A DNA stretch of 64,000 nt from Aptenodytes patagonicus (Eukaryota > Chordata > Aves > Sphenisciformes > Spheniscidae): positions 48,946,151-49,010,150 of the forward strand of contig NC_134949.1 in NCBI RefSeq assembly GCF_965638725.1, read 5' to 3'. The translations under genes and the position numbers were made by a program. The stretch's first letter is position 1, and each line of letters starts with the position of its first letter. Below are positions 1-64,000 of the stretch, piece after piece. The notes under the pieces were generated by a model that was not told the origin of the DNA, did no database searches, and saw only the letters and a program-made list of their open reading frames with translations.

Positions 1-1617
1 AGATGACCATGAGTGTGGGAACAGTGACTTTCCATTTGTGGACACTGAAATTGTAAGGGACCAGCTGTATCAGCTGAATGTTCACAAGTCCATGGGGCCT
101 GATGGGATTCATCCCAGAGTACTGAAGGAGCTAGGGGATGTTATGGCAGGACCCCTCTCGATCATCTACGAACAGTCTTGGGAGTCTGGGGAGGTCCCTG
201 CTGACTGGAAGCTAGCCAGTGTTACTCCAATCTACAAAAAGGGCGTAAGGGAAGACCCAGGGAACTACAGACCTGTTAGTCTAACCTCAGTTCCGGGAAA
301 AATTATGGAGAAGATTATACTGCATACTATTAAAAGGCATTTAAAGAATAATGCAGTCATCAGGCACAGTCAACATGGGTTCACAAAGGGAAAGTCCTGT
401 TTAATTAATCTGATACCCTTCTCTGAAAAGGTCACCTACATAGTGGATGAAGGGAAGGCGGTGGATGTAGTTTTTCTGGATTTTAGTAAGGCTTTTGATA
501 CTGTCCCTCACAGCATCCTTCTGGACAAGTTGTCCAGCTGTGGGGTGAGCGGGTTCACAGTGTGCTGGGTGAAGAACTGGCTGAAAGGCAGAGCTCAAAG
601 GGTTGTAGTGAAGTGGGCTACATCTGGCTGGCAACCGGTCACCAGCGATGTTCCTCAGGGTTCAATTCTGGGGCCAGTCCTGTTCAATATGTTTATCAAC
701 GATCTGGATGCAGGAGTTGAATGCACCATTAGCAAGGTTGCTGATGATACCAAACTGGGAGGTACTGTTGACTCTTGAGGGACAAGAGGCCTTGCAGAGG
801 GATCTAGATAGATTGGAGCACTGGGCAATGGTTAATGGGATGATACGTCCGAATGCCGCCTTCTGCACCTGGGATGGAGTAACGCTGGGCACAAGTATAA
901 ATTGGGAGAGGAGTGGCTGGAGAGCAGCCCTGCAGAAAGGGATCTGGGGGTGCTGGTCGACAGCAGGCTCAGTATGAGTCAGCAGCGTGCCCTGGCAGCC
1001 AGGATGGCAAACCGCATCCTGGGGTGCATCAAGCACAGTATAACCAGCCGGTCAAAAGAGGTGATTATCCCGCTGTGTTCAGCGTTGGTGCAGCCTCACC
1101 TTGAGTACTGTGTGCAGTTCTGGGCCCCACAATTTAAGAAGGATGTGAAGGTCCTCAAATGAATCCAGAGGAGGGCAACAAAGCTGGTGAAAAGGCTGAA
1201 AGGAATGTCCTGTGAGGAGCAGCTAACGGCTTTGGGTTTGTCTAGTCTGGAGAAAAGGAGGCTGAGGGGTGACCCCATTGCTCTCTACAGCTTCCTGAGG
1301 AGGGGAACTGGAGAGGGAGGTGCTGATCTCTTCTCCCTGGTATCCAGTGATAGGATGCGTGGGAATGGTTCAAAGCTGCACCAGGGGAGGTTCAGACTGG
1401 ACATTAGGAAGCATTTCTTTACCAAGAGGGTGTGCAAACACTGGAACAGGCTTCCTAGAGAGGTGGTCGATGCCCCAAGCCTGTCGGCGTTTAAGAGGCA
1501 TTTGGACAATGCCCTTAACATGCTTTAACTTTTGGTCAGCCCTGAAGTGGTCAGGCAGTTGGACTAGATGATCATTGTAGGTCCCTTCCAACTGAAAAAA
1601 GAGTCTAGTCTATTCTA
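1..1617 (+). mobile_element. CR1 non-LTR retrotransposon, 3' part, decayed
   Basis: The copy runs in from the left window edge. The frame at 38-778 reads an endonuclease/RT linker and the RT palm: motif [14 protein letters not shown], motif B region [15 protein letters not shown] and motif C ADDTKL. That frame ends at a TGA at 776-778 and the coding sense continues in other frames (902-1162, then 1187-1528 with the [16 protein letters not shown]-terminal block), so frameshifts have broken it. The 3' end is typical of avian CR1: GATGATC near 1567, a TTCCAACT block near 1585 and a degenerate tail to about 1617. It is not expected to be mobile. It lies in an upstream intron of RLIG1. Confidence 0.93.
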
Positions 1618-1905
1618 CTTCTCTTGCTCTAGTTTAAATATAATGTTGGCTATTTAGGTAGCTATTTTTTTAGTCTTAGTTAGTTTTGAACTTTTAAACT
1701 ACTTAAAGGCTACTATGCTTCTTTAAACCCTCCTAATTGTAGACTGCTTGAGTGTGCTACATGTTGGTGCTTGTACAAAGTAACTGGGACTACTGTCTGT
1801 AAAAGAAGGTTTAGGTCAATGGTATTTTAATACTTGCATTGAAAGACGATCAAAGCATAAAATTGGCTAACAGTTTGCCAAAAACTGTCACATTTATATG
1901 TCTAG
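1618..1905 (+). other. RLIG1 intron, 3' part
   Basis: AT-rich sequence between the CR1 tail and the first RLIG1 exon in the window. It ends in the acceptor TATATGTCTAG at 1905. Nothing else is recognised in it. Confidence 0.6.
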
Positions 1906-2022
1906 AATTTGTTTGGAATGTTGAAGAGGATTTCAAGCCTGTTCCAGATACCTGGATTCCAGCAAAGGACATAGAGTTCTCTAATGGCAATCCTTTGCCC
2001 GATGAAAACGGACATATGCCAG
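1906..2022 (+). CDS. RLIG1: RLIG1 exon (WNVEEDFKP)
   Basis: 117 nt. The acceptor is TCTAG at 1905 and the donor is CCAG|GTACCT. It enters in phase 1 (a G from the previous exon completes GAA) and leaves in phase 1 (G|GT TGG across the next junction). Confidence 0.9.
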
Positions 2023-4671
2023 GTACCTATGATGCAACACAGGTAAAATGCTGAGGGGGAATCCATTTTTGAAGTGAATTAGAATTAGTTCCAGAGTTAG
2101 AAGTAGTAGTTAACTTATTCAGAAAACAATTGGAATGTCATTCATTCACTATCCAGAAAGGCTTTGTTCTTCTGACACATTGAAAGTAATTGCAGTTCGC
2201 TGTACAGACTTACAGGGCTTCAGCTGAAGGCATAGTTGTCACGTTTGCATTTCTCTGAGATATGACATAGTTTTTCTTGCTACTTTTTCTGTTTGTAGTT
2301 AACTGTGGGGGTTTTTTAAGGCATGTACAGTTCTAGTACACGTATGATAACTTCAGATATTTATGTTGGTAAAATGCAATGTTTTCTCATAGGTTGGGTG
2401 CCTGTGGAGAAAAATAGTAAGCAGTATTGTTGGCACTCATCTGTTGTAAATTATGAGGCTGAAGTAGCGCTGGTATTGAAACACCATGCTGACCCAGGGC
2501 TTCTGGAAATTAGTCCGGTGCCATTATCAGAGATTTTAGAACAAACATTGGAGCTTATTGGGACTAATATTAATGCAAATCCATATGGTAAGTTTGTATG
2601 GTCTGTTCTTAAATACTTTTTTATTTAGTGATATTTTTTAGTGAAAACTATGTATTTTCTTTGTATAAATTTTTTAAAAAAAGGCCTAAGGTAGCAATGT
2701 AAGCTTTTTAGAAAGGAGAGAAAGGACTAGCTCAAAGAACACTCACCCAGAAATACTCACCTCATAAAGCTGAGTTGTCATGAGACTATTTATGTCTATT
2801 AAACCTCTTCCCACCTGCATGTTCTTTAGGAGTTATAAAAAAGTTTTGCTTTAGTCTTTCAAAAAATACTCTGACTGGAAAAGTTGTTTTAAATATTACT
2901 ATTAAAATATTAAAATATTTTTAAAGATTGTTCGTTGGTGCCTTTTCTTGACTTCTTTTTACTTGCTCTTCTGATGCTGTTTAGACCATTAAAGTAGAAA
3001 ATTTTATTCAGCCACTTTTTTTTGAGTCCCTAGGGTTTAGTAGTAAGTTGCATTTTTGAAATTATGAAATACTGTGGATTTTTTTTAAGGAAATGTAATT
3101 TAAGCTACATTTTTAAAAGCCTTTTAACAAAAAAACAATTAGGTATGAGCACAAGTGAGTTTTAACTTTTGAGCTTTGCTGTTAGGATAACTTGCAAGGA
3201 TGAATAAGAAAAATAGTACCTGGTCTAAGCATTTTCTCAGAATGTAAGGGAACCGCAACAAAAAATTCTAATAGCTGTATTTTTAGATGAAGATTTATGT
3301 TGAACAGTCAGTGAAGAGGCAATGCATTTGTAAACAGCCTGGCTTAAGTATTAATCCATATTCATAAGAAAATATGCCAGATTTTCAGGAACTAAGATGT
3401 TTGTGCTATTGATTGTGATCTGAAGCATGAAGAATTTAGCTAGTAGCTTTATGGTTACTGAGGAGGTGACCCCAAGGACAAAACAGACAACTGTATAAAT
3501 CTCTATATCGTGTTTATTTTGTACAAATAAAAAGTTACATGAGGAGGAGACAGCTACATTTGATACTTAGAAGTATATTTAACTGTTCCCTTAAAGGCAG
3601 GACAATGTTGTAGTACCTAATAGAAGTCTGCCTTTATAGAGTGCTTTTAAGATAGCCGTAATAACAAAAGTGAGGAAAATCTGAAGTTCTCACACGTAAC
3701 TAGCAGGAAGATTTTTGTTTCTTTTAACATAGGATTAGGAAGCAAGAAGCAGCCTGTACATCTTCTTGTACCACATGGAGCATTTGAAATAAAGAATCCA
3801 CCTGCTTTGAAACAAAATGACATACTGTCTTGGTTTGAAGGCTGCAGTGAGGGTAAAGTTGAAGGAATTGTGTGGCACTGCCATGATGGGTGTTTAATCA
3901 AGGTAAGTATATAGATGGACATGTGGAAAGCACTATAATAATTCATAGTATATGAAGTATTGCGAGGTGTTCACTTTTTGTCTTGTTTTCCAAATTCTTT
4001 AGTAGTAAATGTTCTAGCAAATCAGGTGACAGCAGAATTAGTCAAGCCAGTGTCACTACAATGACAACATATTAAACTTCTTGATTATCTACATTATGCT
4101 AATAACTTAAAGTAATTAAGAACATAAAATAGTATTTTCTTGCCTCTGTATAGGAATCACTCAACATTTTAAAGCTTAATTCTTTTATTTAAAAAATTCA
4201 TTTCTTGTAATGTGAACTTATAGAACAAGTATTGTTAATAAGAATGGGATTTTTGATTAATTAGCAAGTTTATATTATTTCTGAAGCTGTGGAGGACACC
4301 TTGGTTCTGGTTTGTCTTTTGTGCTTTGTTGTTACTCATGTTAGATGACTGATTAATGGTTGTAAGTGCTCTAATGCAGAGGATCCTAGAATTGAAGCAC
4401 ACACACCCCGACCCCCGAAGTTGGGAACTGTTGGGCTACTATATCAGAATGTCTAAACTGATCTTATTTCTTTTTATTTTAGCTCCATCGCCATCATCTT
4501 GGTTTACGCTGGCCACTTGCAGAGACGTACCTGAATTCTCAGCCTGTTGTAATTGCTTTTAATAGAACTAAATATGACTGTGACTTTGAACCAAAGAGTT
4601 TGTTTCACCATTTTTCAAAATTGGATGGTCAAAGATTTGACAGACTCCAAGATATCAAGTTTGATGCTTGA
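1906..4671 (+). CDS. RLIG1: RLIG1 (C12orf29), RNA 5'-phosphate/3'-OH ligase 1, last four coding exons (partial gene)
   Basis: Four exons (1906-2022, 2393-2587, 3733-3902, 4483-4671) join in phase and encode about 222 residues ending in TGA, against 325 in the human protein. Landmark peptides are [59 protein letters not shown] and [10 protein letters not shown]. The human protein is an ATP-dependent RNA ligase that AMPylates itself on a lysine of a KVDGT motif and joins 5'-phosphate to 3'-OH RNA ends. That N-terminal motif is outside this window. The late nucleotidyltransferase motifs are visible: EGIVWH (motif IV-like) and CLIKLHRHH (motif V-like, split across the last intron). All introns are GT-AG. 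The C-terminus has a few more residues (KFDA) than human. The gene converges on CEP290. Confidence 0.93.
2393..2587 (+). CDS. RLIG1: RLIG1 exon ([12 protein letters not shown])
   Basis: 195 nt. The acceptor is TTTTCTCATAG and the donor TATG|GTAAGT. It encodes [19 protein letters not shown] through to [10 protein letters not shown], close to human. Confidence 0.92.
3733..3902 (+). CDS. RLIG1: RLIG1 exon ([17 protein letters not shown])
   Basis: 170 nt. The acceptor is CTTTTAACATAG and the donor ATCAAG|GTAAGT. It encodes [19 protein letters not shown] and the ligase motif [14 protein letters not shown]. Confidence 0.92.
4483..4671 (+). CDS. RLIG1: RLIG1 terminal coding exon
   Basis: 189 nt including TGA at 4669-4671. 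The acceptor is TTTTTATTTTAG. It encodes [19 protein letters not shown] and ends [10 protein letters not shown]. The 3' UTR follows directly. Confidence 0.9.
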   Translation, partial: LHRHHLGLRWPLAETYLNSQPVVIAFNRTKYDCDFEPKSLFHHFSKLDGQRFDRLQDIKFDA

Positions 4672-5425
4672 AATGATTTTTCTCTTTTAAGTTAAATGTT
4701 GTATGCGCTGCATTCCTCTTACTTGTGTCTACCACAGAACTCTTCACAAATAATCTTCTAGCTTAGGCAGCGGCCTAGGTACTGTAAGATTTTAAGTTTT
4801 TCCTAAATGACTGATTTTATATAACGAGAGATCCAACATCCAGAGCAGAGATCTAGCTTTCAGCATGTTTATTTTCAGTTCTGGAAGACCCTTAACTTTT
4901 GAACCCATTTCTGGAAGCTGTTGTAATTAAGCGTAAGAAGTATGTTGTCTAACACTGGCTGGTCCTAATAGCTTAGCTAATGAATGCAATCAACTGTAAA
5001 AGTTCCAGAGGTTGCACTTCTATAAATATAATTATCATGTTATACGTAGGATTCAGATTTAGGATCTAGTTGTTTCTCAACAGTAAAGGACATATTTCAG
5101 GTGGGACCAGAATTAGTCCTGAAATTTGATAATTTTTTTTTAAAGTTGTAACAATTTCTTTTGGGGGAAAACTTTTCACTGTATTATTTAACTGGCAAGC
5201 TGCAGCATTATGCTATGACTTGAAAACCTAATTAAGCTATATCCTACAGGTACTTCCACTATTCTGGGACAAAAAGAGTAAGTAATAGGAGGTATACTAG
5301 TTCTATTTTGGAGGTCCTTAGTAATTAGAGAGGGACATGACTTGGCTTAATAATACCCATTTTCAGACTGCATCTCAATTAGGAAAACTTCATCAAGGGC
5401 ATATTAAGTGAGATGGCATGTAAAT

Positions 5426-5431
5426 AATAAA
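5426..5431 (+). promoter_or_regulatory. RLIG1 poly(A) signal candidate
   Basis: AATAAA on the + strand about 755 nt after the RLIG1 stop, giving a 3' UTR of roughly 4672-5450. A plain hexamer match. Confidence 0.5.
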
Positions 5432-6010
5432 GGTGAGACTGCATGATCATTTGAGTTGGCTTTATTTTATCTATGCTATAAAAGTAAACATCCAGCTATA
5501 TAAAATACACAAAATGAAAAATCATTTATCTACAAAAATACCATTAGTTTGGCTGAAATACTATAACTTAACTTTGTGGATTTTCGAAAATTCATGTAAA
5601 AATAACAGGAACAGACATCCAGCACACTGACCCTGAGTCCATAGTTAAGAAGTATGATAGCACAAGACAGCAAGAAGAAGTTACATATTCTTATCGATCT
5701 GGAACTTAGCATACTTAGCACATTTTAAGTGTTTCTCAACTTTTAGGATAAGTCCAAGGTTTCAACTTCACCTGACACCTGTGTATTACCCAAATTACTG
5801 TTCTGAATTAAAATATAATATTGCAAAGGAGGTGTGAGAGGTAAAACTCACTTTTATTTTGACTGGTGTATATAAATACTGACTATAATCTGTTGACTAA
5901 TCCAATTCTGCACTCTTAGGTATGTGCCAAACTACTGTAACTTTAATAGACTTGTATCATTCCAAGATAAAAACAGACAAATAAATCAGTATTATGTAAC
6001 TGCCCCAGAA

Positions 6011-6016
6011 TTTATT
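6011..6016 (-). promoter_or_regulatory. CEP290 poly(A) signal candidate (proximal)
   Basis: AATAAA on the - strand (TTTATT on +), about 35 nt after the conserved-frame TAG at 6051-6053 and about 130 nt after the TAA actually reached at 6143-6145. Distal alternatives are at 5853-5858 and 5461-5466. Confidence 0.4.
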
Positions 6017-6142
6017 TTCTGTATCGATACTGAGGATACTAAACACTAGCCTAATCAACAGAAACATTGCCTGGACTATCCACTTGAATGCCAAACTCTT
6101 CAGAAAGCTGCTTTAATCTCTCCTCTAAGATAATATTTTTTT

Positions 6143-6238
6143 TTACTTCTTCATTGTATTGTATTTCAGATCCTCAATTTCTTCAAAAAAGGAAGGGTCA
6201 AAGTGTTCTAGTTCTCTTCTCGGCTTTTTTGTTTCTTC
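6143..6238 (-). CDS. CEP290: CEP290 exon 57 (last), frameshifted
   Basis: The acceptor CTTTTTAATAG is at 6239-6240. It encodes core residues 2410-2440, with [19 protein letters not shown] matching human [19 protein letters not shown]. One base is then missing relative to the conserved frame, so the frame reads TMKK and stops at TAA 6143-6145. The other frame stays open and human-like (EEVKKNI, LKQLSEEFGI) to a TAG at 6051-6053. Confidence 0.85.
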   Translation of the reverse strand, partial: EETKKPRRELEHFDPSFFEEIEDLKYNTMKK

Positions 6239-9200
6239 CTATTAAAAAGAACGAAGGAGTACCACCATTATCCAGAACTTAGGAAATACACGTCAACAAC
6301 AGCTTTTTTTGCCTTTTTCTTAAGAAGCTAAATGATGAGAGAATAAGTATGTTCTCTAGAAACACAAAAATCTACCCGTGAACAGCACGTTCACTAACAA
6401 CAAAATAGGCTTCATAAATATAATGTTTAGAAATTGACTTTGTCATTAAATATTAGTTTAGATGTTAAACAGCTCTTTCTAGCTAACCATAATTTTGCTC
6501 ATTATCTTGCCTAGGATGATCCTTGCAACTCACCTTTAATTGCTGTTTTTCCAACTCTGAGGCTTTCAGCTGTGTCTGGAGGTCAGCTACTTCTGTCATT
6601 AACTTGTCATTTTTATCCTTCTCTACAGTTTCATTATGTCCTGCAAAAATAATGATAATTTGTTTTGAAATTTAAGGTAATGAAAATCAATGACATGAAT
6701 AATCTTGTACAGTAATTCTGCATCTCCTGAAAACTGAAACAGTTAAAGTGTGTAAACCCAATTGGGATCAACAGCCACCAAAAATTCAAGTCATCTGGGC
6801 TTTTCTTTAGTTCTTGTACAAATCAGGTGGTGGTGCCTAGTTCCTGTGACTGAACGCAATACTCCAGCAGCCAGTCCATTAGCATACTTCAGAGAAATAC
6901 GACACGTACAGTTTCTCCGAATTAAATGCAGGGAACTTGGAAATAACGTAGTATAAGGATCTTGTTAATGATATTCATAATTTCAAGAGGGTTAATTTTT
7001 AATTTTTTTCCCAGTCATATGGCAATGTGCTGCTCTATAGCGCTCTGCTTGTCCCAGGGGACTGATGCCTGCTAGGTCTTAAGTCATTCACAGAGCTCGT
7101 ATCTGCAAATAGACGCTCGTTCTCTGGCAGCTTGGAACCCAAGGCAAAAGGGGTAGGCAAGAGGGTTTCAATGAATGCCTGACGTCTTACAAGCGGTCTT
7201 TTGAGGTTTATAAAGCAGATGGTGGCATGAACTACACATCTTCTTGGAAAAGGAAATCTTACAAAGATTACAGCCTCTTGTTCAAGATAATTAATTATGG
7301 CTATTTTTACTAACACTTCCCTATAAAAAACTTGTATAAGTCCTCAAAAATCCAAGACCTTAGTCTGCTCCAGTTTACACTACTCTGGCATTAATATAAT
7401 TCAAATAATTCTGTAGACTTATGATCATTTTGCACACACATATTAAGTAAAAATAGCTTTAGGCCCCAAATACAGGAAGATCTTTATTTTAGGTATTGAA
7501 AATTATTACCGGCTGCAGGACCTTCACTTGTATATGTGTGTACGTGGTGCTTATAATCTTCCACCTGGTGGGCTAGTTCTGCTTTTTCTTTCTTTAATCG
7601 ATTATTAATTAATCTGGAATATAAAACAATTTTAGAATAATTTTTAAAAATTACAAAAATATTTTAGAATATAAAAGATGTAACTAAAAATCGCAATGGC
7701 CATTTCCTGATCATTCTTATTTTAGGTATATTGGCTGAGGTATTTATTTAGTTATTTAAAAGTACATTACCTTAAAAGCTGAAGCTCCCTGATGAGGCTT
7801 TGCTCTGTCCTTGCACCTTCAGGAAGGTGTTTGAGAAGCTCAATCTTAAAAGAAAAATTAAGAAAGTTTTGCTCTTGAAAACAGTATCCATGGATAATGC
7901 AGTTCAGATGGAGTTCTCTTTGATACAGGATTAAAAAATGAATGAAAATAATACTAAGGATGTAACCAAGTACTAGGTTATCACAGAGAAAAAAACCCTA
8001 AGTGTTCATCTACTGACAGTTTCCACAAAGCTAATTATCTACAGCCTTTTTAAAGTTAGTATAGATCATTGCTACATATTTCATGAAGGGTGAAGAAAAA
8101 AGTCTTCAAAGGTTAGATTTACAAAGAAAGTTAGACACATAGCTATGTTAGCATCATGTATACATATGCTTAAGGAAGTGATATGCCTAAATCATGTAAG
8201 TGCTTTAAAATAGTACTGACATGCTTATTTGCATACTTAGGTGTCCAAGTTCCTTTTTAAACGTGATACGAAAACCCTGTGATTTTGCACTGAAAACCCA
8301 AACGAGTGCATGTCGACTAGAAACGACCTGCAGTCGTAAGTCAGAATAGGTCCCCGACCAGAGAGGGAGTTAGCCTCTAGAAGTGCCTTTCAGTAGAAGA
8401 TGCGGGAGCAAAAAATCAGTGTTTTAAAATATAAGACTATATACAGTTTTGAGTGCAGTGACAATTTATGAACTCTTATAAGGCTACTGTTAGCGATAGG
8501 CTTTTGTTCTATTACCACCTAAAATGGTAAGGATTTGGGTTTTTTCACAATCAGTCTGTTTCTTTGAAATGTAGTTAACCTTGACCACATCCCTTCATCA
8601 GTATTTGAGACATGAAAGAAACTGGAAAGTGTGTGTTGCTCCAGAGTAATATCACATAATGAAAGAATTTTATCTCTGTGTTAATTTTGCTGCTGGTATA
8701 CACTTCATGTTAATAATGCTGACTTTAGAAAAGGGAAAACAAGCAAAAACTAACAAAATAATGGTTTTATAGGACTCAATTCCAAGTTCTATTTACTGAA
8801 CACATTTACTTGCTTACATAACATATATGACTTCCTATATTGAAAGTTGTGTATTCGCTACCTTACTCTGAGAATGGCCTGTACAAGATGTCGGGGGAAG
8901 AAAACCATGCACGTATTAATAAATTAGAAGGTGGAAGCTAATCTAGGTGGATAGTCCTAGGGCTACATCTCTGGAGTACTTAAAGGCCAAAATTTGACAC
9001 ATCGTTTCAAAGGTACCCGAGTTTAAAATTCATCAACTCTTCCATGTGTGAAATAATATTTGTAAGACTTATTAGGGACTGCATGTAAGAGGCCATAGTG
9101 GAAATAGGCATGAAGATCCCCTTTAGGATGGCAAAGTCAATCCCCCAAAAAAGACCTGGAAGGAAGAGGGAAGTCCCTGCAGCAAACTCACTCTGCAGAA

Positions 9201-12200
9201 CAAGCTAGAAAGATTTTAAGACCATTTGAAGCATCTGTACCTACAGGCTTTCATGTGATCAATGAAACTATAATACAAAACCCTACAGAAGAATACAGTA
9301 GAAAAAAATTAATTTTCCCCTAAGACTGCAAGTCAAGAATATATATTGATAATATGTGGTAAACCTCATTAATATGTAGATGTACAATTACGGCAACTAG
9401 GACTGAAAAAAACCTATAAAAGCATGGCTTAGAGAAAAAAAATGTACTCTGCCAGTATGGACATTAGAAAGAAATCAATTAATATTAAGCAATCTGTTCT
9501 CAGAGTCATCTGGCTAAATTTTACTCACTTGTTCTTTTAGATCTTGTAAGTTTTTATCAGCATTGTGTTCACGTTCTGTTGCTTCCTGAAGCAGCTGTTT
9601 AAGGTCAGTAATGCTTTGGGTTTTTCTAGCAATATCCATTTCCATTTCCTTCATCTTGGTTTTGTGCATCCTGGTAGTAGTTTTATTTAGAAAAAGATAA
9701 GAGCAAAAGCTAATATTTTTGCAGAAACAGAGATTAAAATATCTTTAGGAGATTAAATGCCATAAAATACACCCTAAAATGTGTTTGGGGCATTGGCCTT
9801 GAAATAATCACTGGTATTATTTATTGAGCTGGAAGAAGCATAATGAAAAATACACTTTTAACCTTAGAATAAAGGCTTTTCCAAATGTTACACCTTCATG
9901 GATCTTACTTTGTATCTCCACTTTATTGAAGAGGGACTGGAAGCTTTTTATGGTATTGCACATAAACCCCAAACTACCTTCTGCTAGAAACATGCACGTC
10001 TGTTACTGATGCAGTGTGCACATTGGTCATGTCTTACTTCAGTGTCATACCTTTGAAAGTATTTTTCTTATGATTTAATAATTTATGGAAAATAAATTAA
10101 TGTGCTTAGAAAAGGGCTAATACAGATACAGAAGATGAAGACTCCAAGGGCAAAAATGTTCTACAAGAAATTATGTTTACTCTTGAGTAACAGCAGTCTG
10201 AGAAGGATTCCATTTTGCTTTGAGCCATACAAGGCTACAAAAAGGTTTTTGTTAGAACCACTGAAATATTGGTTGGAAGGTATCTCTGGAGGTCATGTAA
10301 TCCAATCTCCCATCTGAAGTGGGTTTTCAGATAGCAATACAACCTCCAACATCTTGCTATCTGCCAAAGAGCCTTCCAAAGGATCACTTGGATGACACCT
10401 TTGTCTGACCTACTAAATACTTTCTATTACCACGTACATGCTTTGGAAGATGCGCTGGTGACGTGGACTGCATGTTAAAGTGCCTCAATGAGCTCCTCTA
10501 GGTTAGTAATGTCTTAATGTTATTCACTTACTTTAAAATCATGTTAAAGTAAATGCAAATAAAAGTTATTATTCACACCAGTTGAAATAGGCAAGTACAA
10601 TTAAGCAAAACCATATATTTTATATCTATCTATATACAACTACCTATCTATAGCAACTAAATAGAATTAAGTAGAAATGTTTTTCAAAGAGGTAAAGAAC
10701 TGAAAGAAAAAACTATATTCAAACTACTGAGCTGATATGCCAGGTGTTAAGGGCCTACCATCTTCACTGCATGTTCCTGTCCTCCTCCTCCTGTGGCTGG
10801 CAGCCAGTTTTGCCCTCCTTCCTTATGCTAAATATGGCTGTCATCTGACCTTGCATAAAGACATTTTACCTCACTACATGGTTAGGGGGAAGGTTAAAAA
10901 AAAGGAACGGCTTTCTGAAGTCTCAGTGAAGTGAAACAGCTCAGCAGTATGTCAGAGAAGCACCAGAACTCCCCCAAGGGGTCCTGTGGGAGTGCAAGAC
11001 TGGGAAGTGGGTAAAATCTTGGACATCAGCAGATAGGCTGATCAACAGTGACCTGACCTAAGATGGAATCAGACAAGTCTCTCTCCTGTCCAGCTGATTT
11101 TCTGCCCTAATAAGGTTGCAGTCAGAGGTTGTTTTTGTAGATACCCTCCACCTCTGTTTACAACTATTAAAAAGTACTTTTGCAACACGTCATCTTATTT
11201 CATTCTGAGGTCATCCAGGAGTCCAGGACTAAGTATTTCTTCCCAAAAATTTGCTCTCTTCCATCTTTATGCAGAACACAGTCTGTTTATTTCTCTTAAT
11301 AGCATAAGCATTGCTTCATTTTCTTGTCTTTTTCTGAGATACGGCAGTACAAGAGATGATTTCCAATTAAAAACTCTTGCCTCAAGAGGGGTAAAATTCT
11401 CCTTCCTCGTCCACTTTGATGAATCACAGGCATGTTTCATGTGAATGTACCTTACATCAAACTTCATATTCTATATCAATCTGTTCATTATTAAACACGC
11501 TAGTGTGACATATAACTAGCATCTTTGTGCATAGCTCTTTATTGAAAATGGGTGTAATAGTAATGCTTTTTGGACTGGCAATGGTTTTGGGGTGACCGTT
11601 GGCCAAAATCATTTCTGTAAGCAAACCACAAAACACAGAACTAACCAGCTTGCTTCTAGCAAAGAAATGAATGCAATTAAAGTTGTTCAGGCTGTAGAGT
11701 TAAGATCTGTATAAGTAGGTTGTTACAGAAAAAGCATCTGAACTAACTGCAGAAGTACAGATAAATTAAAAATGTGTGCCCAAGTTGCAAAGCAGAAATC
11801 GGTGTCATAGAACTGTTTTCTTTAGTTTGTTCCACATTGAGTGATGCAAGTGATACCTGAATTTTAAAACAACTGACAGGTAACCTTCAGATAACTTATT
11901 GGTAAAGAGTTGTAGACATTTACTATTATTACCAAACCAAAATTGATTTTTGATGCTGATTTCAAAGCCTGAGTTTTATCTAAAAATCTAGGAAATGGCG
12001 ATTCCCACACTTCATTTTATATATTGGAAAAGATAATCCAGTGCTAGTCTCCAAGTTTTTTTCCCTTCTTCTACAGATAACAGAATCAACTGGCTGACTG
12101 CAGTTAGCTTTCAGGGCCTTCAGAACACACATGAAGGATCTTTAGGTATGCCTACATGTCCCAAGGAGTATAGAAATCCCAGTGGGTTTTCTAATACAAC

Positions 12201-15200
12201 CTCTGCACATTCACATGGTTAGATGTAGATTCAAATGCAGCCAAGCTGGAAAATGCAGGTTGCTGGCTTCCAGTTTTTGTTTCAGATTGTTATCCACATG
12301 GTAAGGTATTGAAATACTTTCTAAGTTCAGCAAAAATGCTGACATTATTCCACAAAGCACAAATACAATACATTTAAGCAGCAAGGAACACAAAATACTT
12401 CCTTTACCAGAATTATCCAGAAGTCTACAGCTGATCTGAAGAAGGGAGGTAAGTAACTGGCTTCTGTATAGAAGCAGCTAACAAAGCCAGTACTTAAGGG
12501 TACTAGATCTCTTCCGGATTCGTATCAGAGACCTATATACTGATTCTACATACTAATATAGAATGAGAAAATAAAATACGGATAATATAAAACTATCTTC
12601 AAAAGAGGAAAGAAAAATTGTGAAAATGAAAGTCTAATTTGTTTGCTAATATTTAAAAAGGAATTAACACTTGTGTTCATCTTCCTTACTTCATTCTCAA
12701 TTCCTACCTTGTTACAACAACGGACTTCCAGCTTTTGCTGTCAGCTCTGTCAAATTGGCTCTCAGCCAAATTTAGCCTCTTAATGGTTTCCTCCAGCTGT
12801 ACAGTTAACTTCTTATTTAATATCTCCAAGTTATTCTTCGCTATTCGTAGCTTCTCTCCACTGTCAGCTTCCTATTGTTCAATAAAAACACAGGTTTATG
12901 GAATACTTAACCTCACATGAAGCACAGGATTATCTAAAATGATGGTGAGATAGGGTCAGTGCTGATTTAGAGGAAAACAGTGCATCCAAGATCACTAGCA
13001 CTACAACTTCCAAATTCCGTCTTGGGCTGTCTCCTCTCCACATATAATTAAAAATTCTGTCATAGCAGTATCAGTGCTTAGAAAAGGGTCCATTCCACAT
13101 CAACCATTTAAAAAAAAGAAAAAAAAAGAAAGATACTGGCCACAACCAGTAACTACAGTAACTAATGGAAATAAAGGGATGCATTACAACCATCATACCT
13201 TTTTCAGTTCTTTACGCAGCCTCTCGTTTTCAGTAATGACTTTTTCCATTCCTTTGGTTTTAGATTCATAATGCACACTCAGCTGGCCCCCCAGATGAAG
13301 TTTCATTTTTTCCATTTCAGACTAAATATCAAACAGTTTGTTAAAACACATATACATTGCTTAGTAGAAAATTTCAGATTTCCATTTTTAAAATACAGCA
13401 TAGTTGCAGCTACCTAGCACAGTGAACATAACATTTCATCACATATTTAAACATGTCCTTAAGAAACAGAGTACCTTTACACAAATCATGCAGTAAGTTA
13501 TGCTAAAATGAAGTTTTGCTTTTGTGTTCTACACGTTTCATAGCTGGTATTTTTAAAACACTTTCGTGCCAATCAATGTCAACAACAGGCTTGCTGCTCC
13601 ATTTTCCTACTAACTTGCATATAAACTGCTATCTAAATATAGTTATTGGAGATAGATCAGTACCTTTAGCCTCTCATTTTCCCGTTCAAGACCAAGTAAT
13701 TTCTCATTAGAAACCACAGCAGGAGCTTTTTTCAGCTCTTCATTTTCTCTTTGGACTCTCTCTACAACCTTTTTCATCAAACCAATTGTTTTTTCCAATT
13801 CTGGGACTGTCTTTCCACTTCTACCAGCCTATAGAGAGGGAAGAAAAAAAAGTAAAAGGAAATAAACCATTCATCTTAACATTCTGAGATACTCCAAATC
13901 TTACTTTTTCGCTTATTTTCCCATTGCAATTTATATTTACAAAAAAGATGTTATATTTTGGTGTGACTTGAACACCAAAGTTCTTGCATACTTAGCTCCC
14001 CAAAATGATATATTCACCCCAAAGTCACCATATCAGCTCCTTCATTTTCTGTGTTACCCAGGAAAGCTGCAGTTAGTCTCAAAATCTGCTGTACTTTATG
14101 AACTAAACTGAAACATTAGGAAAATAAATCAAAGTACTACTTTTTTTGTTTTAGCTTTTCTTGTAGAGCAATTACCTGATCCAATAGACCGTGCAATTGC
14201 TTGAATCCTAATACTGTCTGAGGGGGGAAAAAAAAAAAAAAAGAATGGCTGGGAGCTTGAGGGAGGAAAAGGGGGCCCTTTTTTAGCAACCATACTTCTG
14301 CTGGATTAAAGTGACAGAAGAACTGCATCTTAAAGCATGAGTAAATCTTCTCCCCTTCCCAAGGCATATATTCTTGCAGAGTGATAAATAAATAAATAAA
14401 TATGGGGAGAAAAGCTTGTAATTTCTCCATTTTTCTTCTTTCGCTACGTTCATTTATGAGGTAGAAAAGATGTTAAAGGGTGTTCAAATGCATTTGTTTT
14501 CTCATCATTTTTGTAGTGACTGTTTTCCTCAGCCAGTAATAGTTTAAAGATGCTGTTGTTTCTAGTTCTGCGCCCAGGAAGTACCTCCTTTTCTTTCTAC
14601 AGAGGTAAGGAGCACAGTACAGTGGAAAACGCGGAAGATTTTACTCCCTGGAGCCCTATAGAAACCTATATAGCGACCAAGCTTTGGAAGTAAAAATGAC
14701 TTATTCTTTCTTCTCTAAAATAACTGGAGGGATTAGGAGGTTTGTGTTGGTACACAGCAGAGTTAAAGAAAAACCTCTGTCAGATCTTGGTGCCTGAAAA
14801 GGGAGGAAGATTCAGAATTTGCTGCCTCCTCAGAACCTTTGCATGAAACAGTTTTATAAACTGAATTTCCTTACCCAAAAACTACCACTGCATAAGAGAG
14901 AGGCAGATACACAAGCAGTCCATGCAAGGTACAAGTAAAAGAATGGGAAATACACAATCTTTTCCAGGTACCAAGAAGTACAACCCATTCTCCTTGTATA
15001 CTGAAAGAGCTACGAAGGCACTTAAGAGCTTTTATTAAATCAGCTTCCTTTAAAAGGTCACACAAATAGTTTGACAAGTTAGTGGCAAGAGAGATACTGG
15101 GCACTGCTGAAGCCTTTTTTTCCTGTAACTTCTGAAATATTGCTCTATTAAAGTAGCTGACAGTAGCTAGGGTAAAATTTAACTGTGTCATTTTGCATAG

Positions 15201-18200
15201 TACAACAAAAAAAAACTTCACTAATAATAACTTACACTTTCTAGCATCTGCATCAAATCAAAATCCTATCTTTTAAATCATAAAGCTGTAACGATTATGC
15301 ATTTACATAAATACATGAATATAATTTTCAGTTTTCATATAATTCATAATTTAGCTTCAATAAAATATTGCTTTTTCGGTATTTTGGTTTCATTTAATTA
15401 TGATGAAAAATGCTATTACAATACTCACCCCTCTAATGCTGCCCAGCTTTCGTTCAACATTTGCTTTCTCTTTTTTGAGAAGTTCACACATTTCTTTTAA
15501 GTCACCTACTTGGTCCTAAAAAACCAAAGTAATAAACAACTTATTTAGATTTCAAATTGAGGTGAACAGTAACAAAATTACAGTTGGTTTACTTTGAAAA
15601 ATGTAAAGAGAAAGCAATTTCCGATCGCAATGACATTTTTCATCATTTCTACCAGCCATTTGACTTTCTCATCTTCCATAAAAACATGAAAAACTTACAG
15701 TATGTACAGAAAAGATATTCATTTCTTCTTCAGCAATCCCCTAACCTGTGTCAGGGTAAAGGGGACTACAGGTAAAAAGATGATACCTTTAGTCTTGGCA
15801 AATCTTTATTGGCCTGCTCTAGCTGGAATCTTAGCTCAACGTTTTCAGATGACAATGTTAAATTTTCCTTTAAAACCTCTTGTTCTCTTCGATATTGATT
15901 GCCCGATCCTATTCCTGATGTCTTGAGAAAACGGAGGGAAAAAAAATTATTATTAAGTGGTAATGCACTACTCATTCTATCAGTTGTAGCTGATAAAGAG
16001 CAACAGCGAATTAGTATTTTTCACAGAAATAAAACAGATGACAGTTGTATCACCAGTTTTGATCTAACCTGCTCTGACTTTAACTCCTTCTCTGACATTT
16101 TCTAAACTTGCTTAACCTTTAAGGGAAGTTTACAGATCAGTATGAACCAGTAAAAATTTTGTCAAACGAAAATTAACTCTCAAACTATTGGGTAGAAATA
16201 AATCTCAAAGTCTAAAAGACAAAAAAGCTACTGAGTGTAGTAAGCTGTGACACTGTACCTGGGAACAGCATGTAATGTTAAGGACATATTCTGATATGTT
16301 TATTAAATAGTACATATGGCATCAGGAATTTCACTGAAGTCAGATTACAGAGCAAGTCAGGAAAAGTAGTGTATAACTCTAGTTCTTAGTCTGTTAGTTC
16401 CTACAATCTTAAGTCTTTATCCATGGAGGCTAGTAATTTCTATTACATAAAGAGTGCTTTGCATGCCTTATATTGCCAACTCCAATCGTAAGTATATGGT
16501 AAATTATTATGCCTGACTAGTAAAGAGTAAAACCTTTTGATGATATAATAATCAGCAGTTTTTACTTATGTAATTATGGAATTAACCATATGATCCATTA
16601 ATTCATCACTAATAATGATAGAAATAAAGTATTTGCTTCAATAAAGCGTATTTTTTTCTTAGTGTAAGTAATAACACATCAGAAGTCTCTTAAGGAATGA
16701 AGGTCATCAACTAGCTGCATGTATCATTGTGATTTTGTAAACTTTCTGGATCGAAATTTTAGAACTGACCATAGCTTACTTGTGAGTTGACATGCATGCC
16801 TATCATGAAAGTATAAGGTTTGCTTTATGGACCACTTGGTGACTACTTCAATATACCTGCAGACCATGCATAGGAAACCACTGCATTATCAAGATCAAGT
16901 TATTCTATTTCTACATCATTTATACAGAAGAAATGATAGAGGACTGCTACAGCATCAAACCTCGGGCATTTCACAAAATTCTGGGGTTGTTTCAACCCCG
17001 TCTGTACCACTTTGGTAAGTTTCATGTTTATCCTCTGCAGTGTGTTGATTCATTTCATTATTCACATTTATTTTTTCTGCTTCATAATCATTAGCTTGAT
17101 TAGAAGGTTCCCCTGAATCAGACTGATTGCAGCTCATTCTGTCAGTATAAGGCTCTTCTACACTTTCTTCTTCATCAACATTTGATTGCTTGAGTATTTC
17201 TTGCTTCCTCTCCTCTTCTTCAAATTCCTCATTAAATTTTCCATTTTCAGGTTGGGTTATATTTTCTTCTTTTTCACTGCAGTTCTCTTCATCAGCTTCA
17301 GCTATATTTTTGTTTTTCAATCCTTCCCTAGAAATATCTGTGTCCTTGCATTTCTCACTATCTTCAGGATGCTGTTCAGGAGACACTTCTGTGCTTGCAT
17401 TCACAGTAGCCTCATGGCCTTCATTATGCATGATGCATGTTTGCACGTGTGCTTCCTCATCTATTTCATTGCCATCAGTAATGCTATGATTAGTCTGATG
17501 TTTGATTTCATCCCTAATTGAAATAGATTTCTTTTGAAGGGAATTCAAATACTTTTGTTTACTGATACTGATAGGAACAGAGTTGGTCAGTTCAGTTTGG
17601 TCACATGTACTCTGATTCAAGTTGAAGATAGAATGAAGCATGAAAGAAAAGCAGAAGACAGTAAAACAAAACAGGAAATAAAGAAGCCTAGAATGTATTG
17701 TTAAATCTATTTCTTGAAAGATTAAGATAACCCAATAATGCAATATTTGCAATATATGAACCTTGTAAAAATCAAAACACAACAAAAACACCTAATGTAA
17801 CTGAAATGCAGCTCAGTATTTCCCCAACCTCTGTGTATCCCAATTTTTCAATCAATATGGAATATGAAAGTAGTCTCTCAGTTGCAGACTCACATATTTA
17901 AAAATACATATTCCTTATTTCTCCACATATGCTAGGATGCTGAATATTTCAGCTTCTACCTGTAGAACACTGAAAGTATAAGTTTTGGTTTTGGGGGGTT
18001 TTTTGGGGTTGGTTTTGTTGTGGTTTTTAAAAACACTAAAAGCTGAGTATTTCATATCCTGTTCTAGAATACTATAATTTGAAATAAAACCAGCTAAATG
18101 ACACAGAATACCAAATGGATAACAAATATTTTTGTTAAGTAGGTGCAATTCCTCTAGGTAATATGGTTACATCATTAACTTACCGAGGGTTTAGAATGTG

Positions 18201-21200
18201 TCTCTCTCGAACATTGTCTCTGCAATGCATGAAGCTTTTCCTGGAGGTATTGATTTTTGAAATGTAATTCTTCTACAACAGAATCTCGTGGGATTGCTTG
18301 CTGTGTTCTACATCAAAAAATGAATCAAGCCAAAACAAACAAATGGTTATTAATGCAGAAAAGCATCCCTTAAGGTAAAAAACCCATGAACTTCTGGATT
18401 ACTAGACTGGATTTTCTAGTATTACTGAGGTAGTTATGCTTAATCAGTGTTAGCCATATACACTATTTCAACTAATCCCCATGAATCGAAACTACTTACT
18501 TTGGCAGAAGGAATCTGCTCTTTTGTGATGTGTACAGCTTCTATTACTCAAGTACACTATCCACTGTGATAGTGGATACACTGATTAAGAATACACTCCC
18601 TAACTGCAACTTAGCAGTTCCAGTAACTTTCACCAACCCTAAATTGTAATTATAATTTTACACAATAGGAGCCAGATGTTTTTCATATTATTTAGCTTTT
18701 TAGAATAATGAACCAATGCTGCATATTCTCTGAACATGCACAATTGCTCCCAAGTAGCTTTAAGTTTGCTCGTCACAGACTCAGAGAAGGATTTTTGAAA
18801 TTCCCATGTTTTTTTCCTCATTGAATCAGTTGGTCTAACAGAGACTATCTATCTCTTTCCACAGATTTTTTTCTCATTTAGATTTTTTAGTTTTTATAGA
18901 TTCTTTTAAAATGCCTCTCACCTCATGTGAGCAACTTCATTTTCTAAATCTAGATTCCGTTTTCTTAGTTCTTCCAGTTCTTTTACAGTCTCTGAGGCTC
19001 TTACTCCAGTAACACGGTCAACAGTGACACCAGTAGTTTTCAGTTTCTTCTGTAGAGCAATTTTCTCTTTTTCAGTCCTGCAACATCCAGTAAATTTACA
19101 TTTAAAACTTTATTTGCTAACTTGCTTTCTTTAGGAGAAAATATTTTCTGTCTTAAAGAATCCACATTTGCAATTTATTTGCTCACTGAACCACACCCCC
19201 TTTTCTGTTTAATAAGGTTACCTTATAGACAGTACAGCTTTACCAACCCCACCCTCCCCCCCCAAACCCAAAAACTAAACCTGGAAAAAACAATGAACAT
19301 TAAGTCAGTATCATGCATGTCATAAACCACTTGCTGGTCTTGCCTGTGTTTTATGTGAAATTCATGCAAGTCTTGCAAAGAATAAATGCCATTTTGAAGC
19401 AGTTTCAAAGCACAATCTAACAACAGCTACAATCACCATCAGAGTTTCCTTTCTCTTCTGCATCTTTTATCAGTAAAACCCCACCGTTACTGTACTGAAA
19501 TAAATGTAACATTTGCAGAGGGTTTGCGCATGTGGTTTTTTTTAAAAGGCTTCCATCTCATTATTCTAGAACCGTGAGCACTGCAGTAGCACTACATATA
19601 ACAGTAGCACAGTATCCAATCCCAGCAATCTGATTAAATAACGCAGTGTGAGAAACAGCCTGTCTTCCTAAAGCTGTTATTTGTTTCATGGGAATAACAG
19701 AATGCTATATACAAGAAGCATAATAGAGGACTTAAATTAGTTTTATTCAGAGACAGTTTCTTGCAATAAAGGTTGTTGGCTTCTACATGGGAAAGGATAC
19801 TAGAGTAGTAGCCTGCTGCTTGAAAATTAACTAATCCTTTTAATCTCAATAGCAATGTCAAATTCTAGACATCAATCTTATAAACAAAACAATTATTACA
19901 TGGCAAACATATTTGGATTTCCCTTAGGTCATCATTTTGCAGCTGAATCTATTAAACCAACTCACTTGGTATAAATTTCCTTCAGTGTATTCAACTGTTT
20001 GGCTAAAGCATCTACTCCTTTTTCCTTTTCCCTTAGTTTGTTCCGCAATCCTTCCATTCTGATATGCCATTTTTTACCTTCTTCCCTTCTAATTATTTCC
20101 TCTTTGGAGGCCTGTGAAGCACATAAACAAATTATGTATTTCTTTTTCAATTTTTTTCTTAAAGCAAAATAAGCAAACAAGTTAGAAAACCAAGAATGAT
20201 ATATTCTTCATTTATCAATTTAAAACATGAAGCCATAGCAGGCATGTATTATTTACCTTATTTACCATAAGGTAAATAGCAGGCCCAGCTGGATACCTTA
20301 AGTATGCTGTAGTGACTGGTGTATAAAGCTGATGCAGTTTAATGCTACTACCAAATTCTTCCTTAGCTTTTAATATTCATTTTACAAAAAAGGAGTGACA
20401 CATTTTATGAAATTTAGAGGTGCTAGTGCAATGTATCCTTTTACTTTGAATTACACGTTAGTAAAGAAGACAGGTTAAAGAAAAAGAAGTGTTTTTCTAT
20501 GCCAGTTTACAGCAGATCTGTCTTCTGCAGCTCACCAGGAGTTTATATCCCCCTGCTGCACAGCTGTACAATTGGTCATTTTAGTTTATTTTTTCCTATG
20601 AGAAATGGAATCTCTACTTAAAGTTATAATTCAGTAACTATAAATTATACATCAGTTAAAACCTATGCCTATGTCATCACAAATGGCTACTGAAAAATCA
20701 CAGTCAATATTCCTGTAAACAATCTTTGGTTTTTTTAATTGGACTTTTTCCTTCTCCAGTTAGCCCCTGTACTTTCTTTTCTGTCTTCATTCTAAACAGT
20801 TACTGCTACTAAGGGACAGACAGAAAGCAAAATCTTGGAAAAAGGAAAAAACATGCCAAGTTTGAGAAAAATATCTCTAGACACTAAGCAACAGGTATTT
20901 AAAAAGTCTCAAATTAATTGGAAGCCTAAGTGCAGTCCTAGAATAATATTTAATATAATAAATAGTCTGAATGTCATTATACAAGCATGCTATAATATTC
21001 CAGTATACTTTATGATTACTATGACAAGCCACTAATCAGTTACTGAAGTAGTAAAATAACAAGCAAAAAACCAAACAACTGGTAAAATGAACACATCTCC
21101 AATCACTCAGAACCTCTTGTATGTGGAGATCACTCACTATTGTGAAGAATAATCACTTATACAGACATCATCCCTTTTAGGATTCACACCTTTGCTCCTA

Positions 21201-24200
21201 AGTACTTCATGTTTTTATCATTGCATTGATTTCGCAAATGCACATTTGACAGCACTTACGTAATCAATTTCACTGCTACCTATAAAATCTTAGTTTTCTA
21301 AGATTTGTAATGGATCTTTAATTCTACAAAAAGGGCAGTAAAACATTAATATACCAGTACTAAGCAACAAGAGCAGTAACAAAGACCATGGGAAACATGA
21401 AGAAGTTAGAGTCATGAAACTGCTTTTCTTCTGATCAAGTTTGGTTGGTTGGTTGGTTTTTTTTAGAGGCAATAGGGAGAGTTGAACTGCATAGACCTAG
21501 GCTGATGGTGTCTTTCAAAGCCATGATCTAAATATCACATACCTTGTCTTCTCTTACACCTTTTTTTTCTGTTTCTTCACACTTCTTCTCAAGTTCACTT
21601 TCCAACTTTTTGATTTTTTTCTGAAGTGCATCGATCAGATTTTGCTCATCAGCTTTGCTCTGAAAAATTACGAACTTTTACAAACTTAAAGTTTAATGAC
21701 CACTACCTAAGTATTTTTCTCCACTCAAAAAATAAGGACTTTAATTCCAATTGGTAGAATTAGTTTACAACCTGAATGATCTTTTTAAAATTATCTTTAA
21801 ATTATTAAAGTATTGGAGTGTAACTTTGCATTCTAAACTGAATAATCAGCAGCAAGTAGCTGAATTAAAAAAAATAATTTGACAATTCTACTATAAATCC
21901 TTTACTTTTCTTCTGAAAGGGGAAATAAGGACAGCCAGGAAGATCACAAAATTCCATTTTTCAAAAAAGCTTTGAAAGTGGTAATTCAACTCCTCAGACT
22001 CTTTCAAACATATTTCAAGGAGCAAGTATTTTTCAGTCTCTTCCTTTCATTTCAGGCATGCTTCCAACAGCAAAAGCCAATAGCTCACATGTAACCCAGC
22101 TGATAAGCAAACATAAATTTTTAAATCAAGTATAAGTCTCAATGCCTGCCAAAAGTACTTAATCTTCCTCCCCTAAACCAGCACATCTATGCAGAAACTT
22201 GACCAAGATCGAATATATTTTTAAAAATCACTTCTACCTGAATGCTACTGCTTAGCCTCCTAATCCGTTTCTTCAGTTCTTCATTTTCTTTTTCCACTCC
22301 ATTTTTTTCTCTCAACATTTTAGCAAATGCTTTTTGTTTCCTCTGAAGTTCTTGGTTCAACTCATCCCTTTCATCAGACAAAGAACTTTCCCTGGTTTTA
22401 CTTATTTTAAGGTTATCTGTAAGTTTTGTAATCTGATTATTTAATTCCTCTATCTGTGTCTAGAAGAAAACAAACAAACAAAGCAGCAAACCCCCAAAAT
22501 CAGGATTATCAGCAATACAACAATGCAATACAATGATATTACCCAGTACTCACCATAAGCCCCTTTGTTTGTCTGTCAACAATCTCCTGGACATTCATAT
22601 ATGCCTCTTTTTGTGATGCAGCAGAAATAATCTGCTGTTCAGCATTAGCAGTCATTTCTGCTCGGAGTTCCAGAAGTGCTTTACTCAAAGCCTGAAAATA
22701 ATAAATTCAAGTTCTTTTAAGTGAAGAAGCTGCTAATATGAACACTACAAAACAAGAAAAGGCAATTATATTTTACTATGTTATATTATGCAATTATATT
22801 CTACCTCCTGCTGTACTATACATAGAATTCTTCAAGCATTAAGCAACATTAAACATCTATGTGACATAGGGATTAATTTTTGTTGACTAACTTTCTGCTG
22901 CTTCTCTTTTATGGCTAACTGGCTCTTCAGCTGTTCCACCAGGTTTTTCAGTGTTGCTGTGGGTGCTCTATTATTTGCTTCTTTTTGGACCTCTAGTTCA
23001 GCTTTTACATTTGCTAATTGCTTCTCCATCTGAGATAACACGTTCCTCAATTCATTTGCTTCATCTTTTAGTTGTTCCACATCAACTGTGTGCTTTTCCT
23101 GAAGCCTAATAAAAAATAAGCATTAATAGGGTACACTGCAATAATTAAGTTAGCAAATTCCAAATAAATAACAAAGGGCATGATGTTATCTTTTTTATTA
23201 TTGTTAAAGCAAATGACACATAGATTTGGAAATAGCAAAAAAAGACTGACTCAACAAAGAAGGCCTCCATTTAATAAGAAAAATACTCAAGAAGATCAGC
23301 AAAATGAGATTAGAGCATTGTTCATTCTAATTCCTGGCCCTAACAGGTAAAGAAAGCATCATCCTTTTAAACAGGGGTTAAATTTTTGTGAGTTTAAACG
23401 TGTTAGGCAGCAAGCCTGAATGGATGTATCGGGGAAAAAAAAACCCAAAACACAAACCAGCAAGTATCACAGTAACTTAAAGACAACTCTCATACCAAGA
23501 CTCCTTGAATACTTTCTTTTTCACTGAATGGCCCAAAGCTAACAACTGAAAGGCATCTTTCCAAGACACAGTTCTTCAATATTAACCCCGATGAAGGGCT
23601 ACAGATTAAAAATAATTTACAATTACCAACCATAGTAAATCTCTTGAGTTAGTTTTTTCAGCCAAATCTTAAATTCAGCAAAAACATGTTCAATTTGATA
23701 GACCAGTCCTGTAGCAGCAATACATAATTGACTTGATCCAATGTATTTGTGACTGTTAACAGTCTAAAAACTTACTGGGCTCTGATAGTCTCAAACTGTT
23801 TGATTTTCATTAAAGTAATCTGTTTTTGTTTCTCCAAATCAGATGATGTTTTCTTTAATTTTCCAACAAGTGAAGCAAGAGAACTATCCTGTTCTGCTAC
23901 AGTTTGCTCCATTTCAGCTAAGCGGAGAAAATGTTTGCTGTTGGAAAGTGATAAAGAAGTCTTTTTCACTAACTCCTGTAAAACAGAACAAATGCATGTG
24001 ATAAACATTTTAAGCTTTAAATCAAAGGTAAGCATTAGTGATGCATTTTAAACTCAGTCCTGAATATAACCAAGCATTAATATCTTACATGTTTATTTAC
24101 TGAGATGTGATTCTTAGTCCACAGAGAAAGCAGTCACACTGGTTTGAAAAGAGTTTTGTGCATCAAATGATCCACAGAATAACCAGTTAAATACAGGCTT

Positions 24201-27200
24201 CACCTTATCATAAAGTGTCAAGAGAAAATTTGTATTGAAATGGGTTAGTTCAACATAACCACAGATTGAATGAAAAGAACAGAAAACAAAATATACCTGT
24301 CTCCCAGAAGTCTCCATAAATTAGGATGATATGAAAAATGCTCATATATACTGAGGTGGTAACTTTGGTTTTTTACACTCGACTTCTACGACTTTTTCGA
24401 CTTTTTACGACTCGAATTCTCTCAAGAACAATACAATAATTCTGTATCGACGACCCATTTATTTTTCCTGTCATCATTTATTACTTACTTTTGACTGCAA
24501 AGCTGTTCTTTTGAGCAACAATTTTAAAAATTTGGGAACAACTTCACTTATCCCACAAATACACATAACTCACCAAAGCAGTCTGTTTGAATTTATTAAG
24601 GGAATCGTCAGTATGCAAATGTAACTTCTGGTGTAGAACTCTAAGGTCTTCCTCATGCTTCTTTGCTATTTCCTCTTGTTCCTGTTAGTTCAAAATAAAA
24701 ATATAACTCTACTGATGCATACTATTCCAGAAAGTCATGAAACTACAGTAACTTCATGTTGATTGCTCACTCATTGCTCAGCATTGCTCCCCAAATTTTC
24801 CTCTGTCAGTTTTTAAAATTCTTTTCTTCTTGTTATAACCAATGATTTTTTTCCCCCCTTTTTAACACTACTGGAAAAAAATCTACTATTGCAGTTTTAA
24901 GCTATGTAGCAAGTAGTATGGTGCAACAGGACAGGAGCTGGAGAGCAAAACAGTTGGTGTTGGTCCTCACCAACTATGACTATCAATATGGATAGTGATA
25001 TCCATACTATGTACTTTTCAGGTCTATTTACTTTGGACTATAGTGTGATCCTGTGGATTGAATATCTGCTAGCAGACAGAGCACAGTAGGCTCATTTTTA
25101 GACTGCATCTTCTGGTTTAGTTCCAAACCAAAAAACTTGATTTCTCCCAGAAGAAATAGCTACACATGTTAACCAAAGCACACTAAGTGAAGATCATAGG
25201 AAGTCTGCTTTGGAAATGTGCTCCTGATCCAAACACACTAAAACTGATGCATGTTTAGTCTTGAAGTACCTCTTAGACACAAGGTTTATGCTTTAAAATA
25301 TGCTTTAAGGGGATAAAGAATAAAGAATATAAAGTATGCTTAGATTCACTGTTTATGCTTTAAAATATGCTTTAATTTACAATATGCTTTAAGAGGCGTA
25401 TTTGCCATAAATGCATGCCTTTCCTGTACCTTCCAAATTCACTAGAAGATGCAGTCCAGATACCTTTGTTGCAAGTACTGGAAAATCCCATATAAATATA
25501 CAATATACTGAGACCACTTCTCACAGCAGAATTTTAATTTTCTTCCTGTCACACTAATTTAATTCCTAGACAGACATCATATACATAACCTCTTGACTAA
25601 GCAAGCCTCCTATTGTAAGAAGTTAAAAAATTCTACATGAACTTTCTACATAAAAAATTACTAATTGTCTCTGTTCTGTTACCTCTGAGGTCAGAAAGTT
25701 TTAAAGATTTTACTGGCAATTAGATAAACAAAGAATCAACTAAAACAACTTAAAAATGGAAGAAATTTTGTGCAAGAAGTTTAACTACCTCTCTTGCTTT
25801 AGCAAGCAAACGTTGGTATTTTCTTAACACTTCCTCCTTTTGATTTAATCTTGCTTGCATATTTTCAATGGCTTGATGAGCAATTTTCATGGCATGATGG
25901 TACTCTGGATGATCTTCTTGTTTGCCTAATTCAGCCATTATTTTCTCTCTTTCTGATGTTGCAGGTAATCGAAGTCTTAGTTCATTTATAACTTTGTCTC
26001 TTGATAAAACATTTTGTTCAGCTTTCCACAGAGCAGTTTCCTTTTCTTTTAATTTCTACAACGAAAGGCAATTGTTGCATTTCCAGAATTCAAACACTTC
26101 AGAAAGATCTTACTTTTTAGAAAATGTGCCAGAAAGATTTGTCTTAATGGACTTAGAAACACAAAATGTTTTGCACTCAGTTCTGGCTGTATGGGATTAC
26201 TATTAGATTAAAAAAGTCCCAGAATATCATTACCGTGTCTTTATGTATTATTTGCTTGGCACAAGACACTTATGCAACTCATTTTGTGCTACCAAATTAA
26301 GAAGCTGGTGTTTTTCAAATTTCTTAAGACCCACAAAGTATCTTCTGTAACAGAATTTTAATTTAGCAACCCAAGATAAAAGGATTTTGCTATGCTACTT
26401 GTTAAATTTAATGTAACACTTGCTAAATTAACTAGCTATAGTCAACTGAAGTTTGTACAGCAAGAGCATCTTACCCTACTAAATGAACGTTCTAAAATAT
26501 TCAAAAATTTTCTCCGTTAATTTGTTCCAATGGAAAAAATATTTCATTTTAGTCATAGTGTGATTATATTATTTACATTTTCTCTGTGTTAAATACTTCT
26601 AAGGAATTGGACACATTTAAGTGACATTTAGAAAAGGGTATTTATTATATAAAAAAAAATTAAAGGGCATAGAAATACAAACTTTGTCCCTTTATATGAT
26701 AATTTATACATTTAATTACCTCCTCCAGTGATTTGCAGGTTGCCCTAGTTTCCAGGATTGTTCGAATATGCTCCCGAATCTTTCTCAAAGCCAACTCAAG
26801 TTGTTGTGGGAGTGGCAAACTAGGGTCTGGAACTGATCCTGTAGCCTCTTCTAACTGCACAGAAAGATTCATATTCATGTAATCTGACAGCTCCGGGAAA
26901 TGTGCTTATGAGTCTATTTTTAGTTAATTCAGTGCCTGTACCTTTAGAGCTGTACTGAGTATTTCATTTTGTTGATGATCATACAGGTCTAATTGGCGCT
27001 GCAGTTCTACTTCCCTCTGGTCCCAAGCCATTTGCCTTTCTTCATGAAACTGTAACAAATGTTTGATAAAGGTATTTTATTCATTGAAGGCAATGGGAAT
27101 TTTATAACCAACTTAAGCAGAAAAAAGAGAGATAACAAAATGTAAAACACTCAAATGTGCTATTAAAAAGAATTATGGAACCAAGATACAAACCTCTATG

Positions 27201-30200
27201 TTAAAAACTTACTACAAAGAATCTTCCTTTGTAAAATCACTTAGTGAAATAAGGAATAGGCATAGACTGGTTTTCTAATAGCATGCAGAAATACGTACCT
27301 TGTTCTGCTGTACAATTTCTTCTTCCAGATTATTGATTGTACGTTCATATTCAGAAATTATATTACGCAAATACTTCACCTCTTCCTTTTGCTTGACTAG
27401 CTCTCGATTGAGTTTAAGTTCTTGCAGATGGAGTTCCTCCATCTTCATATGCCATTCAATTACCTAATAATGAATGATACACTATTATATTTACCAAGTC
27501 CACAGGCCAACTAGATGCAGCTACACTCTTCGACTTTGAGGCAGTATGGCGCTTATCCAACCAACAGGAAGAAAGAGGTTCTGCCTTTTTAAGCCTCTTC
27601 ACTTCTCTTGCGCGAGGAGGCATGGCAAGAGTATGAAACTGCAAGAGGAATGACTGAAAAGTGCAGCAGACAATTGGAGAGGCCACAGGTTTCCCCTACA
27701 CTGACAGAAGTGCATTGCAAATAAATTTCAGATGACCTAACTAAGCTATACCCTATGCATCTGTCCAGACTGAACAAAAAAAGCATGCAAGAAGTTTGGT
27801 TGACTTTTCTAAAACAGCAAAAGATTTTCAAAACCATTAAAAACTGTAGGTATTCAAAAATGCACAGGTACTAAGAATAACAGACATATTTATGTCAAAA
27901 TGCTCTAGAAAAATATTTGAAAACTGGCTTAAAACTGAAACACGCCAAGAGCGCTACAACCATTAAGCAAAATACAGACATCTTTACTCATGACAGATAT
28001 AACCATATTATATAATACACAGTGATCTGGAAGAGAAGCGAGAAAGCCTTATTCAAATTTCAAGGCAATGTTGTTTACAATAGCAAAATATGATTAAGTA
28101 GAATTACATGAGTATAATAACATTTCTGACCATGCTGTCTAAATTATTGCCCCTGGATTTATTTGAAAAGACATGGATTTGTAGTGAAGATTTCAATGCT
28201 AGCTCATGGAACAGAACTTCAGAATGCTACTCTGTGTTTAATTTAACTTCATTCATAATTCAATTCAATTCATAATTTAATTCCATTTAATATAACTGAA
28301 GTTATAGTTAGCCTCTACTTCCTATGCCACTTAATTGGGCAAAAAATAAATTAGTAAATCTGACTGTGCTTTTACAGGGCAAATAACTAACGATGTATTA
28401 CTTTTTTTAAAACAGGAAAACAAAAAATGATAGCTGTTATATTCTAACAAAGTGTGTTTTGAAGTCATTAAGTTCTACGTTAAAACAGATGTTTAGGGAA
28501 CAAGCTGAACTGAAATGTAATTTAAATGCAGATCAGATGAACAAAAGTTATTCAAAGTTGTAAAATAGCAAACCTTTTGAGCTCCTCTTGTATCCTTCAA
28601 TGCACTTATTAATTCTTCTAAACTTTTCATTTTTAAGTCCATCTCTAATGCTCTGTTTTCTGCATTCCGACGGTCCTGCTGGGCATGCTGAACTTCTTCC
28701 AGGATCTTCAGTTTGTCATTCTGTAGCTGAATCATTGTTTTAGAGAATTTTTCTTGCTGTGCTAAAGGCAGAGCACCACTAAACTGTCGCCGCAAAGACT
28801 GAACTGTCTGTTGTAGATGTTTGGCTCTATTTCTTCCTTCCAGTCGGGCAAAATATAAGGCTTGCTCTCTCTCATCAAGCTTCTGTTCCAAACGTAGATT
28901 ATGGATCTCCATCTTCTGTAGTTTCAATTTAAGCGTCTCCAATTTGCCTACAGCAACAGATTCACTACCTTGAAGGGCTATGATATGTTGATGCAGTTTT
29001 GCAATAACTGCTTTTTCATCTGACTGTGCCTAAGAACAAAATATATAGAACAAATTTATTTTTCATTTTGAGTATGTTAATGCAGTGTATATGTAAATAC
29101 AAACAAGCTATTATTTTTTTATATTTTATATATTGCATGTATTTTATTCCATAGGTAAGAGCAAGAATTAGCCTCTAAAACCAGCTTTTTATTTTTCCGC
29201 TATTGTTCCTACAGCCACATTTTAGAAGTACACCTTTTCAGATACCGATCTTAAAAACTGTATCTTTCCAAAACAGGAAATGAGGAAGAAATGTATACCT
29301 AAACTTAGATAATACGGTAACATAAAAGCTGACAACACTGTTGTATTTAGGGATTCAAACCATTCTAGAACATGAAAACAAATCCCAAGAAATTGTTTCA
29401 GCGAATTATAAAGCAATATAATAAGTCTACTGCAAATCTTCAAGATTTACAAGTCATTGCTTGTCTTGTAAAAAACGATCAAACTTTCCTGATATTATAT
29501 TTAAATATTGACCATGAGCTATTAATCATATAGGAATAAATATTACCTAAATAACATGGAAAATAGCTCAGGATCTGTAATAGCTGTACAGCTAGAAATG
29601 GAAAAAATGGAGAAGGTAATAATTAATGTAATATAGAACACTTGAAAGGGTATGGCGACTACGAGGACCAGCTTGCTGAGGTCCTTCTGAAATGCTTTTG
29701 CAGTTTCCTAATTCACTGTAAAATTACTTCATTTCTTCTCACTATGGGAAAAAATCCAAACTGCAGTGTTAATAAAGGTTGAATTTTACCTGATAGTCTA
29801 AAATTTGCATTCTAAGAGATTCCACTTCTTTATCTCTGTATTGCTGGCGTGCCTCCAGAGCTTCAACTTGCATTTTTGCTACATCAGACAGTTCTCTTAA
29901 CCTTGCAGGGAAAACAAGAGTATTGTGTCACTTGAAATCACTGAATAACGTATTAAGTTTTTCTACATAGAAGATGCTAAGAAAAGATGCTTAGTATGTT
30001 TCCTCATATCAAAACATTTGAAGACTTTGTTCTTTTCAGCATACTCTTCTCTACTACTCAAAGTCCTTGTTACGAAAATTCTTCTGTATTGCCTCTCAGC
30101 TTTTTCACAGGACATTTTCCTGTAAGTTATACAGAAGTTTGCTAGCAGTAACCTACTCAATGCCATGGTTTTTACCTGAACGAAGCATGTCTGTCCCCTA

Positions 30201-31877
30201 TTTTTCTCCCACTTCAGGACATAAATGCTCAAAAAGTTTCATTCTCAATTCCTTTCTCTGCTTCCCCAAGTCTACTCACTCATTTTCAGTGTCAAAAATC
30301 GCTGCAACATCCCCACAGACTTTGCTGTTTTAGGAATGTAATAGGATTACATTATTTACTCAAAGACAAATGTCCATATCAACATACCTAAAAAGGTCAG
30401 TTTTTCAATTTATGCATACAAATTTAATCTCTTTTAAGTAAATGGCAAAAAAAAGCCCCACTGCAGTTTAATCTTTGAGATATCTATGACTCTTTGAAAG
30501 TAAGAATTGCTTTCCAATGTCTTTTATGAGATTTTCATACATTTAAGGGAGGTTGTGGCACAGAAACAAAATAAACCTTAATTAATTAGTTCAAAAATAC
30601 TAGTAATACGTATCTTACGCACACTTATCCATGCCTACCCAGGCCGGCACTTAATTCCTTGTTCAAATCAAAATGAAGCAAATTACTTTCTTAATAGTCA
30701 TGAATTAAATGCTTCATTTTCAATTCCAAATCTGGCATATATAAATGCCAAAAAAATGAGGCATTGAAAAATTATCTGTTAGTAATACATAAGTAGTGTA
30801 TTACATAAGCCTATATAGCCTAAATTTTTGCATGCTTTGGAACATACTGCATTTGAAATTTGTTACTTCAGCACTTACTTTGATACTTCGATCTTGAGCT
30901 CCATCTCACGCTTCTCTAGGTCCATGATTTTTTGTCTGTCTGCATCACTTACTGCCTTACTTACACTCTTTGACAGTTCATCCCTTAATTCCTGTTCCAC
31001 TTTCTGTGCCTCAAGGTTGACTTTGGTGAGCTTAAAAAAACCCAAAACCAGAAACAAATAAAATGGTATCCTAAGCACACAACTGCTCCCAACCCTGCAA
31101 AGGAAACGCAGTGCCAAATGTATCTTTTCTTTTTTAGTCACTACAAAACACTGTTCAGCTGCGTGCAAAAAACAATTTCCTTTCCTCTCTGCTTAAACAT
31201 CTTTTTGTTTGCAGCTTTGATACACATAGAACTGATACACAGATCGGCACAGAACAGGATTCTAAATTAAACACAATTTTTATTAGTGAATTTTCTTAAA
31301 ACCATTACCGCAATAACTTGCTCTTAAACTATAATAAGAAAAGAAGAAAAAAAAAAGAATAAGACTGTAAACTCTTTAGGAAATGAACAGTCTCATTTAT
31401 ATACTGTCTAGTATCGGGATTGGTAACACAAATACAGGTTATAAGCGCCAAGACTCACGATAGTGTAGTTCTTTTGTTCTTTCTACAAAGAACTTTCATA
31501 ATTAAGTGATATTCTTTCAAGCAGCCTGAATTTTCAAGTTGATTATTAAATACCAAGTAACCAATGTTTCAATTCAAACCAAAGAGCATTAACAAAAGAT
31601 AGACATTGGAAAAGCATTAGGCAACATAGAGAAGCCTCAGGAATTAATTTAGTAAATACAGTTGTGGCAGATTAATCTGATACCACTCCTTAATAAAATA
31701 ACTGATTTCCTAAACAAACAAAAAAAAGTGTGGTATATCTTATTATCGGTACTATCTAGAAAACTAAGAGTCATGTTGAAGTAGATTTATGAGTTTAGAA
31801 GGCGATGTCTAGCAGACTTCTAGTTATCTGTTCTTAAGCTGATATCACTTACAACTTTAGCACAATCTTGCGGGTTT

Positions 31878-31918
<41 letters not shown>

Positions 31919-34900
31919 CAGTGATGCTAGATTAGGAGGCACTGACAACAGGAGTATATGAAACAGAAAATATATGTCCTGGAGCTACAGAAATAAGGAA
32001 AAAAGGGATGCACAGGGGAGCTAATAAGAAAAAATTGTGTCATTAAGAGTTCATTAACTCAAAATGAAGGAAGACCAGCATACCTAAACGTATTGCAAGA
32101 CAGATAATAATATATGCAAAAGAGAAAAAGGGAAATGTGATCCTAAGGTGCATAACCTGAGGTATTTCTTAATGAAATAAATGAAGTCATGCCATCAGAT
32201 GAGGCTTTAACAATACTGCTGCTGAAAAGCTTTATATACTTTCAGTTACTCCATGTCCCAAATTAATTCAAATCAAAACAGTGTAACAAACACTACTAAA
32301 ACAACAGAGAAATGGGGAGTCCAGATAACAGCAATCTAAAATAGCTGGGCTAAAGTCTAGCAAAGCACAAGGAGGGGAAAATGAACACAATGTTCCTGTC
32401 AACATAACTATTCTTTTTCTTCCCTTGTGTTTAAATTATAGGCCAATACTGGCACAAGAACAAATGTGTACAAGTGCCTATAAATAAATTTAGACTGGAA
32501 ATTATAATAAAGTCTCCTACTATTAAATAATGAATTTATGGAACAAACTTCAAATATGAATTGTGGGGACAAAGAAATCTCACAAGATTAAGACTGATAT
32601 GACAGGAATACTAAGGATCATCAGCTTCAATGGCACATGACTTCTCTTCTATTCCTGTATTATAATGTTTGTCACATGACAGAGGACATAGCCAGCCTGT
32701 AACAGAATCATGACACTATCATTTGCAAAAGGGATGCAAAGGTCTAACATTTTTTGAATCGTTAGTAATTAAGGGAAAATGAACAGAAAAGGGATCATAT
32801 GAATTAGACACAAGAAATAACAGGTCAAGAACAGACTTTTTTCTAGCAGTCTGCTGAAAAACTAGCAAACTATCTGTCAAGATGCTCATCATGTGTTTTA
32901 CAGAGATTAACTAATGTTTGAAATAAACTACTGCAAATTAATTAAGTTATATTTTTTACAAATGTCCTGTGCATGCAAAATTGCAGCTCTTAAAGGCAGC
33001 TATATTTTGCACCATAAGCTTATTTGCCAGTTGTGATACAAAATAGATTAATCCTTTTTGAAAAGCACAAAAATATGCTTTTAAGATGTGTCAGATTATG
33101 TTGTTAAACTTCAACAGATTTACCTCAGTGAATTTTGTTTCCAATTCAAAATTACGTTCTTCTATTTGCTTTACAGTGTTCCTTAAATGTTCATACATTC
33201 GTTGCGAATGTTCTGCTCTCTGTCTTTCATTTAGTTCCTTCATTTCCAACATTGTGATTTTCTTAGAAATGGACAAAATCTCACTGTTGGTTATTGCTTT
33301 TGTATCCTTGTCCATGGCATTGTCATCCCCTACATTAAAAAATATTTAAATTAGGGAATACACAAGCTGATTCAACTATGAAAATTATTTGCACTAAGAA
33401 ACAGAACATGAGTTTTGCTTTATCTCTGTCAGATAAACTTTATCAAACCACCTGTATTATTTTTTAAACTGCAGGCATGGTTATCTTGCCTTATTACATG
33501 TTTGCAAGGTATATAATTTGAATAAAATATTATTATCAATTATAAATGGGTATATCTGCAACCATGAGTACTGAGACTGATAACCATTTTCAGTGTAGCC
33601 TTTCACTTTATCCTTAATTCAGCTGGAAAATCTTCAGGAAATTTAATTTAAAATCTGTAAAAGAAACAGATGTGGATGAGTTCTTCTTGAATAATGGGAA
33701 TGTAAACTGTACACAAAGAAGCCCCAGCTATCAAGAAAAAATACTTAGTTACAGAGCATGAAACCAGGACAAATAAATCATTTTCCTGACAACCTATGAA
33801 GTACTTTGACTGACAATCAAGTTCAAACATATTGCACCTTATTAAAAAAAAAAAAAATCAGGTGATATTGCTTTACAAGTTCCAGCTTTTAAACCCTTGA
33901 CCCAGTAACCCAAGAAAAGTCAACGTGGAACAGTTTCCAGAGGAAGATACCAAACTTGGTTTTGGTCAAATAGATAAGTAAAATGAAACAAACCAAAAGA
34001 AAAACTCACCAAAAAATATTAAGACCGTTAATGAAAGATACAAAATAGTTTTGACTTTTTTTGTTGTTTTAAGATACATCAATTTTAAAATGTTTTAAAA
34101 TATTACTTTTACACAGGACATACCACTTGATTTTTAATGTTGCAATATAACTTTCATACTTGCCCAGTTTAGTCATCTGTTCCCAAGCCTGTTCTACAGT
34201 GTGAAGTTTCTCTTTCGTGATCTCCAGTTCCTTATTCAATAAATTTATCTGTGCTTTCAAGGATTCATTCTCACGCTGTATGACAAAAAAAGTTGCAACA
34301 TAAAAACAAACTATTTAACTGTAGCAGACTTGATGTTTAGTATCTATAAAATCTTTTAAATGAACAGATTTTACCTATGCACAACCCATAATCTACATAC
34401 AAGGCAACAGAAGAGCATGTTTCCTCTTGACTGTAAAAATGCTAGTCTTTGCTGTCTATGTTGTATCTTATTGTCAACTAGTATTACCGTGAATATTTAT
34501 CATCAGTGACTGTGATTCCTAGAGTGTCTAGAATTAGATGAAGAAATCTATGTTTGTCATACTAAACATCCCACACTAAACAATGGGAAAGAAAGAAATA
34601 CTTCCGGAGGATATTTCATCCCGCACAGGATATTTCATCTTGCACATAAAATACATGTTTGAGACAGATCATTTGCTTCTTTCAGCTCTTTTAGGCATCT
34701 AATATGATGCCAAACATTAGTTTTGTAAATGTTCCTTCACTCCTCCAAATAGAAACACAAATTTCCACATTAACCAGTAAAACAAATTGAATACTTCATA
34801 TTAATTTTCAATTTCTAATTTGCTAAACACATTCTTAGTTTGCTATTGATAAATGATTCTCTAGCTCTGTGAAATTGCTGAAATAGGCAATGCAAGTTTT

Positions 34901-37900
34901 CATACACACAAAATTTCATAAAACAGAGAAGGAATAATTCATTCTTTAGCTAACACAAATGTACCTACCGGTTCCCAAGCAGACAAATTTAATGGTTCAG
35001 TAAGCTTACCCACCACATGTATTTAACCCTTGTCAACCACAGAAACCCAACAGACAAGAACATGACATGAGTTTTAACTACTGGTTAAACTACTAGTTTC
35101 TTGGACTATTATTTCTGACATGAATGAAAGTGGGAGGTAGTAACATATCTTTGAAGCCAGCTTCACAGTTCTTGAAAAGAAGCTCCCTTCTACTTGAGAA
35201 TAAAAGTTCAAAGGAATAGTTACATATTTGCAGTCCCTATGACATTTTGCAAAAACATTGTGAACAATCTTTGGTTATTTATTTTTTTTATGAAAGTAAA
35301 ATTTCAAAGGTTTACTGCCTTTTGGAACTGAACATTTCATTCTTGTAGGTCAGGAATTAGTAAGAGCACTTACTTTGAGAGAAAGCTTTGAAAGTGTTTA
35401 CACTTATTCTACTTTCCTTATGACCTGCAAAACTGAAGATGATAGCAAACATTCCTTCTGCCAGCCTTGTTTTGGTAATCAAAGAACTAAAAAAACTTTG
35501 TGAGGGAAAATACCCAGAGCTTAACTTAAAAAGCAAACAAACAAAGAAAAAAGCCAAACAACCAAAACCACCAAAACAATTAAACAAAATGCTTTTATGT
35601 TTTAATCCGCTGAAAAATACCAGGTAAGCAAATTAAAATTCGATAGCAACAGTAAGTCTCGCTCCAATATCTCATATCCACTCTGGAACTGTTATAACCA
35701 GCAGGTCTAGGGCTGGGACTTCTGTTCTATCTTTCTATTAAGTGAGAACAAAAACCAATACAGAACAAATGTATAAAGAGAGTTTTTTCCCTTAGGGTTC
35801 AAACATAACGCAAACATTACCTCCATGTGTTCCATGTTTGTAGTCCGCTGGACGAGCAAGTTATCTTTTTGTAACATATCTCTGTATTTAGCAGTTAATG
35901 CATTATACAGCTTATTAGCCAGTTCTAGCTCAGACAATGGCACACTACTGTCCAACACTTTTTGCAGAGCTGCAATCTTAAAGCTAGCCATTTCCTATGA
36001 AAATAATCAACACAATGGGTTACTAAGGTCTGCTAGATCTTTAAATAGAAAAAATAAAATTACTCCATGAAAAAAAGAATACCACTTAAAATAATGCTTT
36101 AGCACCTGATACTGGTTTATTATACTAAATTACTGTCCATCTTTATAAATTGCTTGCAATAAACATTGACAAAATTTCCCTGGTATTCCAACTCTCTGGG
36201 TAATTTTATCAATAGTTGCCTTTCAATCATAAGGCACTGTCAAAAACATATTTTATAAAGATGAGTTAATACAGGCCCTAGTAACCTGCAAGGCTAATAA
36301 GTAAGATTTGGTTTCATACGACACTTTCAATAAAAAGAACTTGCTGAAGCAACTTCAGAAGGGGAAAACTGACAGATTTCGTATTATGATGCTTATTTAA
36401 ATACAAAGAATGTTTTGACAAAATTTATAACAGCATTTAACAAACATTTGCGTAATGCATTCAAGAAACTAGTACTGCCTCCATTTAAAAGAAGTGTATT
36501 TATTGCCAAATTGGAAAAATAAAAATGTGTACTATTACTACTATAAACTATACCTTGAATCGTTGCAAGTTTCCAATCTTCCCCATAACTGCAGTCTCCA
36601 TATGTGTTATTTCACCCTTTAGTTTCTCATTTTCTTTCCTAAGATGTCGTTCTGTTTCAAGTAAAGTGGTATACTGCCTTGTTAGTGACCTTTCATTAAC
36701 TTGTAAAACAGTTATTTTTCTGTTATTTTCTGCAAGTACTTTCTTTGTTTCATCAGGATCCAGCTGAAGTGCGCTGAGTAAATTCTGCAAAATAATTTTT
36801 TTAACAAGAGCTTTGTACAGAAATATGGTAAAACTCAACTACATAGACAAGCTTTCTTGTACATTTTTTAATCTAGGTGTAAAAATTCCGTTAATCTGTC
36901 TGAAATAATTTCTTTTTGCTAGGAAAACATACACTCACACTCAACACATGCACAAGCATACAATATTCTATTATAAGAAAAGAAAAAAAAAATCTTAAAA
37001 ATCATTAGTTTCTGAGGAATATAAGCTAAATACATCTGACTGACTAATTGGAATTTTAGTTAATGCTGACATTTTCAAAATCTAGAACAAAAATAATTCT
37101 CTGCATACATTGTCATCAGTCTTCCCCCCTTTTACTAGAATCAAAACAAACGTATTGGAACAATTTTCTAAACCAAATAGAATTCTTGTGCTTCCTAACA
37201 AATACTAGTAATGTCCTACTTTGAGGACCAAACCAGTATTTGTAAAGTAACCACAGGACCCCTCCTATGGAAACATGCACGTGTTTGTGTGTATGTGTGC
37301 ACATATGTGTTTGCATGCATGTATAAATCCAAGGTGGGGTGGGCGGATGGGGGGAGGGGGAACTACAGCAACTCAGGTTGCAGAAGGTATGTGAGCTTTA
37401 GCTTTGCTGTCATACACATCAGCTTGCCAAGGAGACAGGGAGTAGAAATTGGAGCTGTAAAATCCCAGATTCCTATGAGCCTAAGGAGCAGGTAGCTAGA
37501 GAAAACTCCTGAGTCCTGGGAGCCTTGAAGCCATTAAAAAAATCCAGTTCTCTGACAACTGGCAAAGATTTGGCTTTTCTGATCAAGAAGCCTGTTTTTC
37601 TTAAGATTTTAAGAGCAAGCAACACATTTTCATTGATCATTTACAGTGAATTAATTTCAGAGAAATGTTTAATCTGAAGATGTGCACCTAATTCTAATAA
37701 AAATTACATACTAACAAAAAATAATATTAAATAATAGTACGTATTTCTTATCTCTGGATAGGATGTGTTTCTGGAAACAAAAGCTATCGGTAAACAGTAA
37801 TTTCTTAAAAGATCTCAGCAATACTTTGATAGAACTGCTAACATCATAAAACTCCATTATATTTTAAAGACATTTAAAAAAACAAATCCCAGAAATATCT

Positions 37901-40900
37901 TAATCCTGCTACAGTCTACTCCTGTGACTCTGGAAATGCAGAATAAGATACTGAACAAGTTAAGTAAGATGGCATGTGCTTCCCCCCCTCATTTTTTTAA
38001 ACATACAGTAGAAACATTTGCAAAACAATTTCAATTTCACTTTTCTGGAAATACATTTAGACTTACTTGCCTCAGGATACCATTATTCTGCAAATCAAGT
38101 ACACTTATGAACATGATTATCAGCAGGACCACATACCACTACAGTCACCCCTCAGCAGAAGAAAAGGGTTAGAACTCAGCTGTCTAAACTTAGGCATCCA
38201 TAGCCATTTTCAACACCTTGTGATATCCTTGCTCTGTGTCTGCTTCTCTAAAAGGACGTGTGTCCCATGTCTTCTGTCGTATTTGGCAGCTTTTGGTATC
38301 TGCCCAAAGACACCCGAAGACATCTAAAATTGCACTATGTCTGTGATTAGGCACCTGCATAAATTCCAGGAACTTTTAAATATAACCTTCTTAAAAAAGT
38401 TATTTTTCACTTTTCTTAATAGAATATTGAATTCAGTCTTGGTGGAAGTAAATCAAAATAGAAAGATGAATTCTATTTCCTGTTTTTGTGAAATACTGAC
38501 ACATACACATTAACAGGTATATATAAATAAGATGTAATTCAAATAATAACCTTAATTCTTAGTATAAACTAATGCGTTTTCCATGGGGGTGCCTGCACTG
38601 CTCCTCCTCCCAATCAAACAGCCTGGATGATAACTGCTGTTAAGAGAGCAATGTGAGTGTACATAGTGTGTGTGAACAGAATACCTGAGACTGTCTGAGA
38701 GGGAATTTGCTCAAAACTGATAAAGTTAAAGAGGAAGATGACCATTAACTAGATTGAACAGTAACCATAAAATTAGAGACTTGAAATAAAGAAGTAGTCA
38801 GCTTGAAAATTAGCATAAAAGAAGCATGAAAACTTCTAACAGCGGGGGCAGAGAGAGTTATAATACAGCACTCATAACCTAGTTCAGCTTCAGAAGTTTC
38901 TCCACTGTCCCTGCCTCCTCTGTGCAGATGTGAGCACTTTCTTCCTGCTGGACACTGTGAGCCTCGGCACTCCAGCTAATGGACTGGCGGTACCAAGTGC
39001 AACAAGTAGGGACCCACACCTTGGGTGTGTGTGTGTGACCTCCTGGGGTGACTTCTCACCAGTGCATGGATTAGCAGACTGCAGGGAGGCGCACGGGTAC
39101 ACATAGCACCAGAGCACCCCCACATGTGCACAGTACCCTAGAGTACACACAAGAGGTGTGTACGCAGTGAACTTGCACTCTCAGGAAAGGGGGTGTGTGC
39201 TGGCAACCTGAAGGGGCCAGGGAGTTAACATAACTGTGTGATGTGTGGGATGAGAAATATTTGGGATTAATTCCTGAATGTTGCTTAGAGATTTTTAGGT
39301 CTATAGTAACAATTTGTATGTGCCTTAATATTGTGATTTACCTTTTGTATTGTTGATACTGATTCTGAATGTATAGTTCACTGATTGCTAGTTATTTACA
39401 TTCCACTAATAAATCGATAAACCACTTCCCTTCTGATTTGATTTGATCAGTTTTCCCCTGCAACATTTTCCCCATCTAACAAATTACAGTATTGTACTAA
39501 AACCTCTGTTCTATGTATTAAAACCTTTTGAAAAATGAAAGCAACAAAATTACTTACAGAATATGCCTTTATTTTTGTAGCATCCTGTTCTTTTTGCTCT
39601 TCTAGCTTTTTCTTTTCCTCTTTCATATCTTCTGATTCTTTCCGCCAGGTTTCCTTTTGACTAAAACAGTAATTAAATATTTTCATTTAGAATGATGAAA
39701 GACTTGATGATTTTTAAAACTGTAACTAAAACAGCAACCCTGAAATATTGCAAACCAAGATACTTATTTTTAGCAATAAGGTAATTTGAAAAAGATATTA
39801 TAAATTGTAGATGGATTACTGAAAAACTATCCCCTCTGTTTAGGCTGCAGCTGGTTTAATGATGAAAATAATTCTTAAGTTGAAGTGTCTTATCTCTTCT
39901 TCACATGTGTACTGTAGTGCAGAGACAGAGATGCCTTACTCCCCCAAAATATACACACTTGGGATTCAATCTGCTTTAAATTACACACTTGTATTTCAAA
40001 TTAATTACTTTCTTGCACGTCTTCGTAAAAATAGGTGAAGTTTAAAACTTTGCTAATAAAAACATTTCCACTTTAAGTACCTCTCTGGAAACTCCAGCTC
40101 TCCTTTTTACAGGAAGGGAGACAAAAATCATACTACTGGCACTTACCATGCTGTGAGCCTGGAAATGGGCCTTTTCTTTTTGAAGCAGACTAGGCCCAGC
40201 AGATTTCAGCAGGTTTTCACAATTGTGCCCAATAATTTGGCTGATAAGATTTACAGCTAGATACAATGGTTTGGCAAATAATCAATGACTCTTTCCTTTG
40301 CATGAAGCACTTGCACATTCATTAGCTAAGAGAGACAACTTGCAAGGGGAACAAGGCTTCTGCAGTTCCTGAGAGACAGAATACCTAAGTTGATTTTGAA
40401 GTATTTTTAATTAATCATACGGAACGGTACAGTATCATAAGGAAAAGATTACTCGCTCATCCTCTGAGAATTTCCCCACAGCATAGTAGTTGGCTTTTTC
40501 TTTAAAAGACGTCGGTTCAAATTTCCCTCAGGAAGTGGACAGAATTAAACTTAGGTTTCCCACATCCAAATTCTGCATTGGAGGTCAGACTTCTAAACAA
40601 AAGGGCAGGTAATGGCTGTAAAATTAACTCATTTTTTTCAATGGTTTTGCAAATCTTTCCTTCTATTACATTCATTTTATTTCAAATGCATAAAGGACAT
40701 AATTTCCCAGCCTAGTCTATTTCAATGAAAACCAAACAAAAACATAAAAAGATTCAGCTTCGCTTTGGCCCAAACTACTCTCTTCTATCCACTTTTATTT
40801 ATTTATTTGGAAACAAAAAAAACTATGAACTGTTTATACATCTCTAATAAGGAAATTCCTATAGACTGTATAGGATAGTTCAGGCTAGTTTAAACAAATA

Positions 40901-43900
40901 ATCAAGGGTATTTCAGAAGTAGTATTTTCTCTTCAAAGAAGATCTCTTAGTTTCTTCCATAATGGAAGAAAATGGAGGAAAAGGAAGGAAAATGCTCTGA
41001 AAGTGAGTCTATCGGATGCCAAGTCAAAGAATCTCCTCCCCTAACTTCAATCTGTAACAGGTTTGGAGAAGGAGCTTTGAATCTTATCCCTGTCATTGGA
41101 GATATCTAATCTAGTAGTAAATGAGGCAGTATATTATAGCCTTTAATATTTTCAAAAAGCTGTAGCTTTAATGCCTCAAACAGAGATAATGTTAGCTGGG
41201 AAGTCTTAACTCACTCAAAGAACAAACAGAAGGTCCTAAAAGATAAAACACCCCTATTCCAAAAGCTGTCCAGTGACTTGTTCATTCCGAACCAAAGACA
41301 GAGAGGACAAAACTAACAGTCTGTTAATTGAAGAACCCAAATCACCATATTCATCCCTATGCTCCCAACAGATGAAAATCCTTTTTTTTAATCATAAGAA
41401 GAATTTTATAGAAATTAGATTCAATGAAGCATATAAAAGAACTAAGACTCTGAAAGAAAACCAACTACAAAGTCCTGACGATCTGAAATTTTGAAACAGA
41501 GATCTCTGACTGTATTTGGATAACAGTTTTCTTTTTTTTCCCCTCAGAAAAACTGTTAGGACCCATACTTGAAAGCAAAAGAAAATGAGACTGAAGAGTC
41601 CATAATACCAGGTTCTAATAAAATACAAGATATCAGATGCAGAAAGCACAATGCAATCCTCATTATAAAGTATGCAATACAAAGGGAGTCCAGCAGGAAA
41701 TGTTTTTGTATGAGTTTTCTGAATCTCTACAGGACTAAAGAAAATGTATGTAGTCCATATCCAAGAGCAGCAGCATTTATGACGTTAACCAAAGAACTAC
41801 TTCAACACAGCAGCAAATCTTGTACTCAAAATTATTAAACATTTAGATAGTTGAACTTTTGTAATTCAGAAAAGAGAACGATACCTTTGATATTCTTTAT
41901 ACAGCAAGCCTTGTTGATGACGAATTACTGCAAATTTTCGCTTGTAGTCCTCTACTGCATCTTCTAATTGTTTAAGTAACTGTTCTTTGTTTTCCAGTTC
42001 CTAATGATTATTTTCCAAATAAAAATATTGAAGTGATTAATATAGGTTTTAAACATGAAAGGATTAATCAAAATGCCAGTTCTCCCTTGTGTTTTTCATG
42101 ATAGATGCTTCTGTCATGAACTGTGTGAACTGCAGATATGAAATGTGTATTTTCTTTAGAAGCGACAGATGAAAAAAAGTCCATTAAACTTTGGCATTCA
42201 TATTAATAGGTGTGAAATAGTGCATAATTGCGCTGTGGATTACAGCCCTCGAAGTTCAAAACACCATGACATGTTGCTAGTCCACAAAGAATACTAATCA
42301 AATGTCTAACTGGAAAGGGATGTTTTCTTCTCATGTTCCCAAATACTCTTCTACTTTATAATCATATACAGTTGAAAAATATTCTCTAATCAACAAAAGC
42401 AAAGTGATCAAAGACAGAACAAAATAATTCAATAATAATAAAAAGGTAAGTTCTTTTTACTCCAATTCTCAAAGAGTCAATTCTTCTTTACTATATGCTT
42501 GTCTGCTATGCTTCCCATGGGAATCACTGGCTTCGGTTTCAATGTATTTATGCCTCTTTTTACAAATTTTGACATATTTTTGACAAATAATGGAATGAAA
42601 ATTCATATGGTAAATAAATAGAGACCTTTGCTGCATAGAGAAAAACTGTTCAGAGTAGGATTTGCACATGCAGACTCAGGTGTGGAATCCAGACAGCAGT
42701 AAGAGAGAATTTCTCATAGAAAGAGTACAGCTGCAGAAGTAGAAGGAAGAGTGGGCAAATATTTAGATCAAAATTCAGATTTAAAACAAAAAAAATCTGA
42801 ATTGTTGTCAAAAATTTAATTAAACCTTCCAGATTTACAACATAGCAAAATACTTACAGCTTTAAAAAAATAGAATAGCCCAAAGAATTTTCTGGATGTC
42901 AGAACTTCAAAATAATTTTGGAGAGTTCTCCCATGTCCACACATGGCATGGTACTGGGTTTTGGGGGAATTAGCTATATGTTACAAATATTCTTGATATC
43001 AAGCAGTAAATGAGTTACCTGTATAAGACGTATTAAATATTCATTCAGAGAATTAATCATATTAACACTTGAAGGAACCATTCCTTCTGGAAGATTCACT
43101 GTTCGGAAGACAATATTGGCACCTTCTGACTGATGTAATAAGCAAATTTCATTTTTCAGTTGTGCAATCTAAAGAAAAGAAACAAAAACATAAAGAAGTA
43201 GCTCTTGCTATTCAATTAAAAAAAAATCACTGATGGAAAATATGTTGTTTTCCTGTGCTACATCAGTTGTAATTAACAACCCCGTTCACTTCCACTTATA
43301 TTCTAAAGCATTCAAATACTCTTTAAAGTAACCTTTTAAAAATGCTGTGATTCTGTAAATCATTAAATGCATAATATCTTAAGCCAAATTTATCAAATGA
43401 CTCCAGCAATCAGGGCAACTTCACATATCTAAGGATTCACCACAGTTTTACTCCAAATTGTTTAAAACACAGTGCATTTCTATTCCTTTTAAAAAGATAA
43501 AGTTTTGGATAGAACTATTGCAGTGGTTATTTGATGGCTTATTCTAAACAAATCTTTGCCTTTTCATTTAACTTCTTAAAAGCTCTCTGGTTCTCTACTC
43601 TAACAGTACATAAAACACTATTCTAAAATATTAGTTACTGGCAAATCTTTTTGCATCACCAAAGCGGTTCTAAAAGGCAAATTTAAATTTGGCTTCTTGT
43701 AAGATAATACTCCATTCCTCATTCCTGCCCTGGAAGAAGCATTCCACAGAATCAACTGTACAACTTAAAAAAAGATACAGGATTTTAGAGAACGAGTCAT
43801 CATTTTAGAACACTTAATCTCTGTTACCTATTTATAAATAGCAAATGCAAGCCTACTGGCTTTTTGAAGAAAGAAATCTGTGAGCTTTTTTGGGCACAGC

Positions 43901-46900
43901 TCTCCCCAAAAGATAGGCATGCTTGGTGTTTAACATGATAGGATATTCCAAGGATAAAGTAACATTAAGAAGAGTAAGATTTGAACTTAAAAGGGACAAA
44001 CTGGTAGATCCAATAAGTAAATTTAATTAAGATTTGTATAATTACACTGTTCACATAAGCTAAATTCAGCATCTTATAGATTGTGTGGTTTTGTTCTAAA
44101 TTATCAGAGCAGCCACTTTTCAAGTACAAAATAAATTGCATAAAATAAACTATATACCTTTTCATTTGCATTTGCCAGCTGATTAGAGAAATTTGTTGCC
44201 TCCGCCTGACTCTGTTTCAGTTCCTGTCTTAATTCTTCATTTCGTCCTGTAAGCTGGTCAACCTGAGCTTTCAAGTGCACACTAGCATTCAAGATTCCCT
44301 CTGAATTCCTTGACTCCATTGCCTAATGCAGTAAACATTTAATTAACAAAACAGAGAAAAAGTGCAGAAAAGCATTGTTTTTTCATAATAAACTGGAGCC
44401 CTTAAGTTTAGACTACATGAAATTAGCAAAAAGCATGAAATTTTAACATTTTAAAATCTACTTATCAGTTTCCTGATGGTATATTTGCCATAGACTGTGA
44501 TTTAAATGGTTAAATTTTCCTGTAAAAACACTGATTTTTTTGGTAAGATGTTTGAATAAAGAATTTTTCTTAAATATTTCCTGCAGGTCCCATAGAGATA
44601 AGACATGCAAACAAACTTTTACCTAAGCTTTATGACTGCGACAATAAACTTGCCATAGACAGTTTTATACTATCCAGCTGAAGATTTTTTTTTGTTTTTA
44701 AATTTTTATTGGTAATCTCTTGTTGCTGTATATTTTTAATTTGCATTTTTAAAGAGGTATCACACTATGTACTCCTACTTGTAACTAAGGAAGTATATGT
44801 ATAGGGAAGCTACTATTTAATTTACAATAACCCAATAATTGAGGAGGAAAAAAAAAAGCCTGTAAATCCTATACAGCTAAATAATACTTTAGAAAGCAAG
44901 CTTACATTAACTAAACGATCCAGACTAGGGATTATTAAGGCTGTTTCTCCTCCCTTCACGTTAGGATCCTTCTGCATTTCCCTGACAGCTTGCAATATTT
45001 CTTTCATTCCTTGTTCAAGTTGTTTATTCTCTTCTGATAATTCTTTAACTGTAATAAAAATTGTAAATGTGTCTAAAAGCACTGAAAAAATGAGTTAAGG
45101 TTTCCTAGAACATTTCATCATAATACTTGTTGATTTGATATATAAAAAGAATTTTCATATTATATATAGACATAACCAATTAGGAAGTTAAAAGTAGAGC
45201 TGCTAGGAACATCCAGAGAGTATGTTTTGCTGGAGAAATACCAACAAAACAATAATGAAATGCTTTATGGGAACACATTTGACTTTATTGAACCTTCCAG
45301 TCTACAATGTTTCCTGCCACTTTTTTCACTTCTTTAGTAGCCTGTCTGACTGGCTTTCACAAATCCAGAAACATGGCTGTCTTGGCAATGTTTGGGTATA
45401 ACAATGAAGTATATAGGAATTGCCTGAATTCCTGCTGCAGACTGGGAAAAAAAGAACACGTAAATTATTTGCAATAAGGACTCTCAAGACATACAGTTTT
45501 CCTGCCACCATTAGTGTCTCAGTGGAATTCCAGAGTTTCCAGCATAGAGCAAGAAGCCTGGAAACTTTAAAAAAAACAACAAACCTGTCAGGACATTCTC
45601 TGCATCTTAACAATATGGCTAACTGTCCTGAAGACCCAGGAGTGAACTGCAAAATTTGGAGCAGTTTGAGCAGTTTCACCAAGTCTATTTTGAAAAGTCA
45701 AAAAGAATTTTTAGAATTCACATTCTCTGGGAAAAAATTAAAATTCTTGTCTGGAGAAATCAGCATTATTTTTATTTCAGAGTTTGCAAGCAGTGCACTT
45801 CAGCTAACATACATATATACGTAAGCAGCAAGTGGGTTTAATTCCTCAACACTTCCCTGGAGCCAGAAAAGCACTACAATTACACAAGTAAATTGTGTAA
45901 TTGTTATAATTGGGGTCACTCACAGACTTAAAGGCCTTATTAGGTCTAATTCAGGAAGGAAAAACATGAGATCCTAGTTTAATGTATTTAGTATGAATAA
46001 ACTATGTTTCATGTACTATCACTAATTTAAGTTTAAAATTAGCAACACTATATATGTATTTATACACACGCACACAAATATATACACTAATATAAACACA
46101 ATTTTAAAAAAAAAGTCATTAATGAGAATTCAAAGCAATTCCAATTCGATAAGTGCCATTTACATTCATTGTTTTGTAATCACTGTGTTCACACCTGGAC
46201 CAATTCACAACCATAATTTCCACAGTTCAGAAGTGTATCAGAATGATTGTATAATAACCTTCTATGTACACAGCAAATTCAATCATTGTGAAAGATACCA
46301 AAGTAAACTGCATTTAAAACAGAAACTGTAAAGTCAGATATTTGTGTTCACAATCACAGAAACAGAACAACTAAATAAGCAAACTATCTGCAGGTACCTG
46401 ATAACATTCCCTAGTTTTAAAACAGTTTGCAACTTACATTTAGATTGAAATTTGGCTATTACAGTCCTGTTCTTCTCCAAATCTCTCTCTCTCAAACTTA
46501 ATTCATTTGTAAGGTAGTCATTCTAAAGAAAAGAACAAAGACGACTCAAAAATTGTAATTTAGGAATTTTAGTATTAGAATTTTCATTAAGACTGGTTAA
46601 ATGAGTATAAATGCTTGAAAATATTGCTAATCCATATATATGCAACAGTGAAATTACATAGTATGTAAACCAAAATGAGGTGTTACATAGAAGGCAACAA
46701 TCAAAGAAATAGCCTCATCTTCACAGCAACTAAATTATCAGGAAAAAATATTTAAACCATGCATAAACTTTATATAAATATTTATCCTGTTTTTTTTTTT
46801 TTAAAACCTTGTACTACCTGCACTGCCTGGCTTCTGCATCTTTCAAGATTTAATTCTCTATAACTATTTAGCATATTCTTGATCAACAAATCTCTGGATA

Positions 46901-49900
46901 TCTGCTCATTCTAAAAAAACCCCAAGTTAGTTATTACTATAGGATTGTATCTCCATTTATATAGAAAAAAAATTGTATTTCCAAGACTTATCTTCCAAAA
47001 TATAAAAAACCCCACTTCTTTTCTACTGAAAATGCAATAAGTAGGCATTATTTATTCCACAGCTTAGATAACACAGTATTTTAAGAGAAATCACAACAGT
47101 AAAGCATACTCCTGTAGCATGGAAAAACTTGTAGAATTGAAAAAAGCCTGATGTATATAGACTTATACTTTCCATTGATCAATTACATAGCTCAACAGGT
47201 TCAACAGAAATGCCATCAGTTCCAAAACATTTCAGTTAAAGATAGGAAAGACCTATTTGCTTATCTTATACATTGTAATCGTGATGTTTCCTCATCACAT
47301 TCTTAGATGGTTTCTCCCAGACAAAAAACACAGATTCTAATTTTAGCAATCTAATGTTCTAGTCCCAGCCTTTTTTCAAGTTTGGAGTATGCCTTCATGA
47401 AAATTTCCCAGTCCACATATGAATCTCCTGCCTAAAATGCAACGGCAACAGAGATGGATTCACTGGAAGAATTACACAAGGTGTATCCCATGTAACACTG
47501 TCTAGGCAAACGTATTCTGGGGTCATGCAGCAGTTGGAACAACAGTCTGGTACAGACCAAGAATCTGTGAGACTCTGAGGGATTGACTTGATCCATGCCC
47601 CAAATGTATCTCTAGCAACCAAAGCAATGTCCTCCACTATACTGAAAACTCACACACCATTTCAAGGTACCAATTTAGGAAGCAAGCAGTAAGTAATTCT
47701 TTTATATGATTTATCATGTGAATAAAAGAAACCACAGCAAGCATCCTGAAATCAACCCATTCTTTCACTGATTAGAAAAAGTTTTCAAAAACCCTTTTGA
47801 GAACCTAAAAGATTTTATCATTAGAGATCATTTTAATGAATAATGGAATTTTTCATTGGAAATCATCTTTTCTGAAAACAGATACACATTATCTTTGTCA
47901 GTTGGCAGGGAAATGGATAAAAGGATAGAAGAACCAACTCAGGAACTTCTTAGATGTTTCCCAGAAGGAAAGGCCTTTCTGATTTCAAAAGTCTAACTTT
48001 ACACCATCTGTTCTCTCTGGAGGCAGGAGACATCCTCTAGTCAAATAACATCTGCGTCTTTTAACAGAAATCTCATCTTCTGTCTTTCATACCAAAGGAC
48101 TGATTCAGTCCCTACTTCATTCAACTAACGCTTGTAAATTACCATTTGTATTTCTCTGTATTTATTTAAAACAATTTAAAAAAAAAAAAATCTCAAACTA
48201 TGTTGTTTAAAATACAGTTGCAACAATTAATTTGTATGAGATGCAGGGCTTTATGCACTAATAAGAAAAGTGACGAGTACTTTGTTTACACAGACGTGTA
48301 TAAGGTCTAGGAATAAAACCTGTTCTCTCTTTGTACCCATCTATGTGTGTGTGCACAGGTGTTGTGCAAACTTTTTCCACTGACAGAATGAAAATATATT
48401 CCTACATTTTTCAATTCTACATCAACAAATAAACTGCAAATTAATGACTTGGCACTTTTTTATTAGAAGAAAAAATGCCAAATTCTATTAGAACTATCCT
48501 ATAGCTTTAATTAATAAAGATGAAAGTAAACTAAAACATCTTTATTATTTGAATTTATCTTCTAAATAACTGCAATAGATATAAACATACCCATACTATA
48601 AAGGTATCTCACCTGTGATCTAAGAAGGACTAATTCTCTCCTCAATTGCTCTATGAGATTTTCAACAGGATCTACCTGACCTGAGCGTTCTGATTGTCCG
48701 TTTTCAAGTCCACTTGCCAAAGTTTTTACTTGCAACAATTCTGTTAGGCATTTCTTTCCTTCTCTGTCGTCTTGAAAGGTAGTTAAATCAGAAAACTTTA
48801 CTTGCGAACAGTCTTGCTTATCCTTCAATGTCATTATTTGTGTTTTGTGCGTTACTGGCTTTCCAAGAGCAGATGCACAAGGAATCAGAGAGTTTTTGCT
48901 GAGAGTGAGTCCTGGGCAAAAATTTTCCTGACCTGTTTGGTCTGAATTAGAAGTTACGGACACTTGATTCTGAAAAGATGGTTTGTTTCTGTAATTCCGG
49001 TTATTTACCTCTGAGGCCTGACACACTCGCTGATAAGCAGAAAAAGAAACTGTGTAGTCTGATTTCAAGTCTTTTGACATCTCTCTATTGTCTGTATCAT
49101 CTGTTATTCCTGACGACTGTGTAAATTGTAGCTCTGGTGATACGAAAAGCTCTTTTATATCAAGAGTTTCAGAACTACAGTTGTCATTAACTAGTTGCCA
49201 CTCTGTCACATGTTTTGAACCTAAATGAACCGAAGAAGTATTTCTACTTTTTTCCAAGTGATCTAAGTTCTTAAGTACGCCATTAGTTCTTCTAGGTAGA
49301 CTTCTCACAGCCTTACTGTTTTCAGCTATATCTTTCTCTGACTCCAAAAGTCTAACTGGTGCTTCTCTATCTGCAAGTCTGTTTCTCCTTTCCACGTTAC
49401 ATGAGCTGCTAGCCTATATTCACAAAAAATATAGAATATTCATTAGTCTTCTAAAAAAATTACAAATTATTAATTTTTGGATTTTTTAAAAGCCGTTAAT
49501 AAAAAGCACCTAGAGAAATATTTGAACAGATATTTACAAAATAACATTATTTTTATTTTGAAAGAGAAATACAATAAATGTTTATAAACTTGCTTTATGA
49601 ACCTACCTTTGCTTTTACTTCAGCAATATCATGTCTGTTCAAGAAATCCAACTTGCTCTTACTCATTCCCTTCTCTTCAGTAAAGCTATCAGTTACCTTG
49701 CCGTCACCAGCATCCAATCCTAATTGCAAGTAAATGTACAAGTAATAAATTATTACGAATTTTTAATTGGTCTCCAAGCAAGGGAATATATTCCATTTAG
49801 TATATCTGAGCTCTAGTTTTCTACCTGCAAAGTAAGGAGCTGTACACCTTTCCATTTGAGCACATTATGCTTCCCTGGGTGGCACAGAATTGAAATTTTA

Positions 49901-52900
49901 AGATTTTTGAAACACATACATTATATAGATTTACTGGAAATCATGGCAAGACCGTCCTGCATCTAAGAACTGCAAGCCAATGACACAACTCCCAGTGATG
50001 CACTACTAGCCATCACAAGTCAAAAAACTACTGGGCTGTAAGACTACAGAAATACAAACCCACTCACCTCTTCCCACAGATTCAATGAAACGTATTTAGC
50101 CTTGTAATTTAAACAAATGAGTAAATATAACATAGCTATATTAATAAGTATAGACAGCATGTTTTTGAAAGGACAGTTTATAATAAAAAAAATCCTACCT
50201 ATTGTTGGAACTCTTCTTCCTTTCTCCTGAGCCAACTTACGAACCTGTTTTTTCAGTTCAATTCTTTCCTCTTCTAGTCTTTCAATCTGCGTATTATTAT
50301 TCACAGATCAGTATTTCATTTGTTCAAATACATTTTTATTATGTAGCTCTTACACAAAAATAGGATTTATCACTTGCCTCTTGCAAAAGAATCTGGTTTT
50401 CAGCTCTGTATTGATGCTGCTTCAGTGCTTTGCTGTTTCTGAATTCATTTAAATCAATCATTGTCTTTGGCTCAAGACCTAAAATACAGTATATGCTGTA
50501 TAATTATTCAGTAAGGAAGAACATTAATGTTAGTATCATTAGAATGCAGTTAATTTAAATCAGAACATAACCAGTCAAGTAGAATTAAAAAAATATGTTG
50601 ATAGTTGAATATATTTCTGTATATGTACACACATCTTATGCTCCATATAATAACACCTGAAGAAAGCATAATTTTACCTGTTACTCAAAAACCAAAATGC
50701 AATAAAATGCCACCTAAAATTAACTGTATTTATGTTTAGATTCTTCTATGTAAAAATAAGCCTGTCCAAAGTTTTCTCTGTTTTTCAATGTAGCATTACA
50801 ACTTCAGTATGCTATGGTTTCCAAAGACCATAGTATGAAATTCATTAAGCAGTGTACAGTCAAAGAGGAATCAAAACCAAAAAAGCACTACAAAACTTAT
50901 TCTTCTACTTTCTTCAGTCAAAGCAACCTGTAAGCCAAGTTTAGTCATGTACATTCAAGTTGAGTCATGTACATTCATGCAGTTTGTCCTAACTCACTAA
51001 AACTACTTGCAAATACTAGCAGAATATATAAAACTATTTCCAAGTAGTTACTTGGTATAGTAAAAGATTTCCATGATATAATGTTATTTCAATTCTTACA
51101 CAACAAATAATTGAAAACGTAATGGATATAGCATACCTAAGCGCTCTCTGAGGTCTTCATTTTCATCAAGAAAATCATTTATTTTAAATTCGAGTTTATT
51201 GACTTCCCTAATTAATGATTCAATCTCATGATCTCGTATTTTGATTTGATTTTTTAAATCTTCTATTTCAGCAAGAGCCTCTTCCAAACCATATATTCCC
51301 TGTAAAAACCCAAATGGAAAGTAAAAAAACCCCAACCAACAGATGTAAGAAATAAATTATGAATCTGTCTTTCATCATTACACAGATAAGAAAAAATGTT
51401 TTTCAACCTGTATCACTCTTCTGCATTATGCTTAGTGAAAAAAGTTACTGAATAAAAAGCAGATCTTACAAATCTGTCTTTTGACTACAGAGGAGTCTCT
51501 GCATATTTCAAAATTGAGTCCTCTTACTACATGATCCTTTGAAGAATCATATCTTGAGTGTTCAATTACTGTTCAATGGACTTCAGAAGCCCACGTGAAT
51601 ACGTTAAAACTGGCAACTTGTAAAAATTGTTAAGTATGGCTAAAAAATTGCATGCAGTCAGTGACCACTAAATGTTATTATGAAAGAAAAGAAAAGAAAA
51701 AAAAAACCCAGCATCAGAAGTCATTAATTTAATTTCTAATTAGAACACAGTCAACAAAAAATGGAAGGACGAAATGATCTCCTAAAAATATGATTAAATA
51801 CCCTGTCCGCTCTAACAAATTGTTTACCAGTTCATAGTCTCTCATTCGTTTCAGAGCCTCAACAAGCTCTTTGTCCTTTTCTCTAGCTTCTGCTTCTGCT
51901 GATGCTGCTGATTTCTCAGCCTCCTTAATTCTCTCTTCTAGCATTTTTAACTTTTCTTGCATATCCCCAATACGATTCTGCTGAGCAACAGATGAGTGAC
52001 CTGGAAACAAAAACCTCGATCTGTTTACAGTTCAACTACAAATTCTTGCTATCAGCCATTAAGCAAGACAGAAACGCTTCAGATGATGTTATAAAAGAGA
52101 TCTTCATTTTCTGCTCTTTTTAATTAAGTAATTACAAAAGACTACATGTAAGAGCTTTTTTTTTTCCTCCTAATCGTTCATTCAAACAATATTTATAAGA
52201 AGTAAGTGCTCGTAAGGGACATCAGAATTTATTTTGAATTGCATGTTACTACTCATTTGCAATTCTTGATAGAGCTGAGACCTTATACGTTATGCTCTAA
52301 CCTTTACAGACCAGATATAGTTTTATTAGGCACTGTATTACCCATAAAACCCACTGAAGTACTGTGAATAAATTGGAACTCTTCATGAATGTTTAATAAA
52401 AAAAATTAGAGACTAATAGTACTCAAATACTGAAAATCTTTTTTCTGTATTTCTAAAGAATAAAGAATGCACAGTAAATTTGTGGTTTCTTATTTTCCTT
52501 TCCATAGATATTAAAATATCTATGGTCATGTTATCTTTACCTTTTTGGAGACCATTTTTTAATTCCTCAATAACAAATGCATTTTGTTCCATTTCTTTGG
52601 TATACTGTTCGACTTGCTCAGTAAGCAATCTTATCTGAGCATCTCGCTCTTGCACACCCTACACACACAAAAAAAGAAACTCCATTAAAGAATTCTTCTT
52701 TACTGACAGGCAAGCTACCAATACAGAACACTACACAGTAAATGAAGAAATTCAAAGTAGCTAATACAAAACAATTTATAGAACATCAAATATACTGTAC
52801 TTACAACATAGAGTTCAGATATTATCTAGCAGTTGGGTATATAAAGGCAAAGCAGGAAAAATAAAAGAAAGAGTAAAAATAAAGCATTCGAACACACACA

Positions 52901-55900
52901 CAAAAAGCAGTATTTTAGTTTATCAATTTTAAATGGAACAGTTCTCTAAGAGTTAGCCAATGTATGATGAAAAGTTTCAGATGATATAGGTTTCTTACAG
53001 CTTCCTCATAAACAATTACCAGTGGGAACCGAGAGATACAAGTTCAAGATTGGGAGGACTAACAATCCATCATACATGACACCTGTACTGCAGACTGCCT
53101 TTCAGCAAGTCATCCAACTTTTACAAATTCATATCACACCTTGTTTTGCATGCATATACATCCATAAGTACACACAGACTGTGAAAGTGACTTCCATTTA
53201 TATTATACTATTTCTGTGCTTATATACATGAACTTCAGAAATATCACAGAGAGCTTAATGTTATTTTTTCTGTGATGAACAAAAAAAGAGGAAATAGATA
53301 AAAAATAGGAAAAAGATAAAAAAGAGACTTGGAAAAAAGTTACAGAAAGTAATTATAATGTAAAAATCTCAAGAGTTGCCGACCTTACTTTATACCAATG
53401 TTATGAAAAACAAAAGCTCAGGCTTTCTTAGAGGACAAATATAACCACATTTCAAATCTAAAGGTAAAGAGCTTAGCAAAGTTGCAAGGAGCTAAACGTA
53501 ACCCTTTAGAATATAAACATACACTGAACCATAACAAGCTCAGTCCATTTTGAGTTAAAACACAGTGCAGTAACTTGATTTATTTTTTAAGTGTCTGCTT
53601 TAAAAATATGCTTATTTCCACAAAACTGTTCAAAATGTCATGCTAATGATGGTCATCCAAAACAGCAACCTCTACAGCCATCTAGTCAGCTAAAACCAGA
53701 CTCTACAACTGCTTATGAAAGTTACTTTCAGCTGCCTTTCTCTTCTGATCATCAGAGGCCGATTTGTACTTAAGGTTTTTTTCTCCTGAGAAGCTATCTG
53801 TTCCTAGTTTTGGAACACTGTGTAAATATATCTCATCATACTGCTCAGTCTACAGGGTCCCAACATGCAACACAAATGTCATGACACGTTTATTTAAAAA
53901 ACGTGAAGCAAGGCAGGAAATCATCCTCGTATTATACAGTATGCTTTCCATAATGTATATTTCAGGGTTCCTAATGAGCCGTGTTATTTATTTATTCTTT
54001 TTATGTTTTTCAAGAAAGTTGGGAAATTCAAAATCATAAAGAACTACGTAATTTTGCATGAATATGACAGATACTTAAATTCAGCTAGCTCTCTCATGGG
54101 CTGAACCACAGACTTAATAGTATGGCATCACGTGAGACAAAGGAACACAGAAAATTAAACACTAGGTAAGACTGTTCCTTGACTAAAAAATTTAGAGGAC
54201 AAAAACTAAGCTATAATTTAAAAACATTAAATTACGGATGCTTAGATGTTAAAGCAATGACTCTACTAATAGTTAGAAAAGATAAATATGAAAGTAACAG
54301 AACCAACTACCAAAAGCTCAGTTCATACATACAGCAAGAGAAGTTTCCTTTGTGCATTGTCTATTAAGCTAACTTTGTAGTGGAATGAATCAACCTGTCT
54401 CATAATTCTCAAACATAAGTAATACATATTCTGGTATTTGCAAACTATGAAAGACTAAATAATTATTTGGTCACTAGCATATTTAGTGAACGGTAATTTC
54501 TATGCGTTTAATTTCTCACATAGACTGTACCTGCTGAAGGGCCAGTATGCTGTTTCTGTCTACATCAAGTTGGGCCATTTTCATTTTCTCTTTCAAGTTA
54601 AACAACATTTGCTGATGCTCTAGGAGTTCATCATCTTTTGAAGCTAAGATTTTCTGAAAAGAAGATAAAATACCATCAGAACACTTGAAATAATTCCTAA
54701 AAGTAATAAAAAAGTATCTAAAAAGTACCTTCCATTCTTCAACTTTTGCATTTACAGCTGCCATGAGTGGATCGTCTTCCTCATTCTTCGCTTTCAGCTG
54801 GTCTGAAAGCTCTTGAACCTAGAAATGCCATTTGCATGAACATCATATCACATATATGTACAAACATACTACATCAAGCACGTACAATTTAACAGATTAG
54901 CATTACAGCAGCAAGGGAAGGTCATGACTCTTAAGAACAGAGTATGACTAACATTTTGTACAAAAAAATTTTGTGATCTGCAGTCAAGTTTTAAAATTTG
55001 CACCAAATTTAAAGATCATACTACGTTTAGGGAGTGTTATTTCAGTAGAGCATGTATTTTTAACTGGATATGTTGAATGTTTTTTAATTTGAGCTAAAAT
55101 ATGAAAATACACCATAAACCTAAAAAAAAATTACATTCAATGAGTCAGTTCTTACTTGAAATTTGTACTGTTCTTTCTCTTTTCTTAACTGATCCATAAC
55201 AGTATCAGATTGTTGCACAATTAGTTTCATTTTGTTATATTGATCAGTCATCTTCTCCATTTCTTGCACTGATTCCTCAAGATTCTTCCTCATTTCTTGG
55301 TTTTGAATGTCTAACTTTTCATTAGCTTCAGTCAAATTCTGCAAAATTAAAGAAAAAGCTGCTTTTAAAAAGTGCACATCTTAATACCTGAAGAAGCACT
55401 AATTGATAGCTACCTTAAATGTAAGACTTGAAAGTCTTACATGAAATTAGCACAGAAGACAGTATTTCACCTCTAGATCACCAATTTCAACAAATCCTAA
55501 CAGCAAATAGAAGACACATCTTCCATTGCCAGTAACTTCATTACCTCTGCCAGATTCACAGATGCAGAGTATATGCATCACAGAATCCAACTGCGTTACG
55601 AATTCCCTTACTCCACAAGACTTGATCTGTAAATTGACATAGCTTTGTGAAAAACACTATTGTTAGTAACAGTCTAGTAAATACTCAATAGCATGCATAG
55701 ATTTTACCTGAATTTCATCCAAATACCGGACAAGCTCATAGTTCTTTTTGGACAACTGTGACCTGTAATCAGAATCCTCTCCTCTTCGTAACAGAATTGT
55801 TTCTTTTTGAGAATCTATTTGCCTCTGATAGTCAACTACATCCTGATGCAATTGTTCATTCTGCACAGAAAGCAATCCAAACTTAAATCTATTTTGAAGA

Positions 55901-58900
55901 GTTGAAGACAAAGTTGTTGCTTTTCTAGCAAGCTAACACAAAGAGCTAAGACAGTCAAAACCCATCCAAATTCCTACAGTCTGCTTTTAAAAAACTTAGA
56001 AGTCTCACCTTTTTCTTTATGCGTTTTTTCTTCAGATTAAAAAGGAGAGAACAAGACCAAGAGAACAAAGCATGAAAATATTAGAAATTATCTTTGCTTT
56101 AGGAAGACTAAATAGGAATCAACATAGAGACAAAATAAAATAGAGTTTTCTATATACCTGTGCATGCATGTACATACATACACACACATATGTAAAAGGG
56201 CATTTTGAGGAATGATTCTCAAGGTTTTCCTCCAGGACATTAACTTTTGCTGTCTGTTTTATTCTCTCAGAGGCCAAGATTACAGGTATTTTCTAAAAAC
56301 AGCTATAAAAAATGTTTCAAGAGAACAAATTAAAAAAAAATTCTAGTAATAATGTTAACTCTATCTTTGCATTTATTGTTATATTAACTTTTGACTTTTT
56401 ATAATTTTATTTTAACCAATCAGACAATCTTAGCAAAAGCAGCAAGCATAAATCGAATCCTGTCTAATATCTACCAAATCTATTTGTCAATAGTATTTAA
56501 GAAAAATACTAAAAAATCAAAACACAAAATCCAGACAAAATTAATGCACAGTAGGACTATGTAAATTCAAATGTAGACACCTCCTGACCTCAATTAACTA
56601 AGTTTCATTGGAGCAGACGTAATATATGTTTGCTAAGTGTGATTAAAATTCCATATTCTCTTTGTACCAGTAACCAGGAAATGTTCTAAAACAGAATTAA
56701 ACATCATGCCACACCAAAGATTATAAATACAGAAAGCTAATAATATAAAGTTAAAAATACAGTAAATCAGCAATAATTCTTTACTAACCTCTCTCCTTAA
56801 TTTGATGTTTTCATTTTCGGCATCTTCATTTCGAAGAGCAAGCTAGAACAAGATGGAAAACCTTTATAGGTATCACTAACACCATAAACTATGAAAACAA
56901 AGAACTCCAGAAACAAAATAGAAAACAAATGCACAGTGGTTTTTTTTATTTCAGAGGCTCTTTTCAGAACATCGACTTTTCAAAAGATGTGCCAGAACAG
57001 CTTTGAGAGATATCAAGCTGAAGTCCTTCTTACCTGTTCATTCACTTTCTTCTCTTTTTCCAATTCTTTTTCTATATCTGTTAACTGTCTCTCTTTTTGT
57101 TCTAATTGTTTTTCCAGTTGGCGGATCTCATCACGCAAAAAACGAGTATCACGACCACCAGCAGATCTTTGTGCCGTCTTAAGAGCATTAAAATAACATT
57201 ATAAATATATTACAGTTCTTCAAAATAGAAAGAACTAAAAAAACAAAGCAGATGCTAAGACTAACGTTCCTGGTGTTCAGGAAAAGCAGCAGGAAGGGCT
57301 CACTAGCTTCTTTCAACAAAACCCAGAAATCTAAAAATAAATGGGATTTATTCAAGTATAAAAAAAATTCATTGTACATACAGCTCTTTGCAAACCTGAG
57401 GCTGGTGAATATTCAAAAGCCAATAAAAGGTATTAACTAAAATGTATGGCTATTACATCTCTTTACTAGATTAAAATACGAGTCTAAAAAACCTCATTAA
57501 CCCCCCCCCCACCAAACAGCACTCTATAAACTAACAAAATTTTAAAACATACCTCTAATTCATTTTGAAGTTTCATCACCTTTGTTTTAAATTGATTTTC
57601 TGTTAAAATAGAACAGATATAGTGAATTACCCAACAAGGTAAAAAGTACATAGAACAACAATGGTTAACCTTAGTCTTTAAATATTTGGCTTCACTGAAG
57701 CAATTGACTTCAGAGCAGTTGGTATTTTATTCAGTTCCCTAAACTTAAAAAAAAACCCTAAAAAATACATTTAACAAATAATTTAGGAACAGCATAAAAA
57801 GGCTTGCTTACCGCATTTGGCTTGCTCTTCCCCAGCTTTTTCAACTTCTTCTAGTGCCAGCTCTACCTCTTGAGCTTTCATCTGGGAAAAAATGTGTAGT
57901 AAACAAAGAAGAAATATTTACTACGAACATAAATTAAAAGATTGTTCTATAGACCTCATGTTTAAAATGATGAAAATGTTTACAAAAGATCATCGATTTT
58001 CTCCCTTTAAACAAATGAATCCACTCCCATTTTTCCCCGTGCTGACAATTAAGAAGTTCAGATTGTTGCAATATCTTCTTTAGTAATTTATTCTACAGGG
58101 CTACCTACATATTCAAAAGCATACTGCTGAGAATTAAAAACAGTAAAAAAGCCTCTCTAAAACCAATGTGCTAACCTATGCTGCTGTTAATTCTTCCTTT
58201 CAGTACATTCATGAGTAAATACAAGAAAGTATGATAGATTTAGAGGATCAGTTTTAGGATGGCGATGTTTCTTCATTCATGGTGACATTTTTATTTACTC
58301 TAAAACATCAACCTACCACAAAAACTTCTATTAAAGTTAAAATCATTACCAATAACTTACAACATTAACCAATTTTTGAGATATTTGTTTGCATTTTCCA
58401 TCTATAAAACTAAGGTTCCTTAACTATATAACTATGTTAGTCCTATTCACTTCCCACTGCTACATGCCATAATCCCAACAGTGACAAGCAGATACTCTGG
58501 TGCAAGCATACATTTGGCATATAAATGCTCTTAGGAGTAACCAGTGTGCTCAATGCAAGGAAAAAAAAAAGTAATGATGCTTTCATTTAAACAAAAAATA
58601 AACAAATGCATCTGCAGAATTGTAGGAAGTGAGGATTAATACAAACCTTCATTAGTGACTGAGTAATTTTAAAAAGGTGTATCAGTTGTTCCGGCGTTTC
58701 AGTTTTTAAGTCTTTCCCATCAACCTAAGGAAAGAGACAACAGTGTTTTTATACAAATATCAATGAAATCCACAAAATAAATCATTTGTGTATGTGAAGC
58801 ACCAGAGACAGTTTAGGGAAGAATGCATAACAAAACCCTTATGTTCTGTTTTCCCCTTGAGTACCTTGGACATGGTCTCCAGCAGTCTGTTCGCTAGTTC

Positions 58901-58966
58901 GTCTTGACGAGGCAGAGCATCTGGATCAACTTTCATAAGCTTCTTCCAATCTAAAATGGGTGCCAT
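6143..58966 (-). CDS. CEP290: CEP290, centrosomal protein of 290 kDa (whole coding gene, 56 coding exons)
   Basis: This is a scaffold of the primary-cilium transition zone and centriolar satellites; human mutations cause ciliopathies such as LCA10 and Joubert syndrome. The product is almost entirely coiled coil. The ATG at 58966 begins [20 protein letters not shown] (human MPPNINWKEIMKVDPD) and has a strong Kozak context (A at -3, G at +4). The human-equivalent exons join without a phase error to 2440 residues, against 2479 in human. The P-loop-like RGAGRSGKT is present across exons 49/50. Three extra phase-0 exons (19, 20, 47) are candidate additions. Two introns are GC-AG. The last exon carries a one-base deletion that shortens the C-terminus. 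'Core residues' in the exon entries below count human-equivalent exons only. Confidence 0.97.
6534..6640 (-). CDS. CEP290: CEP290 exon 56
   Basis: Core residues 2374-2409, including [20 protein letters not shown]. The acceptor is TTTTTGCAG and the donor TTAAAG|GTGAGT. Confidence 0.92.
7510..7613 (-). CDS. CEP290: CEP290 exon 55
   Basis: Core residues 2339-2373, including [17 protein letters not shown] (human LDKEKAELIHQIEANKD). The acceptor is TATATTCCAG and the donor GCCG|GTAATA. Confidence 0.92.
7771..7844 (-). CDS. CEP290: CEP290 exon 54
   Basis: Core residues 2315-2338, [20 protein letters not shown]. The acceptor is TTTTCTTTTAAG and the donor TTAAG|GTAATG. Confidence 0.93.
7845..9528 (-). 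other. CEP290 intron 53
   Basis: 1.7 kb of AT-rich intron. A slightly CpG-enriched stretch occurs near 8260-8380. No repeat family or gene is recognised. Confidence 0.6.
9529..9670 (-). CDS. CEP290: CEP290 exon 53
   Basis: Core residues 2267-2314, including [20 protein letters not shown]. The acceptor is CTACTACCAG and the donor GAACAA|GTGAGT. Confidence 0.93.
9671..12707 (-). other. CEP290 intron 52
   Basis: 3.0 kb intron holding the antisense CR1 fragment at about 10270-10450. The rest is AT-rich with no recognised feature. Confidence 0.6.
10270..10450 (-). mobile_element. CR1 LINE 3'-end fragment (old), antisense
   Basis: GGTTGGAAGGTATCTCTGGA followed by GGTCATGTAATCCAATCTCC is the reverse complement of the avian CR1 3' end, so the element points to the - strand with its 3' end at about 10270. 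The 5' part is too divergent to bound exactly. Confidence 0.7.
12708..12871 (-). CDS. CEP290: CEP290 exon 52
   Basis: Core residues 2213-2266, including [20 protein letters not shown] and [13 protein letters not shown]. The acceptor is GAACAATAG and the donor ACAAG|GTAGGA. Confidence 0.94.
13199..13321 (-). CDS. CEP290: CEP290 exon 51
   Basis: Core residues 2172-2212, including [18 protein letters not shown] and [11 protein letters not shown]. The acceptor is GATATTTAG and the donor AAAAAG|GTATGA. Confidence 0.94.
13664..13828 (-). CDS. CEP290: CEP290 exon 50 (second half of P-loop-like motif)
   Basis: Core residues 2117-2171, starting [20 protein letters not shown]. With the RG from exon 49 it builds G-AGRS-GKT, the ATP/GTP-binding motif A described for CEP290. 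The acceptor is CTCTATAG and the donor CTAAAG|GTACTG. Confidence 0.94.
15429..15515 (-). CDS. CEP290: CEP290 exon 49
   Basis: Core residues 2088-2116, [20 protein letters not shown] then ERKLGSIRG. The acceptor is GGTTTTTTAG and the donor AGAGGG|GTGAGT. Confidence 0.93.
15787..15921 (-). CDS. CEP290: CEP290 exon 48
   Basis: Core residues 2043-2087, including [20 protein letters not shown]. The acceptor is CCGTTTTCTCAAG and the donor CTAAAG|GTATCA. It is entered in phase 0, so it can follow either exon 46 or exon 47. Confidence 0.94.
15922..16960 (-). other. CEP290 intron 47
   Basis: 1.0 kb between candidate exon 47 and exon 48. It has an AATAAA (- strand) at 16299-16304 that could serve a truncated transcript ending just past exon 47. 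Otherwise nothing is recognised. Confidence 0.5.
16961..17611 (-). CDS. CEP290: CEP290 extra exon 47: acidic 217-codon exon, not in human
   Basis: An open frame on the CEP290 sense strand between two human-equivalent phase-0 exons. A long pyrimidine-rich tract (about 17620-17700) leads to the acceptor TTGAATCAG|AGTACA. The frame is phase 0, 651 nt, and ends GAG|GTTTGA. If GTTTGA is used as a donor, it is an in-frame cassette. If it is not, the frame gains one Val and stops at TGA 16955-16957, giving a protein without the last 400 or so residues. The peptide is very acidic and hydrophilic ([48 protein letters not shown]), probably disordered, with no domain I know. The weak donor is the main doubt. 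Confidence 0.65.
18184..18307 (-). CDS. CEP290: CEP290 exon 46
   Basis: Core residues 2001-2042, including [20 protein letters not shown] (human LPRDSVVEDLHLQNRYLQEK). The donor is CCCTCG|GTAAGT. It leaves in phase 0. Confidence 0.95.
18922..19077 (-). CDS. CEP290: CEP290 exon 45
   Basis: Core residues 1949-2000, including [20 protein letters not shown] and [13 protein letters not shown]. The acceptor is GGATGTTGCAG and the donor ATGAG|GTGAGA. Confidence 0.95.
19966..20111 (-). CDS. CEP290: CEP290 exon 44
   Basis: Core residues 1901-1948, including [20 protein letters not shown] and [13 protein letters not shown]. The acceptor is GCTTCACAG and the donor ACCAA|GTGAGT. Confidence 0.95.
20112..21542 (-). 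other. CEP290 intron 43
   Basis: 1.4 kb intron containing the perfect 12-bp hairpin at 20250-20278. No other feature is recognised. Confidence 0.6.
20250..20278. repeat. Perfect inverted repeat (12-bp arms, 5-nt loop)
   Basis: TATTTACCTTAT, TTACC, then ATAAGGTAAATA. The arms are exact reverse complements. AT-rich and intronic. Confidence 0.9.
21543..21659 (-). CDS. CEP290: CEP290 exon 43
   Basis: Core residues 1862-1900, including [20 protein letters not shown] (human SLIEELQRKVKKLENQLEGK). The acceptor is ATTTTTCAG and the donor GACAAG|GTATGT. Confidence 0.94.
22238..22459 (-). CDS. CEP290: CEP290 exon 42
   Basis: Core residues 1788-1861, including [20 protein letters not shown] and [16 protein letters not shown]. 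The acceptor is TTTTCTTCTAG and the donor ATTCAG|GTAGAA. Confidence 0.95.
22554..22691 (-). CDS. CEP290: CEP290 exon 41
   Basis: Core residues 1742-1787, including [20 protein letters not shown] and [16 protein letters not shown]. The acceptor is TATTTTCAG and the donor CTTATG|GTGAGT. Confidence 0.95.
22892..23105 (-). CDS. CEP290: CEP290 exon 40
   Basis: Core residues 1670-1741, including [20 protein letters not shown] and [12 protein letters not shown]. The acceptor is TTTTTATTAG and the donor CAGAAA|GTTAGT. Confidence 0.95.
23776..23975 (-). CDS. CEP290: CEP290 exon 39
   Basis: Core residues 1604-1669, including [20 protein letters not shown]. The acceptor is GTTTTACAG and the donor GCCCA|GTAAGT. 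Confidence 0.95.
24380..24421. repeat. Short tandem array of CGACTTTTT-like units
   Basis: Four successive units of 9-11 bases (CGACTTCTA, CGACTTTTT, CGACTTTTTA, CGACTCGAATT), an unusual CpG cluster in a CpG-poor intron. Another TCGACGAC lies near 24447. Confidence 0.75.
24574..24681 (-). CDS. CEP290: CEP290 exon 38
   Basis: Core residues 1568-1603, including [20 protein letters not shown] and [10 protein letters not shown]. The acceptor is AACTAACAG and the donor GCTTTG|GTGAGT. Confidence 0.94.
24682..25788 (-). other. CEP290 intron 37
   Basis: 1.1 kb intron with a 25-bp direct repeat (25284-25308 and 25351-25375). Nothing else is recognised. Confidence 0.6.
25284..25392. repeat. Direct repeat, two 25-bp copies plus a 12-bp partial
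   Basis: GTTTATGCTTTAAAATATGC plus TTTAA occurs identically at 25284-25308 and 25351-25375. AATATGCTTTAA recurs at 25381-25392. Confidence 0.9.
25789..26055 (-). CDS. CEP290: CEP290 exon 37
   Basis: Core residues 1479-1567, including [20 protein letters not shown] and [20 protein letters not shown]. The acceptor is CGTTGTAG and the donor AGAGAG|GTAGTT. Confidence 0.95.
26720..26854 (-). CDS. CEP290: CEP290 exon 36
   Basis: Core residues 1434-1478, including [20 protein letters not shown] and [14 protein letters not shown]. The acceptor is CTTTCTGTGCAG and the donor GAGGAG|GTAATT. Confidence 0.96.
26942..27049 (-). CDS. CEP290: CEP290 exon 35
   Basis: Core residues 1398-1433, including [20 protein letters not shown]. 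The acceptor is TTTGTTACAG and the donor CTAAAG|GTACAG. Confidence 0.95.
27299..27463 (-). CDS. CEP290: CEP290 exon 34
   Basis: Core residues 1343-1397, including [20 protein letters not shown] and [20 protein letters not shown]. The acceptor is CATTATTAG and the donor AACAAG|GTACGT. Confidence 0.95.
27464..28573 (-). other. CEP290 intron 33
   Basis: 1.1 kb intron. A short sense frame at 27456-27686 has no homology I know. No repeat is recognised. Confidence 0.6.
28574..29029 (-). CDS. CEP290: CEP290 exon 33
   Basis: 456 nt, core residues 1191-1342 and very conserved: [55 protein letters not shown]. The acceptor is TTTGTTCTTAG and the donor CAAAAG|GTTTGC. Confidence 0.97.
29790..29901 (-). 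CDS. CEP290: CEP290 exon 32
   Basis: Core residues 1153-1190, including [17 protein letters not shown]. The acceptor is CCCTGCAAG and the donor TATCAG|GTAAAA. Confidence 0.94.
30879..31030 (-). CDS. CEP290: CEP290 exon 31
   Basis: Core residues 1103-1152, including [20 protein letters not shown] and [20 protein letters not shown]. The acceptor is GTTTTTTTAAG and the donor ATCAAA|GTAAGT. Confidence 0.95.
31031..33123 (-). other. CEP290 intron 30
   Basis: 2.1 kb intron holding a (TA)n microsatellite at 31883-31912. Otherwise AT-rich and featureless. Confidence 0.6.
31883..31912. repeat. (TA)n microsatellite
   Basis: Fifteen uninterrupted TA units flanked by T-rich and A-rich runs. Confidence 0.95.
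33124..33329 (-). CDS. CEP290: CEP290 exon 30
   Basis: Core residues 1034-1102, including [20 protein letters not shown] and [15 protein letters not shown]. The acceptor is TTTTTTAATGTAG and the donor ACTGAG|GTAAAT. Confidence 0.96.
34164..34275 (-). CDS. CEP290: CEP290 exon 29 (GC donor)
   Basis: Core residues 997-1033, including [20 protein letters not shown]. The acceptor is TTGTCATACAG. Only the donor CTGG|GCAAGT keeps the frame into exon 30 (G|GG GAT GAC); a GT four bases on would give a stop. Confidence 0.93.
34276..35820 (-). other. CEP290 intron 28 (counterpart of human intron 26)
   Basis: 1.5 kb. By exon order and the 174-nt exon before it, this matches the human intron whose c.2991+1655A>G variant makes the LCA10 cryptic exon. 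No repeat is recognised. Confidence 0.6.
35821..35994 (-). CDS. CEP290: CEP290 exon 28
   Basis: 174 nt, core residues 939-996, including [20 protein letters not shown] and [15 protein letters not shown]. The acceptor is TTTTCATAG and the donor ATGGAG|GTAATG. Confidence 0.96.
36554..36784 (-). CDS. CEP290: CEP290 exon 27
   Basis: Core residues 862-938, including [20 protein letters not shown] and [15 protein letters not shown]. The acceptor is ATTTTGCAG and the donor TTCAAG|GTATAG. Confidence 0.96.
37336..37360 (+). other. G-quadruplex-forming motif
   Basis: Runs GGGG-T-GGG-CGGAT-GGGGGG-A-GGGGG fit four G-tracts of three or more with loops of seven or fewer. The CEP290 transcript carries the C-rich complement. 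It follows an alternating purine/pyrimidine GT-rich stretch. Confidence 0.7.
38650..39470 (+). mobile_element. Possible solo LTR of an endogenous retrovirus (boundaries uncertain)
   Basis: A block unlike the surrounding intron: higher GC and CpG in the middle, a TATA-like AGCATAAAAG near 38813, then a T-rich segment with AATAAATCGATAAACC near 39411 as a poly(A) region. It can be framed as TG...CA (TGTGAGTG near 38650, CCCCTGCA near 39460). No matching target-site duplication was found and no internal viral genes are present. Confidence 0.35.
39558..39660 (-). CDS. CEP290: CEP290 exon 26
   Basis: Core residues 827-861, including [20 protein letters not shown]. The acceptor is CTGTTTTAG and the donor TATTCT|GTAAGT. 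Confidence 0.94.
39661..41884 (-). other. CEP290 intron 25
   Basis: 2.2 kb AT-rich intron. Short open frames on both strands resemble nothing known. Confidence 0.55.
41885..42000 (-). CDS. CEP290: CEP290 exon 25
   Basis: Core residues 789-826, including [20 protein letters not shown]. The acceptor is TAATCATTAG and the donor TCAAAG|GTATCG. Confidence 0.95.
42001..43018 (-). other. CEP290 intron 24
   Basis: 1.0 kb intron. Nothing is recognised. Confidence 0.55.
43019..43168 (-). CDS. CEP290: CEP290 exon 24
   Basis: Core residues 739-788, including [20 protein letters not shown] and [12 protein letters not shown]. The acceptor is TTTTCTTTAG and the donor ATACAG|GTAACT. Confidence 0.95.
43169..44157 (-). 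other. CEP290 intron 23
   Basis: 1.0 kb intron. Nothing is recognised. Confidence 0.55.
44158..44322 (-). CDS. CEP290: CEP290 exon 23
   Basis: Core residues 684-738, including [20 protein letters not shown]. The acceptor is TGCATTAG and the donor GAAAAG|GTATAT. Confidence 0.95.
44906..45048 (-). CDS. CEP290: CEP290 exon 22
   Basis: Core residues 636-683, including [20 protein letters not shown] and [16 protein letters not shown]. The acceptor is TTTTTATTACAG and the donor GTTAAT|GTAAGC. Confidence 0.96.
45049..46437 (-). other. CEP290 intron 21
   Basis: 1.4 kb intron. Open frames near 45326-45824 on both strands have no recognisable product. Confidence 0.55.
46438..46522 (-). CDS. CEP290: CEP290 exon 21
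   Basis: Core residues 608-635, including [18 protein letters not shown] (human [18 protein letters not shown]). The acceptor is TTTTCTTTAG and the donor CTAAAT|GTAAGT. In human this exon directly follows the equivalent of exon 18. Confidence 0.94.
46818..46910 (-). CDS. CEP290: CEP290 extra exon 20 (31 codons), possible duplicate of exon 21
   Basis: A 93-nt phase-0 exon with the acceptor TTTTTTTAG and donor GTGCAG|GTAGTA. It encodes [20 protein letters not shown] then [11 protein letters not shown], which is absent from the human protein as I know it. Its start resembles exon 21 and human NEFLSRELIEKE, suggesting exon duplication. It is coiled-coil-like. Splice sites are good and the length is a multiple of three. 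Confidence 0.7.
46911..48612 (-). other. CEP290 intron 19
   Basis: 1.7 kb intron. A sense frame at 47395-47637 is not recognised. No repeat family was identified. Confidence 0.55.
48613..49413 (-). CDS. CEP290: CEP290 extra exon 19 (801 nt, 267 codons), not in human
   Basis: A fully open frame between the acceptor TTGTGAATATAG|GCTAGC and the donor TCACAG|GTGAGA, phase 0 on both sides, so it joins exons 18 and 20 or 21 without a frame change. The peptide begins [20 protein letters not shown], continues Ser/Thr/Asn/Asp-rich ([40 protein letters not shown]) and ends in a coiled-coil-like tail, [18 protein letters not shown]. It is probably a disordered insert in the N-terminal third of CEP290. 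I know no counterpart in the human protein and recognise no domain. An open frame of this length with strong splice sites on both sides is very unlikely by chance in AT-rich intron. Confidence 0.82.
49607..49719 (-). CDS. CEP290: CEP290 exon 18
   Basis: Core residues 570-607, a weakly conserved stretch ([18 protein letters not shown], human GLTTEDLNLTENISQGDR). The acceptor is CTTGCAATTAG and the donor GCAAAG|GTAGGT. It leaves in phase 0. Confidence 0.9.
50199..50286 (-). CDS. CEP290: CEP290 exon 17
   Basis: Core residues 541-569, [20 protein letters not shown] then EKGRRVPTI. The acceptor is AATACGCAG and the donor ACAATAG|GTAGGA. Confidence 0.95.
50378..50478 (-). CDS. CEP290: CEP290 exon 16 (GC donor)
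   Basis: Core residues 507-540, including [20 protein letters not shown]. The acceptor is TGTATTTTAG. The donor is CAAGAG|GCAAGT, the only site that keeps the frame into exon 17; a GT four bases on would shift it. Confidence 0.94.
51137..51299 (-). CDS. CEP290: CEP290 exon 15
   Basis: Core residues 453-506, including [20 protein letters not shown] and [19 protein letters not shown]. The acceptor is GTTTTTACAG and the donor CTTAG|GTATGC. Confidence 0.96.
51828..52000 (-). CDS. CEP290: CEP290 exon 14
   Basis: Core residues 395-452, including [20 protein letters not shown]. The acceptor is TTGTTTCCAG and the donor GAACTG|GTAAAC. Confidence 0.95.
52541..52658 (-). CDS. CEP290: CEP290 exon 13
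   Basis: Core residues 356-394, including [20 protein letters not shown]. The acceptor is GTGTGTGTAG and the donor AAAAAG|GTAAAG. Confidence 0.95.
52659..54530 (-). other. CEP290 intron 12
   Basis: 1.9 kb AT-rich intron. No gene or known repeat is recognised. Confidence 0.55.
54531..54653 (-). CDS. CEP290: CEP290 exon 12
   Basis: Core residues 315-355, including [20 protein letters not shown]. The acceptor is TCTTTTCAG and the donor CAGCAG|GTACAG. Confidence 0.95.
54729..54818 (-). CDS. CEP290: CEP290 exon 11
   Basis: Core residues 285-314, including [20 protein letters not shown]. The acceptor is GGCATTTCTAG and the donor TGGAAG|GTACTT. The intron to exon 12 is only 75 nt. Confidence 0.95.
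55156..55338 (-). CDS. CEP290: CEP290 exon 10
   Basis: Core residues 224-284, including [20 protein letters not shown]. The acceptor is TTAATTTTGCAG and the donor TTTCAA|GTAAGA. Confidence 0.96.
55421..55440. repeat. Short palindrome
   Basis: GTAAGACTT and AAGTCTTAC are exact inverted copies separated by two bases, in the intron between exons 9 and 10. Confidence 0.85.
55708..55860 (-). CDS. CEP290: CEP290 exon 9
   Basis: Core residues 173-223, including [20 protein letters not shown], nearly identical to human. The acceptor is TTTCTGTGCAG and the donor ATTCAG|GTAAAA. Confidence 0.97.
56009..56029 (-). CDS. CEP290: CEP290 exon 8 (21-nt microexon)
   Basis: Encodes KKRIKKK, core residues 166-172 (human NKRLKKK). 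The acceptor TTAATCTGAAG is weak and the donor AAAAAG|GTGAGA strong. Phase 0 on both sides. Confidence 0.88.
56789..56842 (-). CDS. CEP290: CEP290 exon 7
   Basis: Core residues 148-165, [18 protein letters not shown]. The acceptor is TTGTTCTAG and the donor GAGAG|GTTAGT. Confidence 0.95.
57034..57177 (-). CDS. CEP290: CEP290 exon 6
   Basis: Core residues 100-147, including [20 protein letters not shown] and [14 protein letters not shown]. The acceptor is AATGCTCTTAAG and the donor GAACAG|GTAAGA. Confidence 0.96.
57553..57599 (-). CDS. CEP290: CEP290 exon 5
   Basis: Core residues 84-99, [16 protein letters not shown]. The acceptor is TATTTTAACAG and the donor TTAGAG|GTATGT. Confidence 0.95.
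57812..57881 (-). CDS. CEP290: CEP290 exon 4
   Basis: Core residues 61-83, including [20 protein letters not shown]. The acceptor is TTTTTTCCCAG and the donor ATGCG|GTAAGC. Confidence 0.95.
57882..58646 (-). other. CEP290 intron 3
   Basis: 0.8 kb intron. Nothing is recognised. Confidence 0.55.
58647..58724 (-). CDS. CEP290: CEP290 exon 3
   Basis: Core residues 35-60, including [15 protein letters not shown] (human ENVIHLFRITQSLMK). The acceptor is TTTCCTTAG and the donor ATGAAG|GTTTGT. Confidence 0.95.
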
Positions 58967-58985
58967 ACTGAATTTGTAATTTTTC
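58865..58985 (-). CDS. CEP290: CEP290 exon 2 with start codon
   Basis: The acceptor is TTTTTGTTCCAG. There are 19 nt of 5' UTR, then ATG at 58966-58964 with A at -3 and G at +4. It encodes core residues 1-34, including [20 protein letters not shown]. The donor is TCCAAG|GTACTC. Confidence 0.95.
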
Positions 58986-61900
58986 CTGGAACAAAAATTG
59001 AAATAACAACTATCAGACATGATCAGTGCCAATCAATTTTATGTCAAATGATTCAAACAAGGCTGGCCACTGAACCACACAAGATGATTCTAATAACTGT
59101 ATTGATTTTGTAACACTGATTAACACTGTGTTCACATTTTGGTCTACTGCAAACAAGGAGACTATAGTAAAACCATGTTTTCTTTAAGTTAAAAATTACA
59201 TCATGCATACTCAATGAATTTGTGACACTAACAGTGAAGATCACAACACATGAAACCTCTATTTTAACTTTAATATCCTTCTTTTCCTCCCCACCTCTCA
59301 ATACGGTATTTTTATGTTAATGAACAAACACAGCCTGATGCCCTTTGAACCAGCCCTTGTAGGATAAGCATCTCCTTACAGTCACAAAATCATTATTTCT
59401 AATATTTAAAACACAACCAACACCTGCTTTAGTTTGATACTATAAGCATCCACTTGACATTCATTTCTAAGATATTAAACTCTTGCATTAAATATCTTTT
59501 CCTTTTGATTAGAATACTTGAATTGATAAAGGACAGTAAACAACCTGGAAACTGACAAAAATCTGATCAGAAAGTGGTGCAAAGTTTTGTTCTACTGCTT
59601 ACCTACTGGTTGCTGTGGGCCACAGTGACTTCTCATATACCTGAAAGTCAATGGAGTATCTGAAAAAGGCAGAAGAGATTGGAAGTCTTGGATTATTCTA
59701 TTCTCTGGTACTGTCTCTAGCCTTTATTATCAATATTTCAAAAATTAGATTCTGCAAAGTTTAAAACAGAACATTTTTTAATCTACCTACTGCCCTAAAT
59801 TATGAATAGGGCATAAATGGTTAAGAAAATTAAGAAAGAAAGAAAACTGACTAGAACATTAAATTAATTATTATTCAAAAAACTAATCATACAGCAGGAA
59901 TATGTATTTTATAGAAAAAAAACGAAGCTCAATCAATAACTGTAACAATGCTCTATGCTGAGCATGATATTTTGAGATCTGTTCCATCATGCACCCTGTT
60001 CATCATTCAGCAGTTTAAAGACTCAACAATTGAAACTTCCTTCCTCAATGAAAGGCTGAACTGGTATTACTTTCCCAAAAAATATGCCTAAGCAGTCTGA
60101 AAGAAGAGCTCTAAGACTTTGAAATCCAGCTGTAAGCTTAAGGGAGGATAAAAATCAACCTTTCCTCACCTTTTCTGAATACATGAACTACTTGAGAGCT
60201 CCCCTATATTTACCATTTCTTCAGTGTTTGCTAAATGTTTTAGAAAACATGCATTCCATATAACCCATGACTTCATGAGGATAACATCATATATACATTT
60301 TTGCTTTTCTGCTTTGTTGTAGATGGCAAAGGAAAATACAAGAAAATCACATGCAGGCACAGACTGATCTTGGCACTCCTACTTCTTCAGTTAATTGAAT
60401 ACTACTTGATTTCATTAACATAGTTATTTAAGGGTTGTTTTTTAAAAAACATATTAATTTTTTCTTAAACAATGAGATGTAGGAATTATGGGTATGAAAT
60501 GCCCGACAATCAAAACTATTCTGAAAGCAAATACACAACCTTATGACTGTCAATCTTTTCCTACCTTCCATCTTTCAAATCTCTTTTTCTCTTAACTTAT
60601 AAAAGAATGTCTTAAGAAAGAATCAATCCTAAAATTTTATCCAAAAGGAGAGATATCTGTACATAAACAAAATAATCCAACTTGTTGGAAGACTAGCTAT
60701 AGTAAGGTGTGGGGGGCACAACCTAAGCATACAGTATGTTCCACAGTATGTACATACTTAAGGACAATAAGAGAGAACTTATTTAATTGAGGAAATGGCC
60801 TCAAGTTGCGCCAGGGGAGGTTTAGATTGGATGTGAGGAAAAATTTCTTTACTGAAAGAGTGGTTAAACATTGGAACAGGCTGCCCAGGGAAGTGGTTGA
60901 GTCCCCATCCCTGGACGTATTTAAAAGACGAGTAGATGAGGCACTTAGGGACATGGTTTAGTGGGCATGGTGGTGTTGGGTCGACGGTTGGACTCGATGA
61001 TCTTAGAGGTCTTTTCCAACCTCAATGATTCTATGATTCTATAATTCTAATTGAAGAGTTTTCCATCATAAAATTTAGCTGATCCCTTGCCCTCAACTAG
61101 AACCTGTTCTTTTGGTTGACAGATGATCTGTGTGGTGAGGCACTGAGATCATGGCTCTACAAAAAGTGTGAAATAGATGTGCATTTGACATTAGTTATCA
61201 CAAGATTTTCTTGACTTACTCAAGTAATCAAACATACATAAAATGGCCAGATGTTACAAAGTTCAGCAAGGGCATAGAAAAGGAGGTCTGGTGGGCATGT
61301 TTAGGTACTGCCAGAATAACAATGTCCTGTGCTGCCCATGTAAAGAGGCAGCTAAGCTGCCATGCAGATACCTTACCATCACAGTGAAATTAAGCACCGG
61401 TAGAAACAGCTGTTCTTTTTCCGTACAGGTGTGTACAATGTGCAGCACAGAGTCATGTATACTTGAGCAAGACTGAATATGAAGAAGCAGCATAGTCATG
61501 TGGGAGATGTGCTCTGCTAACTCCGTATTAGTTTACCAAGACTAACCCAGCTTAAGCTACTTCTGATTTTCAAATTACACTACCCAGACTAGCTCTCATC
61601 TACTAGCTCTACAGAGCACTAGATCTTAACTACAAAGCCACAACCAAAATAGGATCTTGTGCAGGGTTCCTATTTTCTTCCAATCTGTATATCCCAGGCC
61701 CGGGAATGATACAGTGACAGACCGCGATCCCTCCAGGATGCTGCTGAGAGACAATTTGGCCTCCATTTCATCTGACTCTCCTGAATTAACAAATTGCCTT
61801 ATTTTGCGTCCACCTTCATCGCGGGGCATAGCTGAGGCATCAATTTAGAACAGACAGAGCGGGCTGTAACCTTCTCCGGGCACCGCGCTGCGACGATGCC

Positions 61901-62104
61901 TGCGCCCGGACGCTTCTGCCTAGGACCCGCGGCCCCGCCTCGCTCCCGCCCCCGGTCCGGCTGCCCGCTGTCCGCGGCGCGCCTGGGGGAGCGCGGACCG
62001 CCCCGGCCGGCGGCAGCGCAGAGCGCAGCGATCTTGGCCTCCTTCCTCAAAGCAGCGCCGCGCCCACTCGCGGCCGCCGGGCACCCCCCGCCCCTCGACC
62101 TCAC
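58986..62104 (-). other. CEP290 intron 1
   Basis: 3.1 kb intron holding a CR1 3' fragment (60778-61046) and, at its right end, the left part of the CpG island. Otherwise AT-rich. Confidence 0.55.
60778..61046 (+). mobile_element. CR1 LINE 3' fragment
   Basis: Reads the CR1 ORF2 C-terminus ([20 protein letters not shown] in sense) followed by the 3' end: GACTCGATGATCTTAGAGGT, a TTTTCCAACCT block and ATGATTCTATGATTCT repeats. It is better preserved at its tail than the copy at 1-1617. Confidence 0.93.
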
Positions 62105-62300
62105 CGCTCCCCGAGGACGGCGTTGGCGGCGGAGGCCGCTGCTAGGCGACGCCATCAAACTCCCCCGCCGGCTCCGGTCCCGGGGACCCGGATACTCGTG
62201 GGTGCGGAGAAAGTCAACACTCCCGCGGCACGACAGGCCCCACGGTGCCAGCCGGACGCTCCCAATCCCGAGGTACTGCACGGCGACACAGCGGGGAGAC
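62105..62300 (-). other. CEP290: CEP290 exon 1 (5' UTR), predicted
   Basis: The donor GGAGCG|GTGAGG is at 62104-62105. The segment includes GATGGCGTCGCCTAGCAGC, very like GATGGTGTCGCCTAGCAGC in the human CEP290 5' UTR as I remember it. The transcription start (right end) is a guess, placed just downstream of the X-box. Confidence 0.5.
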
Positions 62301-62337
62301 GGGCGGGGCAGGGTGCGATTCTGCTCGGGTCAACCGT

Positions 62338-62351
62338 TTCACCATGGCAAC
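62338..62351. promoter_or_regulatory. RFX X-box-like motif
   Basis: TTCACCATGGCAAC matches the ciliary X-box GTNRCC-(N0-3)-RGYAAC except for the first base. X-boxes bound by RFX factors sit just upstream of many ciliary genes, and CEP290 is one. Confidence 0.65.
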
Positions 62352-62381
62352 GGCGCTGGGCCGCAACCCAGCTGGCGGCGG

Positions 62382-62401
62382 ACTGCGTGTCCCAGCGTGC
62401 C
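62382..62401 (+). promoter_or_regulatory. ZNF143 (STAF)-like site 1
   Basis: ACTGCGTGTCCCAGCGTGCC resembles the ACTACAATTCCCAGCATGCC consensus, keeping the TCCCAGC core. Confidence 0.4.
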
Positions 62402-62417
62402 GTGCGGCTCCCCTGGG

Positions 62418-62437
62418 ACCACAGCTCCCGGCATGCC
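62418..62437 (+). promoter_or_regulatory. ZNF143 (STAF)-like site 2
   Basis: ACCACAGCTCCCGGCATGCC is close to the ACTACAATTCCCAGCATGCC consensus. Such sites are common in bidirectional CpG promoters. Confidence 0.55.
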
Positions 62438-62519
62438 TCGGGGCCTGCCCTCCCGGGACGGGGAGGGGGGGGCGGTTTCCCGACATCCTTTGGCGGTCGG
62501 AGGGAGGTGGGGAGTGCCG

Positions 62520-62531
62520 TGCGCGTGCGCC
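62520..62531 (-). promoter_or_regulatory. NRF1-like site
   Basis: The - strand reads GGCGCACGCGCA, one base from YGCGCAYGCGCR. Confidence 0.45.
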
Positions 62532-62608
62532 GTGACTGGCGGCGGCGGCGGAGCGAGCTGTGGGTGGCGGCGCTGGTAGCGGTGAGGCCGTTTCCTCCGC
62601 GGCCTCAG
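62532..62608 (+). other. TMTC3: TMTC3 exon 1 (5' UTR), predicted
   Basis: Assigned by position and synteny: in human, TMTC3 starts head-to-head with CEP290. Two donors are possible, CTCAG|GTAGGG (62609) and AGCG|GTGAGG (62582). The start is a guess. No TMTC3 coding sequence is visible in the window. Confidence 0.4.
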
Positions 62609-64000
62609 GTAGGGCGGGCAGCGGTGGGCTGGGGGCTCTTCCGCCGCAGACGGGATTTGGGGGGGGGGTGTTGGGTCCGGCGTAGCTGCTGCCCGCGGTA
62701 GTTTCCCGCGGCGGCGGGTGGTCCTCTCTCCCCTGGCCGTGCATGCCGGGCCTCATCCGTGAGCCCTCCGCGCCTGCTGAGCGCCGGGCTGCGGTGCGAC
62801 CTCGGTCCCTGGCCACGCTTCCGCGCCGCTTGAGCGGGGCACGGGCCCGCGCCCCGGCTCGGCCCGCTCCTTTCCTCAGGCTTCCTGGCGGCGGCCGCTT
62901 GCCCGGCCCCCTCCGCCCCCCACCCTGGCCCTACGTTTCCTGCCTCGCCCCAGGGCTGCGGGCAGCGTGCTCTTTCCCGCACGACCGGCTGACTGGAGGG
63001 CTGCAGCACTGCCCAGCTGTGCATGTGCTTCATGTGTAAGTACGTAATAGTCGGGGCCCAGAAGATAGCTTGCGGAGCAGTACAGAAAAAGATCACATCT
63101 ATAAACTACTCGGATCCATTGCGTACTGGTGGCCAGCGAGGAAGTCTGAGCGTTGGTAGATGGCCCAAAAAGTTTGGGGTCCTGTGTTTTAGCTAAATGG
63201 GTGTGAGCATATCTCTTCAAATAAAAAAGGAAAACCAGCAACCACTTGAGGCGTGTGTATATCTTTGTATTCATTCAGCAGCTGTGGAGAGCTGAAGATG
63301 ATTTGTTTTTTATTTCTAAATGGAGAGAGAAAGGTGATCATAATGTCATCTTTGGACACTTGCCTTTTTCTGGATTATTCATTGTTTTCTCTTTCTTTGC
63401 TATCTCTTGATTATTGTTGATATTTAATGAAGGCTGACAAAGACGCAAGATGCTTGGCACTCCTTATAGTTATGTAACTTGGTCCAGTCATGGCATAACT
63501 CTTAATTCTTGATTGAAAGTAGAGACTTTTATACATCATCCAGAGATGGGTTAATTACAGCTCTGTGTTGGGTAAGAAAAGCAAAGTTTGTAGATAGGGA
63601 AGGGAAAGAGACTGTTTTATATTTCATGAATGGAAAATGTTACTAAAAATAAAATTCATTCTGGTTAAGTGTAAAACAATGATTTCTTAGCAGGATGGAC
63701 TTTTATAGGTAGAGCAGGTGGTCCACAGAGAATAATGCTGCCTTGCTACAAGATGAGCTTTCAGGAAATGGATCCACCTGTGATACAGAAAATAAAATAA
63801 TCCATTGATGTAAGGATGCTTTTGAATAGGAACTTTTTTTGTTAACCTGATGAAGAGGATAAAAAAAGCTGTTAAGGCTAGTATAGCTATTTAATGTACT
63901 TTATTTAATGTGCTTCAGCTTTTTTTTGAGTATTGTTCTGTATCAACAGAAAATACGCTATTACATATACTGGTAGTGAAACCACATCTAGGTTATAATT
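62609..64000 (+). other. Presumed TMTC3 intron 1
   Basis: The GC-rich tail of the CpG island to about 63000, then AT-rich sequence with no coding exon or known repeat. Confidence 0.4.

What the first reader, a model, noticed from the sequence alone, without database searches (positions are those of the whole stretch)
16961..17611. Unrecognised 651-nt acidic exon inside CEP290, with a built-in truncation switch
Between the human-equivalent exons for SKPS and SGIGSG lies a 217-codon open frame on the sense strand. It has a long pyrimidine tract, the acceptor CAG|AGTACA, phase 0 at both ends and a strongly acidic peptide. The only in-frame exit, GAG|GTTTGA, is a weak donor, and the unspliced reading stops two codons later. 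The exon could therefore either insert about 217 acidic residues or end the protein there, removing the P-loop-like motif and the last 400 or so residues. I know no such segment in human CEP290.
Basis: partly seen in the sequence, partly recalled or inferred. Interest (0 to 1): 0.85.

Follow-up and report, generated by a model that had tools for sequence, protein, structure and literature searches.

The report
Extra acidic exon in bird CEP290
In what looks like a bird genome, the cilium gene CEP290 appears to carry an extra coding exon of about 217 codons, acidic and probably unfolded, that the human protein lacks; it is most likely an in-frame insert in the protein's tail rather than a truncation switch.

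Summary
Minus strand 17611-16961 is a 217-codon stop-free stretch in a phase-0 CEP290 intron, between exons equivalent to human residues 2045 and 2046 (human sequence recalled). It is not chance: 5,000 dinucleotide shuffles never gave fewer than 4 stops, and the longest of 5,358 non-exonic ORFs in the gene span has 135 codons. A coding model from the gene's other exons scores it +9.2 bits/100 nt, against at most -11.0 in 65 intron windows. It is single-copy in the 1.35-Gb genome.

The unrecognised-exon reading is supported. The truncation switch is not: 8 of 53 other donors meet a stop as soon, and another in-phase donor (17065) scores better. The last 60 nt carry no coding signal, so the 3' end is less certain.

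New: a larger human-absent exon (801 nt, 49413-48613) and a 93-nt one (46910-46818).

Most likely an optional or constitutive disordered acidic linker in the C-terminal region. No RNA, second species or existing bird annotation could be consulted.

The parts
16961..17611 (-). The finding: extra 651-nt, 217-codon acidic exon, phase 0 at both ends
   Evidence: single copy in the genome
17612..17690 (-). Pyrimidine-rich, AG-free acceptor region of the exon
   Evidence: acceptor score 5.27, above 9 of 49 placed introns; nearest upstream AG about 78 nt away
16955..16960 (-). Weak donor GTTTGA; read unspliced it gives Val and a TGA stop
   Evidence: score 3.14, above 1 of 49
17060..17065 (-). Alternative in-phase donor GTGAAT inside the exon, giving a 546-nt exon
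   Evidence: score 4.98; coding signal continues beyond it to about 17021
18184..18307 (-). CEP290 exon upstream, ends ...THSKPS (human residue 2045, recalled)
15787..15921 (-). CEP290 exon downstream, begins TSGIGSG (human residue 2046, recalled)
48613..49413 (-). Second human-absent exon: 801 nt, 267 codons, phase 0 at both ends
   Evidence: acceptor 6.96, donor 10.51 above 47 of 49; frame score +2.0 against -19.9 and -24.1; single copy apart from one weak match at E 0.25
46818..46910 (-). Third human-absent exon: 93 nt, 31 codons, phase 0 at both ends
   Evidence: acceptor 5.34, donor 4.93; frame score +5.3 against -26.1 and -18.5

Best explanation
The stretch is a real coding exon of this animal's CEP290, spliced in frame between the exons for ...SKPS and TSGIGSG..., either constitutively or, given its weak donor, more likely as a cassette exon whose inclusion varies. 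Inclusion inserts about 217 acidic, mostly disordered residues as a flexible linker into the C-terminal part of the protein, after the microtubule-binding region. Shown by sequence: coding signal, frame, phase, single copy, usable splice sites. Inferred: that it is spliced into mRNA, that inclusion is regulated, and that the linker changes how the C-terminal coiled coils sit against or restrain the microtubule-binding region.
For: 0 of 5,000 shuffles stop-free; longest of 5,358 non-exonic ORFs 135 codons; +9.2 bits/100 nt in frame against -9.7 and -43.2, at most -11.0 in 65 intron windows, unchanged when each intron is held out of training, and at most -0.6 in 500 base shuffles; best segment of the intron 17602-17021 with 71.1 bits against at most 15.7 in 159 intron scans; phase 0 fits both neighbours; single copy; two donors of the GTTTG type serve human-matched exons of this gene; the same gene has two further human-absent in-frame exons.
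Against: No RNA and no second species. The donor scores above only 1 of 49, itself doubtful. The last 60 nt (17020-16961) score -4.9 bits and do not prefer the frame; only 2 of 30 known exons have a negative last 51 nt. The whole exon scores below all but 5 of 43 known exons. Regulation and mechanism rest on inference.
Confidence: 0.75

Rival explanations
1. Alternative terminal exon: the donor is not used, translation ends at the TGA two codons on, a poly(A) site in the intron is used, and a CEP290 without its last 434 (human-numbered) residues is made.
For: Weak donor; stop at once after it and an AATAAA at 16304, about 650 nt on; no coding signal in the last 60 nt says little either way.
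Against: 8 of 53 other donors meet a stop as early; AATAAA is at chance density; exon length is a multiple of three in a phase-0 intron, though 39 of 53 introns are phase 0.
Confidence: 0.1
2. A relic: an exon once used in CEP290 that this lineage no longer splices and that has not yet decayed.
For: Weak donor and fading signal in the last 60 nt.
Against: No stop or frame break in 217 codons; coding signal over the rest.
Confidence: 0.09
3. A piece of another gene or mobile element that landed in the intron and is not part of CEP290 mRNA.
For: No relative in human CEP290.
Against: Single copy in the genome; no Pfam family; same strand and phase as CEP290, signal starting at an acceptor.
Confidence: 0.04
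4. A chance open frame in T-poor intron sequence.
For: The stretch is A-rich and T-poor (271 A, 138 T of 651), which lowers the stop rate.
Against: 0 of 5,000 dinucleotide shuffles of the stretch stop-free; shuffles with its own base content score at most -0.6 against +9.2.
Confidence: 0.02

Closest known systems
Human CEP290 (2,479 aa, sequence recalled)
   Same: Exon by exon homologous; flanking exons match human residues 2004-2047 and 2047-2090; CEP209_CC5 domain
   Different: Human protein runs from SKPS straight into SGI with no insert, and lacks the 801-nt and 93-nt exons (recalled sequence)
In-frame skipped exons of human CEP290 (exons 36 and 41)
   Same: Phase-compatible exons whose presence can vary without breaking the frame (passages of PMC6562928)
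   Different: Those are short exons of the conserved coiled coil; this one is long, acidic and absent from human; its skipping is not shown
RPGR exon ORF15
   Same: Long purine-rich exon in a ciliary photoreceptor gene (abstract start of PMC8856954 in a search listing)
   Different: ORF15 is a repetitive terminal exon; this stretch is in no tandem-repeat array and is most likely internal

Membership tests
Coding exon of CEP290 | Open, coding-like frame in the gene's sense and phase | tested here: met
Coding exon of CEP290 | Usable acceptor and donor at the ends | tested here: inconclusive
   acceptor 5.27 above 9 of 49; donor 3.14 above 1 of 49
Coding exon of CEP290 | Present in spliced mRNA | not testable with these tools
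   no RNA data held
Coding exon of CEP290 | Frame conserved in related species | not testable with these tools
   no other vertebrate genome held; own genome has no relatives here
Alternative terminal exon (ORF15-like) | Stop followed by a poly(A) signal beyond chance | tested here: not met
   one AATAAA in 1,039 nt against 1.2 per kb in the introns
Alternative terminal exon (ORF15-like) | Tandemly repetitive | tested here: not met
   no array at 16961-17611 among 7 rows
Exonised mobile element | Further copies in the genome | tested here: not met
   one place by DNA and by protein

The most novel reading that the evidence does not exclude
CEP290 of birds, and perhaps of other sauropsids, is a substantially larger protein than the mammalian one: about 515 extra, mainly disordered residues in two places, with the acidic 217-residue insert acting as a regulated linker, or in some tissue such as photoreceptors as an alternative end, that tunes how the C-terminal part controls microtubule binding at the ciliary transition zone.
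Probability: 0.2. Interest if true: 0.65.

Novelty: new variant of a known kind. Interest (0 to 1): 0.42.

Why it matters
CEP290 is among the most often mutated ciliopathy genes. Long extra exons in one vertebrate lineage would show which joints of this rod-like protein tolerate large disordered inserts, would bear on the design of shortened gene-therapy versions, and would mean that bird models carry a different CEP290 from ours. It would matter less if bird annotations already list these exons, which could not be checked here.

Tried and rejected
Relatives of the exon peptide: none in phage records, viral contigs, prokaryote genomes, Pfam at E up to 1; one PDB chain at E 0.95, not significant. 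These collections hold few or no vertebrates, so absence there says little.

Vertebrate CEP290 hidden in those collections, sought with the exon at 13664-13828: none in prokaryote genomes. Two viral-contig matches (L001, 32 residues; L002, 28 residues): L001 has no tblastn match to recalled human CEP290 at E 1e-3 and its long frame looks like a phage structural protein by eye; L002 was not examined, because the script stopped.

A retrocopy of CEP290 that could prove splicing was sought with the finding, exon 31 and the 801-nt exon only: the first two occur once, the third once apart from a match at E 0.25 with a stop inside.

CK2-like sites are not enriched in the peptide (10 against a mean of 9.0 in shuffles). 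The truncation switch was set back.

Papers: of those listed (15, 15, 12, 10 and 12 titles of 758, 26, 65, 807 and 72) none is, by title, about extra CEP290 exons in birds; the rest of those lists was not seen. PMC3784542 is not held.

Limits of the scores: splice weights were typed from general knowledge. Of 50 exon pairs one placement (571/609) was dropped as wrong, leaving 49; among these the one at 541/551 was later corrected to a GC-AG intron at 50377 and the one at 1039/1034 (donor score about 0) is doubtful. One search trained with the uncorrected boundary; one search repeated it with the corrected one and gave the same result.

Full report
What was checked. The window holds a CEP290 gene on the minus strand. 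Independently of memory, Pfam assigns CEP209_CC5, 'coiled-coil region of centrosome protein CE290', to the exon at 28574-29029 above its curated cut-off (67.3 against 25 bits). The window lies in a 1.35-Gb genome of 618 contigs, which fits a bird, but the species was not identified.

The gene model. Neighbouring homology blocks were joined at GT-AG sites that keep the frame and best match the human protein, completed by hand in the region of human residues 571-609 and corrected at one GC-AG intron at 50377. Without the finding the model has 54 coding exons. The exon before the finding ends at 18184 (...THSKPS), the one after begins at 15921 (TSGIGSG...), and the intron between is phase 0, as are 39 of 53 introns of the model. 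In recalled human CEP290 the boundary is residue 2045/2046; 434 residues follow.

The finding. 17611-16961 encodes 217 residues without a stop; the other two sense frames have 12 and 40 stops. Among 5,000 dinucleotide-preserving shuffles of the stretch none is stop-free, the lowest count being 4 and the mean 16.4. Of 5,358 stop-to-stop frames in the gene span that overlap no exon, on both strands, the longest has 135 codons.

Coding signal. A three-periodic second-order model, trained on the gene's human-matched exons against its introns, scores the stretch at +9.2 bits per 100 nt in the right frame and -9.7 and -43.2 in the others. Known exons of 90 nt or more, each left out of training, range upward from -0.3 with a median near 15.5; 5 of 43 score below the finding, so it sits at the low end of real exons. 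65 intron windows of the same length reach at most -11.0, also when each intron is held out of training; 500 base shuffles of the stretch reach at most -0.6. Scanning the whole intron in this frame, the best segment is 17602-17021 with 71.1 bits; 159 scans of introns give at most 15.7. On 39 known exons the same procedure places both edges within 51 nt in 38 and fails on one.

The edges. The 60-nt block before the acceptor scores -24.0 and the first block of the exon 0.0; the next nine are positive, and the block that holds the donor and the stop scores -15.5. Part of that drop is inside the exon: the last 60 nt (17020-16961) score -4.9 bits in frame and -4.5 in another frame, and only 2 of 30 known exons have a negative last 51 nt. 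The 5' edge is therefore well marked, the 3' edge is not. The in-phase donor at 17065 would end the exon earlier, but in-frame coding signal continues for some 45 nt beyond it (17065-16961 scores +5.1 although its last 60 nt score -4.9), so 16961 remains the better guess.

Splice sites. The acceptor scores 5.27, above 9 of 49 placed introns, behind a pyrimidine-rich tract with no AG for about 76 nt. The donor GAG|GTTTGA scores 3.14, above only 1 of 49, and that one is doubtful. Two exons with clear human counterparts end in similar donors, AAG|GTTTGT and AAG|GTTTGC, so the type is used in this gene. The donor AAT|GTGAAT at 17065 scores 4.98, so 'the only in-frame exit' is wrong.

The truncation idea. 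Reading past the donor gives one codon and then TGA. In the same gene 8 of 53 other exons are followed by a stop after at most one codon and 25 of 53 after at most ten. The sole AATAAA or ATTAAA between the exon and the next one, at 16304, is at chance density (53 AATAAA in 44,321 intron bases). Nothing marks this stop as a built-in switch. A short isoform is possible but not indicated.

The peptide. 25% D/E against 9% K/R, net charge -36, pI 4.35, 17% ILVMFYW against 28% in recalled human CEP290. AlphaFold2 on the single sequence gives mean pLDDT 52.9; 139 of 217 residues are under 50, with helices at residues 5-9, 16-44 and 123-143. A single-sequence model is weak evidence, but the composition agrees with disorder. 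There is no Pfam family at E up to 1, no significant PDB match and no relative in phages, viral contigs or prokaryote genomes, where none would be expected.

Origin. In the own genome the stretch occurs once, by DNA and by protein at E up to 10; the search warns that very common words are skipped. It is not a dispersed repeat by these searches. Exon 31 of CEP290 also occurs once at E up to 0.001, so no retrocopy was found with it.

Not alone. The intron near human residue 608 holds a second long exon, 49413-48613, 267 codons, acceptor 6.96 and strong donor CAG|GTGAGA (10.51, above 47 of 49), and a 93-nt exon at 46910-46818, all ends phase 0. The long one scores +2.0 in frame against -19.9 and -24.1, the short one +5.3 against -26.1 and -18.5. 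The long one's signal is weak: its best segment, 48872-48612 with 24.8 bits, covers about its last third, and 1 of 43 known exons scores below 2.0. Recalled human CEP290 has neither. A third in-frame insertion at 17611-16961 is thus more believable: the model protein reaches 2,735 residues without it (up to a stop caused by an apparent frameshift near the end) and 2,952 with it.

How it would work. The insert falls after model exon 41 (21659-21543), which by recalled human numbering holds residue 1890, assigned to human exon 41 in PMC6562928; [quoted passage not shown] From memory of Drivas and colleagues 2013, not held, the part of human CEP290 C-terminal to that domain restrains its activity. 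An acidic, flexible linker of 217 residues between the microtubule-binding part and the C-terminal coils could loosen that restraint or keep the tail off the acidic microtubule surface. This is inference. In-frame skipping of CEP290 exons is reported in human tissue (exon 36 in retina, exon 41 in fibroblasts; passages of PMC6562928), and CEP290 intron sequence can yield extra exons recognised differently by mouse and human cells (abstract of PMC3819269), so a cassette exon with a weak donor would fit what is known of the gene.

Verdict. The switch reading is not supported. Missing are RNA, a second species and a look at existing bird annotations.

Noticed in passing
48613-49413 (-): Second long extra CEP290 exon of 801 nt (267 codons), absent from recalled human CEP290, with a strong donor but a coding signal concentrated in its last third.
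   Followed up: partly
46818-46910 (-): Extra 93-nt in-frame exon absent from recalled human CEP290; its peptide begins NEQIS, a little like the next exon's NDYLT and human NEFLS (blastp E 0.23).
   Followed up: partly
6060-6238 (-): Apparent one-base frameshift in the last matched exon: two homology blocks in different frames meet at 6158 and the model ends early in NTMKK. Assembly error or real was not tested.
   Followed up: no
50377 (-): GC-AG intron: GAG|GCAAGT donor after ...ILLQE restores the human-like junction.
   Followed up: yes
61832-62698 (+) and 62217-62930 (-): Long overlapping open frames on both strands beyond the 5' end of CEP290 (289 and 238 codons), possibly a GC-rich promoter region or the first exon of a neighbour; composition not computed.
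   Followed up: no
2-775 (+): 258-codon open frame at the window's left edge on the plus strand, beyond CEP290's 3' end; identity not examined.
   Followed up: no
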